From Polyangium mundeleinium (GTDB taxonomy: Bacteria > Myxococcota_A > Polyangia > Polyangiales > Polyangiaceae): 64,000 nt of DNA. Positions 1-64,000 of the stretch are shown one piece after another. The stretch's first letter is position 1, and every line of letters begins with the position of its first letter. The stretch is from positions 9,456,501 to 9,520,500 of the forward strand of contig NZ_JAQNDO010000001.1 in the NCBI RefSeq assembly GCF_028369105.1, in the 5' to 3' direction. The notes beneath the pieces were generated by a model. That model was given only the letters and a program-made list of their open reading frames with translations. It did not search any database and was not told where the DNA came from. The translations under genes and the position numbers were made by a program.

Positions 1-1980
1 CCCGTTGCCCGTGGCCGGCGGCGGCGCCTTGTCCCCGCCTGTCGACGTTGACGCCGTCGATGCCGTCGAGCCCGTCGAGCCCGTCGAGCCCGTCGAGCCC
101 GTCGAGCCCGTCTCCGTCGCTGAGCCGCTTGCCGAACCGCTCACCGAACCGCTCGCCACTGCGTCGTTCGACGGCGCCTTGCCCGGCTCGAACAACTCGA
201 TGCGGATCGGCTTCTCGGCGAGACCGTCGTCGAAGCCGAGATCCTTCGTGAAGTCGTCGAGACCCTTCTTCGTCGCGACGAGCTTCCAGCCGGCCGTGGG
301 ATCCAGCTCGATCTTGACGGGCTGGTTCTTCCACTCCTTCTCGGGGATCTTCTTCTCTTCCTTCTTCGCGTTGACGAGCTTGACGGCTGCGCCTTCGGTC
401 GCGAGCTCCAGGACGATCTGCCCGCGCAGCACCTTGAGCTTGATCGGACCGATCTCCTTCAGCTTGCCGGCCTCGATGTCGACCGTCTGCTCCATCCGGT
501 CGTAGCGGTCGCCGGCCTCGAACTTCAGCTTGTGCGAACCGGCCGTGATGTCCTTCAGCTCGACCGGGAGCACGCCCTTCTCCGTACCGTCGACCCACAC
601 CTTCGTGTTGGGCGTCGCGGCGAGGATCTTCAGGCCGGTCACGTTCGTGTTGGCCGTCGCCGACGACGACGACGCGGGCGACGCGCCCGTGGTATCGAGT
701 GTGACCATCACCGGCGTCTCTTTGCCGGCCTCGACCGTGGCGGTCACCTTCTCGTCCTTGCCCAGGTCCGAGACGATCACGCGGACCGTCTTCTCGCCGG
801 GCCCGAGCTCGGCGACCACGCAGGGCGTCGTGTCGCACTTCTTCTGGCCGTCGACGAAGATCTCGGCCTTGCTGACCGAACCGCCCTTCGCCTGGATGTC
901 GATCTTCAGCGAGCCCTTCTTGGGCAGCAGCATGAAGACCCCGAGGCCGATCACTGCGACGAGCGCGACGACGCCGAGGAGGATGCCGATCTTGCTGCCG
1001 CCGGACGAAGACGCGGTCTGCGCGGTGACGATCCCGGGCGGCAGATCGGGGCGCGGGCGGATCGCCGTCGCCTCGGAGCGCGCCGTCATTGGCATCTGCG
1101 AGGGCGGCATCGAGGGCAGCGGCACCACGCCTGCGGAGGCGAGCGTCGTGGACACGCCGGGCGCCTGCGGCGGCGGCATCGCGGCGCCGGGCGGCAAGGT
1201 GCCGAGCGGCTGAACCGACATCGGCGGGGGCAGCGGCGCGGGACGCGCGGAGCCACCGGAGCCGGAGAGCAGGGCTGCAGCCGCGCTGCTCATGGGAGCC
1301 ATGCCCGCCGCGGGGCGCGGGCCGGTCGGAACCTCGGGGGCGCCTTTGCTCGCGTCGAAGACGTGGGTCGACTCTTCTTCGTCGTCCCAGTCCATATTGA
1401 CGGCCTTGCCGCCAGGGCCCACCTTCGCGGGGGCTTCACCGGGCGGCGCGCCGGGGGGCGGAGGCAGCGGCACTGGCGCGGCAGCGGCTCCGGGCGGCGG
1501 CGGCAGCGGCACTGACGTGGCGGCGGCTCCGGGCGGCGGCGGCAGCGGCACTGACGTGGCAGCGGCTCCGGGCGGCGGCGGCAGCGGCACCGACGTGGCG
1601 GCTCCGGGCGGCGGCGGCAACGCGGACGCGTGGTGGGCTCCGGGCGGCGGCGGCAACGCGGACGGGGAGGCTCCGGGCGGCGGCGCGGGGGGCATGGGAA
1701 GCGGCATCGACGGCGCTGCGCCGGGCGGCGGCGGCAGGGGCGTGGCGATCCGCTGCGAGGGTGCCCCTGGCGGAGGGGGCAATGCGCTCGGGGGCGGGGG
1801 CAAGGGTCCACCGCTCCCGGGCGGGGGCGGAAGGGGAACGGGCGCGACCCCGCCGAGCAGCGTGCTCTTGCGGGCGGCGCCGGAAGGGGGCGGCGGCATG
1901 AGTCCTGGCGTGGTGCCGCGAGGAGCCTTCTTCGCCAGCCCCTCGAAGACGTCCAGATCGCTGCCCTTATCATCGGCCAT
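1..1980 (-). CDS. Proline-rich one-TM protein with PEGA-like C-terminal region (3' end outside window)
   Basis: Open from an ATG at 1980 to the left edge (660 codons seen, no stop), so the C-terminus is missing. A GAGGAG ribosome site lies 9 nt upstream of the ATG. Residues about 30-180 are a low-complexity block with many copies of LPPPPGA. Next comes the short acidic motif VNMDWDDEEESTHVFD, which I recall from other Polyangiales proteins. A second Pro/Met-rich linker leads to one membrane helix (GILLGVVALVAVIGLGVFML). Beyond it lie Lys/Thr-rich beta segments such as KVWVDGTEKGVLPVELKDI, typical of PEGA-type surface domains, and then a Ser/Gly/Thr tail with TGS repeats. It probably has a cytoplasmic Pro-rich arm and an exported PEGA-like part. 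The function is unknown, and I see no kinase domain in the visible part. Confidence 0.8.
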   Translation of the reverse strand, partial: MADDKGSDLDVFEGLAKKAPRGTTPGLMPPPPSGAARKSTLLGGVAPVPLPPPPGSGGPLPPPPSALPPPPGAPSQRIATPLPPPPGAAPSMPLPMPPAPPPGASPSALPPPPGAHHASALPPPPGAATSVPLPPPPGAAATSVPLPPPPGAAATSVPLPPPPGAAAAPVPLPPPPGAPPGEAPAKVGPGGKAVNMDWDDEEESTHVFDASKGAPEVPTGPRPAAGMAPMSSAAAALLSGSGGSARPAPLPPPMSVQPLGTLPPGAAMPPPQAPGVSTTLASAGVVPLPSMPPSQMPMTARSEATAIRPRPDLPPGIVTAQTASSSGGSKIGILLGVVALVAVIGLGVFMLLPKKGSLKIDIQAKGGSVSKAEIFVDGQKKCDTTPCVVAELGPGEKTVRVIVSDLGKDEKVTATVEAGKETPVMVTLDTTGASPASSSSATANTNVTGLKILAATPNTKVWVDGTEKGVLPVELKDITAGSHKLKFEAGDRYDRMEQTVDIEAGKLKEIGPIKLKVLRGQIVLELATEGAAVKLVNAKKEEKKIPEKEWKNQPVKIELDPTAGWKLVATKKGLDDFTKDLGFDDGLAEKPIRIELFEPGKAPSNDAVASGSVSGSASGSATETGSTGSTGSTGSTGSTASTASTSTGGDKAPPPATGNG
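62..112 (-). repeat. 9-bp in-frame tandem repeat encoding TGS units
   Basis: Plus-strand GTCGAGCCC is repeated about five times. It is read on the minus strand as Gly-Ser-Thr units in the distal tail of the proline-rich protein, so it is a simple coding minisatellite. Confidence 0.75.
1460..1700 (-). repeat. In-frame tandem repeats encoding LPPPPGA units
   Basis: Near-identical units of about 39-42 bp, built around CTGCCGCCGCCGCCCGGAGC on the minus strand, recur head to tail. Diverged copies continue to about 1860. All are multiples of 3 and keep the frame of the proline-rich protein, so copy-number change would lengthen or shorten the linker without breaking it. Confidence 0.8.
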
Positions 1981-2191
1981 GTTCAGCCACTCCTCGACGA
2001 AATGCGACGACGTTACGCCGCGGACGACAGAAACCCCTTTCGCACATCTCGCGCCACGCGAGTAGAGGGTCGATGGGGCTCCGTGACCGCACCGCGCTCA
2101 GGCGGGAAAACCGAGACGTACTTAGCCTAGCCGCGCTTCGCGTGCTTCGCGAGTTTGTTCACGTAGTTCCGCGGTGTTCGCCCGGGGGGCC

Positions 2192-4864
2192 TTAGTTCGG
2201 CGCCCCCTCGGCGGGGTCCTTCGCCGGCTTCTTGAAGTAGCGGATCCGCTTCTGCTGCAGCGGATACCACGTGCTCATGGGCACGATGGGCGTGTCCTCC
2301 AGGAAACGACGGCCGCCGGGGGCGTCGGCGCGCGTGAGCCGGACCGCCGTCGCGCCCTGGGGCGGGTGCACGGCGGCGCCCGTGAGATCCGTGTCCCCGC
2401 CGAGCGCCAGCGTGAGCGGCTTCGCCAGGAGCAGCCGCGTGCTGCATCCCGCGTTCTTCAGGAGCGTGTCGAGCGCCTTCGCGTCCGCCGCCGAAGCGTC
2501 GGCAGGCGTCACCAGCTCGACGTAGAGCAACATGCCGTCCTTGTCGTTCACGCCGACGGCGGCGGCCGCGACCGCGGCGTTCGGCGAGCCCGTCGCGAGG
2601 CGGATCGCACCTTCGACGGGCGCCTCCGCGTCGATCGCGAACGCGCCGGCCGACGCCCACAAAGACGCCGCGCCCGCGCCTGCGTCGGCCGGCCCCGCGT
2701 CGAGCGTCGCCACCGTCTTCGCCGCGCTCTGCGTCGATGCCTTCGCGGCCGACACCGTGCGTGGATCGATCTTCACCACGCGCGCCTTGCGATCGGGCCG
2801 CGCCGCGTCGATGCGCAGCTCCGTCGTCGCGAGCGCATACGGAAACCCGTGCTGCGGCAAGCCCTTGACGCGCCACTGTCCTTCGCCCTCGACGGGCGGC
2901 TGCGCGACGGGCGCGAGTTCCGTGCCGGGCAGCACGTGGCGCAACGTCATGTAGAAGTAGTCGCGCGCCTCGCGCTTGATGTAGCGCGGGAAGTTCATGA
3001 GGCCCATGCCGCGGATGAAGCGCCTGCCGCGGAACTTCCATCCGTCGATGCCGGAGACCGTGCCTTCCGACTCCCAGTCGTACTGCAAGGGCCTGCCGAG
3101 CGGATCCATCTCGCCTTCGGGCGCGACCTTGTAGAACTCGAGCCCGCTGTGACCCGCGTTCATGTCGAGCGCGATGCCGTACGAGCAGCGCGTCTGGATC
3201 ATCGACTGCGCGAGCCCTTCCGGGCCAAGGTCCGCGCCGTAGAAGTACGCGACGAACTTCTCCTTCGTCAGGCAAATGCCCGTGCGCACGGTGTGCGTCT
3301 TGTCGGCCCAGCCCGGCGGCGTCCCGCCCCACCACGTGCGGCTATACGGGTTGAACTTCTCGTCGAGCACCATGACCGTCATGTTCTGCCGGTACGACAG
3401 CACGTTCGGCGGGATGCTCTGATCCTCGGGCCAGCTCCCGAACGCGGTCGATCCATCCCGCAGCACGGCGACGGTCGCGCCATAGGGCTTCGGCGGCAGA
3501 TACACCACGCCGTCGGCCATCATGCCGAACTCGCCGTGCAGCGCCTGGAAGCCTGCGTTCGAAGCGGCGACGACGCGCTCGAGCACCGCGGGATCGCGCG
3601 GGATGAGGCCGGGCCCGGCCTCGCCCGTCGCGCCCTTCGGCTCGACCGTGCCGGCCATCATGTGCAGCTCCACCTGCCGCGGATCCCAGACGACGATGAA
3701 CACGCGTGTCGTCTTGCGCGAGCGATCGGGGCGGATGTACGTCGTGACGAACGCGGGCGGCAGGCCCTCGATCCTTCGAATGAACGGATCCTTGTCCTGC
3801 GGGTTCCACTGCCCCTCGCCGGGCAGCGCGGGCGTGATCCACGGCTCGAGCGGCGCCGGAGGCCAGCCGATCTCGGGGTCGGTCGGCATCGTGCGCGTGG
3901 GCGCTTCGAGGGTGGTTTGTCCGAGGTCCTCGGCGATCGCCTCGGCCGCGGCCTGCTCGCCGCCCATGTCCTCTTTCTGCCGCATGACGACCTCGAGGCC
4001 CGCGAACGCGACGGCCTTGATCGTCTGCATCGCCTCGTCGCCGATGACGTCACGCACGCGATCGACCGACCACGTGACGACGTTCCCAGGCCGCGCGATC
4101 TCTCCACTCTCGTGCGAAAGCCAAGCAGGGAGCGTCGCCGGTCCGTCGAGCGGCACGCGCGCCTCGCGCTGTCCATCGCGCACGACGAGCTCCGCGGCTT
4201 CGAGCGCGCATCGCACGTCTCGCGCGGGCGCCTCGCCTTCCTTCGCGTCGGCGTCTTGCGCTTCGCCTTCGCCCTCGCCGAGCGTGAACGTGCGCTTGCC
4301 GATGCCGCCGAGCTGCCCCGTCTCCTGCGCGTTCGTCAGCGCGTTCTGGAGCCGCTCGACGCGCGTCCAGCCTTCGGTCGCGAGGGCTTGCCCCGAGAGA
4401 TCGAAGACGTGCACGGTGGGATGGCTGCCGGCGATGAGCGGGCTCGACACGTAGGCCAAGCGCTCGCCGCGCACCGCGGGCCGCGACTCGTCGGCGCCGC
4501 TCGTCTCGGTGAGGTTGAAGGCGCCGCCCACGTCGAGGAGCACGCCTTCAGGGGAGAGCTCGGCGTGCACGAGAAAGAGATCGTTCGGCTCGCCCTGCGC
4601 GGGCGCGGCGCGCACGACGGCGCGGCTCTTCGCGCCGAGCGCGCCCCACACGCCACGCGGCGGATCGATCCACGCCACGTCGTCGGCCGTGGTCACGAGG
4701 CCCTGCGACGCGAGCGCCGAGGCGAGCGCGGTGGACCTGTCCTTCGCGCCCAGGTTCGGCACGCCGCGGGGCACGAGCGTCGCGAGCGCGGCGGCGCCGA
4801 GCACGGTGAGCGCGACGTGGCGGCGTCCTTGTCGAACGAGGGTGGAGAGACGGGAGGTAGCCAT
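2192..4864 (-). CDS. Exported protein with phosphodiester-glycosidase (NAGPA/DUF2233)-like region
   Basis: The protein has 890 aa from the ATG at 4864. The frame stays open to 5179, but this Met directly precedes an N-terminal export segment (RRHVALTVLGAAALATLVP). The middle carries NAGFQALHGEFGMMADGVVY, then RTGICLTKEKFVAYFYGADL and SYGIALDMNAGHSG. That order of an NAGF start, an RTGI strand and a 'LDMNAGHS' segment resembles the NAGPA/DUF2233 phosphodiester glycosidase fold, where the last motif is usually LDGGGS. I infer a secreted or periplasmic hydrolase-like protein, and the changed last motif makes activity uncertain. The C-terminal 250 residues are Ala-rich and unassigned. It is a single gene, separated from the MopE-like gene upstream by a repeat-filled spacer. 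Confidence 0.75.
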   Translation of the reverse strand: MATSRLSTLVRQGRRHVALTVLGAAALATLVPRGVPNLGAKDRSTALASALASQGLVTTADDVAWIDPPRGVWGALGAKSRAVVRAAPAQGEPNDLFLVHAELSPEGVLLDVGGAFNLTETSGADESRPAVRGERLAYVSSPLIAGSHPTVHVFDLSGQALATEGWTRVERLQNALTNAQETGQLGGIGKRTFTLGEGEGEAQDADAKEGEAPARDVRCALEAAELVVRDGQREARVPLDGPATLPAWLSHESGEIARPGNVVTWSVDRVRDVIGDEAMQTIKAVAFAGLEVVMRQKEDMGGEQAAAEAIAEDLGQTTLEAPTRTMPTDPEIGWPPAPLEPWITPALPGEGQWNPQDKDPFIRRIEGLPPAFVTTYIRPDRSRKTTRVFIVVWDPRQVELHMMAGTVEPKGATGEAGPGLIPRDPAVLERVVAASNAGFQALHGEFGMMADGVVYLPPKPYGATVAVLRDGSTAFGSWPEDQSIPPNVLSYRQNMTVMVLDEKFNPYSRTWWGGTPPGWADKTHTVRTGICLTKEKFVAYFYGADLGPEGLAQSMIQTRCSYGIALDMNAGHSGLEFYKVAPEGEMDPLGRPLQYDWESEGTVSGIDGWKFRGRRFIRGMGLMNFPRYIKREARDYFYMTLRHVLPGTELAPVAQPPVEGEGQWRVKGLPQHGFPYALATTELRIDAARPDRKARVVKIDPRTVSAAKASTQSAAKTVATLDAGPADAGAGAASLWASAGAFAIDAEAPVEGAIRLATGSPNAAVAAAAVGVNDKDGMLLYVELVTPADASAADAKALDTLLKNAGCSTRLLLAKPLTLALGGDTDLTGAAVHPPQGATAVRLTRADAPGGRRFLEDTPIVPMSTWYPLQQKRIRYFKKPAKDPAEGAPN

Positions 4865-5376
4865 GCCGCGTGGGGTTTGGAGCGAAGGACGCCGAAGGCG
4901 ATCCGGAGCCCCAAGTGTCGACAGAACGCTCGAAGCCGATGAGGCCTGCCCGGCGCCAGGAAAAGCGCGGAGCGGCGCGGCAATATCATCGGCGCGGCGG
5001 AGGGGCCAACGTTTCGTCGGGGGCCTCGGCACGGGCAAGGGGCCAAAAATCGTCGCATGCGGCCCTCGACGCGTGGAGACCACCTCGGTCCACGTTCTCC
5101 AGCGCCAGTCGACGCGCGGCGACACCCGCGTGTCGTCGTGGACGGGAGGGGTCGACGCGTGGCGAGGCCTCCTGGTCATCGTCGACCGTGGGGGTCGACG
5201 CGCGGCGACACCCGCGGGTCATCGTCGACCGTGGGGGTCGACGCACGGCGACACCCGCGGGTCATCGTCGCCTGGGGGGGTCGACGCGCGGCGACACCCA
5301 CGCGTCATCGTGGACAGGAGGGGTCGACGCGCGTCGACCCCCTCGGTCGAGCACGAGCCCCCGAGGAAAGGTTCCG
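4865..5376. other. Intergenic region dominated by 43-bp repeats
   Basis: This 512-bp gap lies upstream of the phosphodiester-glycosidase-like gene and downstream of the MopE-like lipoprotein gene. About 290 bp of it is the 43-bp tandem array. I see no convincing gene in it. The promoter of the glycosidase-like gene should lie between the array and 4864, but no clear -35/-10 pair stands out. Confidence 0.7.
5065..5365. repeat. 43-bp intergenic tandem repeat, seven units
   Basis: Units begin at 5065 (degenerate), 5108, 5151, 5194, 5237, 5280 and 5323 (diverged second half), an exact 43-bp period with no indels. The core is GTCGACGCGCGGCGACACCC followed by GCGGGTCATCGTCGACCGTG. Each unit opens with the palindrome GTCGAC, and some hold a second GTCGAC near position 31. 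The spacers are not unique and the repeats do not fold as CRISPR units, so this is a minisatellite or a protein-binding array. Confidence 0.9.
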
Positions 5377-8061
5377 TCAGCCCGGATTCGACGTGAAGCA
5401 GCAGCGGAAGCCGGTGTCGAAGAACTGGAAGTTCTGATCGACGGTGTAGAAGGTGAAGTCCGACTGGGCGCCGGCCTCCGCCTGCGTGCTGAAGGCGCCG
5501 CCGAGCAGCGGGTACGTGTTCGTCGCGGACTTCGTGATCTCGCGGAGGTTGCCCGTCATGTCGTAGAGCTTGGCATTGGTTTGTCCGGTCCAATCGACCC
5601 AGCAGTTCTTGAGGTTCGTCTCGTTGCCGGTCACGAGAAGGCCGTTCTGCATGCCGGCATCCGGAGAGAAGTCGTACGAGAAGCCGAGGTTGCAGTACTT
5701 GGTACCCGCCACGAATGCGGTCTTGCACGCGGAGAGCGGCGCATACCCCCAGAGGCAAGCATCCGGCGCGGGCAAACGCGCGGCGGCCTGCCAATCGGCG
5801 GTGGTACAGACGGTGCCGCCGGCGGCGACGCAGACCTGCTCGACCTCACGCGGGGTGACGTTGAACCAGGGGATCTTGTTTTGCACCGAGCAAGCCGTGG
5901 TCTTGTCGATCGTGGCCCCCACGGGCCCGCTGGTCCAGAAGCCATTGCCGGTGCCGGGCACGACGGCGGTGGCATCGGGGCGGCTGGCCTCGAACTGCAT
6001 GATCCACTTGTTTTGCGAGCCGATCTTCGTGACGGCGGGCTTGACGTAATAGGTCGCGTTGTTGCCCTTGTTGTTGTAGGGCTCGTCGGCGATGCCGTCG
6101 CAGTCGTTGTCCAGGCCGTCGCACGTCTCCTCGCAACCGCCGGGCAAGCTGGCGCAGTTCGCCGGGATGGCGCTGCATTTGACGGACATGACGCCGTCAC
6201 AGATGTAGGTGCCTTGCGTGCGGCAGGCGCCGTGTCCGGGTGGCGGCATGCCGTCGTCGGAGTTGCAGGGCTTGTTCCAGTTGGCGACGTTCTCGTTCTG
6301 GATACCGTCGCAATCGTTGTCGAGGTTGTCGCAGACCTCGAAGGTGCCGTTGCAGTAGTTCGGCGCTTGCCCGGTGCAGACACCGGTCGGGAACGTGCAT
6401 TTCCAGGCGCCCATCACGCAAGCGACGGTGACGCCGGTGGTGCACTCGGGCTTCGTTGCGGAGGGGCTGACGCCGCAAACCTGGGCGGGCGAGGGGGCGA
6501 TGACGTTCTCGTCGATCTGGCCGTCGCAATCGTCGTCGAGGCCGTTGCACGTCTCCTGCGCCGAGATGAAGTCGCAGTCGTACTCGCACTTCTGATCGTT
6601 GTTGAGGTCGTAATAACCCGGCTCGCAGCCCTTGAACTGGCAAGCCCCCGAGACACAGGCCCAGGTGGAGTGGACCGCGCCCGTGTAGCAGCTCTTGCCG
6701 CACATGCCGCAGTTGTTGACGTCGGACTGCTTGTCGGGCTGGTTCGTCAGGGCGCCGTCGCAGTTCGCGTCGATGTTGCAGCCGTCCTGCGTGCCCGGCG
6801 CCGGGGTGACGGAGCCCTGACAAACGATGGTGCCGCCGACGCAGGCCTTGGCGCCGGCCACGCAAGCCGTGGTCGCGCCCGCAGGCGGCGCGGGCGGGAC
6901 GTTGCAGGCGCCGACGGAGTCGGCGGGCGGGTTGTTCCCCGCCTTGTCGATCGTGCCGTCGCAGTCGTTGTCCTCGCCATCGCAGGCCTCGGGCTTGGGG
7001 TCGATGTTGCCGGTGCAGACGAGCGCGCCGTCGACACACTGCTGGGTCCCGAAGGCGCAGGGATAGATGTTGCTCGTGCCGCACGGCTTTCCGGCATCGA
7101 TGGGACTCTCGTCGATCACGCCGTCGCAGTCGTCATCGAGGCCGTTGCAGATCTCGGGGACCTGATTCTCGACGAGGACGTCGGGGCCGCCGCAGACGAC
7201 CTTGTTGCCCTGGCACACCGTCTTGCCGATGTGCTCGGGGAGGGCGCAGATACCATCCGGATCGCCGTAACAATCGACGCCTTGCATGGGATCGCCGGCG
7301 TTCGATTCATCGATCTGCCCGTCGCAGTCGTTGTCGAGCGCGTCGCCGCAGGCTTCGACACCACCGTTCGTCACCGTGCAGGCGTACTCGCACCCCGTGT
7401 CGTAGGCACCATCGATATCCCACCACCCGTCCTGGCACGAATCGATAACGCACTTCGTATTCGCCTGCGAGCACGCCTCATTGCCCGTGTGGACGCACTC
7501 CGGCGTGCCGTGGAGCACGGCGCAGCTCGTGCCGCACACGCCGCAATTCGTCAGATCATTGCACAGATCGACGTCCTCGTCGATCACGCCGTCGCAGTCG
7601 TCGTCCTTGTTGTTGCAGGATGCATCGTCCGGCGCAGTCTCGACGCAGTAGTATTCGCAGATCTCGTCGTCATCGAGATCGTGGTAATTGGGCGCGCACG
7701 TACCGGTGCACGTCCCCGGCACCTTGCCTGGGTTCGGGCTCGGCAGACACGTGATGCTCTTGGGATCGTTGTTCAGCAAGAGCTCATAGCAGTTGTTGTC
7801 GCAGGTCCCACAACCCCTCGGGGTCGCGTAGTCGATGCTCGGCCCCTGGTCCACGGTGCCGTCACAGTCGTTGTCGAGGCCGTCGCATGTCTCGACGCCT
7901 CCGTTCGTCGGCTCGCAGAGACCGGCGTCCTCGTCGAGGATCGGCTCGCGGATGTCGGCGTCCTCGTCGAGGATCGGCTCGCGGATGTCGGCGATCTCGT
8001 TGCACCCCGTGGGCGCGAGCAACAGGGCGAGCAGCAGGATTCCTCGGGCCGGCGCTCTCAT
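5377..8061 (-). CDS. MopE-like multi-repeat lipoprotein with C-terminal SUMF1-like domain
   Basis: The protein has 894 aa. The ATG at 8061 overlaps the TGA of the upstream vWA gene (ATGA), so the two are translationally coupled. A lipobox signal peptide (RGILLLALLLAPTGC) gives a lipid-anchored envelope protein. I count nine 'putative metal-binding' motifs, e.g. TCDGLDNDCDGTVDQG and VCDNLDNDCDGIQNEN. These are Asp-rich loops of the MopE/pfam11617 type, expected to bind Ca2+ or similar ions, with many flanking Cys pairs. The last 170 residues (NVTPREVEQVCVAAGG, LYDMTGNLREI, DTGFRCCF) match the SUMF1/formylglycine-enzyme-like lectin fold. That fold is probably structural here, since I cannot identify enzyme cysteines. 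Together with the vWA partner it likely forms a surface complex. Confidence 0.85.
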   Translation of the reverse strand: MRAPARGILLLALLLAPTGCNEIADIREPILDEDADIREPILDEDAGLCEPTNGGVETCDGLDNDCDGTVDQGPSIDYATPRGCGTCDNNCYELLLNNDPKSITCLPSPNPGKVPGTCTGTCAPNYHDLDDDEICEYYCVETAPDDASCNNKDDDCDGVIDEDVDLCNDLTNCGVCGTSCAVLHGTPECVHTGNEACSQANTKCVIDSCQDGWWDIDGAYDTGCEYACTVTNGGVEACGDALDNDCDGQIDESNAGDPMQGVDCYGDPDGICALPEHIGKTVCQGNKVVCGGPDVLVENQVPEICNGLDDDCDGVIDESPIDAGKPCGTSNIYPCAFGTQQCVDGALVCTGNIDPKPEACDGEDNDCDGTIDKAGNNPPADSVGACNVPPAPPAGATTACVAGAKACVGGTIVCQGSVTPAPGTQDGCNIDANCDGALTNQPDKQSDVNNCGMCGKSCYTGAVHSTWACVSGACQFKGCEPGYYDLNNDQKCEYDCDFISAQETCNGLDDDCDGQIDENVIAPSPAQVCGVSPSATKPECTTGVTVACVMGAWKCTFPTGVCTGQAPNYCNGTFEVCDNLDNDCDGIQNENVANWNKPCNSDDGMPPPGHGACRTQGTYICDGVMSVKCSAIPANCASLPGGCEETCDGLDNDCDGIADEPYNNKGNNATYYVKPAVTKIGSQNKWIMQFEASRPDATAVVPGTGNGFWTSGPVGATIDKTTACSVQNKIPWFNVTPREVEQVCVAAGGTVCTTADWQAAARLPAPDACLWGYAPLSACKTAFVAGTKYCNLGFSYDFSPDAGMQNGLLVTGNETNLKNCWVDWTGQTNAKLYDMTGNLREITKSATNTYPLLGGAFSTQAEAGAQSDFTFYTVDQNFQFFDTGFRCCFTSNPG
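7924..7989 (-). repeat. Perfect 33-bp tandem duplication near the N-terminus of the lipoprotein
   Basis: Two identical 33-bp copies (7924-7956 and 7957-7989) encode ADIREPILDED twice, just after the lipobox cysteine. The exact identity, including third codon positions, points to a recent duplication. Confidence 0.9.
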
Positions 8062-11000
8062 CGCTGCACCTCCTCCGCGCCACGGCGACCGGAGCGCCGC
8101 CGGCGTAGACCCATCAGCGCGAGCGCTGCGAGCGCCCATGCGCTCCCTCTCCGCTCCTGCGCCCCGAGGCCGCACGCGCAGCTACCTGTCTCATCGCCAT
8201 CGAACGGCCCGCCGCCGCCCGCGCCGCCCGCGCCGCCCGCGCCGCCCGCGCCGCCGCTGCCGGAGGCCGAGCTCTTCTCCGATACGCAATACATACCGAG
8301 TGCGTCTCCCGTCTCGCTGCTCGTCACCTCCTCGCACGTCTGGCCCGGCGGGCAGGGGTACTCTCCCTTTGCGCAAGGCACGGCGCAGAAACAAGCATCG
8401 CTGCCCTTCACGCACGCGGATCCCGCAGCACACAGCGGCGGCGCGCTCAGGTCTTGTTCGTCGATCACGCCATCGCAGTCGTTGTCCTCGCAGTCGCAGG
8501 ACTCGTCGCTCGGCTCCTGCGCGCCGGCACAGGCGAATTCTCCCTGGACGCAGGCATATTGCCCTTTTTGACATGCCCCCGTGTCGATCCCGCACGCCTC
8601 TCCGATCGAGACCACGGGGGACGGCTGCGGGTTCGGGGTGCCGTCGATGCCATCGGGGGGGGCGCCTGCCTCGTCGATCGAGCCATCGCAATCGTTGTCG
8701 ATGCCGTCGCAGATCTCCGAAACAGGCGCCGTACCGCCGATGCACGTGCTTCCCCCTGCGTCATCACACGCAAATTTCCCCGGCGTGCACGGCGGGAAGC
8801 TGCGGTTGCCCGGAAAAAGCCCTGTGTCGTAGGCCGGGGTACACGGACCGCCCGTCGGAAGACCGTTGTCGAGCGCGCCATCGCAATCGTTGTCCTTGCC
8901 GTCGCAGATCTCGGACACCGGGCCGACGTCATTCGCGCAATCGAGCACGCCCGCAGTGCAGACGAGCGTGCCCGTCTTGCACTCACCCTGATTGGAGCCA
9001 CACGTCGTACCGACCTGCGGGAGACTGCCGTCATCGAGCATGCCATTGCAGTTGTTGTCGAGCCCGTCGCAGACCTCCGGGCTCGGGGCCTTCGGGTTCG
9101 AGCAGACCCACTTTTGCAGGCCCTGGCAGACGAGCTTGCCCGTGTTGCACGGGGCCGTGAGCGTACCCGTGCCCTTGCAGGTCCCGCCGGGCGGCGGGCA
9201 CCACGTGAGGTTCCCGAACGTGCAGCAGTTGCCCGGCTCGGTCCAGCAGCCGTTGTTCCCAGCGGCCGGCGCGTCCGCGAGCGGCGTCTCGTCGATCGTG
9301 CCGTCACAATCGTTGTCCTTGCCGTCGCAGTATTCGGGACCCGGCTGCACGCCGCCCTGGCAGACGAGCGCGCCATTGACGCAGGCCGTGAGGCCCGTCG
9401 TGCACGGCGCCTGGTTGTTGCCGCAAGGCGTCCCGACGCCGAAGGGGCTCTCGTCGACCACGCCGTCGCAATCGTTGTCCTTGCCGTCGCAGATCTCCGC
9501 GCTCGGCCCGACGAAGCCCTGGCACGTGCCATTGCAGGGCTGCGTGCCCCGCTTGCACTGGCTGTTCACGCCGTAGTTCAGGTTCGCCGGCGTGCCGACG
9601 GGCACGCACGGCGCGGGCGGCACACCGTCGTCGATCGTGCCGTCGCAGTCGTTGTCCTTGCCGTCGCATTGCTCGACCTGCGGGGAGTTCGTGCAGGCGT
9701 TGAACCCGCCGTTCGCCACGCAAGCGCCGGGAAACGCCACGTTCTGCGCCGCCTTGCACGTCAGCACGCCGGCGCAGTTCGCCGGGGTGGACTGACCACA
9801 CGCCGCGCTCGGGGCGCCATTGTCCGCGACGCCGTCGCAGTCGTTGTCGCAGCCGTCACACACCTCGGCCGAGGGGATGCACGGCACGACGCATACGGCA
9901 CTCTCGTCCACCTGTCCGTCGCAATCGTCATCCTGGCTGTTGCACGTCTCCGCTTGCGGACAATGCGCCGGATTGCCACATTTCGTGACGCCCTCATCAA
10001 TGCCGCCCTGGCAGTTGTTGTCGAGATTGTCGCAGCTCTCCTTGGGGTTGTAGCAGAGCCACGTGGCCGGCTGGGTCGCCTGTGTGGGCGTCGTGCAGGG
10101 CAGCTTCGTCAGGTCGCCGCCCGGGTTCGCCGTGGTGATCGTGCTCTGGTACGTCGAGAGGCACGTCGTGCGCTGGGCCGCCGTCGACCACGCGCAGCAC
10201 GTCTGCCCCTGGTTGCAATAATGGGCGAACCCCTCGTCCGTGCAGCCGTTGCAGTTGTTGTCGGCGTTGTCGCAGGTCTCGGGCTTGATGGCAGTGGCGA
10301 TGATGTTCGAGAGCGCCGTCGAGAGCTGCGTTTCATTCGTCGCCGGGGTCGATGTGCCGGTGCCGCCCGCCGCCGCGAGCGCTGCGTTGGCGGCAGCCGA
10401 GGTGCCGAAATCGATCACGTGCGTCTTGACCGACCAGTTGATCCCACCACGATTGAAGCCAGCCAGGAGATCCGCGGCTGCGTCGATTGCGTCGGCGGGG
10501 TCGTCGCAAGTCTCGAGGCCGTCCGTGATGAGGATCGCGTTGATCGTGCGGCAGGCGCGCTCGCCGGACTGCGAGATCGGAGACACAAACGTCGGGTTTC
10601 CGGTGATCGGCCGGGCCCACTGGTCCGAAAGGTACCGGTAGGCGTCGCGCAGGATGCCGTTCAACGGCGTTTCACCCGCCGGCCAGAGCTCGTAGCTGAG
10701 CTGCCGCGTCGGGTGCATCGAGCAGTCGTTGTCGACCCACTTGAGCAGCTCCGGGATGTTCGAATCCTGGAGCGGCGGCGCGTAGAAGTTGTCGATCTGC
10801 ATCGGGACGAGAACCTCGGCGCCCCGACGGTCCGCGGAGTTCGGCTGCGCGGTCGGCTCTAGGCCGCAGCCGCTGCCGGGGTTGCCTCCGCCCGTGTAGC
10901 TCTGCCATACGCAGTTGCCGACGCCGGTCGAGCTACAGGACGCAACGCAACCCACGGCCGTGCCGCGCTGGAACCCAGCGAGCCCGAAGTTCACCTGCCC

Positions 11001-11318
11001 GCCGAACGCGAAGAACATCTTCCGCAGGGCGCACTTGGCGTGGCTGATGCGGGTCGACCCGAAGCCACACGAGTCGGGCAGCGGACTCGCGGAGCTCGGG
11101 GCGCCGGCCGTCATCGACCCCGATGTGTCGAAAAGGATCATGAAATACGGCTTCGCAGGCGAAGGCCACTGCGCCGGGTCAGGGCTGAGGCACGCCACCG
11201 GCTCCGCACCAGCGACGCGCGACGCCGTCAACGACGCCACCAGCGCCATGATGCCGCCTGCTGCGGCCCCCATCCGTGAGAAGCGACCGATACGTTCAGT
11301 GGTGAAGGTCGTGCGCAT
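8058..11318 (-). CDS. Secreted vWA / MopE-like repeat protein with MYXO-CTERM tail
   Basis: The protein has 1086 aa. An N-terminal signal peptide (MALVASLTASRVAGA) is followed by a von Willebrand A domain with the MIDAS motif FMILFDTSGSM at about residue 60. The rest has about eleven Asp-rich MopE-type motifs, such as ICDGKDNDCDGVVDES and ICDGIDNDCDGSIDEA, separated by Cys-rich segments. The C-terminus (GSCACGLG, a hydrophobic stretch ALAALALMGL, then RRRRSGRRG) is a MYXO-CTERM sorting signal, processed and anchored in the myxobacterial outer envelope. Glycine-rich AGGAGGAGG precedes it. It is the first gene of a two-gene unit with the SUMF1-like lipoprotein. The domains suggest metal-dependent adhesion or surface assembly, but the ligand is unknown. 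Confidence 0.88.
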   Translation of the reverse strand: MRTTFTTERIGRFSRMGAAAGGIMALVASLTASRVAGAEPVACLSPDPAQWPSPAKPYFMILFDTSGSMTAGAPSSASPLPDSCGFGSTRISHAKCALRKMFFAFGGQVNFGLAGFQRGTAVGCVASCSSTGVGNCVWQSYTGGGNPGSGCGLEPTAQPNSADRRGAEVLVPMQIDNFYAPPLQDSNIPELLKWVDNDCSMHPTRQLSYELWPAGETPLNGILRDAYRYLSDQWARPITGNPTFVSPISQSGERACRTINAILITDGLETCDDPADAIDAAADLLAGFNRGGINWSVKTHVIDFGTSAAANAALAAAGGTGTSTPATNETQLSTALSNIIATAIKPETCDNADNNCNGCTDEGFAHYCNQGQTCCAWSTAAQRTTCLSTYQSTITTANPGGDLTKLPCTTPTQATQPATWLCYNPKESCDNLDNNCQGGIDEGVTKCGNPAHCPQAETCNSQDDDCDGQVDESAVCVVPCIPSAEVCDGCDNDCDGVADNGAPSAACGQSTPANCAGVLTCKAAQNVAFPGACVANGGFNACTNSPQVEQCDGKDNDCDGTIDDGVPPAPCVPVGTPANLNYGVNSQCKRGTQPCNGTCQGFVGPSAEICDGKDNDCDGVVDESPFGVGTPCGNNQAPCTTGLTACVNGALVCQGGVQPGPEYCDGKDNDCDGTIDETPLADAPAAGNNGCWTEPGNCCTFGNLTWCPPPGGTCKGTGTLTAPCNTGKLVCQGLQKWVCSNPKAPSPEVCDGLDNNCNGMLDDGSLPQVGTTCGSNQGECKTGTLVCTAGVLDCANDVGPVSEICDGKDNDCDGALDNGLPTGGPCTPAYDTGLFPGNRSFPPCTPGKFACDDAGGSTCIGGTAPVSEICDGIDNDCDGSIDEAGAPPDGIDGTPNPQPSPVVSIGEACGIDTGACQKGQYACVQGEFACAGAQEPSDESCDCEDNDCDGVIDEQDLSAPPLCAAGSACVKGSDACFCAVPCAKGEYPCPPGQTCEEVTSSETGDALGMYCVSEKSSASGSGGAGGAGGAGGAGGGGPFDGDETGSCACGLGAQERRGSAWALAALALMGLRRRRSGRRGAEEVQR

Positions 11319-11571
11319 GTGATCCGTCTCGAACCGTTTGGTCGAGCCGACCTGGGCCCAGACAAACGTGCGTCCAGCTTACAGGGCGGGGTTCGTGGCG
11401 TAAACTGGATTCTGGGCCCGTGGTTTGGCGCAGCCTGAGCGTTCCCGGGTCTTTTGGTCATGCTACGAGCGGCCGGGATGTCGTCGGGCAGAGTGTGTTC
11501 CTTGCAACTCGTTCAGCGACTCTGGTAACCTGAATGGCAGGGCCGAGGGGCCTCCTGAGGAGCGCCACGCG

Positions 11572-13080
11572 ATGCACACAGCAGTACAACCAGGGGAAGT
11601 TTTGCTGGACAAGTACCGCGTCGAGCGTGTGCTCGGACAGGGCGGTATGGGGGTCGTCGTGTCGGCCAGGCACCTCGAGCTCGGCGAGCTCTTCGCGATC
11701 AAGCTCATGCTCCCCGCAGCGCTCGCGCACCCCGACGCCGTCGAGCGGTTCTTGCGCGAGGCGCGCGCGTCCGCTCGGCTCAAGAGCGAGCACGTCGCGC
11801 GCGTGCACGACGTCGGTCGCCTCCCGAGCGGCGCGCCGTATATGGTGATGGAGCACCTCTCCGGCCAGGATCTCAAAGCCGTCCTGCGTGCGCGCGGGCC
11901 CTTGCCCGTGCAGGAAACGGCCCTTTACGTCTACCAGGCTTGTGAGGCCGTGGCCGAGGCGCATTCCCTCGGCATCGTGCACCGTGATCTGAAGCCAGCC
12001 AACCTGTTCCTGATCCAGCGACCCAATGGCACGCCGTGCGTGAAGGTGCTCGATTTCGGCATCTCGAAGGAGCTCGATCCGGCGCACAGGGTGGGCCCCG
12101 ACTTGACGAAGACCGGCATGTTCATGGGGTCGCCGAGCTACATGTCTCCCGAGCAGATGTCGCGTATCAAGGACGCCGATGCGCGCAGCGACATCTGGTC
12201 GATCGGGGTGATCCTGTTCGAGCTCCTCACGCGCCGGCTCCCGTTCAAGGCGGAGGTCATGACGGAGCTCATCAGCAAGGTCTTGATGGAATCTCCTCCG
12301 AGGCTCACCGAGATTCGCCCGGATCTGCCGCCGGTGCTCGAAGCGATCGTGCTACGATGTCTGGAGAAACAGCCGGCGCAGCGGATTCAATCGGTGCACG
12401 AGCTCATGGCCGCATTGCGGCCGTTCACGATCGCGGGAGCCGAAGCCACGATGCTCGGCGCTCCGCTTTTTCCGCTCCCCACAACGCCGACGCACGGAGG
12501 AGGCGGGGAGCCTGGCGGCACCCACACCGTCGCGACGCAGCCGCTCCCTCCGGGAGCGGTTCCCATCCCCACCGGGCTCGACACGCAAACTGTGCCGAAC
12601 GGGAGAGCTGGCTCGAATGGCCAGACGGCCGGCGCGTGGGGAAAAACGAACCCGGGCGGGAAGGCCATACGTGCAACGACGAGGCTCGTGGCGGGGGCCG
12701 CGGTGGGGCTCGTGCTTCTCCTAGGGGGTGGGATATGGGTGGTTGCGGGGGCACGAACGAGCACGCCCGGTTCGGCGGTCGATGCACCGCCGGTCCCGGA
12801 AACGATGAAGCCCACGCCCGTGGAGGTGGCGACCGCGGCTCCGACGGCATCCGTGACGGAGTCCGTGGCGGCGCCTCCCGAGCCCCCGGCGAAGGAGCCT
12901 GTGGCTTCCCCCAGCGCGAAGCAGACGGCTGGCAGTGGCGCGAAACCACCGAAGGCCGCGACGACCACGAAGGCCGCGACGACCACGAAGGCCGCGACGA
13001 CCGACACGCAGCAGCAAGTGGCGAAGCCGAAAGCGACGGCAACAGCTGCGGGCACGGAGGAGATTGAGCGCAGGCGTTAG
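11572..13080 (+). CDS. Hanks-type serine/threonine protein kinase, one TM
   Basis: The protein has 502 aa. The start is the ATG at 11572, with GAGGAG 9 nt upstream. All key kinase elements are present: P-loop GQGGMGVV (22-29), Lys44 in AIKLM, HRDLKPANL with Asp139, DFG Asp161, and the SPEQM activation-segment end. A Pro/Gly-rich linker follows, then one membrane helix (VAGAAVGLVLLLGGGIWVVA), then an extracytoplasmic Ala/Pro/Thr tail with three KAATTT repeats and no recognisable sensor domain. The gene is transcribed with the next TPR-type protein, 16 bp downstream. A signalling role is certain in type, but the substrates are not known. The FHA-containing activator at 19289-21130 is an obvious candidate reader of phosphothreonine, though that link is inference. 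Confidence 0.92.
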   Translation: MHTAVQPGEVLLDKYRVERVLGQGGMGVVVSARHLELGELFAIKLMLPAALAHPDAVERFLREARASARLKSEHVARVHDVGRLPSGAPYMVMEHLSGQDLKAVLRARGPLPVQETALYVYQACEAVAEAHSLGIVHRDLKPANLFLIQRPNGTPCVKVLDFGISKELDPAHRVGPDLTKTGMFMGSPSYMSPEQMSRIKDADARSDIWSIGVILFELLTRRLPFKAEVMTELISKVLMESPPRLTEIRPDLPPVLEAIVLRCLEKQPAQRIQSVHELMAALRPFTIAGAEATMLGAPLFPLPTTPTHGGGGEPGGTHTVATQPLPPGAVPIPTGLDTQTVPNGRAGSNGQTAGAWGKTNPGGKAIRATTRLVAGAAVGLVLLLGGGIWVVAGARTSTPGSAVDAPPVPETMKPTPVEVATAAPTASVTESVAAPPEPPAKEPVASPSAKQTAGSGAKPPKAATTTKAATTTKAATTDTQQQVAKPKATATAAGTEEIERRR

Positions 13081-13096
13081 AGGAGGAGCGATTCCC

Positions 13097-14134
13097 ATGA
13101 AGGAGAACATGAACGGCAAGCGACTTCTCCACGCGCTCGTTCTTTCCGTCAGCCTGACCTGGCCGATGGGGGCCCGTGCGCAATCCTCGAATCCCGAGGT
13201 CGAAGCTGCGGCGGATGCACTCTATGACGAGGCCGTCGAGGACTACCGCGCAAAGAACTATGCGAGCGCATGCCCCAAATTCGCAAATGTCCTCAAGCTC
13301 TCCGACACCCCCGGCACGAGGATCCAGCTCGCCTCATGTTATGAAAAATTGGGCAAGCTAGCGAGCGCATGGTCGGAGCTCAGGTACGCAGAAGATTCCG
13401 CGACGAGGTTGCAGGACACGGATCGAGCGCGAAAGGCCGAGGAAAGGAGGAAGGCGCTCGAACCTCGATTGCCGAAGCTCTCCGTGGAAGTGCCCGCGGA
13501 CACTGCAGCGATCCCCGGGCTCTCGATCACGCGGAACGGCGTGCCGGTGCTATCGATGCAGTGGGGCAAACCGGTGCCCGTGGACCTCGGCGTTCACCAG
13601 ATCGAAGTCACAGCACCGGGCATGCGGCCATGGACGAAGGAGTTCGAGATCCGCGTCGAGGGGGAGAGCCTCGTGGCGCCGGTCGAGCCTCCTTCACCGA
13701 TCGAGCGCCCCCCCCATGGTGGCAAGGCAGAACCCCCCCCGCCGCTGCCTCCTCCGCCTCCTCCTGCTCCTCGTCCTCCGTCGTCGTCCGCGCTTCGCAT
13801 CGCCGCATTCTCGGGGATGGGGCTTGGCGCCGCAGGGCTCGGCGTGGGCGCCATTCTCGGCGGCATGGCTCTATCGCGCAACGGTGATAGCAAAGGGTAC
13901 TGTGATGCGCGAGACCACTGCAATCGAACGGGGTACGATTTGCGGATGGAGGCCATTGCGCTCGGAAAAGGCTCCACGGCAGCGTTCGTCGTGGGCGGGG
14001 TGCTGCTCGCTGGGGGCATCACGCTCTTCGTGCTGTCCCCCTCGGCCTCCAAAGGCAAGGAGGCCGAGACCGGTGGCATCACAGCGGCGTTGCACGTCTG
14101 GCCAGGAGGGGGTGGCATTCGTGGGACCTGGTAA
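13097..14134 (+). CDS. Exported TPR-like protein with PEGA-type segment and two C-terminal TM helices
   Basis: The protein has 345 aa. The start is the ATG at 13097, with a strong AGGAGGAG site 8 nt upstream. A signal peptide ends in GARAQ. Residues 30-130 (ADALYDEAVEDYRAKNYASA, LASCYEKLGKLASAWSELR) form a TPR-like helical region, followed by a beta segment (LSVEVPADTAAIPGLSITRN) of PEGA style. A polyproline linker leads to two membrane helices (MGLGAAGLGVGAILGGMAL and FVVGGVLLAGGITLFVL). Small proteins of this layout next to Ser/Thr kinases are common in Polyangiales. It is most likely the periplasmic partner of the kinase encoded just upstream; its exact role is unknown. Confidence 0.8.
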   Translation: MKENMNGKRLLHALVLSVSLTWPMGARAQSSNPEVEAAADALYDEAVEDYRAKNYASACPKFANVLKLSDTPGTRIQLASCYEKLGKLASAWSELRYAEDSATRLQDTDRARKAEERRKALEPRLPKLSVEVPADTAAIPGLSITRNGVPVLSMQWGKPVPVDLGVHQIEVTAPGMRPWTKEFEIRVEGESLVAPVEPPSPIERPPHGGKAEPPPPLPPPPPPAPRPPSSSALRIAAFSGMGLGAAGLGVGAILGGMALSRNGDSKGYCDARDHCNRTGYDLRMEAIALGKGSTAAFVVGGVLLAGGITLFVLSPSASKGKEAETGGITAALHVWPGGGGIRGTW

Positions 14135-14323
14135 GGGTGTAACCACGCACGATCCGCGGAGGAAAAACCAGCCGTCCAGCCCGGGATCCTGACGGCCCCC
14201 GCGCTGGCGCGCAGCCATGGCGCCCGCCACGGCACGAGATGCTCTGCCGAGAACGTCATCGATCCCAGCGCGCGCTCGTCGAGTGACGCTGCGGGTGTTC
14301 GAGGATAACGTCCTGGTAGACGG

Positions 14324-14962
14324 ATGGCCGAAAACCAATACGAGGACCTGGAGCGCGACATCCGACGCCGCCTCACAGAAGGGGACCACGAGAAGGCGAC
14401 GACGCTCGCGATCCGTGGCTTCGGCGCGGAGATTTTTGGTTTCCTGGTCGCGCTCCACCGCGACGAGCAGGACGCGGAGGAGGTCTTTGCCGCCTTCAGC
14501 GAGCGCCTGTGGCGTGATGTGCGCACCTTCCGCGGCGACAGCTCCTTTCGTACCTGGGCTTATGTTTTGGCGCGGCACGCATCGCTCAATTACCGGCGCG
14601 ACACGCGGCGCCGCGAGAACAGGCAGCGGCCCCTGCCCGAGGGATCGGAGCTCTCGGCGATCGTGGAGCAGGTCCGCAGCGAGACGGCTTCGTACCTGCG
14701 CACCGAGCGGCAATTGCGCTTCGCGGCCCTGCGCGCCTCGTTGCCCCCCGAGGACCAGGCGCTCCTCGTGCTCCGCATCGATCGGGGGCTCGCGTGGAAC
14801 GAGCTCGCTCGCGTGTTCCACGAAGGCGACGCGCCGCAGGGCAAGGTCGAGCTTGCGCGCGAGGCGGCGCGCTTGCGCAAGCGATTCCAGCTCCTCAAGG
14901 TGCGGCTCTTCGAGATGGGCAAACGCGCGGGCGTCGTGAGCGAGGATCCGGAGGGGGCTTGA
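14324..14962 (+). CDS. ECF-type RNA polymerase sigma factor
   Basis: The protein has 212 aa. Region 2 is clear: EIFGFLVALHRDEQDAEEVF, then FRGDSSFRTWAYVLARHASL and NYRRDTRRRE. Region 4 (ALRASLPPEDQALLVLRIDR, GLAWNELARVF) is a weak but recognisable sigma-70 r4. No anti-sigma factor is encoded nearby. Instead its 3' end runs into a kinase-TPR gene. ECF sigma factors paired with Ser/Thr kinases are known in myxobacteria and planctomycetes, and phosphorylation of the sigma factor by the neighbour is the simplest model (inference). Confidence 0.88.
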   Translation: MAENQYEDLERDIRRRLTEGDHEKATTLAIRGFGAEIFGFLVALHRDEQDAEEVFAAFSERLWRDVRTFRGDSSFRTWAYVLARHASLNYRRDTRRRENRQRPLPEGSELSAIVEQVRSETASYLRTERQLRFAALRASLPPEDQALLVLRIDRGLAWNELARVFHEGDAPQGKVELAREAARLRKRFQLLKVRLFEMGKRAGVVSEDPEGA

Positions 14963-14964
14963 GG

Positions 14965-17655
14965 TTGCCGTCCAGAGCCGGCGCAGGAGGCGCGCAGGGC
15001 AGAGAGGAGGACGAGCAAGAAGCGCTCGAGGACTCGTCCGTCGGAAGCTTCCTTCGCGAGGTCGCGCTCGCCCCGCCCATCGAGCCGCCCGGCGCAGAGC
15101 GCGATCGCACGGGCGAGACGGTCGGCCACTTCGAACTCACGAAGCTGCTCGGTCGCGGAGGCATGGGGGTCGTGTACGCCGCCTTCGATCGGACCCTGCG
15201 GCGCGAAGTCGCGCTCAAGCTGCTCCGCGCTGGGGCGACCCCGAGCGAGGAGCGGCGCAGGCGGTTCTTGCGGGAGGCCCGTTCGGGCGCGGCCGTGAGG
15301 CACCCGAACATCGCGGCCGTGTTCGAGGCCGGCGAGATCGACGGGGAGGTGTTCCTCGTGATGGAGCGCGTGGAGGGGCGCTCGCTCCGCGCCGTGATGA
15401 ACGCGGCCGGAGGCGCGCTCCCGACGGTGGAGGCGGCGCACATCGCGCGGGAGATGGCCCGAGGCCTCGCCGCGGCGCACGCGGCATCCGTGATTCACCG
15501 CGACATCAAGCCCGAGAACGTGATGATCGGGGACGGCAAGGAGGTGAAGATCCTCGACTTCGGGCTCGCCAAGCTGCGCGACGCGGAGGACGCGCATTCC
15601 GCCTTCGCGTCGACCGACGTCGCCACGCATGAGGGCCGCCTCCTGGGAACGACGAGCTACATGTCCCCCGAGCAGGCGCGCGGGCTCTCGGCGGATGCCC
15701 GCTCGGATGTGTTCGCGCTCGGGGTCGTGCTCTTCGAGATGCTCGCGGGCGCGCGGCCCTTTCGCGGGGCAACGACGACGGATGTGCTCGCGGCGATCCT
15801 TCGTGACGCGCCGCCGCCGCTCCCGTCACGAGGCGCTGCTCGTGACCTCGCGAGCGTCGTCATGCGCTGCTTGGCGAAGGAGCCGAGCGAGCGATATGCG
15901 GACGCGGGCGCGCTGCTCGCCGCGCTCGAAGCCGCGCCGCTGCGGACACCACGACGACCGCGCATGGCCGTCCTCGCCCTTCCGGTTGCCGCGACGGCCC
16001 TGATCGCCGCGTGGTTCTCGCTCCACGCGCCTCCTTCACGCGCGCCGGAGCCGAGCGCCCCCTCGCCCGCGCCGCGCCCGACCGCGATCACCGATCTTCC
16101 GCTCCCTTCCTCCAGCAGCACCGGGGCCATCGACGCTTACAAGGTCGCGCTGCAGGCCTTCCGTGATGCGAACTGGGGGCAGGCGCAGGCGAGCCTGCGC
16201 AAGGCGATCGAGCTGGATCCCACGCTCGCCGCGGCGCATCTCCGGCTCGCGATCGTGCTGTCGCCCCCGGGCCGCGTCCTCCGCATGTCATCTTCGCTGG
16301 AAGCACGCGCGGCCTATCGCGAGGCGACGCGGCTCCGCGGCTCGCTCACGCCCCGCGACCGCGCCCTTCTTTCGGCCTTGGAGCCCATGCTCGGCGCCGA
16401 TCCGCCGGATATGACCGCGGCATCACGAAAGCTCGCCGAGCTCGGCGAGCTTTCCCCTGGGGACGCCGAGATCTTCCACCTCTGCGCGGTGTACGCCCTC
16501 GTCGATGACCCTTCGCTTCGGCTCGCGGCGGCGCGGCGCGCGGTCGAGATCGATCCCGGGTTTGCCGATGCATGGCAAGCGCTCGCCCAGACGCTCGCGG
16601 GCAAAGAGGATCTGGAGGGCGCAATGGCGGCGCTGGAGCGCTGCGCCGCCGCCGCACCGATGGCGACCGACTGCTGGTTCGAGCATGCGCTCATCGAGAC
16701 CGAGCTCGGCCGGTGCGCCGACGCAGAGGCGCACCTCCGGCGCGCGACGAGCGACCCGCAGGCCCTTGCGCAGTATTTTCGGATGCGGGCCAGCATGCTC
16801 TACGCGCTCGGCAAGCCGCGCGAAGCGGTGGCCGAAGTGCTACGGCAGGTGTGGCCCCGGCTCGATCCGACCCAGGTCGCGTGGCGCGACGAGACGGCGG
16901 ACCGCGCGAACCTCGCGGCTGCGTACGGGGATTTCGAGGAGGCGAGGGCGCACGCGCGCGAGGGCCTCCGCGAGGTCGACGGCCATCCGGCGCTCACCGC
17001 CCACGCGCCCTTTGCGCTGCTGCTCGCCGAAATCGAGCTGGAGACCGGGCGCGTGAAGGAGGCGGCGGCCGTGGCGACGGATTTCCTCCGGCGGCATGAG
17101 GGATGGCAGCTCGGCAGGGTGCTCGACGACCCCAGCGTCTACCTATCGCGTATCGCCGCGCGAGGTGGGGCGATCGCGGAAGGCGACGTGCGTGCGCGCA
17201 GGGACGCCTGGTACGGAGTTGCATTGCGGAGCGCGTCGAGCGCGGACGACAGGACGCGCGCATGGGATCTTGCGTACGTCGCGGGCATCGAGCGAGAAGA
17301 CGAGGCCCTCGAAGCGCTCTCCGCGCGGCCCACGGACGTCCCGCGGCTCGGCGTATCCCAGGGGTTCGACGCAGGCATAGGCCGCGTTCTCTGGCTCGGC
17401 GGCAAGCGGGAGGAGGCGCATCCCTTCTTCGAGCGCGCCTTCAGGCGCTGCAGCCGCTTCGAATGGATCATGTCGAGCATGCGCGCGGATCTGCTGTACG
17501 GCCGCGCCCTCGAGGCGCGTGGTGCTCACGACCGCGCGTGCCAGGCCTTCGCCAGGATCCTCGCGCGCTGGGGCGAGGCCAAGCCGCGCTCGGTCACGGC
17601 CGAGGAGGCGAGGAAGCACGCCCGGGCGCTCGGCTGCGACGCCGGCCCGCCGTAA
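14965..17655 (+). CDS. Serine/threonine protein kinase with C-terminal TPR region
   Basis: The protein has 896 aa from a TTG at 14965, about 10 nt after GGAGG. A TTG at 14959 overlapping the sigma stop (TTGA) is the alternative, and an upstream ATG at 14794 would overlap the sigma gene by 169 bp and is unlikely. Kinase motifs are GRGGMGVVY, VALK, HRDIKPENVMI with Asp180, DFGLAK with Asp198, and SPEQARG. One TM helix (VLALPVAATALIAAWFSL) starts near residue 334. About 500 extracytoplasmic residues are helical repeats of TPR type (e.g. AQASLRKAIELDPTLAAAHL, AVEIDPGFADAWQALAQTLA). It is coupled to the ECF sigma gene, and the TPR part is a likely protein-interaction sensor. Confidence 0.88.
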   Translation: MPSRAGAGGAQGREEDEQEALEDSSVGSFLREVALAPPIEPPGAERDRTGETVGHFELTKLLGRGGMGVVYAAFDRTLRREVALKLLRAGATPSEERRRRFLREARSGAAVRHPNIAAVFEAGEIDGEVFLVMERVEGRSLRAVMNAAGGALPTVEAAHIAREMARGLAAAHAASVIHRDIKPENVMIGDGKEVKILDFGLAKLRDAEDAHSAFASTDVATHEGRLLGTTSYMSPEQARGLSADARSDVFALGVVLFEMLAGARPFRGATTTDVLAAILRDAPPPLPSRGAARDLASVVMRCLAKEPSERYADAGALLAALEAAPLRTPRRPRMAVLALPVAATALIAAWFSLHAPPSRAPEPSAPSPAPRPTAITDLPLPSSSSTGAIDAYKVALQAFRDANWGQAQASLRKAIELDPTLAAAHLRLAIVLSPPGRVLRMSSSLEARAAYREATRLRGSLTPRDRALLSALEPMLGADPPDMTAASRKLAELGELSPGDAEIFHLCAVYALVDDPSLRLAAARRAVEIDPGFADAWQALAQTLAGKEDLEGAMAALERCAAAAPMATDCWFEHALIETELGRCADAEAHLRRATSDPQALAQYFRMRASMLYALGKPREAVAEVLRQVWPRLDPTQVAWRDETADRANLAAAYGDFEEARAHAREGLREVDGHPALTAHAPFALLLAEIELETGRVKEAAAVATDFLRRHEGWQLGRVLDDPSVYLSRIAARGGAIAEGDVRARRDAWYGVALRSASSADDRTRAWDLAYVAGIEREDEALEALSARPTDVPRLGVSQGFDAGIGRVLWLGGKREEAHPFFERAFRRCSRFEWIMSSMRADLLYGRALEARGAHDRACQAFARILARWGEAKPRSVTAEEARKHARALGCDAGPP

Positions 17656-17852
17656 ACGGCCTCGACAGAGGCGTGCGTCGGATTTTTTCCGGCGTGTGGT
17701 TCACATCCGCGGCGCGTGGTGCCTTCCCTCGTGAGCCAGGGCCGTGTCCATGTGCGTGATCAGAACCCGCGGGTGTGGGCATCCACTGCCGTGGGCGCGA
17801 GCCGAGGCGGCTGAAGAACGTTCCCACAACACGCAGGAAAAAACCCTTCGTC

Positions 17853-19238
17853 ATGAATACACAACGAGCTTCCTCGACGTTCCTCTCCCGTTCGGCGCGT
17901 TTTGCGGGCGCCGGCCTTCTCTTCACGAGCCTTTCCCTCGGCGCTTGCGTCGACGAGCAGGGAGAGTGGAATGAGCTCGAGCCCACCGAAGAGGCGGAGA
18001 GCGCGATTGGCGAGGTGACCACGCGCAAGGTGATCGGCGCCGTGGGGATCGCCGGCAGCAACATGCTCGGGGCAAACCGCCTGACGCTCGGCCCTTGCCC
18101 CGGAACGGTGTTCAAGACACCTTCCGCGAACGATTCGGCGATCAGCGTCAAGAGCGGCCAGCTCGGCGAGGCGAAATGGGATTGCCTCAACCCCGAGTTC
18201 TTCTTCGGCGCGAACCGCGATGCCTTGGTCAACATCTCGGCGGGTTTTCAGGAATTCACCTTTACCCCGCCCGCCGGCTACAAATGCGACGGCTTCTCGG
18301 TGTACGGCCCGGTGGAGAGCAAGACGATCAGCAAATCGGGCAACCGTTGCACCGTCAGCCTGCGCATCACCACGGCTCCCGGTGATATCTACCTCTGGTA
18401 TTACGTCAAGCCCACGCTCACCGTGAAGCTCGGCGGCGGCGTCGCGCTTTCAGACAGCGATACGCTCGGACCGAACCGCCTCACGCAAGGCCCCTGCCCT
18501 GGCACGCTCTTCCGGACGGCCACGTCGCTGAGCTCGTCGATCACGATCGACAACACCCAGCTCGGCCGATCCCGATGGGAGTGCGGCGATCCGAGCTTCT
18601 TTTTCGGCGACGCCCTGGGCAAGAATGTCTCGCTCGACGCGGGGACACACGTCTTCGATTTCACGCCGCCCCCGGGATACACGTGTGACGCATACTCGCT
18701 TTACGGGACACGCGACAGCGATTCGTTCACCAATACGGGCAACAAATGCAGCGTGACCCTGAGCCTGAGCGCGAATCCGAGCGACCTTTATCTGTGGTTC
18801 TACGTGAAGCAGACGAACCCGCCCACGAGCTGCGACCGCAACTACTTCGCCACGGACGTCTGGTACTCCTGCCTCTTCGCCGGGACCGACAGCAGCACGG
18901 GTCTCTTCCTCCGCGCGCAGCTCTGGTCGGAGATCAACAAGAACTGGGGCGTCGACGGCCCGCAAGGCACGCCGCAGCCGAATGATTTCTCCTACGAATG
19001 GCGCCGGAAGGTGACCTTCCCCGCCGGGACCTATGTCTTCCACACGAACGCCGATGATGGCGTGCGGCTCGACGTCGGGGCGAATGGAAGCTGGGAGATC
19101 AACGATTGGAGCGAGCACGCCGCGCGTCAGGTGGACTCGGCGCCCATCTACCTCGACGGCGAGGTCCCGCTGCTCGCGCATTATTACGAGCGTGCCAATT
19201 ACGCGAGCGTGCGCATCTGGTGGGACAAGATCAACTGA
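17853..19238 (+). CDS. PA14-domain lipoprotein with duplicated N-terminal domain
   Basis: The protein has 461 aa. The signal peptide has a lipobox (FTSLSLGAC). Two tandem copies of a domain of about 125 residues follow. Copy 1 has GANRLTLGPCPGTVF, FFFGANRDALVNISAG and YKCDGFSVYG. Copy 2 has GPNRLTQGPCPGTLF, FFFGDALGKNVSLDAG and YTCDAYSLYG. Each has conserved Cys and ends in DIYLWYYVK / DLYLWFYVK. The last 130 residues are a PA14 beta-barrel (LWSEINKNWG, YEWRRKVTFPAGTYVFHTNA, DDGVRLDVGANGSWEINDW), usually a carbohydrate-binding module. I infer a cell-surface glycan-binding lipoprotein. I do not recognise the duplicated domain. It is a single gene, convergent with the sigma54 activator. Confidence 0.82.
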   Translation: MNTQRASSTFLSRSARFAGAGLLFTSLSLGACVDEQGEWNELEPTEEAESAIGEVTTRKVIGAVGIAGSNMLGANRLTLGPCPGTVFKTPSANDSAISVKSGQLGEAKWDCLNPEFFFGANRDALVNISAGFQEFTFTPPAGYKCDGFSVYGPVESKTISKSGNRCTVSLRITTAPGDIYLWYYVKPTLTVKLGGGVALSDSDTLGPNRLTQGPCPGTLFRTATSLSSSITIDNTQLGRSRWECGDPSFFFGDALGKNVSLDAGTHVFDFTPPPGYTCDAYSLYGTRDSDSFTNTGNKCSVTLSLSANPSDLYLWFYVKQTNPPTSCDRNYFATDVWYSCLFAGTDSSTGLFLRAQLWSEINKNWGVDGPQGTPQPNDFSYEWRRKVTFPAGTYVFHTNADDGVRLDVGANGSWEINDWSEHAARQVDSAPIYLDGEVPLLAHYYERANYASVRIWWDKIN

Positions 19239-19288
19239 GCCCCGTCGCTGGGCGCTCCTGAGCCCTCCGGCAGGCGAGGCGGGAGCCC

Positions 19289-21130
19289 TCAGGTGTCCCG
19301 GCAGCGCAGGCCGAAGCGCTCCACGCGCCTTCGCATCATGATGCGCGTGATCCCGAGCAGCCTCGCAGCCTCCGACAGATTGCCGTTCGTCGTGGCGAGG
19401 GCCTCCTCCACCAGCGTGCGCTCCGTCGGCTCGAGCGCGGCGAAGCGGGCCGCGAGCGAGCCCGCCGACGGCGGCGGCGCGGGCTCCGGGGGCGAGACCA
19501 CCGTGCGGAGGGTCGTGCTCAGGTCGTCGAGCTCCACGACGGCCCCCTCCGCCTGGACGACGGCGCGCTCCACCTCATTGCGCAGCTCCCGGACGTTGCC
19601 GGGCCACGGGTACGCGACCAGCGCGGCGCGCGCGGCCGCCGAAAAGCCCCCGAGCCGCTTGTTCAGGTTGAGCGCGGCGGCTTCGAGGAACATCTGCGCG
19701 AGCAGCTCGATGTCGGCCCCGCGCTCCCGGAGCGCCGGGACCTCTATCTGGAGCACGTTGAGGCGGTAATAGAGATCCTCACGGAATCGCCCGGCGGCGA
19801 TCTCCTGGCGCAGATCCTTGTGGGTCGCCGCGAAGACGCGCACGTCGACGCGGACCGGCGTCTCGGCCCCGAGCGGGGCGAGCTCGCCCTCCTGCAGCGC
19901 GCGCAGCACCTTGGCCTGCGCCGAGAGGCCGAGATCGCCGATCTCGTCGAGGAAAAGCGTCCCGCGGTTGGCGAGCGCGAACTGGCCGCGCCGGCGCTGC
20001 GCCGCTCCGGTGAACGCTCCCTTGTCGTAGCCGAAGAGGACGCCCTCGATCATCGTCTCCGGGATGGCCGCGCAGTTGACGGGCACGAACGGCATCCGCG
20101 CCCGCGGGGACGCCGCGTGCAGCGCCCTCGCCACGAGCTCCTTGCCCGTGCCGCTCTCGCCCCGGATCAGCACGTTCGCCCCGGAGGCCGCGGCGTACCT
20201 CGCCACCTGGACCCGGAGCTTCTGGATCGGGGGGCTCTGGCCGACGGTCCCGTAGATGGGCTCCCGACTCGAGGCCGCCTCGGCGAGCGCGCTCGCGCGC
20301 TGGAGCCGCTCGGCGCCGTCGAGCGCCGCGGCGAGCATCCGCCCGAGCGCGTTCAAGAAGTCGAGATCCTCCTCGCTGAAGCGCTCCTCGCGGTAGCGAT
20401 CGTCGACGTACAGAAACCCGAGGACGCGCCCCGACACCTCGAGCGGCGCGCCAATCGCCGACATGATCGTCTGCCGCGTGTGCGTGTGAGGCGCGCCCCG
20501 GCCGCGGCCTTCCCGCACGATCACGGCCTCGCGCCGCTCGAGCAACGCCTGCACCATCGTGCGGCTCACCACGATCTCGTCCGTCGCGCGCTCCAGGCCG
20601 CCGCGCACCCGCATGATGCGCCGGAGCACGTCGCGCCTCGGCCCCTCGACGAGCGCCACCAGGGCCCGCTCGCCCCCGACCAGATCGAGCACGGCCTCCA
20701 GCATCCGGCCAAGGAGCGCATCCGGATCCTCGAGCGTGTTGATGGCCCGCGTCACCTCGTAGAGCACCGTGAGCCGCTGGCTCGACCTTCCGGCGGTCGC
20801 GGCCTCGTCCTGGGTTTCGTGCCGCGCCAGCACGATCTCCGCGCCCTCCTCCTCCTGGAACACGAGCCGCGCCGCTCCGATGTCGATCACGTCTCCGTGG
20901 GCGAGCCGGGCCCGATCGACGCGCACGCCTTTGACGAAGGTGCCATTGGCCGAACCGAGATCACGGACGAACCATTGGTCGGACTCGGGTTCGAAGCACG
21001 CGTGCCGGCGTGACACAAGCTGATCGAGAATCGGCAGATCGACGAGCGGATCCCGACCGACGACCAGGGGCACGTGGAGATCGATGGCGAGAGGGCCTTG
21101 TCCGGGCGCGAAACTGACGAGTTGGGGCAC
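19289..21130 (-). CDS. Sigma54-dependent transcriptional activator, FHA-GAF-AAA+-HTH
   Basis: The protein has 613 aa from a GTG at 21130. Domains in order are FHA (VVGRDPLVDLPI, VSRRHACF, DLGSANGTF; residues 15-95), GAF (about 120-275), the AAA+ core with Walker A GESGTGKE (324-331), the sigma54-contact loop GAFTGA (371-376), Walker B LFLDEIGD and the R-finger region, and a C-terminal Fis-type HTH (LSEAARLLGITRIMMRRRVE). Activators with an N-terminal FHA domain are typical of myxobacteria and are thought to respond to Ser/Thr phosphorylation. It is transcribed divergently from the NRPS operon across a 420-bp spacer that holds a consensus sigma54 promoter pointing at the NRPS genes. It is therefore the likely pathway-specific activator. 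Confidence 0.93.
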   Translation of the reverse strand: MPQLVSFAPGQGPLAIDLHVPLVVGRDPLVDLPILDQLVSRRHACFEPESDQWFVRDLGSANGTFVKGVRVDRARLAHGDVIDIGAARLVFQEEEGAEIVLARHETQDEAATAGRSSQRLTVLYEVTRAINTLEDPDALLGRMLEAVLDLVGGERALVALVEGPRRDVLRRIMRVRGGLERATDEIVVSRTMVQALLERREAVIVREGRGRGAPHTHTRQTIMSAIGAPLEVSGRVLGFLYVDDRYREERFSEEDLDFLNALGRMLAAALDGAERLQRASALAEAASSREPIYGTVGQSPPIQKLRVQVARYAAASGANVLIRGESGTGKELVARALHAASPRARMPFVPVNCAAIPETMIEGVLFGYDKGAFTGAAQRRRGQFALANRGTLFLDEIGDLGLSAQAKVLRALQEGELAPLGAETPVRVDVRVFAATHKDLRQEIAAGRFREDLYYRLNVLQIEVPALRERGADIELLAQMFLEAAALNLNKRLGGFSAAARAALVAYPWPGNVRELRNEVERAVVQAEGAVVELDDLSTTLRTVVSPPEPAPPPSAGSLAARFAALEPTERTLVEEALATTNGNLSEAARLLGITRIMMRRRVERFGLRCRDT

Positions 21131-21305
21131 GTGAACGACACCCTAGAGCATCCAATGGTCCGATGCTCGGAAGAGCGCTTCGCGTTCTTCCCTCGGCTCC
21201 TCCTCGGGACAAAGGAGGAAACCTGGAGCATCGAGCGGTCGCAAACCGAGCGATGTTCTAGCAACGGCGTCGCGGGTCTGTCGAGGATCGTTCGATACGG
21301 GCACG

Positions 21306-21321
21306 CGGCTCGATCGAGCCG
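21306..21321. repeat. Perfect 16-bp palindrome next to the 40-bp palindrome
   Basis: CGGCTCGATCGAGCCG is its own reverse complement. It shares the CGAGCC end with the larger palindrome and sits 5 bp to its left, consistent with a second dimer site. Confidence 0.75.
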
Positions 21322-21326
21322 TCGTT

Positions 21327-21366
21327 GGCTGGATCGTTCGAGCCACGTGGCTCGAACGATCCAGCC
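21327..21366. repeat. Perfect 40-bp palindrome, candidate enhancer (UAS)
   Basis: The left arm GGCTGGATCGTTCGAGCCAC is followed immediately by its exact reverse complement, with no mismatch and no loop; the centre is CACGTG. The half-site GGATCGTTCGA occurs again in direct orientation at 21285-21295. The centre lies about 100 bp upstream of the sigma54 promoter. Confidence 0.9.
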
Positions 21367-21433
21367 GAACCCACGGACGCTGGCCAAGGCGAACAATCTA
21401 CGTTTCAAGCGCTTCCGAACCGAATATCGCTCG

Positions 21434-21449
21434 TGGCACGCAAGTTGCT
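21434..21449 (+). promoter_or_regulatory. Sigma54 (-24/-12) promoter of the NRPS operon
   Basis: TGGCACGCAAGTTGCT matches the consensus TGGCACG-N4-TTGCW at every fixed position, with GG at 21435-21436 and GC at 21447-21448. A transcript would start near 21460, about 90 nt before the NRPS ATG at 21551. The encoded sigma54 activator lies directly upstream in the opposite direction. Confidence 0.85.
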
Positions 21450-21550
21450 GACTGGATGAAGCTGGGCCGGACCGTTCGCGTCGCGTCGTTCGAACCGCTC
21501 ATATTGTGAGGAGTGACCCCGACACCACGCGCTGCGAGAGGTAACGAGCG

Positions 21551-24500
21551 ATGGGCCGGTGCATCCATGCCTCGTTTCAAGAGCAGGCCGCGCGCACGCC
21601 GGACGCCGTTGCCCTCGTTTGCGAGGACGAACGGTGGAGCTACCGTGCGCTCGCGGTGAGGGCCCACGCGCTCGCCCGTCGACTGCGATCCATGGGGGTC
21701 GAGCCGGGCGTCCGGGTGGGGCTCTGCATGGACCGGTCGCCGGAAATGGTGCAGGGAATCCTCGGAGTTCTCGAATCCGGCGGCGCATACGTGCCACTCG
21801 ACCTCGCTCATCCGGCCGAACGCATCGCGTTCATGCTCGAGGACACGAAGGCGCCCGTGCTGGTGACGAAGGCGCACCTTTCCTCCCGCCTCGCGGCGCA
21901 CACGCCCCACGTCGTCCTCCTCGACGAAGAGCTCGACGTGGCGCGCGACGACACGAGCGGGCCGCCACCGGACCTCGCAGCGCCCTCGGATGTCGCCTAC
22001 GTGATCTACACCTCGGGCACGACAGGAAAACCGAAGGGCGTCCAGATCACCCACGAAAACCTCTCGCATTATGCCGAGGCGCTCTCGTCGGTGCTCGGCA
22101 TCGAGGCCGCAGATCGTTATCTGCACACCGCGTCGTTCGGGTTCTCGTCGTCCGTGCGTCAGCTCTTCTTGCCCCTCTTGCGCGGGGCAACGTCGGTGAT
22201 CGCCACCTCGGATCAACAGCGCTCGCCGAAGGAGCTCTGGTCGGCCGTGCGGAGGCACGAGGTCACCGTCCTGGATGTCGTCCCCTCGCATTTCCGCGCC
22301 CTGAACCTCGCGCTTTCGGAGCACCCCCCCGCCGCGCGGGCGCAGAGCGTCGATCCGCACCTCCGCATGATCCTGTCGGCGAGCGAGCCACTCTCGTCCG
22401 ACGTTCCTCGCGCATTCCGGGCGCTCGCCGGGGATCGTGTCGTCGTCGTCAACATGTTCGGCCACACAGAGACGAGTGGCATCGTGACGACCCATCGCGT
22501 CCGAGGGGACGAGCCGCTCGGCCGCGGCGTGCCGCTCGGTGTGCCCTTGCCGCGCACGCGCGTGCACGTGCTCGACGCCGATCGGCGGCCTGTGCCCGTC
22601 GGCGCCGAGGGCGAGATCCATATCGGCGGCCCAGGCGTCGCGCGTGGATACCTGAATCGCCCGGAGCTCGACCGGGAGCGATTCTCGTCCGATCCCTTCA
22701 CCGACGAGCCCGGCGCCCGTCTTTACCGCACCGGCGACATCGGTCGCGTCGGCCCCGACGGCCTCCTCGAGTTCGTCGGTCGGATCGACCACCAGGTCAA
22801 GATCCGCGGGTTCCGGATCGAGCTCGAGGAAATCGAGGCCGCGCTTTCGGCGCACCCCGCTGTGCGCGCTTGCGTGGTGCTCGCCGAGGAGCGCGCGCCC
22901 CGAGACGCGCGCCTCGTGGCGTACGTCGTGCCCGAGGGCGGCGAGCTCGGCCTCCGAGCCCTGCGAGAGCACGCAAAAGCGGCCCTGCCCGCGTACATGA
23001 TTCCTGCGGTGTTCGTCCCCCTCGACGCATTGCCTCGAACGCCGAACGGAAAAGTGGATCGGAGGGCGCTGCCGCCGGTCGGGGACGCGGAGGCGGCGGG
23101 GTCTTCGGGCTACGTGGCGCCCGTGACGAAGACGGAGACGTTGCTCGCCCAGCTCTGGGCCGAGGTCCTCGGGCTCGAGCGCGTGGGCCTCCACGACGAC
23201 GTCTTCGATTGCGGCGGCCATTCTCTCTCGGCGACGAGGGTCGCGAGCCGGCTCGCGTCCTCGCTGGGCGTCGAGGTCCCGATTCGCACCCTGCTCGAAG
23301 CCCGCACCCTCGCGGCGCAGGCGCGGGCCATCGACGCCGCGGGCACCTCGCCGCTCGGCGCGCCGATCACGAGGGTCGATCGATCGCGGCGGCTTCCGCT
23401 CTCGTTCGCCCAGGAACGGCTGTGGTTCCTGGAGCGCCTCCACCCTGGCTCGGCGCAATACAACGTCCCCTCGGCGCTTCGCCTGCGCGGCAAGCTCGAC
23501 GTCGGGGCTTTGCAAGCGGCGCTCGACGCGCTCGTCGCCCGGCACGAAAGCCTGCGCGTCGCCCTGCACGAGGACGAGGCCGGCCCCTTCCAGGTCATCT
23601 CCGCGGCAGGCGACGTGGAGCTCTCGATCGAGCGTGTCCCGGACGAGGCGGCGCTGCGCGAGCGCCTCGCGCGAAAGGTGGATCGACCCTTCGATCTCGC
23701 CGAAGGGCGGCTCCTGCGCGCCTCGGCCTTCGCGCTTTCCGACGAGGACCACGTGCTCCTCGTCGAGGTGCATCACGTCGCATTCGACGGTTGGTCGGCG
23801 GGCATTCTGATGCGCGAGCTCGCCCGGGACTACACGGCGCTCGCCGCCGGCCGGGCGCCCGTATCGCTGCCGCCTGGCATCGATTACGTCGATTTCGCGG
23901 TCTGGCAGCGGTCATGGCTCTCGGGCGACGCCCTCGAACGTCGCATGCCGTACTGGCGGGACAACCTCACCGGGGCGGAGGCGCTCGATCTGCCGGCCGA
24001 TCGTCCAAGGCCGTCCGTTTCGTCGGGCCGAGGGGGGTGGTTCTCCGTTCGATTCGACCACGCGCTCGGCGCGGGCGTCGATTCGCTCGCGCGTGCCTTG
24101 GGCGTGACGCCCTTCATGCTGCTGCTCGCGGCCTTCGCCGTGGTCCTCTCGCGCCACGCAGGCCAGGACGACATCGTCATCGGCACCCCCGTCGCGGGCC
24201 GCCATCGCGCCGAGCTCGAAGGGATCATCGGGTTCTTCGCCAATACGCTCGCGCTTCGCATGGACCTCTCCGGCGATCCGACCGTCCTCGAGCTCCTCGG
24301 GCGCGTCCGCCGCACGACGCTCGACGCATACACCCACCAGGACGTACCCTTCGAGAAGGTCGTCGAGGCGCTCCGCCTGCCGCGCGACGGAGCTCGCACG
24401 CCGCTCGTCCGGGTCATGTTCGTCCAGCAGGCGGCAACCGAGGAGCCGCCGCGCATGGGCGAGCTCTCCGTTGCGCCGTGGCCCGTCGCGAGGAGCACGG

Positions 24501-26551
24501 CGAGGTTCGATCTGACGCTCTCCCTGGAGAGAGCGCCGGAGGGGTACCGCGGCGGTGTCGAGTACGATGTCGATCGATTCGAAAGCAGCACCATCGCGCG
24601 CCTCTGCGGTCACCTCGAGCAAGCGCTCGCGCAGATGGTCGCGGCGCCCGGAGCTCGGTTGTCCGAAATGGATATTCTCCCACCGGACGAGCGCCGGAAG
24701 CTCGTGCTGGCGTGGAACGAAACGACGACGGGGGGGCCTCCCGCCGCGTGCGTCCACGACCGGTTCCGGGCATGGGCGACGCGCACGCCGGACGCCGTTG
24801 CGTTGCATTTCGACGGCGACGGGGCCGAGCAGACCCTCACGTACGGCGCGCTGAAGGAGCGCGCGACGCGGCTCGGCCGCCACCTGCGAGCGCTCGGCGC
24901 CGGACCCGAGACCGTGGTCGGGCTCTGCCTCCCGCCCTCCATCGAGCGGATCCTCGGGCTCCTTGCGATCCTCGAGGCAGGCAGCGCCTATCTCCCGCTC
25001 GACCCGGCCTACCCGCCGGAGCGGCTCGCCTTCCTGCTGGAGGACGCCCGGCCGCCCCTCGTTGTGACCTGCGCGCGGAGCCAGGCGCGCCTCGCCGGGT
25101 ATCGTGGGCATATCGTCGTCCTCGGAGCGGAAGACGCGGCGAGCGACGCGGCCTCGACGGACCGAGAAGGCAAGGAGAGCCAGGCCGACGCGCACGACCT
25201 CGCCTATCTCGTCTATACCTCGGGCTCGACGGGCAAACCCAAAGGGGTGCTCGTGGAACATCGGGGGCTCGCGAATGCGATCGACGCGACGATTCGCATG
25301 TTCGAGGTGACGCCCGCGGATCGCGTCCTGCAGCTCGCGTCACCGAGCTTCGACGTCGCGAGCCTCGAAGTCTGGATGGCGCTCGCTGCGGGCGCGACGC
25401 TTTACCTCGGCACGCGCGACGAGCTTTCCCCCGGCGACCCGTTGCGGGCCTTCCTCGCGCGCCACGCCATCACCATCGTCTCGCTCACGCCGTCGACCCT
25501 CGGCGCGATGTCCGTCACCGATCTCCCCGCGCTGCGCCTCCTCAATTTGGGAGGAGAGACCTGCGGACCGTCGCTCGCGCGGGCGTGGGCGAGCCCGGGT
25601 CGCCGCCTCGTCAACTCCTATGGTCCCACGGAGGCGACGATCTGGTCGACGGCGGCATGGATCCAGGATCCCCACGAGCCTTCCCTCATTGGTCGCCCCA
25701 TCGCGAACACGCAGGTCTACATCCTCGATCGGCGGGGACGGCTCGCGCCGATCGGAGTCCCCGGCGAGCTTTGCCTGGGCGGGGTGGGCGTCGCGCGGGG
25801 ATATCTGAACCGGCCGGAGCTGACCGAGGAGCGGTTCGTCCACGACCCCTTCAGGGAAGGTCGACTCTACCGGACGGGTGATCTCGCTCGATATCGCGAG
25901 GACGGCACGATCGAGTTCCTCGGCCGCATCGATCGCCAGGTCAAGATTCGCGGGTTTCGCGTCGAGCTCGGCGAGATCGAGGCCGCCCTCTCGGCGCACC
26001 CCGGCGTGCAGGACGCGGTGGTCGTCGTCCGCGAGGATCGGCCCGGCGATACACGGCTCGTGGCGTACGTCGTCCCGAAAATGCCCGGCGTCGAGGCGGA
26101 GCTCCGGCCGTATCTCGCGAGCCGCCTGCCCGATTTCATGGTGCCCTCCGGGTTCGTCCCGCTCTCCGCGCTCCCGCTCGGCGCCCATGGCAAGCTCGAC
26201 CTCCGCGCGTTGCCCGATCCCTCCTCGATGCTCCCCGAGCGGACAAATGGGCTCGTATCGCCTCGGGGTCCCACGGAGGCGACCGTCGCGCGGATCTGGC
26301 GAGAGGTGCTCCGTGTGGGGGAAATCTCCGTGCACGACGATTTCTTCTCGCTTGGGGGGCATTCTTTGCTCGCCACGCAGATCATCGCCCGGATTCGCGA
26401 AGCGCTCGGCGTGAGCCCGTCCCTGCGCTCGCTTTTCCACGAGCCCACCGTCGCCCGGATGGCGGAGCAGATCGAGGCGCTCCGCCTCGCCCGCGACCTC
26501 GCGCCGCCCGCGACCGCACCTTTGGCATCGCACGAGGAGATTTCGTTGTGA
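21551..26551 (+). CDS. Non-ribosomal peptide synthetase, A-T-C-A-T (loading module plus module 1)
   Basis: The protein has 1666 aa, and the ATG follows AGAGGTAACGAGCG. Domains are A1 (8-505; YTSGTTGKPKG, PNGKVDRRAL), T1 with phosphopantetheine Ser558 in GGHSLSAT, C (614-1040; HHVAFDG active site), A2 (1067-1550; YTSGSTGKPKG, NSYGPTEATIW) and T2 (LGGHSLLAT, about 1600). No C domain precedes A1, so this is the initiating synthetase. A1 is unusual: its A4 core reads SFGFSSSVRQLF, putting Ser where the alpha-amino-binding Asp235 normally is, and its A5 core is NMFGHTETSG instead of NxYGPTE. The starter may therefore not be a normal alpha-amino acid. A2 keeps Asp (SFDVASLEVW). There is no epimerase domain. 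The stop overlaps the radical-SAM start. Confidence 0.95.
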   Translation: MGRCIHASFQEQAARTPDAVALVCEDERWSYRALAVRAHALARRLRSMGVEPGVRVGLCMDRSPEMVQGILGVLESGGAYVPLDLAHPAERIAFMLEDTKAPVLVTKAHLSSRLAAHTPHVVLLDEELDVARDDTSGPPPDLAAPSDVAYVIYTSGTTGKPKGVQITHENLSHYAEALSSVLGIEAADRYLHTASFGFSSSVRQLFLPLLRGATSVIATSDQQRSPKELWSAVRRHEVTVLDVVPSHFRALNLALSEHPPAARAQSVDPHLRMILSASEPLSSDVPRAFRALAGDRVVVVNMFGHTETSGIVTTHRVRGDEPLGRGVPLGVPLPRTRVHVLDADRRPVPVGAEGEIHIGGPGVARGYLNRPELDRERFSSDPFTDEPGARLYRTGDIGRVGPDGLLEFVGRIDHQVKIRGFRIELEEIEAALSAHPAVRACVVLAEERAPRDARLVAYVVPEGGELGLRALREHAKAALPAYMIPAVFVPLDALPRTPNGKVDRRALPPVGDAEAAGSSGYVAPVTKTETLLAQLWAEVLGLERVGLHDDVFDCGGHSLSATRVASRLASSLGVEVPIRTLLEARTLAAQARAIDAAGTSPLGAPITRVDRSRRLPLSFAQERLWFLERLHPGSAQYNVPSALRLRGKLDVGALQAALDALVARHESLRVALHEDEAGPFQVISAAGDVELSIERVPDEAALRERLARKVDRPFDLAEGRLLRASAFALSDEDHVLLVEVHHVAFDGWSAGILMRELARDYTALAAGRAPVSLPPGIDYVDFAVWQRSWLSGDALERRMPYWRDNLTGAEALDLPADRPRPSVSSGRGGWFSVRFDHALGAGVDSLARALGVTPFMLLLAAFAVVLSRHAGQDDIVIGTPVAGRHRAELEGIIGFFANTLALRMDLSGDPTVLELLGRVRRTTLDAYTHQDVPFEKVVEALRLPRDGARTPLVRVMFVQQAATEEPPRMGELSVAPWPVARSTARFDLTLSLERAPEGYRGGVEYDVDRFESSTIARLCGHLEQALAQMVAAPGARLSEMDILPPDERRKLVLAWNETTTGGPPAACVHDRFRAWATRTPDAVALHFDGDGAEQTLTYGALKERATRLGRHLRALGAGPETVVGLCLPPSIERILGLLAILEAGSAYLPLDPAYPPERLAFLLEDARPPLVVTCARSQARLAGYRGHIVVLGAEDAASDAASTDREGKESQADAHDLAYLVYTSGSTGKPKGVLVEHRGLANAIDATIRMFEVTPADRVLQLASPSFDVASLEVWMALAAGATLYLGTRDELSPGDPLRAFLARHAITIVSLTPSTLGAMSVTDLPALRLLNLGGETCGPSLARAWASPGRRLVNSYGPTEATIWSTAAWIQDPHEPSLIGRPIANTQVYILDRRGRLAPIGVPGELCLGGVGVARGYLNRPELTEERFVHDPFREGRLYRTGDLARYREDGTIEFLGRIDRQVKIRGFRVELGEIEAALSAHPGVQDAVVVVREDRPGDTRLVAYVVPKMPGVEAELRPYLASRLPDFMVPSGFVPLSALPLGAHGKLDLRALPDPSSMLPERTNGLVSPRGPTEATVARIWREVLRVGEISVHDDFFSLGGHSLLATQIIARIREALGVSPSLRSLFHEPTVARMAEQIEALRLARDLAPPATAPLASHEEISL

Positions 26552-28617
26552 ATGACCACGTGAAGACGAGCAAGCCGTACGCGATCAAGCTGATCAACAT
26601 GCCGTTCGCGGCGGAGCATTTGCCGTCGCTCGCGCTCACGCAGCTCCGATCCGTCTTGCGACGCCAGCTCGGCGAGCGGGTGCACGTCGAGATCTGCTAC
26701 CTGAACCTCGACGCTTCGCGCCGGCTCGGGGCCATTTACCACGAAATCGAGGACTCGATGGAGCACCTCCACACGGGCCTCGGCGATTGGCTCTTTCGCT
26801 CCCTGGCGTTCCCGGACGCGAACGACAACGTCGACGAGTACTTCCAGCGCTGTTATGCGCGGAAGACCCCGGAGGTCCAGGCCCTCCGGGCGCGGGTCGA
26901 CGCACTCCGCGCCGAGCTCGACAGGATCCTCGACGAGCTGCTCGAGAGCTACCGATTGCACGAGGCAGATCTCGTGGGGTTCAGCTCGATCTTCATCCAG
27001 AACATGGCGAGCCTCGCCATGGCCGGCAGGATCAAGGCGCGCAATCCGCGGGTCGTCACGGTGATCGGCGGCCCGAACTGCGAATACCCGATGGGCGCGG
27101 TGATGGTCGAGGAGGCGCCCCAGATCGATTTTGCCTTCTCCGGCCCCGGCCTGAAGAGCTTTCCCGCGTTCGTCAAGAACATCCTCGACGGGAGACCGGA
27201 GGAGAATCACCGGATCAACGGCGTCATCTCCCGCGAGAACACCGGCTCGTTCGTCGATCGGGGCGCGAAGCTCGAGATCGAGGAGCACCTCGTGAAGTCC
27301 GGCGCGTTTTTCCCGTCGAAGCGGGTCAAGCAGCTCGACGTGGTGCAGGACCGGCGCCGCCCGCGCCTCCAGCACGTGGGCGAGGAGCTGCCGCTCGACG
27401 ACGACGTCGAGCTCGATTACGACGATTACCTCGCCGCCTTCGAGGCGAACAAGCCGGCGCACGCGGACAAGCCGACGCTGCTCGTGGAGACGTCGCGCGG
27501 CTGCTGGTGGGGCGAGCGCTCGCATTGCACGTTCTGCGGACTGAACGACCTGACCCTCGGGTACCGGGCGATGGCGGCGGACCGAGCGGTGCGGCAATTC
27601 GAGCGGCTCTTCCGGTATGCCGGGCGCGCGTCCCGCATCATGGCGGTGGACGTCATCATCCCGAAGGAGTTCCTCGAGAACATGCTGCCGCGGCTGCGCA
27701 CGCCGCCCTCGATGACGATCTTCTACGAGGCGAAGAGCGATCTGAGCGAGGAGAACGTCCAGGAGATGGCCCGGGCGCGCGTCCTGACCATCCAGCCCGG
27801 CGTGGAGGCGCTCGCGACGTCGACCCTGAAGCTGCTCAAGAAGGGCAGCACGGTCTTCCAGAACATCCTCCTGCTCAAGCGCTGCGCGATGTACGGCATC
27901 GTGCCCGCCTGGAACCTCCTGCTCGGGATGCCGCGCGCCGACGAGGAGATGTACCGGCGGTACGCCGCGATCATCCCGCTCCTCATGCACCTGCCGCCGC
28001 CCTCGGACGCCCTCCAGGTGCGCTTCGACCGCTTCAGCCCCTACTTCACGAACGCGGAGGAGTATGGCCTGAAGCTCGCGCCGATGGAGCATTACGGGAT
28101 GATCTACCCGTTCCGCCCGGAAAAAATCGACGACATGGCGTATTTCTTCAAGGACGCGAACTACGAGGCGCCGTATTTCGTCCACCTCGCCCAGTGGTTC
28201 ACGACGATCAAGGACCTCGTCGCGACCTGGAGAAACCGCTGGCCCGAATTCGAGCCGGAGGGGCGCGCCGAGCTCCACGTCGAGAGGCGCGGGGACGAGC
28301 TCGTGATCCGCGATTCTCGTTCGGGCCGGAGGATCGAGCACGTGATCGCGCCTTCGACCTGGTCCGTGCTCCTGGCGTTCGAGAAACCCGCGCCGCTCGA
28401 GCGCGCTGCCGCCGAGGTGCGGAAGACGCTGCCCGAAATCGACATGGAGCGCGAGATGGAGTTCCTCGTGAGCAAGGAGCTCGTCTTCCAGGAGGGCGAG
28501 CGCTTCATCAACCTCGTCTTGCCGGGACGCGCGCCGCTCCGGCCGGACGAGGACCTCCGCCGGGGGTGGAACTCGCCCGCCGCGCACGCCGAGCTGCGCA
28601 CCGTCCTCTCGCTGTAG
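26548..28617 (+). CDS. Cobalamin-dependent radical SAM protein of the RiPP C-methyltransferase type
   Basis: The protein has 689 aa from a GTG at 26548 that overlaps the NRPS stop (GTGA), with GAGGAG 8 nt upstream. A B12-binding Rossmann-like region lies near 140-225 (DLVGFSSIFIQNMASLAMAG, VVTVIGGPNCEYPMG). The iron-sulfur motif is ETSRGCWWGERSHCTFCG, with Cys319, Cys327 and Cys330. This CX7CX2C spacing, instead of CX3CX2C, marks the 'RiPP maturation radical SAM C-methyltransferase' group (TIGR03975-like). A C-terminal winged-helix-like region (VIRDSRSGRRIEHV, EFLVSKELVFQEG) is also kept. Family knowledge suggests methylation of an unactivated carbon. Here it sits between NRPS genes with no precursor peptide visible, so its substrate is probably an amino acid or the carrier-bound peptide (inference). 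Confidence 0.87.
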   Translation: MNDHVKTSKPYAIKLINMPFAAEHLPSLALTQLRSVLRRQLGERVHVEICYLNLDASRRLGAIYHEIEDSMEHLHTGLGDWLFRSLAFPDANDNVDEYFQRCYARKTPEVQALRARVDALRAELDRILDELLESYRLHEADLVGFSSIFIQNMASLAMAGRIKARNPRVVTVIGGPNCEYPMGAVMVEEAPQIDFAFSGPGLKSFPAFVKNILDGRPEENHRINGVISRENTGSFVDRGAKLEIEEHLVKSGAFFPSKRVKQLDVVQDRRRPRLQHVGEELPLDDDVELDYDDYLAAFEANKPAHADKPTLLVETSRGCWWGERSHCTFCGLNDLTLGYRAMAADRAVRQFERLFRYAGRASRIMAVDVIIPKEFLENMLPRLRTPPSMTIFYEAKSDLSEENVQEMARARVLTIQPGVEALATSTLKLLKKGSTVFQNILLLKRCAMYGIVPAWNLLLGMPRADEEMYRRYAAIIPLLMHLPPPSDALQVRFDRFSPYFTNAEEYGLKLAPMEHYGMIYPFRPEKIDDMAYFFKDANYEAPYFVHLAQWFTTIKDLVATWRNRWPEFEPEGRAELHVERRGDELVIRDSRSGRRIEHVIAPSTWSVLLAFEKPAPLERAAAEVRKTLPEIDMEREMEFLVSKELVFQEGERFINLVLPGRAPLRPDEDLRRGWNSPAAHAELRTVLSL

Positions 28618-28637
28618 CGAATTCGAGAATCGAGACC

Positions 28638-31600
28638 ATGGATACCCTGATCGCGCTGCTGACCGAGGTCCGCAAGAAGGACATCAAGCTCTGGGTGGAC
28701 GGGCCGGACCTCAAGGTCTCTGCCCCGCCCGGGGCCCTCACGCCGGAGCTCATCGGCGCCCTCAAGACGAGAAAGCCCGAGATCATCGAGTTCTTGCGCT
28801 CCTCCGGGAGCTCCTCTTCGTCCGGCGGGCCCGTCCCCGTTCCCCGCGGCGGCCCGCTGCCGGCCACGTTCGGGCAGCAGCAGCTATGGGTCCTCGATCA
28901 GCTCGGGTATCGAACCGTGTATTCGATGCCCATCGCGGTCGAGCTCGCCTCCGCACTCGATGTCTCCGTGCTCCGTCGGTCGCTCGACGCGATCGCACAG
29001 CGGCACGAGGGATTGCGCACGACGTTCGTCCAGGTGGAGGGAGAGCTCCGCCAGACCATCCGTGATCCCGCAGAGGTGCCGCTGATCCAGCGTGATCTGC
29101 GGGCGCTCGATCCGACGGCGCGAGAGGCCGCCGTGCACACCGCGATCGAGGAGGAAATGGGAAGGCCGTTCGATCTCGCGGACGGCCCGCTCTTCCGCGC
29201 CTTGCTCCTGACGATCGGCGAGGGCCGATCGATCCTCATGCTCACGCTGCACCACATCGCCTCGGATGGCTGGTCCATCGGGGTGCTCACGCGCGAGCTC
29301 TCGGCGCTGTACGGTGCATTCGTCGCCGGAGCGCCTTCGCCCCTGCCGGCGCTCCCCATTCAAATGGCCGACGTCGCGGTCTGGCAAAGGGAGCGGCTGC
29401 GGGGAGAGGCGCTCGCGGAGGAGACGCGGTTCTGGCGGCAGCGGCTCGAGGGCGCGCCGACGCTCCTCGACCTTCCCATCACGCGGGAGGTCGCAGAGGA
29501 CGAGGCGTTGCCCACCCAGCCGCGCGGGGACCGGCTCGATTTCCGCATCGACGCGGAGACGACACGAGGGCTGCGGAAGGTCGCCGAGGCGAACGGCGCG
29601 ACGCTGTTCATGACGTTGATGGCCGCCTTCCAGGTCCTGCTCGCCCGCACCTCCGGGCAGGACGATCTGCTCGTGGGCACGCCCGCCGCGAACCGGAGCC
29701 ACCAGGCGCTCGAAGGCCTGATCGGTTACTTCGTCAACACCGTCGTGCTGCGCGCGCGGTTCGGCGACGATCCGACGTTCGTCGATTTCCTCTCGCGATC
29801 GAGGGAGGACACGCTCCTCGCGTTCGAGCACCAAGGCATGCCCTTCGAGAGGCTCGTCGAGGCGCTCGGGGCAGAACGTGTCCCGCACAGAAACCCCCTC
29901 GTGCAGGTGCTCTTCGCGCTCCAGAACGCAGGGAGCGTCGACCTCTCGCTGCCGGGGATCAGGTCCACGCGCGTCGCGCTGCCGACGCTCGCCGCGCGCA
30001 TGGATCTCGAGGTCGACGTCCTCGAGGCGGGCGTCGAGCTCGAGGGCTTCTGGGTCTACAACCGGGATCGCTTCGATCGCGCGGCGATGGAGCGTCTGGT
30101 GGCATCGTTCCAGGCGCTGCTCGCGGGAATCGCGGCGGATCCGCGGCGGCGCGTCTTTGATCTCCCGCTGGTTCCTCCGGACGAACGCCGGACGATCCTC
30201 GTCGCGTGGAACGACACGGCCGCGGCGCTGCCACCCGAGCCCGCCCTGCACCGGCTCTTCGAGGCGCAGGCGGCGCGGACGCCGGACGCCCTGGCCCTCG
30301 TCCACGACGGTCGAGCGTCGCGCCAGAGCCTCACGTATCGCGCGCTGAACGAGCAGGCGAACGCGCTCGCGCACCAGCTCGTCGCGCGGGGGGTTCGTCC
30401 GGACACCCCCCTCGGGATCCTCGCCGAGCGCTCGGTCTCGATGGTGGTCGGCATGCTGGCCGCGTGGAAGGCCGGCGGCGCGTACGTGCCGCTCGACCCG
30501 GGGCTGCCGCCGGCGCGCCTCGCGTTCCTGCTCGAGGACACGCGCGCGCCGCTCGTGCTCGCGCAGGCGCATCTCGCGCAGCGCCTCTGCGCGGACGCGC
30601 GCGCGGCCACGGAGGTCGTCCTCCTCGACGATCCCGCCACGATCGCCACGCTGCCCACGCACGATCTCGGGACGGAGGCGGGCGCTGGCCACCTCGCGTA
30701 CGTCATGTACACCTCGGGTTCCACCGGGCAGCCCAAGGGCGTGATGATCGAGCACGGCGCGCTGCTCGCACACGCGTCGCAATACACGCGCTTCCACGGC
30801 CTCTCGCCCGCGGATCGCGTGCTCGCGCTCTCGGCGTTCCATTTCGACGCGTCGGTCGAGCAGATCTTCCCGGCGCTCACCGCGGGCGCCTGCGTGATCC
30901 TGCCAGACTGGGAGCTCGAGGCGCGCGTGTTCTCGGAGAAGCTCGCGGAGCTCGAGGTGACGCTGCTCGACACGTCGGGCGCGCACTGGCGGGCGCTCGT
31001 GGACGCTTGGATCGAGGAGCCGCGGCTCGCCGAGGCGCTCCGCCTGCGGAGCCTCGTCGTCGGCGGCGACGTGATGCCGGCGGAGGTCGTCGCGCGGTTC
31101 CGGAAGACGGGGATCGCCGGGCGCGCGCGCCTGTTCAACGTCTACGGGCCGACCGAGACCACGGTCGCGGCGACCGTGTACGAGGTGACGGGCGACTTCG
31201 ACGCGCGCCTGCCGCGCATCCCCATCGGCAAGCCGCTCGCGAACCGTACGGCGTACGTGCTCGATCGGCGCCTCCGGCCCGCGCCGATCGGCGTGCCGGG
31301 CGAGCTCTTCCTCGGCGGGCGGGGCGTCGCGCGCGGGTACCTGAACCAGCCCGCGCTCACCGCGGAGAAGTTCATCGAGGTCGCGTCGCTGCCCTTCGCC
31401 GCGGAGCTCTCCGACGCCGCGAAGACAGGCCGCGTCTACCGCACGGGTGATCTCTGCCGGTGGCTCCCCGACGGCACGCTCGATTTCGTGGGCCGCACGG
31501 ATCACCAGGTGAAGATCCGCGGCTACCGCGTCGAGCTCGGCGAGATCGAGGCCCAGCTCCGAAGACAAACCAACGTCCGGGACGCGGTGGTGGTCGTGCA

Positions 31601-32123
31601 CCAGGTCGGCCAGCACCGCTCGCTCGTGGCCTACGTCGTCGCCGCGGAGGGCCTCGCAGAGAGCGAGCTCGAAGGGGAGCTCGGCGCCGCGCTGCGCAAG
31701 ACGCTGCCCGAGCACATGATCCCCTCGCGGTTCCTCCCGCTCGCGGAGATCCCGCGGGTGACGACCAGCGGCAAGGTGGATCAGGCGGCGCTGCCCGATC
31801 CGAACCGCAGCGCGGCGGCGACCGAGGCCGCGCCGCGTACGGAGACCGAAGAGCGGGTGGCCGTGATCTTCCGCGAGATCCTCCGGCGCGCGGACATCGG
31901 CATCCACGACAGCTTCTTCGACGTCGGCGGGCACTCGCTGCTCGCGACGCAGCTCGTCCTGCGGGTGAACCGCGCGTTCTCTCTCGATCTCCCGCTCCAG
32001 GCGGTCTTCGAGAGCAGCACGATCGCGGAGCTCGCGGCCTCGATCGATCGCACGCGGCTCGCGCAGGGCCTGCTCACGACGGCGACGTCGGGCGTCGAAA
32101 GCGAGGAAGAGGGCGAGCTGTGA
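28638..32123 (+). CDS. Non-ribosomal peptide synthetase, TubC-C-A-T (module 2)
   Basis: The protein has 1161 aa, with the ATG at 28638. It starts with a TubC-type N-terminal docking domain (MDTLIALLTEVRKKDIKLWV, to about residue 57). Then come C (72-500; HHIASDG at about 205), A (537-1050; YTSGSTGQPKG, FDASVEQIF, NVYGPTETTVAA) and T (VGGHSLLAT at about 1098). An acidic tail (SEEEGEL) may be the donor docking end for the next TubC domain. By eye the pocket residues include Glu239 and Asp278, an acidic pocket that could suit a basic side chain; this is only a suggestion. The stop overlaps the next NRPS start by 4 bp (GTGA). Confidence 0.95.
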   Translation: MDTLIALLTEVRKKDIKLWVDGPDLKVSAPPGALTPELIGALKTRKPEIIEFLRSSGSSSSSGGPVPVPRGGPLPATFGQQQLWVLDQLGYRTVYSMPIAVELASALDVSVLRRSLDAIAQRHEGLRTTFVQVEGELRQTIRDPAEVPLIQRDLRALDPTAREAAVHTAIEEEMGRPFDLADGPLFRALLLTIGEGRSILMLTLHHIASDGWSIGVLTRELSALYGAFVAGAPSPLPALPIQMADVAVWQRERLRGEALAEETRFWRQRLEGAPTLLDLPITREVAEDEALPTQPRGDRLDFRIDAETTRGLRKVAEANGATLFMTLMAAFQVLLARTSGQDDLLVGTPAANRSHQALEGLIGYFVNTVVLRARFGDDPTFVDFLSRSREDTLLAFEHQGMPFERLVEALGAERVPHRNPLVQVLFALQNAGSVDLSLPGIRSTRVALPTLAARMDLEVDVLEAGVELEGFWVYNRDRFDRAAMERLVASFQALLAGIAADPRRRVFDLPLVPPDERRTILVAWNDTAAALPPEPALHRLFEAQAARTPDALALVHDGRASRQSLTYRALNEQANALAHQLVARGVRPDTPLGILAERSVSMVVGMLAAWKAGGAYVPLDPGLPPARLAFLLEDTRAPLVLAQAHLAQRLCADARAATEVVLLDDPATIATLPTHDLGTEAGAGHLAYVMYTSGSTGQPKGVMIEHGALLAHASQYTRFHGLSPADRVLALSAFHFDASVEQIFPALTAGACVILPDWELEARVFSEKLAELEVTLLDTSGAHWRALVDAWIEEPRLAEALRLRSLVVGGDVMPAEVVARFRKTGIAGRARLFNVYGPTETTVAATVYEVTGDFDARLPRIPIGKPLANRTAYVLDRRLRPAPIGVPGELFLGGRGVARGYLNQPALTAEKFIEVASLPFAAELSDAAKTGRVYRTGDLCRWLPDGTLDFVGRTDHQVKIRGYRVELGEIEAQLRRQTNVRDAVVVVHQVGQHRSLVAYVVAAEGLAESELEGELGAALRKTLPEHMIPSRFLPLAEIPRVTTSGKVDQAALPDPNRSAAATEAAPRTETEERVAVIFREILRRADIGIHDSFFDVGGHSLLATQLVLRVNRAFSLDLPLQAVFESSTIAELAASIDRTRLAQGLLTTATSGVESEEEGEL

Positions 32124-35100
32124 ACGGCGACGTGGAGGCCCTCCTCAGCGAGCTCTCCGGGCTCGGCGTGCGGTTCTGGCTGGAGGACGATCGCCTGCGC
32201 TTCCGGGCGCCGCAGGGCGCGCTGACGCCCGCGCTGCGCGAGGCGATGGCCGCGCGGAAGGCGGAGATCCTGTCGCTGCTCCGGCAAGGCCTCTCCCGCA
32301 AGGAGAGCGCGCCCCCGCTCCGGCCGGTCCCTCGTACGGGCCCTTTGCCGCTCTCGTTTGGGCAGCAACGGATCTGGTTCCTCGACCGCATGGGCGGCGG
32401 CACGGCCTACAACATGCCGCTCTCGATGCGGCTCGAAGGCCCGCTCGACGTGGAGGCGCTCGCGTCGAGTTTGTCCGAGATCGTGCGCCGCCACGAGGGC
32501 CTGCGCACCACGTTCGTCGTTCGCGACGACGAGCCCACGCAGGTCATCGAGCCGCCGGTCAGGCTCACGCTCCCGCTCGTCGATCTACGCCACCTCTCCG
32601 CCGCCGAGCAGGAGTTCGAGGTCACGAGGCGCGTGCAGGCCGAGGGGCAAAGGCTCTTCGATCTCACGGCCGATCCGCTGCTCCGGGCCTCGTTGCTCCG
32701 CTGCGCGGACGGGCCCGCGCCCGTGCACGTCCTGCTCGCGACCATGCATCACATCGCCTCGGACGGCTGGTCGATGGGTGTGTTCCGGCGCGAGCTCGCA
32801 GCGCTCTACCGCGCGTTCGTCGAGGGGCGGCCCTCGCCGCTGCCGGAGCTCTCCCTCCAGATCGCGGACGTCGCCGTCTGGCAGCGCCGCTCGCTCACGC
32901 CCGAGGTCCTCGCGCCGCACCTCGCGTACTGGAAGAAGCAACTCGAGGGCGCGCCTCCGCTCTTGCAGCTCCCCGCCGATCGGCCGCGGAGGCCGGGCGC
33001 GCCCTTCGAGTGCGGCGTCCTCCGGTTCCGGATCGAGCCCCAGCTCTTCGGCGCCGTGCGCGCGCTCGGGCAGAGCGCGGGCGCGACGCCCTTCATGACC
33101 TTCCTCGCCTCATTCCAGGTGCTGCTCTCGCGTTGCGCGGGCCAGGACGACGTGGTCGTCGGCACGCCCATCGCCGGCCGCAACCGCGAGGAGCTCGAGC
33201 CGCTCATCGGCTTCTTCGTCAACAGCCTCGCGCTGCGGGCCGATCTCGCGGACGACCCGACGTTCCTCGAACTCCTCGCGCGGGTCCGGAAGGACACGCA
33301 GGACGCATTCGCGCATCAAGAGCTGCCCTTCGAGAAGCTCGTCGAGGCGCTCTCGCCCGAGCGCGATCCGAGCCACCACCCGATCTTCCAGGTCGCCTTC
33401 GCCTTCCACGACACGGCCTTCGCGAACACGGACGAGCTCGGCCTCCCGGGCCTGCGCGAGACGCCGCTCCAACCGCGATCGCAGCAGGCGCGCCTCGATC
33501 TCGAGATGCACCTCGACCCGCGCGACGGCGGCCTGGACGGGCTGCTCTTCCACGACACCAACCTCTTCGACCCGAGCACCGTGGAGCCGCTGATCGACCG
33601 GTTCCGCACCTTGCTCGAAGGAATCGTCGCGGATCCACGGAGGCGGGTGAGCGATCTGCCGCTGCTCCCCGCGGCCGAACGACATCGCGTGCTCGTCGAC
33701 GTCAACCCGACGAAGACGGATCTCCCGCTCTCGCCCTCGGCAGGCGCGCTCGTCGAGGCGCAGGCCCGGTCCACGCCCGACGCCGTGGCCGTGCTCTTCG
33801 ACGATGGGATCACGCCGCGCTCGCTCACGTACCGCGAGCTCGTGGAGCGGGCCTCGAAGCTCGCGAGCCACCTCCGCTCGCTCGGCGTCGGTCCGGACGA
33901 TCTCGTGGGTCTTTGCCTGGATCCATCCCTCGATCGGATCGTGGGCCTCGTCGGCATCCTCCTCTCGGGCGGCGCGTACGTGCCGCTCGATCCGGCCTAT
34001 CCAGCCGAGCGCCTCGCCTTCATGCTGGACGACGCGCGGCCGCGCGTCGTCGTGACGAACGAGCGGCTCGCCGAGGTGCTGCCGGTGCGCGACGCGCGGT
34101 TCGTCTTGCTCGATCGCGACGCCGCCGTCATCGACGCCGCGCAGCCTTGCCGCCCCGCGCGGGGAGCTCGTCTCGAGGACCTCGCGTACGTCATCTACAC
34201 CTCCGGCTCCACGGGCAAACCCAAGGGCGCGCTGCTCACGCACCGGGGGCTCGTGAACGTCGCCGAGGCGCAGCGACGCATGTTCGAGCTCGGGCCCGAC
34301 GATCGCGTGCTCCAGCTCGCGTCGCTCAGCTTCGACGCCGCCACCTTCGAAACCTTCCTGGCGCTCGCCTCGGGCGCCACGCTCTGCCTGGGCGCGCGGG
34401 CCGAGGTTGTACCGGGCGAACCCTTGTCGAGGTTCCTCGCGCGGCACCGGATCTCGATGGTGACGCTGACGCCCTCGGCGCTCGCCGCGCTGCCCGTCAC
34501 GGCTCTGCCGGAGCTCCGCACGATCACCGTGGCGGGCGAGGCGTGCACGCCGGCCCTCGTCGAGGCCTGGGCGCGCGGGCGGCGCTTCTTCAACCTCTAC
34601 GGCCCGACGGAAGCGACGATCTGGTCGACCGCGATGCGTTGCGTGGAGCCGGCCGACGCAACGCGCATCGGCCGGCCGATCCCGAATACGCAGGTCTACG
34701 TGCTCGATCGCCGCAAGAACCCCGTGCCCGAGGGCACGCCGGGCGAGCTCTACCTCGGCGGCGTGGGCGTCGCGCGCGGCTACTTGAACCGGCCCGAGCT
34801 CACCGAGGCGCGGTTCGTCCCGGATCCCTTCGGCGAAGGAATCCTCTACCGCACGGGGGATCTCGTCCGCCTGCGTGATCGCGGCGAGCTCGAGTTCCTC
34901 GGCCGCGTCGACGATCAGGTGAAGATCCGCGGGCACCGCGTCGAGCTCGGCGAGATCGAGGCGGCGCTCGGCGCGCATCCGGAGGTGCGGGAGGTGGTCG
35001 TCGTCGCGCGGGAAGATCGGCCCGGCGACAGGCGGCTCGTCGCCTACGTGGTCCCGGACGCGACCTCCGCGGAGGCGCAAGCGGGCCACGTCGAGCAATG

Positions 35101-38100
35101 GCAAACCCTCTACGAGCAGACCTACGGGCGGCCCGCGGACGGCGGGGATCCGACCTTCGACATCGCTGGCTGGAACGACAGCTACACGGGCGCGCCGATC
35201 CCGGCCGAGCAGATGGCCGAATGGGTGGACGCGACCGTCGCCGACGTGCGCGCGCTCTCGCCGCGGAGCTTGCTCGAAATCGGCTGCGGCTCGGGCCTCC
35301 TGCTCTTCCGGCTGGCCCCTTCGTGTGAACGCTATGTCGGCACCGACCTCGCCGGCGAGGCAGTCGCCCGCCTCCTGCGGCTGCAGGCGACCCGCAAGGA
35401 CCTCGAGCGCGTGACGGTGCTCGAGCGCGCGGCCGACGACTTCACCGGCATCCCGGAAGGCGCCTTCGACGTCGTGCTCTTGAACTCGGTCGTGCAGTAT
35501 TTCCCGAGCGTCGAGTACCTGATCCGCGTGCTCGAAGGAGCCGCGCGCGCCGTCAAGCCCGGGGGATCCATCTACCTCGGCGACGTGCGCAACCTCTCGC
35601 TCCTCTCCGCCTATCATGCGTCCGTGCAGCGCCATCGGGCGCCGGATGAGCTCACCCGCGACGAGCTCCGGGCGCGCGTCGAGCAGCGTTTGCTCGACGA
35701 GGAAGAGCTGCTCGTCGATCCCGGGTTTTTCCGCGCGCTGGCCTCACGTTTGCCTCCGATCGAGGCGGTGGAGATCCGCGTCAAGCGCGGCCGGCACCAC
35801 AACGAGCTGACCCGCTTCCGGTATCAGGTGATCCTCCGGGTGGGCGGCAGCGCCGCTGTCCCCGCCGCGCCCGAGGCGCTCCTCGATTTCCGCAGGGATG
35901 GGTTTTCCCTGGCCTCCCTCCGCGACCACCTCGCCGTGGCCGCGCCGGGCTCTCTCCTCGTTCGCGAGGTCCCCGACGCGCGCGTGGAGGACGACATCCG
36001 GACGGTCGCGTGGCTCGTCGGGGGCCGCGACGGGCGCGTCGCGCAGCTCCGAAAGACGCTCGCCGAGGCGCGGGAGGGCGTGGATCCCGAGGCACTCTTC
36101 GCGCTCGCCGCGGAGCTCGGCTACGAGGCCGAGGTGAGCCCCGCTGCGTCGGGCACGCCCGGCGCGCTCGATGTGACGCTCTGGCGGCGCTCCGCGGACA
36201 AACCTCGTCTGGCGGAGGCCACGCGGACCTCGGCGGCGCCTTGGCACGCGTACACGAACAACCCGCTGCGGGGGAAAATCCACCGGCGCCTCTGGCCGAA
36301 GCTCGCCGAGCATGTGCGCCGGACCTTGCCGGATTTCATGATCCCCGCGGCGTGGGTGACGCTCGACGCGCTGCCGCTCACGCCGAACGGCAAGGTCGAT
36401 CGGCGAGCCCTGCCGACGCCCGTGGAGCTCTCGGGTCGACGGGAGGGCGCCGTCACGGCCCCGCGCACGCGCACGGAGGAGCTCCTCGCCGGGATCTGGC
36501 GCGAGGTGCTCGGCCTGAAGGAGGTCGGCGTCGAGGACAGCTTCTTCGATCTCGGCGGTCATTCGCTGCTCGTCACGCAGGTGGCCGCGCGGGCGCGGAG
36601 AGCCTTCGAGCGCGAGATGCCCTTGCAGGTCCTCTTCGAGCGCACGACGATCGCGGCCCTCGCAGAATGGCTGGACGCAGCCGAGACGGCCGCCGTTGCT
36701 CCCGCCAAACCCGAGGAGGCGCTCGTCCTCCGGCCCGTGGCGCGCGACGGCGCCCTGCCGCTCTCGTTTGCCCAGGAACGGCTCTGGTTCCTGAACGAGC
36801 TGCAAGGCAGCGACGCGGCCTACAACATGCCCATGGCGCTACGGCTCTCGGGCGCGCTGGACGCGGACGCGCTCGCGCGAAGCCTCGCCGCGATCGTCCG
36901 GCGTCACGAGAGCCTGCGGACGAATTTCGTCACCGTGGCCGGCCAGCCGGCCCAGATCGTCCGTGACGCCGCGTTTTCCCTGGTCCACGTCGACCTGCGC
37001 TCGGAGCCGGAAGAGACGCTCCCTTCCACCCTTCTGCGCCTCGCGGCGGAGGACGCGACGCGCCCCTTCGACCTCGAGCGTGATGCGCCATTCCGGGCGA
37101 CGCTCCTCCGTTTGCCCTGCGAAACCGAGCATGTCCTGCTCGTCAACGTGCACCACATCGCCTCGGACGGCGGGTCAATGGCGATCTTCGTGCGCGAGCT
37201 CGCGGCGCTTTACGAGGCGCACCGGGAGGGCTCGCCCTCTCCGCTGCCCGATCTGCCGGTTCAATATGCCGATTTCGCCGTCTGGCAGCGCGCATGGCTC
37301 TCGTCCGAGCGAATGGCCCAAGAGCTCGCGTACTGGCGGCAAAAGCTCGAAGGCGCGCCCCCGTCGCTCTCCTTGCCGCTCCGGGGCCCGCGCCCTGCGC
37401 GGCCGTCCACGCGCGGGGCCGCGGCTTCGCTCACGCTGCCCGTGTCCCTCGTCCGCAGGCTCCGCGCGCTGAGCCTGCGAGAGAACGTGACGCTCTTCGT
37501 CACCTTGCTCTCGGCCTTCCAGCTCCTGCTTGCTCGGTTGTCGGGGCAACACGACGTGGTCGTGGGCACGCCGGTCGCCCACCGGAACCGGGTCGAGCTC
37601 GAAGGGGTGTTCGGCCTTTTCTTGAACTCGCTCGTGCTCCGCACGAACGTCTCGGGAGACCCGACGTTCTCCGAGCTCGTGCAGCGCGCGCGGCGCACGA
37701 CGGTCGAGGCGTTCGCGCACCAGGACATCCCCTTCGAGAAGCTCGTCGCGGAGCTCCAGCCGGCGCGGGATCCGAGCCATAGCCCGTTTTTCCAGGTGCT
37801 CTTCAACCTGGTGCCCGCGGAGGCCTCCTTGCCAAGGCTCCATGGGCTCGAAATCTCGCGCCTCGCCGGGGAACACGAGGAGCCGGCGAAGTTCGACCTG
37901 ACGCTTTACGCGACGGAGCTCGGCGAAGGGCTCGAGCTCCGGGCCGTCTACAAGGTCGATCTCTTCGCCGCCGAGACGATCGCTCATCTGCTCGAGCAAT
38001 ATGGCCATTTGCTCGAACAGGCTGCGGGCGATCCGGAGCAGCGTGCCTTCGCGATGTCGCTCGTCACGCCCTCGATGCGAGGCCTGCTCCCGGACCCGTC

Positions 38101-40789
38101 GCGCCGCTTGCCCGAGCCGCCCGTCGTCCCGGTGCCCGCGCGCGTCGCGGCTCTCGCCCGCGAGGCGCCAGAGCGGACCGCCCTTGCGCGGGGAGACCGG
38201 ACGTGGTCGTACCGGACGCTCGTGCATCAGGCCGCCCTCGTCGCGCAGGCCTTGCAGGACGCCGGGCTCGCGCCAGGCGAGGTCGTCGCCGTCGCGGGGC
38301 CGCGCTCCTTCGGCCTCGTCGCCGCCATGCTCGGGGTTCTCTCCTCGGGCGGCGTGCTCCTCCTGCTCGACCCGCGCCTGCCGCGAAAGCGCCGCGAGAT
38401 CATGATCGCCGAGGCCGGCGCCCGGCGTGGGATCGTCATTGCACGGGAGGGACGAACCTCGGAAGGGCCACTCCCGGAGGAGCTCCGCGCCCTGCGCCTC
38501 GATGCGGAGTCGGGTTTGTCTTCCTCGAACCGCCCCGCCGCTCTCCCGACGCCCGCGCCCGACGCGCCCGCCTACGTCTTCTTCACGTCCGGCACGACGG
38601 GCACCCCCAAGGGCGTCCTCGGCGTGCACAAGGGCCTCGCGCACTTCCTGCAATGGCAGAGCCGGACCTTTGGTGTCGGCCCGGGAGACCGCGCCGCGCA
38701 GCTCACCGCCCTCTCGTTCGACGTCGTCCTGCGTGATGTCTTCGTCGCGCTGGTCAGCGGTGGTACGCTGGTCCTGCCCCCGGACGACGATCCGATGGAC
38801 GGCCGCCGCCTCTTCGATTGGCTCGAGCGAGAGGCAATCACCGTGTTGCATACCGTGCCCTCGCTCGCCCAGGCTTGGCTCGCGGATGTCCCCGAGGACC
38901 GCTCCCTTCCCGCGCTCCGGTGGGCTTTTTTCGCGGGCGAGCCGCTCGGCGATACCCTGGCCCGGAGGTTTTCCCGGGCCGCGCCAGCCTGCCAGATCAT
39001 CAACCTGTACGGCCCCACCGAGACCACCCTCGCGAAATGCGCGTTTCCGGTGCCCGCGAACCCGCAGCCGGGCGTGCAGCCGGTCGGTCTTCCCCTGCCG
39101 GAGACCCAGGCGCTCGTGATGCGCGGCGAGGAGCTTTGTGGCGCCTTCGAGCCCGGCGAGATCGTGATCCGCACGCCGTTCCGCACCCGTGGCTACCTGA
39201 ATGGCACAGGCGAGCAGGCGCGGCGATTCGCGCGAAATTCACGCACGGGTGACCCGGACGATCTCCTCTATCGCACGGGGGACGTGGGCCGGTATCGCCT
39301 CGACGGTTCGCTCGACATCCTCGGGCGGACCGACGATCAGGTGAAGATCCGCGGCGTGCGCGTCGAGCTCCGGGGCATCGAGGCGACGATCGTCCAGCGG
39401 ATCGGCGTGGCGCAAGCCGTCGTCGTGGCGGAGGGCGAGGGGGCGGACAAGCGGCTCGTCGCCTATCTCGTGGCCCGGCGCGACGCAGAGCCCGGCCAAA
39501 CCCTCCGCCCCGACCCGTCCGCCTTGCGGCAGGCGCTCCTGGAGACGCTGCCCGAGCCCATGGTCCCGAGCGCCTTCGAATGGCTCGACGCCGTCCCGCT
39601 CGGCCCGAACGGCAAGGTCGACAAGAAGGCGCTGCCGCCGCCGAGCGCCGCGGCGAGAGCGTCGGCCGGCATGGTCGATCCGCGCAGCGCGGAGGAGCGC
39701 GCGCTCGTCGAGATATGGGAGGACGTGCTCGGGCAGAGCCCCCTCGGCGTCCGGGATTCGTTCTTCGATCTCGGCGGGCATTCCCTCCTCGCGGTGCGGC
39801 TCCTCGCCCGGGTGAAGGATCGGTTTGGCAAGACCCTCCCTCTTGCCGTGTTCTTTCAGGCCCCGACCATCGAGGAGATGGCCCGAAAGCTCGGCAGCCC
39901 GCCGGACGTCGACGCCTGGGCCCCGCTCGTGGCGATGCAGCCCCGTGGCGCGCGCATTCCGCTGTTCTGCGTGCCGGGGGGTCACGGCAGCGTGCATTAC
40001 CTCTCGCTGCTCTCGCACCACCTCGGGAAGGATCAGCCTTTCTACGCGCTCCAGTCCGTCGGGCTGTCCGGAAAAACCGAACCGTACCGGACCATGGACG
40101 CGCTCGTCGCTCGGTACCTCGCCGAGATCCGCGCCGTGAAACCCCGGGGACCGTATCTCCTCCTGGGCCATTCCTTCGGTGGAAAGGTGGTCTTCGCGCT
40201 GGCGCAGGAGCTTCGCCGCCTGGACGAGCGTGTGCACGTCCTTGTGCTCGACTCGTTGCCGCCGGACCTCACGTACCGGCCCGAGTCCCTGTGGGACGAG
40301 GTCGACGTCATCGAGGAGATGATCGTGGGCTTGGAGGAGGTGTCCGGCGGCAGCCTCGTCGTCACGCGCGAGCAAATCGCCGCCCTGTCCTCCGAGGGAC
40401 GAATCGGTCTCATGCACCGGTATCTCGAACGAATCGGCCTCTTGCCGCCGGGCGCGGACGTCGCCGAGACGCACGGGCAGGTGAACGTCTACCAGGCCTC
40501 GAAACGAATGGCCTACGATCCGCGGGATCCTGCGCCGGTTCCGCTCCTCTACCTCGTCGCCGAGGAGGGCAGCGCCGCGCACCGCGAGCGCAAGGTGGCG
40601 GGCTGGTCGAAGCTCGCCCCGGTGACGGCGAGGATCATGCCTGGGGGGCACGTGACGATGCTCCGGGAGCCCCACGTGCGAGCGCTGGCGAAGGTGATCG
40701 ACGAGCACCTCCGCGACATCGCCGGGGAGGAAAACTCCCCGGCCGTGAAAACCTTATTTCGACCCGGTCCGCTGGCCGGCGCGCATTGA
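32120..40789 (+). CDS. Non-ribosomal peptide synthetase, TubC-C-A(nMT)-T-C-A-T-TE (modules 3 and 4, release)
   Basis: The protein has 2889 aa from a GTG at 32120 that overlaps the preceding stop. Domains (approximate residues) are TubC docking 1-56, C1 75-500 (HHIASDG at 211), A1 546-980 continuing to the A10 core PNGKVDRRAL at 1421, an inserted N-methyltransferase about 985-1245 (LLEIGCGSGLLLFRL at 1052), T1 (LGGHSLLVT, 1478), C2 1547-1960 (HHIASDGG, 1678), A2 2007-2500 (FFTSGTTGTPKG, NLYGPTETTLAK), T2 (LGGHSLLAV, about 2551) and TE 2600-2889 (GHSFGG nucleophile near 2686, LVLDSLPPD, GGHVTML). Unit 4 should be N-methylated. The TE releases the chain by hydrolysis or cyclisation. There is no epimerase domain. 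Confidence 0.95.
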   Translation: MNGDVEALLSELSGLGVRFWLEDDRLRFRAPQGALTPALREAMAARKAEILSLLRQGLSRKESAPPLRPVPRTGPLPLSFGQQRIWFLDRMGGGTAYNMPLSMRLEGPLDVEALASSLSEIVRRHEGLRTTFVVRDDEPTQVIEPPVRLTLPLVDLRHLSAAEQEFEVTRRVQAEGQRLFDLTADPLLRASLLRCADGPAPVHVLLATMHHIASDGWSMGVFRRELAALYRAFVEGRPSPLPELSLQIADVAVWQRRSLTPEVLAPHLAYWKKQLEGAPPLLQLPADRPRRPGAPFECGVLRFRIEPQLFGAVRALGQSAGATPFMTFLASFQVLLSRCAGQDDVVVGTPIAGRNREELEPLIGFFVNSLALRADLADDPTFLELLARVRKDTQDAFAHQELPFEKLVEALSPERDPSHHPIFQVAFAFHDTAFANTDELGLPGLRETPLQPRSQQARLDLEMHLDPRDGGLDGLLFHDTNLFDPSTVEPLIDRFRTLLEGIVADPRRRVSDLPLLPAAERHRVLVDVNPTKTDLPLSPSAGALVEAQARSTPDAVAVLFDDGITPRSLTYRELVERASKLASHLRSLGVGPDDLVGLCLDPSLDRIVGLVGILLSGGAYVPLDPAYPAERLAFMLDDARPRVVVTNERLAEVLPVRDARFVLLDRDAAVIDAAQPCRPARGARLEDLAYVIYTSGSTGKPKGALLTHRGLVNVAEAQRRMFELGPDDRVLQLASLSFDAATFETFLALASGATLCLGARAEVVPGEPLSRFLARHRISMVTLTPSALAALPVTALPELRTITVAGEACTPALVEAWARGRRFFNLYGPTEATIWSTAMRCVEPADATRIGRPIPNTQVYVLDRRKNPVPEGTPGELYLGGVGVARGYLNRPELTEARFVPDPFGEGILYRTGDLVRLRDRGELEFLGRVDDQVKIRGHRVELGEIEAALGAHPEVREVVVVAREDRPGDRRLVAYVVPDATSAEAQAGHVEQWQTLYEQTYGRPADGGDPTFDIAGWNDSYTGAPIPAEQMAEWVDATVADVRALSPRSLLEIGCGSGLLLFRLAPSCERYVGTDLAGEAVARLLRLQATRKDLERVTVLERAADDFTGIPEGAFDVVLLNSVVQYFPSVEYLIRVLEGAARAVKPGGSIYLGDVRNLSLLSAYHASVQRHRAPDELTRDELRARVEQRLLDEEELLVDPGFFRALASRLPPIEAVEIRVKRGRHHNELTRFRYQVILRVGGSAAVPAAPEALLDFRRDGFSLASLRDHLAVAAPGSLLVREVPDARVEDDIRTVAWLVGGRDGRVAQLRKTLAEAREGVDPEALFALAAELGYEAEVSPAASGTPGALDVTLWRRSADKPRLAEATRTSAAPWHAYTNNPLRGKIHRRLWPKLAEHVRRTLPDFMIPAAWVTLDALPLTPNGKVDRRALPTPVELSGRREGAVTAPRTRTEELLAGIWREVLGLKEVGVEDSFFDLGGHSLLVTQVAARARRAFEREMPLQVLFERTTIAALAEWLDAAETAAVAPAKPEEALVLRPVARDGALPLSFAQERLWFLNELQGSDAAYNMPMALRLSGALDADALARSLAAIVRRHESLRTNFVTVAGQPAQIVRDAAFSLVHVDLRSEPEETLPSTLLRLAAEDATRPFDLERDAPFRATLLRLPCETEHVLLVNVHHIASDGGSMAIFVRELAALYEAHREGSPSPLPDLPVQYADFAVWQRAWLSSERMAQELAYWRQKLEGAPPSLSLPLRGPRPARPSTRGAAASLTLPVSLVRRLRALSLRENVTLFVTLLSAFQLLLARLSGQHDVVVGTPVAHRNRVELEGVFGLFLNSLVLRTNVSGDPTFSELVQRARRTTVEAFAHQDIPFEKLVAELQPARDPSHSPFFQVLFNLVPAEASLPRLHGLEISRLAGEHEEPAKFDLTLYATELGEGLELRAVYKVDLFAAETIAHLLEQYGHLLEQAAGDPEQRAFAMSLVTPSMRGLLPDPSRRLPEPPVVPVPARVAALAREAPERTALARGDRTWSYRTLVHQAALVAQALQDAGLAPGEVVAVAGPRSFGLVAAMLGVLSSGGVLLLLDPRLPRKRREIMIAEAGARRGIVIAREGRTSEGPLPEELRALRLDAESGLSSSNRPAALPTPAPDAPAYVFFTSGTTGTPKGVLGVHKGLAHFLQWQSRTFGVGPGDRAAQLTALSFDVVLRDVFVALVSGGTLVLPPDDDPMDGRRLFDWLEREAITVLHTVPSLAQAWLADVPEDRSLPALRWAFFAGEPLGDTLARRFSRAAPACQIINLYGPTETTLAKCAFPVPANPQPGVQPVGLPLPETQALVMRGEELCGAFEPGEIVIRTPFRTRGYLNGTGEQARRFARNSRTGDPDDLLYRTGDVGRYRLDGSLDILGRTDDQVKIRGVRVELRGIEATIVQRIGVAQAVVVAEGEGADKRLVAYLVARRDAEPGQTLRPDPSALRQALLETLPEPMVPSAFEWLDAVPLGPNGKVDKKALPPPSAAARASAGMVDPRSAEERALVEIWEDVLGQSPLGVRDSFFDLGGHSLLAVRLLARVKDRFGKTLPLAVFFQAPTIEEMARKLGSPPDVDAWAPLVAMQPRGARIPLFCVPGGHGSVHYLSLLSHHLGKDQPFYALQSVGLSGKTEPYRTMDALVARYLAEIRAVKPRGPYLLLGHSFGGKVVFALAQELRRLDERVHVLVLDSLPPDLTYRPESLWDEVDVIEEMIVGLEEVSGGSLVVTREQIAALSSEGRIGLMHRYLERIGLLPPGADVAETHGQVNVYQASKRMAYDPRDPAPVPLLYLVAEEGSAAHRERKVAGWSKLAPVTARIMPGGHVTMLREPHVRALAKVIDEHLRDIAGEENSPAVKTLFRPGPLAGAH

Positions 40790-40806
40790 CTGCTTCTGGA
40801 GGTCCC

Positions 40807-42522
40807 ATGTACGTGCTCGGAATCAATGCCGCATATCACGAATCGGCCGCTTGCCTGCTCGAGGATGGGAAGCTCGTCGCCGCCATCGAGGAGGAGCGCC
40901 TCTCGCGGCGGAAGCACGGAAAGCCTGCCGAGCCGACGAACGGCCACGATCTGCCGCGACTCGCCATCCAGCATTGCCTCGACAGGGCGGGGATCGGGCT
41001 CGGGGACGTCGCCTGGGTCGGCTACTCGATCGAGCCCCGCGCGCGGCTCCAGAACAAGGATCTCGCCGACCGGGTCGTGCCGGGCGGGTGGGGCAGCGAG
41101 GAGGGCGAAATGCGCTTCTTCGACAGCCTCCAGCGCGTGCCCTCGGAGCTACGCGCCCTGGGCATGCAGGGCGAAATGAAATGGGTCGGCCACCACCTCG
41201 CGCACGCCGCCTCGGCGTTCCTCCCCTCGTCGTTCCACGAGTCCGCCATTCTCTGCGTGGACGGGATCGGCGAGCTCGGCTCGACCCTGTTCGCCCACGG
41301 CAGCGGGACGAAGATGGAGGTGGAGAGCGAGATTCGCTACCCAGCATCCCTCGGGTTTCTTTGGGAAAAATTCTCCAAGTTCTTGGGTTTTTCCGAGTAC
41401 GACGCGTGCAAGGTCATGGGCCTCGCGTCCTATGGCGATCCGACGGTGTACCTGCCGCACTTCGAGCGCCTGCTCACGTTCGCCCCCGAGGGCCGATTCC
41501 AGCTCGACGGGCACGCGTTACGCTTCCGGGTCGAGGACTACACGCCGCTCGAGGCCATGTTCGGGATCGCCGGGCGCAAGAAGGGCGAGCCGATCCTCGC
41601 CGCGCACGAGGACATCGCCGCGGCGCTGCAGGAGATCACGAACCAGACCTTCAGCCACATGTTCCAGCATCTGGCGAGGAGCACGGGCTCGAAAAACCTT
41701 TGCATGGCGGGCGGCGTCGCGCTGAACTGCGTCGCGAACCGCATCGCCTTCGAGGCGAGCCCCTTCGAGCGGCTTTACATCCAGCCGGCCGCGCACGACG
41801 CGGGCACGGCGCTCGGCGCGGCGCTCTACATCTGGCACACCATGCTCGGTCATCCGGAACGACTCGCCCTTCGCCACGCCTACATGGGCCCAAGCTTCGA
41901 CGACGCCGCCCTCGAGCGCGCGCTCGCGAGCTCCGGGCTCGTCTACGAGCGCGTCCCCGACATCGAGCGGAGGGCCGCGAAGCTCATCGCCGATGGTGAC
42001 ATCGTCGGCTGGTTCCAGGGCGCCATGGAGTACGGCCCGCGCGCCCTCGGCAATCGAAGCCTGCTCGCGGATCCACGCTCGCCCACCATGAAACAGGTCT
42101 TGAACGACCGGGTCAAGCACCGCGAGCCCTTCCGTCCCTTCGCGCCGAGCGTGCTCGCCGAGGAGGCCGCGAAATGGTTCTGCATCGAGAAAACGGCCGA
42201 GGCCTCCGATTTCATGCTCGTCGCCTATCCCGCCCGCCCCGAGCAGGCAGGCCGCATCCCCGCCGTCGTCCACGTCGATGGGACGAGCCGTGTACAGACC
42301 GTGCGCGCCGAGACGAACCGCCGTTATCACGGGCTGATCTCGGCCTTCCACGAGCTCACGGGCGTCCCCATGGTGCTGAATACCTCGTTCAACGACAACG
42401 AGCCCATCGTCTGCACGCCCGAGCACGCGATCGATACCTTCAAGGGCACGCGCATCGACGCGCTCGCCATGGGTGATTTCCTCGTGGAGGCGCGCAGGCA
42501 GCCCGGACGCATGGGGGTTTGA
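40807..42522 (+). CDS. Carbamoyltransferase (NodU/TobZ family)
   Basis: The protein has 571 aa, normal for the family. A GGAGGT site lies 3 nt before the ATG. Family marks are the N-terminal GINAAYHESAACLLEDG and EEERLSRRKH, the metal-site histidines in VGHHLAHAASAF, the ASKHA-type ATP site (CMAGGVALNCVANR), and the C-terminal YrdC-like part (EYGPRALGNRSLLADPRSP, NTSFNDNEPIV). The enzyme makes carbamoyl adenylate from carbamoyl phosphate and ATP and transfers the carbamoyl group to a hydroxyl or amino group. It follows the TE-bearing NRPS by 17 bp, so it most likely tailors the peptide product. Confidence 0.93.
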   Translation: MYVLGINAAYHESAACLLEDGKLVAAIEEERLSRRKHGKPAEPTNGHDLPRLAIQHCLDRAGIGLGDVAWVGYSIEPRARLQNKDLADRVVPGGWGSEEGEMRFFDSLQRVPSELRALGMQGEMKWVGHHLAHAASAFLPSSFHESAILCVDGIGELGSTLFAHGSGTKMEVESEIRYPASLGFLWEKFSKFLGFSEYDACKVMGLASYGDPTVYLPHFERLLTFAPEGRFQLDGHALRFRVEDYTPLEAMFGIAGRKKGEPILAAHEDIAAALQEITNQTFSHMFQHLARSTGSKNLCMAGGVALNCVANRIAFEASPFERLYIQPAAHDAGTALGAALYIWHTMLGHPERLALRHAYMGPSFDDAALERALASSGLVYERVPDIERRAAKLIADGDIVGWFQGAMEYGPRALGNRSLLADPRSPTMKQVLNDRVKHREPFRPFAPSVLAEEAAKWFCIEKTAEASDFMLVAYPARPEQAGRIPAVVHVDGTSRVQTVRAETNRRYHGLISAFHELTGVPMVLNTSFNDNEPIVCTPEHAIDTFKGTRIDALAMGDFLVEARRQPGRMGV

Positions 42523-42538
42523 CCTCCCGCGGAATACC

Positions 42539-44227
42539 ATGACGATCATCGGATTCATCTGGAAAGAAGCCGCCGCCGAGCGCCCCAAGCTCTTCATCGC
42601 CGCCACCGGCGCCGGCCTCGCGAACACGCTCGTGCTCACGCTCGTCACGGTGTTCGCCCAATCGCCGGAGAGCGCGGGCGTGCGGTCGTTCTTCCTCTTC
42701 CTGTTCGCCGTCCTCGTGTACGTCCTGGCCGCGCGTTACGTGTTCCACCGAATGACCGATATCGTCGAGGAGGTCCTCTACCGGCTGAAGAGCCGCATCG
42801 TGGAGAAGATCGGGCGCGCCGAGCTCGCCGGCATCGAGCGCCTCGGAACAGCCGAGATCTACGATCGCATCACGGAGAACGCGACGGTCATCTCCAACGC
42901 CGCGGGCGTCGTGACAAACGTCATGCAGCAGATCGTGATCTTCGTGTTCGCGGTCCTCTACGTCGCGTGGATGTCCTTGCCGGCCTTCATCCTCGTCGCC
43001 TTCCTGATCGGGGTGGGGCTCACGCTTTATTTCACGCGCTCGGAGGGGATGACCCCCTTGCTGAAGGCGCTCGGAAAGACCCGCATCGCGTTCCTCGAAA
43101 ACCTCACCGACCTGCTCCGGGGCTTCAAGGAGGTGAAGCTCGGACGCGAGCGGGGCCGCGAGATCCGCGCGGACATCGACGTGGCGTCGGCCTCCCTCCG
43201 GGACGTCTCGCGCAAAGCCAACCACCTCTTCGACGAAAACTTCATCCTCGTCTGCGCCACGCAATTCGCGCTCCTCGGCGCGCTCGTGTTCGTCCTGCCG
43301 CAGCACGTGACGGTCGAGTCGGCCACGCTCTCGAAGCTCGTCGCCGCGGTCATGTTCCTGTGGGGGCCGCTCCAGGGAGCGGTCAGCGGCTATCCCGCGT
43401 ACGTCCGGTCGAACCACGCCATTGCCGATATCCTCGCGCTCGAGGCGAAGCTCGAAGGGGTCGAGGACACGGCCGAGCTCGCGAACGCCGAGGATGCGTG
43501 GAAGGGAACGCCCGGGACCCTCACGCTGAGGGACGTCGAATACGCGTATGCGGGGACGAACGGCGACCCCTCGTTCCGCATCGGCCCGATCGATCTCTCG
43601 ATCGAGCCCGGGGAGATCCTCTTCATCGTCGGGGGCAACGGGAGCGGCAAATCCACGCTCCTCAAGGTCCTGACGGGCCTGTACCCGGTGACATCCGGGA
43701 CGCTCCGCGCGAGCGACGCGACGGTGCGCCCCGAGAACGTGGCCTCCTACCGCGAGATGATCTCCGCGATCTTCTCCGATTTTCATCTTTTTTCGAGGGT
43801 TTACGGGCTCCTCGGCGCCGACGAGGCCCTCGTCCGCCGCCTGCTCGTGGAGATGCAGCTCGACAAGAAGACCGATTTCAAGGACGGACGCTTCACGAAG
43901 CGTGACCTGTCCACCGGCCAAAGGAAGCGCCTGGCGATGATCGTCTCGCTCCTCGAGGATCGGCCCATCTGCGTGTTCGACGAGTGGGCTGCCGATCAGG
44001 ACCCGGAGTTCCGCGCGTACTTCTACGATGAGCTCCTTCCGTCCCTCCGGCGGCGAGGCAAGACCGTGATCGCCGTGAGCCACGACGACCGGTTCTTTCA
44101 CTGCGCGGATCGGGTCGTGACGATGGATTATGGTAAAATCCGGTCCATCGACGGCGGACGGCCGCACGTTCCCCCCACATCTTCTTCCTCGAACGAAATG
44201 AAGACCCCCAGGGAGGCCATGCCATGA
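42539..44227 (+). CDS. Cyclic-peptide export type ABC transporter (fused TMD-NBD)
   Basis: The protein has 562 aa. The TMD occupies residues 10-290, with several hydrophobic helices (e.g. FFLFLFAVLVYVLAARYVF, IVIFVFAVLYVAWMS). The NBD has Walker A GGNGSGKST (about 366), the signature LSTGQRKRLA (in place of LSGGQ), Walker B PICVFDEWAADQDP and the switch His in AVSHDDRFF. The DEWAADQDP sequence and size are typical of the SyrD/PvdE 'cyclic peptide transporter' group, which exports NRPS lipopeptides or siderophore precursors to the periplasm or out of the cell. Its position right after the NRPS and tailoring genes makes it the likely product exporter and self-resistance pump. Its 3' end overlaps the DUF697 gene (ATGA). 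Confidence 0.92.
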   Translation: MTIIGFIWKEAAAERPKLFIAATGAGLANTLVLTLVTVFAQSPESAGVRSFFLFLFAVLVYVLAARYVFHRMTDIVEEVLYRLKSRIVEKIGRAELAGIERLGTAEIYDRITENATVISNAAGVVTNVMQQIVIFVFAVLYVAWMSLPAFILVAFLIGVGLTLYFTRSEGMTPLLKALGKTRIAFLENLTDLLRGFKEVKLGRERGREIRADIDVASASLRDVSRKANHLFDENFILVCATQFALLGALVFVLPQHVTVESATLSKLVAAVMFLWGPLQGAVSGYPAYVRSNHAIADILALEAKLEGVEDTAELANAEDAWKGTPGTLTLRDVEYAYAGTNGDPSFRIGPIDLSIEPGEILFIVGGNGSGKSTLLKVLTGLYPVTSGTLRASDATVRPENVASYREMISAIFSDFHLFSRVYGLLGADEALVRRLLVEMQLDKKTDFKDGRFTKRDLSTGQRKRLAMIVSLLEDRPICVFDEWAADQDPEFRAYFYDELLPSLRRRGKTVIAVSHDDRFFHCADRVVTMDYGKIRSIDGGRPHVPPTSSSSNEMKTPREAMP

Positions 44228-44913
44228 CCATCGAGAAGGCACAAACCAAGGACACGAAACCCGCCCCGAAGCAGGACACGGATGAGCCGAAGATCGAGGT
44301 GAAGACCGAGACGATCGAGGAGCCCAAGCCCGCCGCGGCCGCGAAAGAAGAGCCCAAGCCCGCCGCGAAAGAAGAGCCCAAGCCCGCCGCGAAAGAAGCG
44401 CCCAAGCCCGCCGCGAAAGAAGAGACCATGTCGCGTGTCGGGCGCGCCGAGGCCATCATCCGGCGCAACGTGCTCTGGTCGCTCGGCGCGGGCGTGGTGC
44501 CGATCCCCTTCGTCGACGCGCTCGCCGTTTCGGGCGTGCAGATCAAGATGCTCGCCGAGCTCTCGGATCTTTACGGAGTCCCGTTCAAGGACGACGCCGC
44601 CAAGAAGGTCATCGGCTCCTTGCTCTCGAGCCTCGGCGGCGTGACGGTCGGCGCCGCGATCGGCTCGAGCTTCGCGAAGCTCCTCCCCGGCGTGGGCACG
44701 GCGCTCGGCATCGTCACGGTGCCGCTCGTCGCGGGCGCGTTCACGCACGCGACCGGGAAGGTCTTCCTGATGCATTTCGAGTCCGGCGGGACCATCCTCG
44801 ATTTCGATCCGCACGCGATGCGCGCGTACTTCAAGCAGGAGTTCGAGCGCGCCAAGGAGACCGTCGCGAAGGTCCAGGAACAAGAACGCGCGAACACGAC
44901 GAAGGCGAGCTGA
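44224..44913 (+). CDS. DUF697 (YcjF-like) membrane protein with Lys/Pro/Ala repeat arm
   Basis: The protein has 229 aa. The ATG overlaps the ABC transporter stop by 4 bp. The first 70 residues are a charged arm with repeats of PKPAAKEE. From about 72 on it is a DUF697-like domain (RAEAIIRRNVLWSLGAGVVP, PFVDALAVSGVQIKMLAELS) with hydrophobic stretches (SLGGVTVGAAIGSS, LGIVTVPLVAGAF) and a charged C-terminal helix. DUF697 proteins are membrane-associated and often sit with GTPases or stress genes; their role is poorly known. Tight coupling to the exporter suggests co-expression with the NRPS pathway, but whether it takes part is open. Confidence 0.8.
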   Translation: MTIEKAQTKDTKPAPKQDTDEPKIEVKTETIEEPKPAAAAKEEPKPAAKEEPKPAAKEAPKPAAKEETMSRVGRAEAIIRRNVLWSLGAGVVPIPFVDALAVSGVQIKMLAELSDLYGVPFKDDAAKKVIGSLLSSLGGVTVGAAIGSSFAKLLPGVGTALGIVTVPLVAGAFTHATGKVFLMHFESGGTILDFDPHAMRAYFKQEFERAKETVAKVQEQERANTTKAS

Positions 44914-44922
44914 TCGAGGGCC

Positions 44923-45165
44923 ATGGAGCTCGAGCCGCTCTTCACGTATGGTTTGCCTTTCCTCACGGCCTTCGCCGTGGGGCTTTTGGGCAGGACGCGG
45001 CGAATCGGGTTCTGGGGCGGCGTCTTCTTCTCGATCCTGCTCACGCCGCTGGGCGGTTTTCTCGTAGCGCTCGTGTCGGGCGCCAAGCCCATCGAGGACG
45101 AGCAAGCGCCGAAGCCGCTCCCGGCGGGCTCGAGCGAGAAGAAGAGACGGTGGTTCCGGCGATGA
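44923..45165 (+). CDS. Small two-TM membrane protein
   Basis: The protein has 80 aa. The ATG is 10 nt after the DUF697 stop and within the same run of genes. It has two hydrophobic helices (LFTYGLPFLTAFAVGLLG and IGFWGGVFFSILLTPLGGFL), then a charged tail ending in KKRRWFRR. I do not recognise a family. The spacing (9 and 10 bp to its neighbours) supports a real gene in the operon. Confidence 0.7.
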   Translation: MELEPLFTYGLPFLTAFAVGLLGRTRRIGFWGGVFFSILLTPLGGFLVALVSGAKPIEDEQAPKPLPAGSSEKKRRWFRR

Positions 45166-45175
45166 CGAGGAGACG

Positions 45176-46252
45176 ATGACCGAGCGCGATCCTTCCGGAG
45201 ACGAAAGGACGAACGACGCCACCCCGGTGGTCGTCGAGCCCGCGCACAGGAGGCCCGAAGATCCCAGCCTGCGGGTTCGCCTCCTGAAACGGGTGCAGCA
45301 GATTCAGTTTTACGCGTACACCACCCTGGTCCTGGTGCTGCTCGTGCTCGGCTTCTTGTGGCCGCGCATCTTCATCAGCGTCCCGGCCGGCAGTCACGCC
45401 GTCATGTATCGGTTCTTCAAGGGCGGCACCGTGACGAACCGTGTTTGGCCCGAGGGGCTCAACGTCATCCCGCCCTGGGACCGCTTGACCGTGTACGAGA
45501 CACGGCTCCAGCAGCAGACGCTCGAGTTCAACGTCCTCAGCGAGGAGGGGCTCGATCTCGGGGTCAAGGTCTCGATCCGGTATCGCCCCAACAAGGAGAT
45601 GCTCGGCTTCTTGCATCAGGACATCGGGACGGAATACTTCGAGCGGCTCATCAAGCCGGAGGTCGAGTCGCACGTGCGGCGCACGTTCGGATCGAGGTCG
45701 GCGCACGAGATCTATTCGAGCACCCGCGACGTGCTCCAGGAGCTCGGGCAGATCCCCGTCCTCGGCCGGCTCGAGGAGGAGAAGGGAAAGCTCGATTCCG
45801 AGCCGTACGTGCTCATCCAGGAGCTCAAGCTCGTCGCCATCAATCTGCCGGACATCGTCGAGCAGGCGATCGCGGACAAGTACAAGCAGGAGCAGCTCAT
45901 GCTCGAGTACCGCTACAAGCTCCAGCGCGAGGAGAACGAGGCGGAGCGAAAGCGCACGGAGGCCGCCGGCATCCGCGATTACAACCTCATCGTGGCCAAG
46001 GTGAACCCCGATCTGCTCCGGTGGCGGAGCATCGAGGCCACGCTCGAGCTCGCGAAATCGCAAAACAGCAAGGTCGTGGTCCTCGGTGGGGGGCAGGGAG
46101 CGCAGATGCTCCTGAACGTGGAGACGGCCATGGGCGGGAGCCCTTCCGCGGCGACGCCGCCCGAGCCCGCCAAACCCGTGGCTGCCGAGCCCGCCCCTCC
46201 GCCGGCGCAGGAGCCTGCCAAGGTCCCCGAGCCCGCCGCCGCCAAACCCTGA
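45176..46252 (+). CDS. SPFH / prohibitin-like membrane protein
   Basis: The protein has 358 aa; the ATG follows GAGGAGACG. One TM helix near residue 45 (YTTLVLVLLVLGFLWPRIFI) is followed by a band-7/SPFH domain (VPAGSHAVMYRFFKGGTV, PEGLNVIPPWDRLTVYETRL, LGVKVSIRYRP). Then come a long charged helix (EENEAERKRTEAAGIRDYNL) and a Pro/Ala-rich tail. SPFH proteins form ring-like membrane scaffolds. It is the last gene of the plus-strand run; its stop lies 4 bp from the stop of the convergent solute-binding gene. A link to peptide export or envelope protection is speculative. Confidence 0.85.
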   Translation: MTERDPSGDERTNDATPVVVEPAHRRPEDPSLRVRLLKRVQQIQFYAYTTLVLVLLVLGFLWPRIFISVPAGSHAVMYRFFKGGTVTNRVWPEGLNVIPPWDRLTVYETRLQQQTLEFNVLSEEGLDLGVKVSIRYRPNKEMLGFLHQDIGTEYFERLIKPEVESHVRRTFGSRSAHEIYSSTRDVLQELGQIPVLGRLEEEKGKLDSEPYVLIQELKLVAINLPDIVEQAIADKYKQEQLMLEYRYKLQREENEAERKRTEAAGIRDYNLIVAKVNPDLLRWRSIEATLELAKSQNSKVVVLGGGQGAQMLLNVETAMGGSPSAATPPEPAKPVAAEPAPPPAQEPAKVPEPAAAKP

Positions 46253-46256
46253 AGGA

Positions 46257-47753
46257 TCAGTTCCGCCCCGTCGCGTCCTCCCAGACGCGGACCAGGTCGT
46301 ACACCATGTCACCGTCGAGGCGCGGGGGCTCGGACAGCTCGTCCTCGAACTGCACGCGATACCGGCGGAATCGCAAAAACGAATTTTGGGGCGAGTCGTA
46401 GTCACGGATGGAGACCGCGGGGTTCGCCGGGCGAAACCCGAACTCGATCGCCCTCTTCTGCGTCGCCTCGCCGAGCAGGTAGTCGACCCACTTGCCGGCG
46501 GCGACCTCCCGCGCCTCGGTGATGTTGGTTTTGAGCTTCAGAAAGACCACCGGGTGGTCGTTCATGATCGTCGGTTGCGGATAAAGGACGCGCATGCTCG
46601 CCACGGCGCTGGCGAACCGATCGAACCGATGGAAGATCGAAAACGTGTTGTGCTCGTACGTGACGACGCCGTCGTAGCGCGACCCGCCCACGTTGAAGAT
46701 CGTATCGGTGAGCAGGGACGCGGACTCCGGCGCCGCGTCCAGTCCCGCCTCGCAGCGGCGCAGCCAGGCGCCGAAGGCCTGCCGTTTCTCCGTGAAGGCG
46801 CGCTGGAACTCCGCGGCGCCCGCCTTCTCCCCACCCGACCGTTCCGACGGCGGGAGCACGTAATCGTACGCCATGAGGTAGAGCGCCTCGAGCCCTGACG
46901 CCGATCGTGTCGGCGAGGTGTGCGCGAACTTCATGCGGCCCCAGGATCGTATCTGGCCGATGGTGGGGAAGGGAGCGCGATACGTGGGCTCCTCCTCCGC
47001 GGGCTTCGGCTCGGCTTTCCGCCGCCACGGCGGAGGCTCCTTCTGCGGCGCGGGCAGGATCGGGTTGTACCAGTCGATCCATTTCCCCGGGACCATGTCC
47101 TCGATGGCCATGCCCGTGAGGCGGGGGTTCGTCGGGACGAGGGGGCACATGTACTCGACCCAGGGCCCCTGCTTCGGGGGCCGGGCCTTCGCGACAGCCT
47201 CGAGGACCTGCCGCCGGTCGTCCCATAACAAAAAGACCAGGGGAGAGCGGGCGATGGACGTCCGCTTCGCCATGTCGAAGAGCTTCTCGCCATGGCCCTT
47301 CTCCTTCTGCCAGCGCACGTCGAGATATCGCAGGACGAGCTCGTCGGCGGGCGCCCACAGCGTCGGCGTCTGCTCCCCGGACAGGATCGCGTTGGCCGAC
47401 TGGATGTCGCCCATGGCCGTGATCTTCACCTGGATGTTCGGGCAGAGCTTCGCGAAACGATCGGCGGCCTCCTCGATCCACTCCCTCTTGTCATTGCTGT
47501 AGAGCATGCTGATGACCTCCGGGCGCCCGTCCCGCGTCAGGGGGCCGCAGAGGTCGGTCTGCGTGGTCGTCGTGGTCTTCACGTCGACGATCAGCGGTGT
47601 CTCGATGTGCTGCAGGGCGAGCTGCTCGCGGACGAAGGCGTACCCGAGCGAGCCCAGGACGCTCACGACGACGACGAGGCCGGCCGCGTCGCGGAGGGTA
47701 AAGGGGTCTCCGGCAGAGGGCGTCGGGCGGGGTTTGTCGGGGGCGCTGGCCAC
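46257..47753 (-). CDS. Membrane-anchored extracellular solute-binding-like protein
   Basis: The protein has 498 aa from a GTG at 47753. One N-terminal TM (AGLVVVVSVLGSLGYAFV) precedes a type-2 periplasmic binding-protein fold (VISMLYSNDKREWIEEAADR, GDIQSANAILSGEQTPTLWA, LYLMAYDYVLP, VSIRDYDSPQ). It resembles the ModA-like solute-binding modules often found beside or fused to vWA proteins. No permease or ATPase gene is next to it, so it may be an orphan sensor rather than an import component. It lies 9 bp downstream of the methyltransferase gene, probably in one unit. Confidence 0.75.
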   Translation of the reverse strand: MASAPDKPRPTPSAGDPFTLRDAAGLVVVVSVLGSLGYAFVREQLALQHIETPLIVDVKTTTTTQTDLCGPLTRDGRPEVISMLYSNDKREWIEEAADRFAKLCPNIQVKITAMGDIQSANAILSGEQTPTLWAPADELVLRYLDVRWQKEKGHGEKLFDMAKRTSIARSPLVFLLWDDRRQVLEAVAKARPPKQGPWVEYMCPLVPTNPRLTGMAIEDMVPGKWIDWYNPILPAPQKEPPPWRRKAEPKPAEEEPTYRAPFPTIGQIRSWGRMKFAHTSPTRSASGLEALYLMAYDYVLPPSERSGGEKAGAAEFQRAFTEKRQAFGAWLRRCEAGLDAAPESASLLTDTIFNVGGSRYDGVVTYEHNTFSIFHRFDRFASAVASMRVLYPQPTIMNDHPVVFLKLKTNITEAREVAAGKWVDYLLGEATQKRAIEFGFRPANPAVSIRDYDSPQNSFLRFRRYRVQFEDELSEPPRLDGDMVYDLVRVWEDATGRN

Positions 47754-47762
47754 GGGACCCTA

Positions 47763-48620
47763 TTACAGCACGATCTCCTGGGCGGGGAGATCCCAGATGT
47801 CTTCGTAGATCCGCTCCGAGGTCTCCACGCGGAGCTCCTTCGGGCCCTTGTCGTGATGGATCACGCAAAGGTGGATGTGCGTCACGCCATCTCTCCGCGC
47901 CATCTCGCGCAGGGCGTCGACTCCCGACGTCGGGCCCATTTCCTTTGCGGCGAGCCGATCCATGATCGCGTCGAACGTCATGGTGACGGCGTTGCGCACG
48001 ATCCGCGTCCTGCCCTGGAGGTGGGTCCGGCAAAGCTCGACGAGCAGCGTCGGCTCCGCCGCGTTCCCTGGCGCCGCCGTCACGATCTGCGCGTGCCCGT
48101 CGTCCGCGAGGTGCGCGTCCAGACCGGCGAAGAGTTTGTCCAGGAAGTCGAGGCCGTAAGGGCCGGCGGCAGAGTGGTAGAAATACGACATGCCGGGCGG
48201 CGTGGGCTCGAACGGAGGGTTCGAAACGATGTAATCGAACCTCCGCCCCTCCACGGGATGGAAGATTTGCTCGTGGCCGTCGAGGATCACGAGCCTGTCC
48301 GCGACGCCGTTCACCATGGCGTTGAAGCCTGCGAAGACCTTCGCGCGGGGGTTGATCTCCAGCGCAGTCACCCGTTTCGCTCCCGCCCGCAGGGCTCCGA
48401 TGGACAGCACGCCCGAGCCGAGGCCGATCTCCAGCACCTCGGCGCCCTGGAGCTTGTCCCGCTGGAGCTCGTCCAGGAAGAACTGCTGCTCGGCGAAAAG
48501 CGGGAAGACCTGATCAATGGGTCGGTAATCGAGCCGGTCCGTGACGATGTGGAGACCCTCGATGTGGTTCAATCGCTTGTCGGCGAGCGCCGACCGGAGC
48601 AGAGAATCGATCGCGTGCAT
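47763..48620 (-). CDS. Class I SAM-dependent methyltransferase with NPPF motif
   Basis: The protein has 285 aa from the ATG at 48620; the frame is open far upstream, but that part has no protein-like character. SAM-binding motif I is VLEIGLGSGVLSIGALRAGA, acidic motif II is VTALEINP, and the catalytic-loop motif is DYIVSNPPFEPTPPG. NPPF/NPPY marks N-methyltransferases acting on adenine, guanine or glutamine amides (PrmC/RsmC-like). The substrate cannot be told from sequence. It is followed by the solute-binding gene. Confidence 0.8.
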   Translation of the reverse strand: MHAIDSLLRSALADKRLNHIEGLHIVTDRLDYRPIDQVFPLFAEQQFFLDELQRDKLQGAEVLEIGLGSGVLSIGALRAGAKRVTALEINPRAKVFAGFNAMVNGVADRLVILDGHEQIFHPVEGRRFDYIVSNPPFEPTPPGMSYFYHSAAGPYGLDFLDKLFAGLDAHLADDGHAQIVTAAPGNAAEPTLLVELCRTHLQGRTRIVRNAVTMTFDAIMDRLAAKEMGPTSGVDALREMARRDGVTHIHLCVIHHDKGPKELRVETSERIYEDIWDLPAQEIVL

Positions 48621-48851
48621 GCTCGGTGAGCCGTGCGAGACGCAACACCCGTGCCGCGAGGAAGATGCGGGGGTTGTCACCGGGAAGGGCCGGAACCGGA
48701 TCGAAAGATCCACTTTCGGTTGGCTCGATCGATCCACTGGCTCGGTTGATCCGGCGGCTGTCGGGCTCCCCATCCGCGCGTGACGAGCTCCGGCGCGTCC
48801 CCGGTCGATGGGCACGTCGATTGCAAACGGGCGTCGACTGGATTCCATTCC

Positions 48852-50096
48852 ATGTGGACACTGTCCAAGAGCCCCTCGCTTCGCCTGACCACGTTTGGTG
48901 CGCTTTACCTCGCGCAAGGCTTGCCGTCCGGCTTTGTCTTCATTCTCTACGTCGTTTTTCTGACGGATCAGGGGCTCGGCAACGCGGCGATCGGCAACGC
49001 CATCGGCCTGATGAGCATCCCGTGGGCGCTCAAGATCCCCCTCGCGCTGCTCATGGACCGGTTCGGCGCGACCCGCTTCGGCCGCCGCCGCCCCTATATC
49101 GTGGCGGCCGAGCTCGGAATGGGCGCCACGCTGCTCTCCCTGCTGCTCCTCGACCCCCAGCGCGACCTCCGGCTCATCGGCGCCGTGCTCTTTCTCCACG
49201 CGACGTTCACGGCCATCCAGGATGCCGCCACGGACGCCCTCGCCGTCGAGCTCCTGCAGGACGGCGAGCGGGGGAAGGCGAACGGCGTGATGTCGGCGGC
49301 GAAATCGGCAGGCGTGGCGCTCACCGGTGGTATCGGGTCGCTCGTCGTGAAGCGCATCGGCTGGTCGTCCCTCGTCATCATCATCACGATCCTCATCTGG
49401 TCGGTGATGACCCTCGTGATTGCCGTGCGCGAGCGCCCGGAGACCGACGCGCAGGGCGCCGCCAGCGCACACAATGCCTTCCGTTTCGCCGAGCTGCGCC
49501 GCTCGTTCGGCGCGAGGACGACCCTCATCGGGCTCGCCGTTGCCATTCTCACGCCTGCGGGGCCCGCGCTCATCGGCACGGTCTACACGCGCTTGCTCCG
49601 CAAGGACCTTGGTCTCTCGATCGAGACGATCGGCACGTTGATGGGCGTGATCGAGCCGATCGCCGGCATCAGCGGAGCGCTCCTCGGCGGCGCGCTCGCG
49701 GATCGCGTCGGGATGCGCAAGGTCGCCGCGTCGGCGATGGCAGCCTTCGGCACGCTCCTCGTGCTCTTCGGCATGTCCACGGGCCTGTGGCATTCCTTTA
49801 CGTTCCTCGTGGCCATTTCGATCGCCCTGCCCTTCTTCGCGTACGCCGCGAGCGCGGTCCTCGTCGGGTTTTACATGAGGCTCACGAACCCGACGGTCGC
49901 CGCGACGCAGATCGCCATCTTCACGGCCATGACGAGCATCACGTCGGCCATCGCGGTGCCGCTCGGCGGGCGAATCGCGGAGCGACACGGCGCGGCCGCG
50001 GTCTTCGTGACCGCAGGGATCCTGGAGCTGACCTTCCTCGGCCTCCTGCGCTTCTGCGACCCTCGCGCGGCCGAAGCCCAGTTCCGCGCCGCATGA
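48852..50096 (+). CDS. MFS transporter, AmpG/PAT-like
   Basis: The protein has 414 aa from the ATG at 48852; a longer form from 48780 is possible but adds a non-hydrophobic extension. There are about twelve hydrophobic helices. The first has LYLAQGLPSGFVFILYVVFL, typical of the AmpG/PAT branch, and the loop after helix 2 reads MDRFGATRFGRRRPYI, the MFS signature. AmpG proteins import muropeptides, but this branch also holds other permeases. It is a single gene, divergent from the methyltransferase and convergent with the metalloprotease. Confidence 0.85.
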   Translation: MWTLSKSPSLRLTTFGALYLAQGLPSGFVFILYVVFLTDQGLGNAAIGNAIGLMSIPWALKIPLALLMDRFGATRFGRRRPYIVAAELGMGATLLSLLLLDPQRDLRLIGAVLFLHATFTAIQDAATDALAVELLQDGERGKANGVMSAAKSAGVALTGGIGSLVVKRIGWSSLVIIITILIWSVMTLVIAVRERPETDAQGAASAHNAFRFAELRRSFGARTTLIGLAVAILTPAGPALIGTVYTRLLRKDLGLSIETIGTLMGVIEPIAGISGALLGGALADRVGMRKVAASAMAAFGTLLVLFGMSTGLWHSFTFLVAISIALPFFAYAASAVLVGFYMRLTNPTVAATQIAIFTAMTSITSAIAVPLGGRIAERHGAAAVFVTAGILELTFLGLLRFCDPRAAEAQFRAA

Positions 50097-50190
50097 GTGC
50101 TGTCGGGCAGGCTCATCGCAAGGAGAATGTCCGAAACACCGGACGGCCCGGCGACGAGATGGATGGGGCGCAGGGGACGGGAGGGAGGGA

Positions 50191-50244
50191 CGGGCGAGCC
50201 GGAAGGGGCCTTCGACGCTCGAAGGGCCCCGCTCGGCTCGCCCG
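50191..50244. terminator. Long hairpin between convergent genes
   Basis: A 54-bp inverted repeat has outer arms CGGGCGAGCC / GGCTCGCCCG, inner arms GGGGCC / GGCCCC and TTCGA / TCGAA, and a 3-nt loop. It sits between the stops at 50096 (plus) and 50266 (minus). There is no clear T-run, as is common in high-GC genomes. It is most likely a bidirectional terminator. Confidence 0.7.
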
Positions 50245-50265
50245 GGCCTCCGCTCCCCGGCCGCT

Positions 50266-51573
50266 TCAGTTGCAGGTCTTGCCGGCGATGGTGCCGACGT
50301 TGTTCACGCAGGTGCTGTCCCAGGAGTTGCTGCAGCAATAGGGATCCGCATTGCAGATCGTCGTCACGACGCCGTTCGGGTCGCAGCCCTTGGTGAGCTT
50401 CGTGCCGCTCGTACACAGGCTGTGCGCGCAAGAGCCGGTACCGCACGCGACGCTGCCGCCGTAGCTGAACACCTCGCTCACGCACTGGCTATCCCAAGAC
50501 GTGGTGCAGCAATAGGAGTCGGAGGCGCAGACGCTCGCGACGACCGAGCCACACGCCGACGCATTCAGCGCCGCCCCGGTGACGCACTTGTCGTGTGCGC
50601 ACGTACCGGACGGCGGCGGGGGCGGCGGAGGAGGAGGCGGCGGGGGCGGCGGCGTGCCCGTGTCGCGATACGTGTCCCACTGGCTCTGCATGCGGGTGAT
50701 CTGGCCCGCCGAGAACGTGTTCATGCAGGAGTCATTGGTGTAGTCCATGAAGTTGGTGATCGGGTCGACCCCGCCGCCGGAGCAGGAGTCACGGCCCGTC
50801 GGACACCCGCTGGCCGCCGAGGCCTCGGGCGGCGTATCCGAGACCGAATCGCCCGGGGAAGCGCAGCCGCCCTGGAACGTGTGGTAGAGGCCCAGCCAGT
50901 GGCCGACCTCGTGCGTGCCGGTGTCGCCCTCGTTGTAGGGCGATGCGGTCCCGCCGGGCACGGAGGAGAAGAGGAGCACGACGCCGTCCCTCTTGGGCGC
51001 GCCGGTGTAGTCCGAGGGGAACGTCGCCCAGCCGAGGAGGCCGCCGCCGAGGTTCGCCGTGTAGACGTTGAGCGCGTTCTTGTCGCCCTTGCGGAGCGCG
51101 TTCTTGGCATTCGTCTCCGCCGTCGAGCCGTGGCCCATCGTGTACCAGGTCGCGTTCGTCGTCCGATCGACCGAGATCAACTGGAACGAGAACCCGGTGC
51201 CCGCGTACGCGTTGTTGAGCACCGTCATCTGCGCGTCGATCTGGCTCTGCGGGATGTCGCCGTTCGCGATGCCCGTGCCCTTGTTGATCACGTGGAAGTA
51301 CACGGGGATCGTGGTCGGGCTGGTAAAGGCGTTTGCCGGACGCACCACCTTGATGCGCTCGAATTCCCCTTCGACGCGCAGGAGCTCGGCCTCGGGGAGG
51401 TCCATGACGCCACACGCGCGCGTGGGACGAGAAGCCGGATCCACGGGGATCTCGTCGCCCACGAGATCGTCGTCGACGTCGTCGTACGTGCCGTCCTCCG
51501 CGGCACAACCGGCGAACGAAGCAGCTCCGAAGAAGAGGCCCCCGAGGGCCACCACGTGATGGACTCGTTTCAT
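50266..51573 (-). CDS. Pappalysin-like (M43) zinc metalloprotease lipoprotein
   Basis: The protein has 435 aa, with AGGAGG before the ATG at 51573. The lipobox is GAASFAGC. The catalytic domain has the zinc motif [11 protein letters not shown] (HExxHxxGxxH) and a Met-turn region NFMDYTND, diagnostic of the M43 pappalysin/cytophagalysin group. A polyproline run of about 14 residues links it to two Cys-rich repeats of about 50 aa ([20 protein letters not shown] with [12 protein letters not shown], and [20 protein letters not shown] with [12 protein letters not shown]). These look like a substrate- or surface-binding module common in myxobacteria. I infer a secreted or surface protease of the predatory type. 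Confidence 0.9.
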
Positions 51574-52250
51574 GAAATTTTCCTCCTGGTTCCGGGAAGC
51601 GACAACGCGGAAAACTACCAGGAATGTGCCGGTCGTATCAACGGAAGCCGTGTCCGCAGGAGGCGAAATGGAGGGCCCAGTTCCTACGCCGGCGTAGAAT
51701 TTTTCAGGAAGGACGGCGGAGTAGGTCTCGGTGTGCCGGGCGATACGATCGCGGGCGGATGCGTGGGGGAATCGGGCCCCACCGGACGACGACACGCAGA
51801 CGATGGAGGGGGGATTCGGGACGAGCGGGGGGCCCGTGGTGAGGGAAATGGATCGGAGGGGGGGCGGGGGAATGCGGATGTCGAGAAATGAGGCCTAGAA
51901 GTCCCGATTTTTGACAGGCTTACGTCCTGTATTGTGATCCCAGCCGATTCCCTTTCTCCTTGCCGGGCCCACATTCCAAGCTAGCTTCCCTGTTGTCTCG
52001 TCGCTGGGTGAAGGCGCCAACATCGCGCCGACCGAGGGTCGAGGTGGGGCACGCTGCAGCGTTGCCGGTCGGACGAACGCGATGAAGGGCGTCGATGGAC
52101 GCGCCACGCACACGTCGTCCGCTCGGCATTCGCTGCGGTGACAGATCGGCCCATCACGACAGCGGCGGCGTTACGAGCCCGGCCATGGGGATTTCGCGCG
52201 GCACTGAAGGACGCCGCGCAGCACGACCACGTATTGAGGAGATCACGACC
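51574..52250. other. 677-bp divergent intergenic region with candidate promoter and G-rich tract
   Basis: It separates the metalloprotease (minus) from a small lipoprotein (plus). A G-rich stretch lies at about 51806-51870 on the plus strand. A sigma70-like pair, TTGACA (51911-51916) and TGTGAT (51933-51938), lies just after it and points to the lipoprotein gene, giving a leader of about 300 nt. No convincing ORF is seen. Confidence 0.5.
51911..51938 (+). promoter_or_regulatory. Candidate sigma70-like promoter for the small lipoprotein
   Basis: A perfect -35 TTGACA is followed after 16 bp by TGTGAT (4 of 6 matches to TATAAT), in a locally AT-richer patch. The gene start at 52251 is about 300 bp downstream. 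The call rests on consensus match only. Confidence 0.4.
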
Positions 52251-53015
52251 ATGAACGCGAAGAAGCTTATCTCGCTGTGCGGCATGATGGTGTTCGGCGG
52301 GCTCGTCACCGTGAGCGGTTGCAATGGCATGAAGCCCGGGAGCGGGGACGAGGAGAATGGCGTGACGGCGAGCGTCAAGATGGCGTTCAGCGGCAGCGGC
52401 GTGAGCTGGTACGGCAATTCCGTGCTCATCGACGCCGAGCGCGACGGGAACGCGGACAGCAAGTACCGCTGTTTCAACCATGCGACCGCTTGCTTCAACT
52501 TCAACGCGGACGGGACCTTGAAACCCGCGCCCAACAACGAAGAGGACGCGGCGAAGTTCAACGAGCTCTGCGCCAGCAATGCCGTGAACCAGCCCGTGCC
52601 CCCGGGCGTAGACCCGGGAGACGGCACGTACGACTTCTATTACTATGTCCACGTCGGCAAGAATTGCGTGGGAGAGGAGCTCACGAACAACGACCACGAC
52701 TTCGCCTGTTATGCGCCGGAGAACCTCCTCGCCCGGGAGAACGCGAACTCGACCCTCAATGAGGAGCTCCCGGGCGGCGCCGAGGTCGTGAACCAGGTCT
52801 TCTGCCTGTCGGACAACGTCGACAAGGACTTCGAGTTCTTCTCCTGTGCGGACGTCGATGTCCCGTATGGCGCCTACGCCGACATCGCCCTGGATTGCGG
52901 CTGCGTGGTGGACCCGTACACGTACGATTGCGACTGTGGTTTCGATCCCGGCGTTTTCGGCGACTGCAACGCGACCCCCGCGCACCAGTGCGTCATCCTC
53001 TGCGATGCACCCTGA
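52251..53015 (+). CDS. Cys-rich lipoprotein of unknown function
   Basis: The protein has 254 aa; GAGGAG lies 9 nt before the ATG. The signal peptide has a lipobox (GGLVTVSGC). The mature part has many Cys and aromatic residues and acidic segments (YRCFNHATACFNFNADG, DPGDGTYDFYYYVHVGKNC, ALDCGCVVDPYTYDCDCGFD). The DxDxxxD-like spacing near the C-terminus could bind Ca2+, but no family is recognised. It is a single gene followed by a hairpin. Confidence 0.75.
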   Translation: MNAKKLISLCGMMVFGGLVTVSGCNGMKPGSGDEENGVTASVKMAFSGSGVSWYGNSVLIDAERDGNADSKYRCFNHATACFNFNADGTLKPAPNNEEDAAKFNELCASNAVNQPVPPGVDPGDGTYDFYYYVHVGKNCVGEELTNNDHDFACYAPENLLARENANSTLNEELPGGAEVVNQVFCLSDNVDKDFEFFSCADVDVPYGAYADIALDCGCVVDPYTYDCDCGFDPGVFGDCNATPAHQCVILCDAP

Positions 53016-53050
53016 TCGGGAGCTACGTCGAGCGTTGATGAGCGAATCTC

Positions 53051-53079
53051 GTGCATCGACCGCATCGCGGTCGATGCAC
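53051..53079. terminator. Perfect 13-bp-arm hairpin after the lipoprotein gene
   Basis: The arm GTGCATCGACCGC and its exact reverse complement are separated by 3 nt (ATC), 35 bp after the stop at 53015. There is no T-tract. A shorter GC hairpin (CCGGGG/CCCCGG with loop CGAAA) follows near 53138-53154. It is probably a terminator; an operator for the gene starting at 53206 is the alternative. Confidence 0.55.
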
Positions 53080-53205
53080 CCGAGGTCGAGAGCTGGCCCA
53101 GGCCCCGGGTCGAGGGCCGGAGAGCCCCTTGTCGGGGACCGGGGCGAAACCCCGGCGCCGCGCCATGGGTTGTCTCCTCCGCTCGGACCTCGTAACGTGT
53201 CCGCC

Positions 53206-53991
53206 ATGGCACGCCGATGCTCGTGGTTCTGGGTCGCTCTCGTGGCCTTCGGGGTCGTCTCCTGCTCCCGCACCGACAATGCCTCGCGCGAGGGGGCGGC
53301 GGCGGCCTCCGCGAGCGCGGCCCCGGCGCCGCCCGCGGCCCCTTCCATCCGGACGAATCCGCCCGAGGTCGAGATATCCCACGTCGAGCTGCTCGAAGCC
53401 TACGAGGCAAGCGCCACGCGCGCCGACGAGCGATTCAAGGGCAAACATGTGCTCGTCCGGGGAAAACTTGGCGAAGTCGTCAAAGACGGGGCCAAAGTGG
53501 TGGTGACGATGCCCAAAGAGGCAAAACCCGACGCCCCGTCCGTCCGGTGTTTGGTGCGAGAAAGCGAGGCGGCCGAGATCACCGCCCTGAAGCCCGACGA
53601 TCCGGTCGATGTGGTGGGCAAGCTCGTGAAATTCGACAAACACGTCGAGATCGAGGGATGTGTCGTCAACACGCAGGTGAAGGCGTGCCGGGTCGTGGCG
53701 AAAGCGCTGGGGCGCGGGACGTGCGAGCAGGACCGCGAGGAGCTCGGCGCGCGTCTCGTTCTCGGCGCCGAGCAAGCGGCCCTCGTGTGCGGGAGCCCTT
53801 CCGGATTCGAGGCATGGCGCGCGAAGACGTCGAGCCTGCCCGCGCAGGAGCGCGCGGGGCGCATGATCAGCGTCGACACGTCCTCGTGCCACCTCACGCA
53901 CGAGTCGCTCAGCCCGCGGCTCGCCGTCGAATTCAGCTCGGCGCTGGCGCGCGTCCGCTGGGAGAACGACGTGCCGACGCTCGCGCCGTGA
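53206..53991 (+). CDS. Lipoprotein with OB-fold (tRNA_anti-like) domain
   Basis: The protein has 261 aa. The lipobox is VAFGVVSC, then an Ala/Pro linker. Residues 60-165 (SHVELLEAYEASATRADERF, KGKHVLVRGKLGEVVKDGAK, DDPVDVVGKLVKFDKHVEIE) fit the tRNA_anti-like OB-fold family (pfam12869), found in many secreted bacterial proteins without known tRNA activity. The C-terminal 90 residues are unassigned. The function is unknown. Confidence 0.72.
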   Translation: MARRCSWFWVALVAFGVVSCSRTDNASREGAAAASASAAPAPPAAPSIRTNPPEVEISHVELLEAYEASATRADERFKGKHVLVRGKLGEVVKDGAKVVVTMPKEAKPDAPSVRCLVRESEAAEITALKPDDPVDVVGKLVKFDKHVEIEGCVVNTQVKACRVVAKALGRGTCEQDREELGARLVLGAEQAALVCGSPSGFEAWRAKTSSLPAQERAGRMISVDTSSCHLTHESLSPRLAVEFSSALARVRWENDVPTLAP

Positions 53992-54120
53992 AACCTCGCA
54001 ATGGGGAGGCATTCCCGGGGCCGATGTCCCATCCGCATGCGGCCTGCCGCTTCCGCCTCCCCGCCCCCCTCCGGTTCCCCGCCCCCTCCCCTGCCCTCCC
54101 TCGTGCTACATCCGGCAGCG

Positions 54121-54492
54121 ATGTCCCCCGCGCCCGAAGGCCCCGCCACCCTCGCCGAGGATGAGGTCCGCTCGCTCGCTCGCCTCGCCAACCTCGATCT
54201 GCCAGACGCAGAGATCCGACGCTTGACCGGGGATCTCGGGCGGATCCTCGCGTACGTCCGGCAGCTCGAAGAGCTCGACGTGACGGGGATCGAGCCAACG
54301 GCACATGTCGAGCTGGGGTTTGGGGCGGAGGGCGCCGCAGGGCGACCCGGAGCCCCAAGCGTCGAGCCGACGCGGGTAGAGCTCCGCGCAGACGAGCCGC
54401 ACGAGAGCCTGCCGCACGAGATCGCGCTCCGCGAGGCGCCGCGGACGTCGATGGACGGGTTCGCGGTGCCGGGCTTCGTGGAAGAGGATTGA
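54121..54492 (+). CDS. gatC: Asp-tRNA(Asn)/Glu-tRNA(Gln) amidotransferase subunit C
   Basis: The protein has 123 aa, longer than the usual 95-100. The N-terminal helices match GatC ([40 protein letters not shown]) and the C-terminal tail is typical ([20 protein letters not shown]). The extra length is a Gly/Pro-rich insert after the EPTAHVEL segment. It stabilises GatA and GatB in forming Gln-tRNA or Asn-tRNA. The stop overlaps or abuts the gatA start. No gatB is visible in the window. Confidence 0.92.
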
Positions 54493-54494
54493 CC

Positions 54495-56027
54495 ATGGAC
54501 GCGACGGTGCTCGATCGCTCGATCCCGGAGCTCGCCGGCCTCGTGACGCGCGGCGAGGTCTCGGCCGAGGAAGTCACCAAGGCCAGCCTCGATCGCATCA
54601 CGCGGCGCGACGGGGCGCTCGGGGCCTTCTTGACGGTGCAAGCCGAGGAGGCGCTCTCGGCCGCGCGGGCCGTCGATCAGAAACGCGCGCGCGGCGAGGC
54701 GCTCGGGCCGCTCGCCGGCGTGCCCATCGGCATCAAGGACGCGCTTTGCACGCGCGACGCGCCGACCACGGCCGGATCACGGATCCTCCTCCGGCCTGCC
54801 TCGAAGGGCGAGGCGACGCTCGATCCACGGCGCGGCTTCCGGCCGCCCTACGACGCCACCGTGGTCGCGCGCCTGCGCGAGGCCGACGCGGTGCTCGTCG
54901 GCAAGACGAACCTGGACGAGTTCGCGATGGGCTCGTCGAACGAAAACAGCGCGTTTTTCCCGACGAAAAATCCCTGGGATCCGTCGCGCATCCCGGGCGG
55001 ATCGTCGGGCGGGAGCGCGGTCGCGGTGGCGGCGGGGCTCGCGCTCGGCGCGCTCGGATCGGATACGGGCGGCAGCATCCGCCAGCCCGCGGCGCTCACG
55101 GGGACGGTCGGGATCAAGCCGACGTACGGGCGTGTCTCGCGGTACGGGCTCATCGCGTTCGCGTCGAGCCTGGATCAGGTCGGGCCCTTCGCGGCCGACG
55201 TGCGCTCGGCGGCGCGGCTGCTCGGCGTAATCGCGGGGCGGGATCCGCACGACCAGACGAGCCTCGGGGCGCCCGTAGCGGCGTACGAGGAGGCGTGCGG
55301 GCGCGACGTGCGGGGGATGCGGATCGGCGTGCCCGAGGAGTATTTCGCGAAGGGGCTCGAGCCGGCCGTCGAGAAGAGCGTGCGTGAGGCGCTCGCCGGG
55401 CTCGCGTCGCTCGGCTGCGAGCTTCGGCCGGTGCGCTTGCCGCATACGCGGTATGCGGTGGCCACGTATTACGTGCTCGCGACGGCGGAGGCCTCGTCGA
55501 ATTTGGCGCGCTACGACGGCGTGCGGTTCGGCGCGCGGGCAGAGGGCGCGGAGAGCCTGGGCGCCCTGTATGCGAAGACGCGCGGCGAGGGCTTCGGCCG
55601 CGAGGTCGCGCGACGCATCGTGCTCGGGACCTACGTGCTCTCGTCGGGCTATTACGACGCGTATTACCTGCGGGCCCAGCGCGTCCGGACGCTGATCCGG
55701 CGCGATTTCGAGGAGGTGTTCCGCGAGGTCGACGTGATCGCGGCGCCGGTCTCGCCGACGGTCGCGTTCCCGCTCGGCGAGCGCGTCGACGACCCGCTCG
55801 CGATGTACCTCGCCGACATCTACACGCTGCCCGCGAGCCTCGCGGGCGTGCCCGCGCTGAGCGTGCCGTGCGCGCCCACGCCCGCGACGAACAGCGTGCC
55901 GTCGCTGCCCGTGGGCCTGCAGCTCGTGGGCCCGCCGCTCGAAGAGGCGCGGCTCTGCGCGCTCGCCGCCGCGTGGGAGGGCATCTCGCCGGCGCGCGGG
56001 CTCCGGCCCAAGGTTTCGGAAGCATGA
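54495..56027 (+). CDS. gatA: Asp-tRNA(Asn)/Glu-tRNA(Gln) amidotransferase subunit A
   Basis: The protein has 510 aa from the ATG at 54495; a TTG at 54489 overlapping the gatC stop is possible. The amidase-signature triad is present: Lys in [12 protein letters not shown], and the Ser pair in [20 protein letters not shown] with [15 protein letters not shown]. It hydrolyses glutamine and passes ammonia to GatB to amidate misacylated Glu-tRNA(Gln) or Asp-tRNA(Asn). It is followed by an overlapping GNAT gene (ATGA). Confidence 0.96.
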
Positions 56028-56635
56028 GCGATCTTCGCCTCGTCACGGCCCCCGCGGGGCCCGAGCATGCGTCCGGTTTGCGGGAGCTCTTTTCGGCGGC
56101 CTCGTCGCCGTGTTTTTGCCGGTTCTGGCATTTCGACGGGACGAACAACGACTGGCTCGACCGCTGCGCGAACGCGCCCGAGGAGAACGCCTCGGTATTT
56201 TTCGGCGCGCTCGCGGCGGGCGGCGACGAGGCGAAGGGGATCGTGGCGATCCACGAGGACGAGGCGGGGAAGCGGACGCTCGTCGGCTGGCTCAAGGTCA
56301 CGCCCGCGGCCGTGATGCGCAAGGCCTACGAGCGGCGCTTCTACAAGCAGCTCCCGGCGTTTCAGGGGGATCGGCAAGGCGTGTTCCTCCTGGGCTGCAC
56401 GCTCGTGCATCCGGGCTTCCGCAAGCAGGGCGTGGCGAAGGCGCTCGTCGCGGGCGCCGTCTCGTACGCAAAGGACACGTTCGGCGCGCGCGTGCTCGAA
56501 GCCTTGCCGCGCCGGCCGAAGGAGCCGGTGAACGACGAGGAGCTCTGGACCGGTCCGATGGGCGCGTTCGAGCCGAACGGGTTCGAGGAAGTGGGCGGGC
56601 TCGAGCCGTACCCGGTGCTGCGTCGGGTGCTCTAG
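56024..56635 (+). CDS. GNAT-family acetyltransferase
   Basis: The protein has 203 aa; the ATG overlaps the gatA stop. The acetyl-CoA binding motif is [20 protein letters not shown] (R/Q-x-x-G-x-A type), preceded by a beta strand. An N-terminal [15 protein letters not shown] segment is typical of a GNAT subgroup with this Cys/Trp-rich start. The substrate is unknown. Translation is coupled to gatA, and the stop overlaps the next gene's GTG by one base. Confidence 0.82.
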
Positions 56636-57918
56636 TGTCGCGGAACGACGCCCTCCCCCTCGCCGCAGCGGCGCTGCTCTTTCTCGCCACCGGCTGCGAT
56701 CGTTGCACGCCCAAGGACAAGGACACGAAGGCCGACGCAGGCCCGCCCGCGCCGATCCCGATCCCCAAGGACGAGCTCTTGCCGCCGCCCGCGCCGTGGG
56801 TCTTCAAGCCCGCGCGGATCGGACCGGGGATCCCGGGGATCGCGCTCCCCACGGGCTGCGAGATGCGCGCGCCGCTCGTCCGCGCGAAGGTCGCCCCCTC
56901 GACGCGGTTCGTCGCTGCCCCGCGCGGGGCCGGGGCGCTCGTCGTGGCCGACGCGGACGAAACGGAGACGCCCCCGCGGCTCCTCGGCGTGGCCGGGCTC
57001 GTGCTCGACGCGGAGGGCGAAAGCAAGGGGGCGATGCCGCTGCCCTGGCTCGACGCCGACGCCATGCCGCGCCTCGCGCGCACCGACGCCGGCGTGTGGC
57101 TCGCGGCGTACAGCGAGCAGGGCGAGGACAAGCTTTCCCGTGTGTTCGTGCACCAGGGCGACCACGCGACGCCGATCGGCGAGGGCGATCGGTTCGACGC
57201 ACTCGATCTCGCGTGTGGTTCGTCGCGATGCGCGCTTCTCACGACGCGCCTCGGCAACGTGGCGGTCGCGGGCGCCGCGCTCTGGGTCGGCCTCCCGAAC
57301 GAGCCGGCCTCGTCGTGGAAGCGGACCGAGATCGTCCCGGACACCCCCGAGAGCGACGCGCGCCCCTCGTGCATCGCGCGGCTCGAAGCATCGCCGCCCG
57401 GGACCGACGCAGGCGCGGGCGGTGGCGTGGTCGCGGCGCTGCTCGAAGGGCAAGAGCTGGTCTTTTGGGAAGCAACGGACGGCGCGGCGCGCTCGCTCGG
57501 ACGCGTGCCGGCGCCGTTCGGCATCGTGGACGCGACCGTGGCGGCGCGGCCGATCGCGCTCGTGTACGGGGCCCCCATCGACGACGAGGGCTGCGCGAAA
57601 GAGGGCGGGAAGCTGCGCTTCGAGCGGGTCGGCAAGGAAGCCGCCGAGGTGCGCGCGCACGCGCCGCCCCTCTCGGGCGCGCTCCGGCCGCTCGAGCGTG
57701 GCGTGCTCGCGGCCTACCTCGCCCCGCTCGGCTGCGGCGTGGCGCGCAAGGTGGCGTACGCGGTCGTCCTCGACGCCGAGGGCACGCCGGTCTCGGCGCC
57801 GATGCCCGTGGCCGACGCGACGAGTTTTGCCGTCGCGGCGCGCGGCGCGGACGTGGACATGTGGATCCAGATGGGGGACGAGGTTTCGTGGGTGCGCGCC
57901 ACCTGCGCGGCGCCGTGA
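56635..57918 (+). CDS. Lipoprotein of unknown function
   Basis: The protein has 427 aa from a GTG at 56635 that shares one base with the preceding TAG. The lipobox is LLFLATGCDRC. A Pro-rich linker (PPAPIPIPKDELLPPPAPW) precedes repeated short beta-type segments (e.g. GAGALVVADADETETPPRLL, ARTDAGVWLAAYSEQGEDKL) that could form a beta-propeller-like surface domain. No family is recognised. It is the last gene of the gatC-gatA-GNAT run. Confidence 0.7.
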   Translation: MSRNDALPLAAAALLFLATGCDRCTPKDKDTKADAGPPAPIPIPKDELLPPPAPWVFKPARIGPGIPGIALPTGCEMRAPLVRAKVAPSTRFVAAPRGAGALVVADADETETPPRLLGVAGLVLDAEGESKGAMPLPWLDADAMPRLARTDAGVWLAAYSEQGEDKLSRVFVHQGDHATPIGEGDRFDALDLACGSSRCALLTTRLGNVAVAGAALWVGLPNEPASSWKRTEIVPDTPESDARPSCIARLEASPPGTDAGAGGGVVAALLEGQELVFWEATDGAARSLGRVPAPFGIVDATVAARPIALVYGAPIDDEGCAKEGGKLRFERVGKEAAEVRAHAPPLSGALRPLERGVLAAYLAPLGCGVARKVAYAVVLDAEGTPVSAPMPVADATSFAVAARGADVDMWIQMGDEVSWVRATCAAP

Positions 57919-58060
57919 CCAGGTCCATCAGGGCGAACCCTGTCCGCGCTGGGCAAACGGGGGTTCGGGGGCGTAGCTCGGCTTGTCCGAGCGTCGTCCA
58001 CGAGCATCCACCGAGATGTTGCGCTCGCCGCGCGAGCGGGTAGTGTCGAGTCCGCTCCGC

Positions 58061-59128
58061 ATGGCAGATCCGATCGACAACTCGAACAGCGAGCCTCGCG
58101 AGCCGGCGATCCCGCCTGCGAGGGGCTCGCGGAGCCGCTCGGGCGGGCGCGTCGTCGCGCTCACGGGCGCGGCGTGTTTCCTCGGCCGCAACCTCGTGGG
58201 CCTCCTCGAAGAAGATCCGGCGACGGCCCGCATCGTGACGATCGACGTGAAGTCGCCCGACACGGCAGGCCCGAAAGCGCGGCATTTCGAGGTCGATCTG
58301 ACGAACCCGGCCTCGGAGGATCGCGTCGCGGAGATCCTGGCCTCCGAGGAGGTCGACACGCTCGTGCACCTCTGCTTCCTCTCGTCGCCGACCCACGCGA
58401 CGGGCTGGGCGCACGAACTCGAGTCGGTCGGCACGATGCATCTCCTCAACGCCGTGCGGCAGGTGCGGCTGCGCAAGCTCGTGCAGTGGAGCCAGACGAT
58501 GCTCTACGGCGCGCACCCCACGAACCCGAACTTCCTCACGGAGCGGCACGCTTTACGTGCCGACATGGACGAGCCGTTCTTCGCGGACAAGATCGCCGCC
58601 GAGCGTGAGCTCAACGCGTTTGCCGCGAAGTCGAAGGGCACCGTGGTCACGGTCCTGCGCACGGCGCCGATCGTCGGGCCGACGGTGCAGAACTGGGTCA
58701 CGCGGTATCTCGGCATGCGCGTCGTGCCCACGCTGCTCGGCTTCGATCCGCTCTTGCAGTTCGTGCACGAGGTCGACGCGCTCGCGGCCTTCAAGCTCGC
58801 GCTCGATCGGGATCATCCGGGCACGTTCAACATCACCTCCGACGGCGTGTTGCCGCTGTCCATGGTGCTGCGCCTGGCCGGCCGCTCGTCGATGCCGCTG
58901 CCGCACACGGTCGCGAGCTCGCTCGTCGGCGCGGCCTGGATCACGCAGGCTTCGGCCGTGCCTCCGAGCTTTTTGCGGTACCTGCGATACGTCTGTGTCG
59001 CCGACGGCGACAAGGCGGCGCGCGTGATGGGCTTCCGGCCGGCGTACACGACCCGCGAGGCGCTGCTCGACTACCTCGCCGCGCAGAGCCTGCGCGACGC
59101 GAACCTGCTGCAGGAGAGCCCTGCCTAG
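58061..59128 (+). CDS. NAD-dependent epimerase/dehydratase (extended SDR) family protein
   Basis: The protein has 355 aa from the ATG at 58061; 58016 is an in-frame alternative. The Rossmann start is VVALTGAACFLGRNLVGLLE (TGxxxFLGxxL, one of the usual glycines replaced). Later parts fit the family: IDVKSPDT, VDLTNP, LVHLCFLSSP, then VQWSQTMLYG. The usual catalytic YxxxK is not obvious: the position reads DEPFFADKIAAERELN, with Phe-Phe where Tyr is expected. It is therefore probably an atypical SDR, perhaps a sugar-nucleotide or quinone-binding protein rather than an epimerase. Confidence 0.8.
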   Translation: MADPIDNSNSEPREPAIPPARGSRSRSGGRVVALTGAACFLGRNLVGLLEEDPATARIVTIDVKSPDTAGPKARHFEVDLTNPASEDRVAEILASEEVDTLVHLCFLSSPTHATGWAHELESVGTMHLLNAVRQVRLRKLVQWSQTMLYGAHPTNPNFLTERHALRADMDEPFFADKIAAERELNAFAAKSKGTVVTVLRTAPIVGPTVQNWVTRYLGMRVVPTLLGFDPLLQFVHEVDALAAFKLALDRDHPGTFNITSDGVLPLSMVLRLAGRSSMPLPHTVASSLVGAAWITQASAVPPSFLRYLRYVCVADGDKAARVMGFRPAYTTREALLDYLAAQSLRDANLLQESPA

Positions 59129-59142
59129 GCGGGCGGTTTCCC

Positions 59143-60651
59143 ATGGGGAAGAAGCAGAAGCGGAAGCACAAGGAGACGAAGGAGACGCGCGCGGCCGTGG
59201 CGCCGAAGGAGCCCCTCGCGACCGCGGCGTTCGTCGCCGCCAACGCCGGCGTCGCCGCCCCCGAGGAGGAGAGCTCTCCTGCGGAAGGCGAGATCGCGGC
59301 GACGCGGCTTTTCGCGGAGCCGCCGCCCGCTTTGGACGAAGCGCCCGTGTCCTCGGAGGACGACGACGAGGACGACGACGACGATTGGTCCACGGCCGAG
59401 ATCGCGCCCGCCCTGCCCCACGGCACCGACCTCGACGCGGACACGCCGTCCGCGCCGCGCCTCGTGCCCGGCTACGACCTCGACGCCGACGAGGCGCACG
59501 ACGTCGCGCCGATCGGACCCACGGAGGCCGTCATCCGCCCGAGCATGCCCCCCGCGTCCGTGCGCGACGAGGCCGATGCTGCGGGCGCGGGCGCGACGAA
59601 CCCCGCCGAGATCGAGCAGCAGATCCGCGACCTCGAAGCCCGGCTCGACCTGATGATCGGGCGCGGGCGCGAGCGCGCGGACGAGCCGGCCTACGTGCCC
59701 AAACCGCCGCCCGTCCCCACCGCGCGCAAGAGCGACGTGCCCAAGGCCAAGCCGCGCAGCGACGTGCCGGCGCCGCGGGCCTCCGTGCCGGAGTCGGCGA
59801 CCGCGAGCGAGGTCCTCTCGCCCGAGTTTTACGCAAAGCAGTGGGGACGCGCGGGCCTGCGGAGCCGCTCCGAGGAGGTCGACGAGTTCGGCCTCGATCC
59901 GGCCTTCGAGGCGAAGCTCCTGCCCGTGCTCGACTTCATGACGAAGCGGTATTTCCGCGTCGAGGTCGAGGGCGCCGATCACATCCCCACGGAGGGCCGA
60001 TGTCTCGTCGTGGCGAACCACGCGGGCGGCCCCCTGCCTTACGACGGCGCGATGTTGCGCGCCGCCATCCGCCGCGATCACCCGGCGCACCGCGAGCTCC
60101 GCTGGCTCGCCGAGGATTTCGTCTACTACCTGCCCTTCGTCGGCACGTTCATGAACCGCCTCGGCGCGGTGCGCGCTTGCCAGGAGAACGCGGAGCGCCT
60201 GCTCAACAAGGGCGCGCTCGTCGCGGTCTTCCCCGAGGGCGCGAAGGGCATCGGCAAGCTCTACCGCGACCGCTACAAGCTGCAGCGCTTCGGCCGCGGC
60301 GGCTTCATCCGCCTCTGCCTGCGCACGCGCACGCCTCTCGTGCCTTGTGCGATCGTCGGCGCCGAAGAAGCGAACCCGATGCTCTACCGCTTCGAGTACA
60401 TGACGAAGACCCTGGGCATCCCGTACTTCCCGATCACGCCGACCTTCCCGGCGCTCGGGCCATTCGGCCTCATGCCCGCGCCGACGAAGTGGCGCATCCG
60501 CTTCGGCGAGCCGCTCACCTGGAGCAACTACGGCCCCGAGGCGGCCGACGACGAGATCCTCGTGGGTCGCCTCTCCGAGCGCGTGCGCGCGTCGATCCAG
60601 AGCATGCTCGACCGGATGCTGTCCGAGCGGCGCTCGGTCTGGCTGGGGTAG
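59143..60651 (+). CDS. PlsC-type 1-acyl-glycerol-phosphate acyltransferase with long acidic N-terminal arm
   Basis: The protein has 502 aa. Residues 1-260 are low-complexity, acidic and Ala/Pro-rich (SSEDDDEDDDDDW) with a short helical segment (EIEQQIRDLEARLDLMIGRG). The PlsC domain follows: the catalytic region VVANHAGGPLPYDGAML (an NH-x-D variant), GRGGFIRLCLRTRTPLVPCA, and the substrate motif FPEGAKGIGK. The enzyme likely acylates lysophospholipid; the N-terminal arm is unusual for the family. It is 2 bp from truB. Confidence 0.85.
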   Translation: MGKKQKRKHKETKETRAAVAPKEPLATAAFVAANAGVAAPEEESSPAEGEIAATRLFAEPPPALDEAPVSSEDDDEDDDDDWSTAEIAPALPHGTDLDADTPSAPRLVPGYDLDADEAHDVAPIGPTEAVIRPSMPPASVRDEADAAGAGATNPAEIEQQIRDLEARLDLMIGRGRERADEPAYVPKPPPVPTARKSDVPKAKPRSDVPAPRASVPESATASEVLSPEFYAKQWGRAGLRSRSEEVDEFGLDPAFEAKLLPVLDFMTKRYFRVEVEGADHIPTEGRCLVVANHAGGPLPYDGAMLRAAIRRDHPAHRELRWLAEDFVYYLPFVGTFMNRLGAVRACQENAERLLNKGALVAVFPEGAKGIGKLYRDRYKLQRFGRGGFIRLCLRTRTPLVPCAIVGAEEANPMLYRFEYMTKTLGIPYFPITPTFPALGPFGLMPAPTKWRIRFGEPLTWSNYGPEAADDEILVGRLSERVRASIQSMLDRMLSERRSVWLG

Positions 60652-60652
60652 G

Positions 60653-61738
60653 ATGAGCCCCAAAGAACGCGGGGACACGACCGGCGTCCTCGTCCTCGAC
60701 AAGCCCCAAGGCCCCACGAGCCACGACGTCGTCGGCAAGCTGCGGCGCGCCCTCGGCATGCGCCGCATCGGCCACGCCGGCACGCTCGATCCGATGGCGT
60801 CGGGCGTGCTCGTGATGCTGCTCGGCGAGGCCACGAAGCTCGGGCCTTACCTGACCGCGCACGACAAGGCCTACGAGGCGCGCGTGGTCCTCGGTCGCGG
60901 CACGGACACGCTCGACGCCGAAGGCGCGGTCACGGACGAGGCGCCGCTGCCGGCGTGGCTCGAAGACGAGATCACGCGGTTCACACAGGAAGGCGCGAGC
61001 GCCGTTCTCCAGGGGATCACGGCCGCGCTCGATCGGGAGCGCGCGCGGACCGAACAAGCGCCGCCTGCGTACTCGGCCATCAAGGTCGACGGAGCGAAGA
61101 GCTACGACCGGGCGCGGCGGGGCGAGGTGGTGGAGCTGCCTGCGCGTCCGGTCGCCGTGCGCGCGATCGAGCTCCGCGGCGCGGGGATCCTCGAACCGGG
61201 GAAGCTCGCGTTCCTCGACGTCTCGCTCGACGTGAGCAAGGGTTATTACGTGCGCTCCCTGGCGCGTGATCTCGGCGCGGCCCTCGAGGTGCCCGCGCAC
61301 CTCGGCGCGCTCCGCCGCACGCGGAGCGGGCCGTTCGGTCTCGACGTCGCGAACGTGCTCGACGCGCCCGCCGACGCCCTGCGCGCGGCCGTGGTGCCCC
61401 TCGCCGCGGCCGTTCGTCTGGGCCTGCCCACGGCCGTGCTCACGGCCGAGGGCGCGGTACGTGCATCCCAGGGCAAACGCCTTGGAGAAGCGGATTTTTC
61501 GGTGCCGCCCCCGCGCGAAACGGAGATCCAGGAAAGCGCCACCCATCGTCCGGACGAACCTTCCGAATCCGAAGAATCGGCAGCGAGCGCCTGGCTTTCC
61601 CCGGAGGGCCGTCTGGTCGCCGTGGGGAAATGGAATCATGATGGTTACGTGGTTCAACGCGGCTTCACGGATGTTCCCGCAGGCCGCGGGGTCGAGACGG
61701 AAGAGCACGTCGCGTCTGGTCGTCGCTTTCCGCCCTGA
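60653..61738 (+). CDS. truB: tRNA pseudouridine(55) synthase
   Basis: The protein has 361 aa. The catalytic motif is GHAGTLDPMASGVLVMLLGE with Asp46, and KPQGPTSHDVV and GYYVRSLARDLG are standard TruB segments. It makes pseudouridine 55 in the T-loop of tRNA. The C-terminal 80 residues (PUA-like end plus an acidic tail DEPSESEESAA) are longer than in E. coli TruB. The ATG follows the PlsC stop by one base. Confidence 0.96.
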   Translation: MSPKERGDTTGVLVLDKPQGPTSHDVVGKLRRALGMRRIGHAGTLDPMASGVLVMLLGEATKLGPYLTAHDKAYEARVVLGRGTDTLDAEGAVTDEAPLPAWLEDEITRFTQEGASAVLQGITAALDRERARTEQAPPAYSAIKVDGAKSYDRARRGEVVELPARPVAVRAIELRGAGILEPGKLAFLDVSLDVSKGYYVRSLARDLGAALEVPAHLGALRRTRSGPFGLDVANVLDAPADALRAAVVPLAAAVRLGLPTAVLTAEGAVRASQGKRLGEADFSVPPPRETEIQESATHRPDEPSESEESAASAWLSPEGRLVAVGKWNHDGYVVQRGFTDVPAGRGVETEEHVASGRRFPP

Positions 61739-61821
61739 CCATCCGTAGCTGCCGAGCGAGCGCGGCGGGTTGCGCCGTGAAAGCTTGGTCCGCTACGATT
61801 CGACGTGTAGGGAGTTCGGTT

Positions 61822-63114
61822 TTGAGTCCAAACGACGTACCACTGGCGCTTTTGGCAGGGGCCATCGCGTCGGCGCTCGTCGGGGCCTTGTTCGCGGGCG
61901 CGGACACAGCCTTGACGAGCCTCACCCAGACCCGCCTGGCAGCGCTCATCGAGCAGGCGGAAGGACCGGAAAAAGCGGCGCTCGAGCGCATCCGCAGCGC
62001 CGACGCCAAGCTCCGGTCTCGTTACCTGCTCGGCAGGGTCCTCAGCACGGCCCTGTCGGCTGTCTTGACGATGCTGTTCTTCCAGCCGCTGTACCCGCAA
62101 GCGGCGCCGCTGCTCGCCTTCGCCGTGACCGTGGTCCTCACGAGCACGCTCTTCGAGGTGAGCACCACGCTCGGGCGCAAGCACGCCGATCACGTGGCGC
62201 CGATGGCCGCGCGCTGGCTCAGGCCGCTGGAGATCGCGATGCTCCCGCTCGCGGTCCCGCTCGGCTGGCTGGGCGCTTCGATCGCGGCGAAGGAGAGCAG
62301 CGAGCCGCCGGATCCGCACATCACAGAGGCGGAGGTGGAGATGTTGGTCGAGGAGGGCGCGCGCAGCGGTCTCTTCGGCCGCGAGCCTGCGGAGATGATC
62401 CGCAACGTGCTCGAGTTCCAGGATCGCACGGCGAAGGACGTGATGATCCCGCGCTCGCGCGTGGAGGCCATCGAGGTGAGCACCCCGCTCGACAAGACGC
62501 TCGCGCTCGTCACGGGGAGTGGTCACTCGCGTTACCCGGTCTATCGCGAGCAGCTCGACAACGTGGTGGGGCTCCTCTACGCGAAGGACCTGTTCAAGGC
62601 GTTCGAGGAAGATCGCCTGAAGAACAAGTCGCTGCAGGAGATCGTGCGCAGCCCGGCGAACTTCGTGGCCGAGTCGCAGCCGCTCTCGACGTTGCTGAAG
62701 GAGATGCGCGGCCGCAGGCAACACCTCGCGATCGTGATGGACGAGTTCGGCGGCCTGAGCGGCATCGTGACGCTGGAGGACGTGCTCGAAGAGATCGTCG
62801 GTGACATCCGCGACGAGCACGACGCGGAGGAAGCGCCGCCGATCCAGGATCTCGGCGACGGCCGGCTGATGGCGGACGCTGCGGTGTCGATCCGTGATCT
62901 CTCAGCGTTCCTCGGCTCGGATCTCTTGCCGGACGGCGAGGCCGCGGTGGAGCAGGAGCACACGCTCGAAGGTTTGCTGACGGAGCACCTCGGCAAGACG
63001 CCCGAGAACGGCGCGAGCGTGAGCAAGTACGGCCTGCGCTTCATCGTGCGTGACTGCGACGAACAGCACATCGGCAAGGTCGAGATCGTCAGGCCTCGCA
63101 GCGTCGAGGTCTGA
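61822..63114 (+). CDS. CorC/HlyC (CNNM)-type transporter with CBS pair
   Basis: The protein has 430 aa from a TTG at 61822, which has AGGGAG 7 nt upstream; a GTG at 61777 in frame lacks a good ribosome site. The order is a DUF21 membrane domain with three or four helices (VPLALLAGAIASALVGALFA, LLAFAVTVVLTSTLF), a CBS pair (RTAKDVMIPRSRVEAIEVST, GHSRYPVYREQLDNVVGLLY, IVMDEFGGLSGIVTLEDVLE) and a C-terminal CorC_HlyC domain. Members act in Mg2+/Co2+ efflux or are membrane regulators. It ends at a bidirectional terminator. Confidence 0.9.
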   Translation: MSPNDVPLALLAGAIASALVGALFAGADTALTSLTQTRLAALIEQAEGPEKAALERIRSADAKLRSRYLLGRVLSTALSAVLTMLFFQPLYPQAAPLLAFAVTVVLTSTLFEVSTTLGRKHADHVAPMAARWLRPLEIAMLPLAVPLGWLGASIAAKESSEPPDPHITEAEVEMLVEEGARSGLFGREPAEMIRNVLEFQDRTAKDVMIPRSRVEAIEVSTPLDKTLALVTGSGHSRYPVYREQLDNVVGLLYAKDLFKAFEEDRLKNKSLQEIVRSPANFVAESQPLSTLLKEMRGRRQHLAIVMDEFGGLSGIVTLEDVLEEIVGDIRDEHDAEEAPPIQDLGDGRLMADAAVSIRDLSAFLGSDLLPDGEAAVEQEHTLEGLLTEHLGKTPENGASVSKYGLRFIVRDCDEQHIGKVEIVRPRSVEV

Positions 63115-63144
63115 GCGTCCTTCTCGTCCTCGTCGTGGGACAAA

Positions 63145-63185
63145 ACGAAACGGGGCCCGCTTTCGCGAGCCCCGTTTTTCGTTCC
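63145..63185. terminator. Bidirectional intrinsic terminator
   Basis: The stem CGGGGC / GCCCCG is extended on both sides, with an inner CGC/GCG stem and loop. It is flanked by AACGAAA on the left and TTTTTCGTT on the right. It lies between convergent stops at 63114 (plus) and 63208 (minus), so it can serve both directions. Confidence 0.85.
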
Positions 63186-63207
63186 ATCCCCCGAGGGGGA
63201 GAGGTGT

Positions 63208-64000
63208 TCAGCCGCCCTGCGTGACCTTCTGGATCGCGGTCATCAGGTTGTCGCCGGTCTCGATGAGGCCCACGATCGGGTTCTGCGGGTTGCTGTCGTC
63301 GCCCTTGAGCTCCGTGCGCATGTCGACGAACGCCTTGCGCAGGTTGCGGACGACCTCCTGGCTCGTGAACGCGGACGTCGTCACAGGATCGACGGGGATG
63401 AGCACAGGATCCCCGCTGCCGGGCAGATCGCCCTTCGTGTAGCGGTTCAGCTTCTTCTCGACGGACTTCATGCCCTGCTGCGTCCGCTCCGGCTTGAGGA
63501 TGGCGTAGTTCGCAGGCCAGTCCTTGCCGAAGTCGTAGGGCTCCTTGACCGGCACGAGCTCCGCGATCACGCCCTTCTGGTCGGACCGGAAGAGGACGGA
63601 GAAGTTCATCACCGGCTCCTTTTCCTCCTTCCAGGCCTTCTCGACGGGCGCCTTCGCGAACTCGAGCAGGTTCTTGAAGCTGTCCTTCTTCTTGTTCAGC
63701 TCCTCGCAGCCCTTGGTGAAGTTGAGGAGCTGCCGCAGCGCGCTCGGATTGAGGCCAGAGATGCTCGCGCCGTCGACCTTCGTGGCGTCGAACGGGATGT
63801 TGATGCCGCCGAGCTGACCAGCGAGCTCCGCGGGATACTCCTTCTTGCCGAGCTTCTCCGCCGCTTCGCCGAGGAGCGTCTCGAGCTCCTTCATCTTCTC
63901 GTTGGCGGCCTTCACGTCCGTCATGAGGCTCTTGGCGTTCGCCACGACGGCCTTGCCGCGCTCGTTGCGCGCGGCAGCGCCGCCGACGGGATAGCCGATG
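63208..64000 (-). CDS. Hypothetical helical protein, 5' end outside window
   Basis: The frame is open from the stop at 63208 to the right edge. A GTG at 63945 exists, but in-frame codons continue beyond it (ending IGYPVGGAAARNERGKAVV in the part at the edge), so the true start is probably off the window. The visible part is Lys/Glu-rich and helical (ANAKSLMTDVKAANEKMKEL, TLLGEAAEKLGKKEYPAELA) with no family recognised. It ends at the shared terminator. Confidence 0.75.
   Translation of the reverse strand, partial: IGYPVGGAAARNERGKAVVANAKSLMTDVKAANEKMKELETLLGEAAEKLGKKEYPAELAGQLGGINIPFDATKVDGASISGLNPSALRQLLNFTKGCEELNKKKDSFKNLLEFAKAPVEKAWKEEKEPVMNFSVLFRSDQKGVIAELVPVKEPYDFGKDWPANYAILKPERTQQGMKSVEKKLNRYTKGDLPGSGDPVLIPVDPVTTSAFTSQEVVRNLRKAFVDMRTELKGDDSNPQNPIVGLIETGDNLMTAIQKVTQGG

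Follow-up and report, generated by a model that had tools for sequence, protein, structure and literature searches.

A predicted sigma-54 promoter, a perfect palindrome and a divergent FHA-GAF activator gene at an NRPS operon of Polyangium mundeleinium

Sigma-54 activators and myxobacterial natural products

The activators of peptide clusters in myxobacteria are poorly known. Control of natural-product genes by sigma-54 and enhancer-binding proteins (EBPs) has already been shown in Myxococcus. Ma, Welch and Garza (2021) mutated promoters, examined an nla28 mutant and assayed binding in vitro, and found that sigma-54 promoters drive natural-product genes of M. xanthus; the sites are mostly intragenic, and one predicted promoter, MXAN1603, made little contribution–consensus predictions can include minor promoters (PMC7910581). 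The locus described here lies in the window, which is the whole 64-kb stretch of P. mundeleinium DNA that was analysed. It resembles the Nla28 promoters in having a predicted -24/-12 element with upstream EBP half-sites at natural-product genes. However, Nla28 is a response regulator that acts in trans, mostly at intragenic sites, whereas the candidate EBP in the window is an FHA-GAF protein encoded by the adjacent, divergent gene, and its predicted site is intergenic.

In a survey of PKS/NRPS clusters, sigma-54 promoters were predicted in 124 of 180 (Stevens et al. 2013, PMC3665592). Like the element in the window, those boxes have the consensus and are positioned for transcription of PKS or NRPS genes. 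They are survey predictions, and the portion of the paper available to us names no local activator or enhancer for them, whereas the window has candidates for both. Two EBPs, HsfA and MXAN4899, act on the production of DKxanthene and myxovirescin (Volz et al. 2012, as far as it is summarized in the available portions of PMC4902038 and PMC6971385). They are similar to the candidate in the window, which we call P0001, in being EBPs tied to myxobacterial secondary metabolism; in those portions they appear as shared regulators recovered by DNA pull-down and tied to development and motility, and a cluster-adjacent pair is not described there. FHA-domain EBPs reportedly figure in M. xanthus development, in 2005 work by Jelsbak and colleagues. 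In those proteins, as in P0001, an FHA domain is fused to a sigma-54 activator, and a Ser/Thr phosphorylation input is expected; theirs is a role in fruiting-body development, whereas P0001 has a GAF domain as well, and its gene is divergent from an NRPS operon. The features that would distinguish the present locus are its intergenic site, its adjacent FHA-GAF activator and a predicted enhancer that is both unique and perfect.

Promoter element, activator gene and palindromes

A sequence-only reading of this DNA had proposed that a sigma-54 box matching the consensus at every fixed base lies about 100 bp before the first NRPS codon. We found that TGGCACGCAAGTTGCT agrees with TGGCACG-N4-TTGCW at 12 of 12 fixed positions on the plus strand, with the GG (21435-36) and the GC (21447-48) separated by ten bases, and that 101 bp lie between the end of the box and the NRPS ATG (Table 1), so both parts of the proposal hold. 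No other 12/12 match is present in the window, and the shorter pattern TGGC-N7-TTGCW (TGGCNNNNNNNTTGCW) also has a single occurrence in its 64 kb (shuffle expectation 0.38). Counting from the -12 position at C21448, we predict that transcription starts at A21460, giving a leader of 91 nt whose RNA structure is no more stable than that of shuffled sequences (z = 0.24).

Table 1. Coordinates of the genes and predicted regulatory elements in the window.
Feature	Position	Strand	Basis or remark
Ser/Thr protein kinase with TPRs	14794..17655	+	Pfam Pkinase, 157.6 bits; candidate FHA input
P0001, FHA-GAF-AAA+(GAFTGA)-Fis-type HTH EBP, 613 aa	19289..21130	-	Pfam; divergent from NRPS operon
Site A, GGATCGTTCG-N12-GGCTCGATCG	21285..21316		Centre -159.5; proposed second activating site
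Site B, perfect 40-bp palindrome GGCTGGATCGTTCGAGCCACGTGGCTCGAACGATCCAGCC	21327..21366		Proposed main upstream activating site
Sigma-54 -24/-12 promoter element TGGCACGCAAGTTGCT	21434..21449	+	Predicted from sequence
Site C, GGACCGTTCG-N12-CGAACCGCTC	21469..21500		Centre +24.5, in predicted leader
First NRPS, 1666 aa, A-PCP-C-A-PCP; first gene	21551..26551	+	Pfam; GAGAGG precedes ATG
B12-binding radical SAM C-methyltransferase	26548..28617	+	TIGR03975, 500.5 bits (cut-off 281.85); overlaps NRPS stop
Second NRPS, TubC_N docking-C-A-PCP	28614..32123	+	Pfam on longer ORF 26787-32123; start approximate
Third NRPS	32120..40789	+	Pfam on ORF 31460-40789; start approximate
Carbamoyltransferase, NodU-like	40807..42522	+	Pfam Carbam_trans_N/C on ORF 39580-42522; weak NodU similarity; co-directional
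Cyclic-peptide-type ABC exporter	42473..44227	+	TIGR01194, 335 bits (cut-off 286.2); co-directional

In the whole genome (13.25 Mb) there are five exact matches to TGGCACG-N4-TTGCW, as compared to two for a reversed-pattern control, so the exact box by itself is only weakly enriched (about 2.5-fold). Exact boxes are rare, yet the match alone is no proof of function. The chance of finding an exact box on the right strand of a given 200 bp is about 4e-5 (5 / 26.5 Mb x 200). Among the other four genomic matches (L001, L002, L003 and L005), L001 and L003 are just upstream of a correctly oriented gene and L005 is inside a called ORF. The L001 box, TGGCACGAGCGTTGCT (G000:C1:501889), is 24 bp ahead of an ATG, and the gene encodes a lipoprotein-like signal sequence.

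The genome encodes one RpoN (Sigma54_DBD match, 219.8 bits). Between the EBP and NRPS genes we found no sigma-70-like promoter by consensus and no terminator-like site. An IHF-type bend between the enhancer and a sigma-54 promoter is common but not required, and the IHF-type site WATCAANNNNTTR is absent from the intergenic region when up to one mismatch is allowed.

The divergent neighbour had been read as a GAFTGA-bearing activator, and its domain structure agrees with this. P0001 has Pfam matches to FHA (residues 23-85, 68.8 bits), GAF (135-270), Sigma54_activat, AAA_lid_14 and HTH_8, with the sigma-54 AAA+ domain spanning residues 296-463 and the Fis-type HTH residues 566-606. Walker A (GESGTGKE) is at residue 324, GAFTGA at 371 and Walker B (GTLFLDEIGD) at 390, so the protein has the motif-bearing AAA+ domain and the DNA-binding domain of a sigma-54 activator, and its FHA domain has GR at 25, SRRH at 40 and SANG at 60. 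By Pfam it is an FHA-GAF protein without the receiver domain of the Nla28 type. Because an FHA domain reads phosphothreonine, P0001 is likely to be controlled by a Ser/Thr kinase. The kinase gene in Table 1 is separated from the EBP gene by one gene, and at several related loci Ser/Thr kinase genes are directly beside the EBP gene.

From their spacing and direction, the rightward genes at 21551-44227 appear to form one operon. The third NRPS has a TubC_N domain, two C and two A domains, a methyltransferase, PCPs and a thioesterase. TIGR03975 is a RiPP-maturation family, and its member here sits within an NRPS operon. Within the order, a relative of the radical SAM gene is present in just one further genome (G005). 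It belongs to a different cluster (L131/L132), which is the second to pair NRPS genes with a relative of this C-methyltransferase. We rejected that cluster as support for the promoter: it is a different cluster, its box is only 10/12 and lies 278 bp upstream. On the stretches examined it has no EBP of the P0001 type.

The intergenic region between the EBP gene and the NRPS ATG is 420 bp long. It contains a perfect palindrome (site B) that is its own exact reverse complement, symmetrical through its centre with no loop, and centred at -113.5 relative to the predicted +1. This is the longest gap-free perfect palindrome in the approximately 1.15 Mb that we scanned (the window and related DNA). 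The sequence-only reading had not mentioned it. Its core, GGATCGTTCG-N12-CGAACGATCC (a 10-N12-10 motif), is unique in the genome: there are no further copies with 0-1 mismatches, the runner-up differs at 2 positions and is intragenic, and each of the five sites with 2-3 mismatches begins within a called gene. A genome-wide search at up to 3 mismatches thus revealed no wider palindrome regulon. Rfam matches on the palindrome are to miRNA models only, far under their cut-offs and meaningless.

Two weaker sites have the same spacing as the site B core. Site A matches it at 16 of 20 positions (4 mismatches) and is the second-best match in the 64 kb; site C matches at 15 of 20 (5 mismatches) and is third-best, tied with an unrelated site at 61328. 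Sites A, B and C are therefore three of the four best core matches in the 64 kb, a significance that is somewhat overstated by the fact that A and C were spotted by eye before scoring. Three sites of the same geometry within 216 bp, including a perfect one, are the trace that would be expected of a dedicated dimeric regulator. The upstream activating sequence of a sigma-54 promoter usually takes the form of an inverted repeat at a distance of roughly 80-200 bp, and, judged on sequence only, the -113.5 palindrome and the weaker copy at -159.5 correspond to this description. Site C might possibly be a feedback operator.

The activator clade in related genomes

In a search for EBP homologs at class level (318 genomes), P0001 falls in a clade of 11 members with 50-60% identity, present in 8 of the 318 genomes, beyond which full-length identity drops to about 35-40%. 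We compared 20 kb around each of the ten members other than P0001. Three of the 11 (those in the window, L072 and L073) have a divergent neighbour, and all three have an 11-12/12 box facing it, but L072 and L073 are orthologs so the independent cases with a box are two, not three. The remaining eight have an upstream neighbour on the same strand, as checked by homology. For seven of these we scanned the 600 bp upstream of the EBP gene in both directions and found no box that reached 10/12; for the eighth, the paralog L070 in the same genome as P0001, the 20 kb contain a single 10/12 site, and this is downstream of the EBP gene. The same upstream scan of more distant EBP genes also gave no box of 10/12 or better. 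Within the EBP clade, the predicted box accompanies a divergent target.

L072 and L073 come from two species of one genus, and their divergent gene encodes a small Cys-rich secreted protein. Their box, TGGCACGTGGATTGCG (11/12), is identical in both, while the sequence just downstream of it is not conserved, and palindromes of the form TGGTT-N6-AACCA are centred at -107.5 and -139.5/-140.5. The layout of EBP gene, twin palindrome, -24/-12 box and divergent gene thus recurs in two other species. These loci resemble the window in three respects: the EBP shares about 50% identity with P0001, twin palindromes lie upstream at distances of about 110 and 140-160 bp, and the box faces the divergent gene. 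They differ from it in the target gene, the palindrome sequence and the recognition helix. The helix is ITRIMMRRR in the window, where the half-site is GGATCGTTC; ITRIMMKRR at L068-L071, where it is ATCGTTC (the paralog L070 has GGATCGTTC); and ITRQMMRGR at L072 and L073, where it is TGGTT. This is suggestive of recognition helices that vary in step with the palindromes.

At L068-L071 an inverted repeat, GAnCATCGTTC-N9-GAACGATGnTC, is roughly conserved a short distance before the start codon of the EBP gene, and it looks like an autoregulatory operator. The closest ortholog of P0001 (60% identity) is the EBP at 5185-7026 of L064, in genome G036; no NRPS gene is adjacent to it. It has GAFMGA where P0001 has GAFTGA, and with this change sigma-54 activation would be expected to be weakened or lost.

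Proposed mechanism and alternatives

The -24/-12 box is probably a genuine sigma-54 promoter at which transcription of the NRPS operon begins, close to 21460, with the product of the divergent EBP gene opening it. The local activator-promoter pair that was originally proposed is supported by the presence of RpoN, the EBP signatures of P0001, the -113 palindrome and the layout at related loci; it is the best reading of the locus, and a stronger one now than from the box alone. We infer, from sequence features, that P0001 is the one among the approximately 67 EBPs encoded in the genome that would bind the palindrome, and likewise its phosphorylation, the use of the promoter and the extent of the operon. 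Dimers of P0001 would bind the -113 palindrome and the weaker -159 site and oligomerise there, and DNA looping would bring them into contact with the promoter. The GAFTGA loop, with ATP hydrolysis, would then convert the closed complex that RNA polymerase and sigma-54 form at the -24/-12 element into an open one. The trigger is likely to be Ser/Thr phosphorylation via the FHA domain, for which the nearby kinase is a candidate, and the GAF domain may contribute a small-molecule input. The chain would thus run from the kinase to the FHA-EBP on the palindrome, to sigma-54 RNA polymerase, and on to the NRPS operon.

A fuller version, which we put forward tentatively and regard as doubtful, is a self-contained switch in which a neighbouring Ser/Thr kinase controls an FHA-GAF EBP. 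This EBP would have, in essence, one target promoter in the whole genome, reached through a single perfect palindrome, and the copy at +25 would let it shut the operon when it is abundant. All three predicted components, the promoter, the enhancer and the activator, fall inside about 2.3 kb. The model is directly testable, and over-expressing one gene, or locking it in the on state, may switch on a cluster that was not found among the relatives searched.

It is also conceivable, though unlikely, that the sigma-54 promoter is real and its activator is another EBP–for example, a global starvation regulator of the Nla28 type, encoded elsewhere–while the neighbouring EBP and the palindrome serve otherwise. 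The genome has many EBP genes to choose from, and Nla28 acts in trans on several natural-product promoters of M. xanthus (PMC7910581), but a palindrome core that is unique in the genome suits a dedicated local regulator, and the clade pattern links the box to the divergent neighbour of a P0001-type EBP. We consider it quite improbable that the palindrome and the divergent arrangement reflect autorepression or a sigma-70 operator, where the EBP or another dimeric repressor binds to control its own gene, with the -24/-12 match being coincidental. The EBP genes at L068-L071, which have no divergent target, also have inverted repeats just upstream, and site C is within the predicted transcribed leader, but the probability that a correctly oriented 12/12 box would arise by chance in the relevant 200 bp is only about 4e-5, and L072 and L073 keep a box at the equivalent relative place. 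That the palindrome is a terminator, an attenuator hairpin or the remnant of a repeat element, and no enhancer, is very improbable: strong hairpins of similar length are found just downstream of the EBP genes of the relatives L068 and L070, and a degenerate dispersed hairpin repeat (21142-21262) adjoins it, but the palindrome separates the starts of two divergent genes, in a region where no terminator-like site was found, its core is unrepeated in the genome, and its symmetry is loop-free.

The repeat at 21142-21262 has GARCATCG half-sites in common with L068-L071, which led us to consider it as a binding site for the EBP. We rejected this reading: the copies of the repeat are found in a variety of gene contexts that lack strong sigma-54 boxes. 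It is a degenerate, shortened copy of an intergenic repeat of about 165 nt with five hairpins, full copies of which are found, for example, at L077:3149-3321(-) and L010:1388-1560(+). The three loci that we scanned with Rfam gave no match to the repeat. An alignment (A1) with fifteen other copies from the genus has seven base pairs with changes on both sides, and the last hairpin has at least six copies in the P. mundeleinium genome. The repeat could be a mobile hairpin repeat or a structured RNA.
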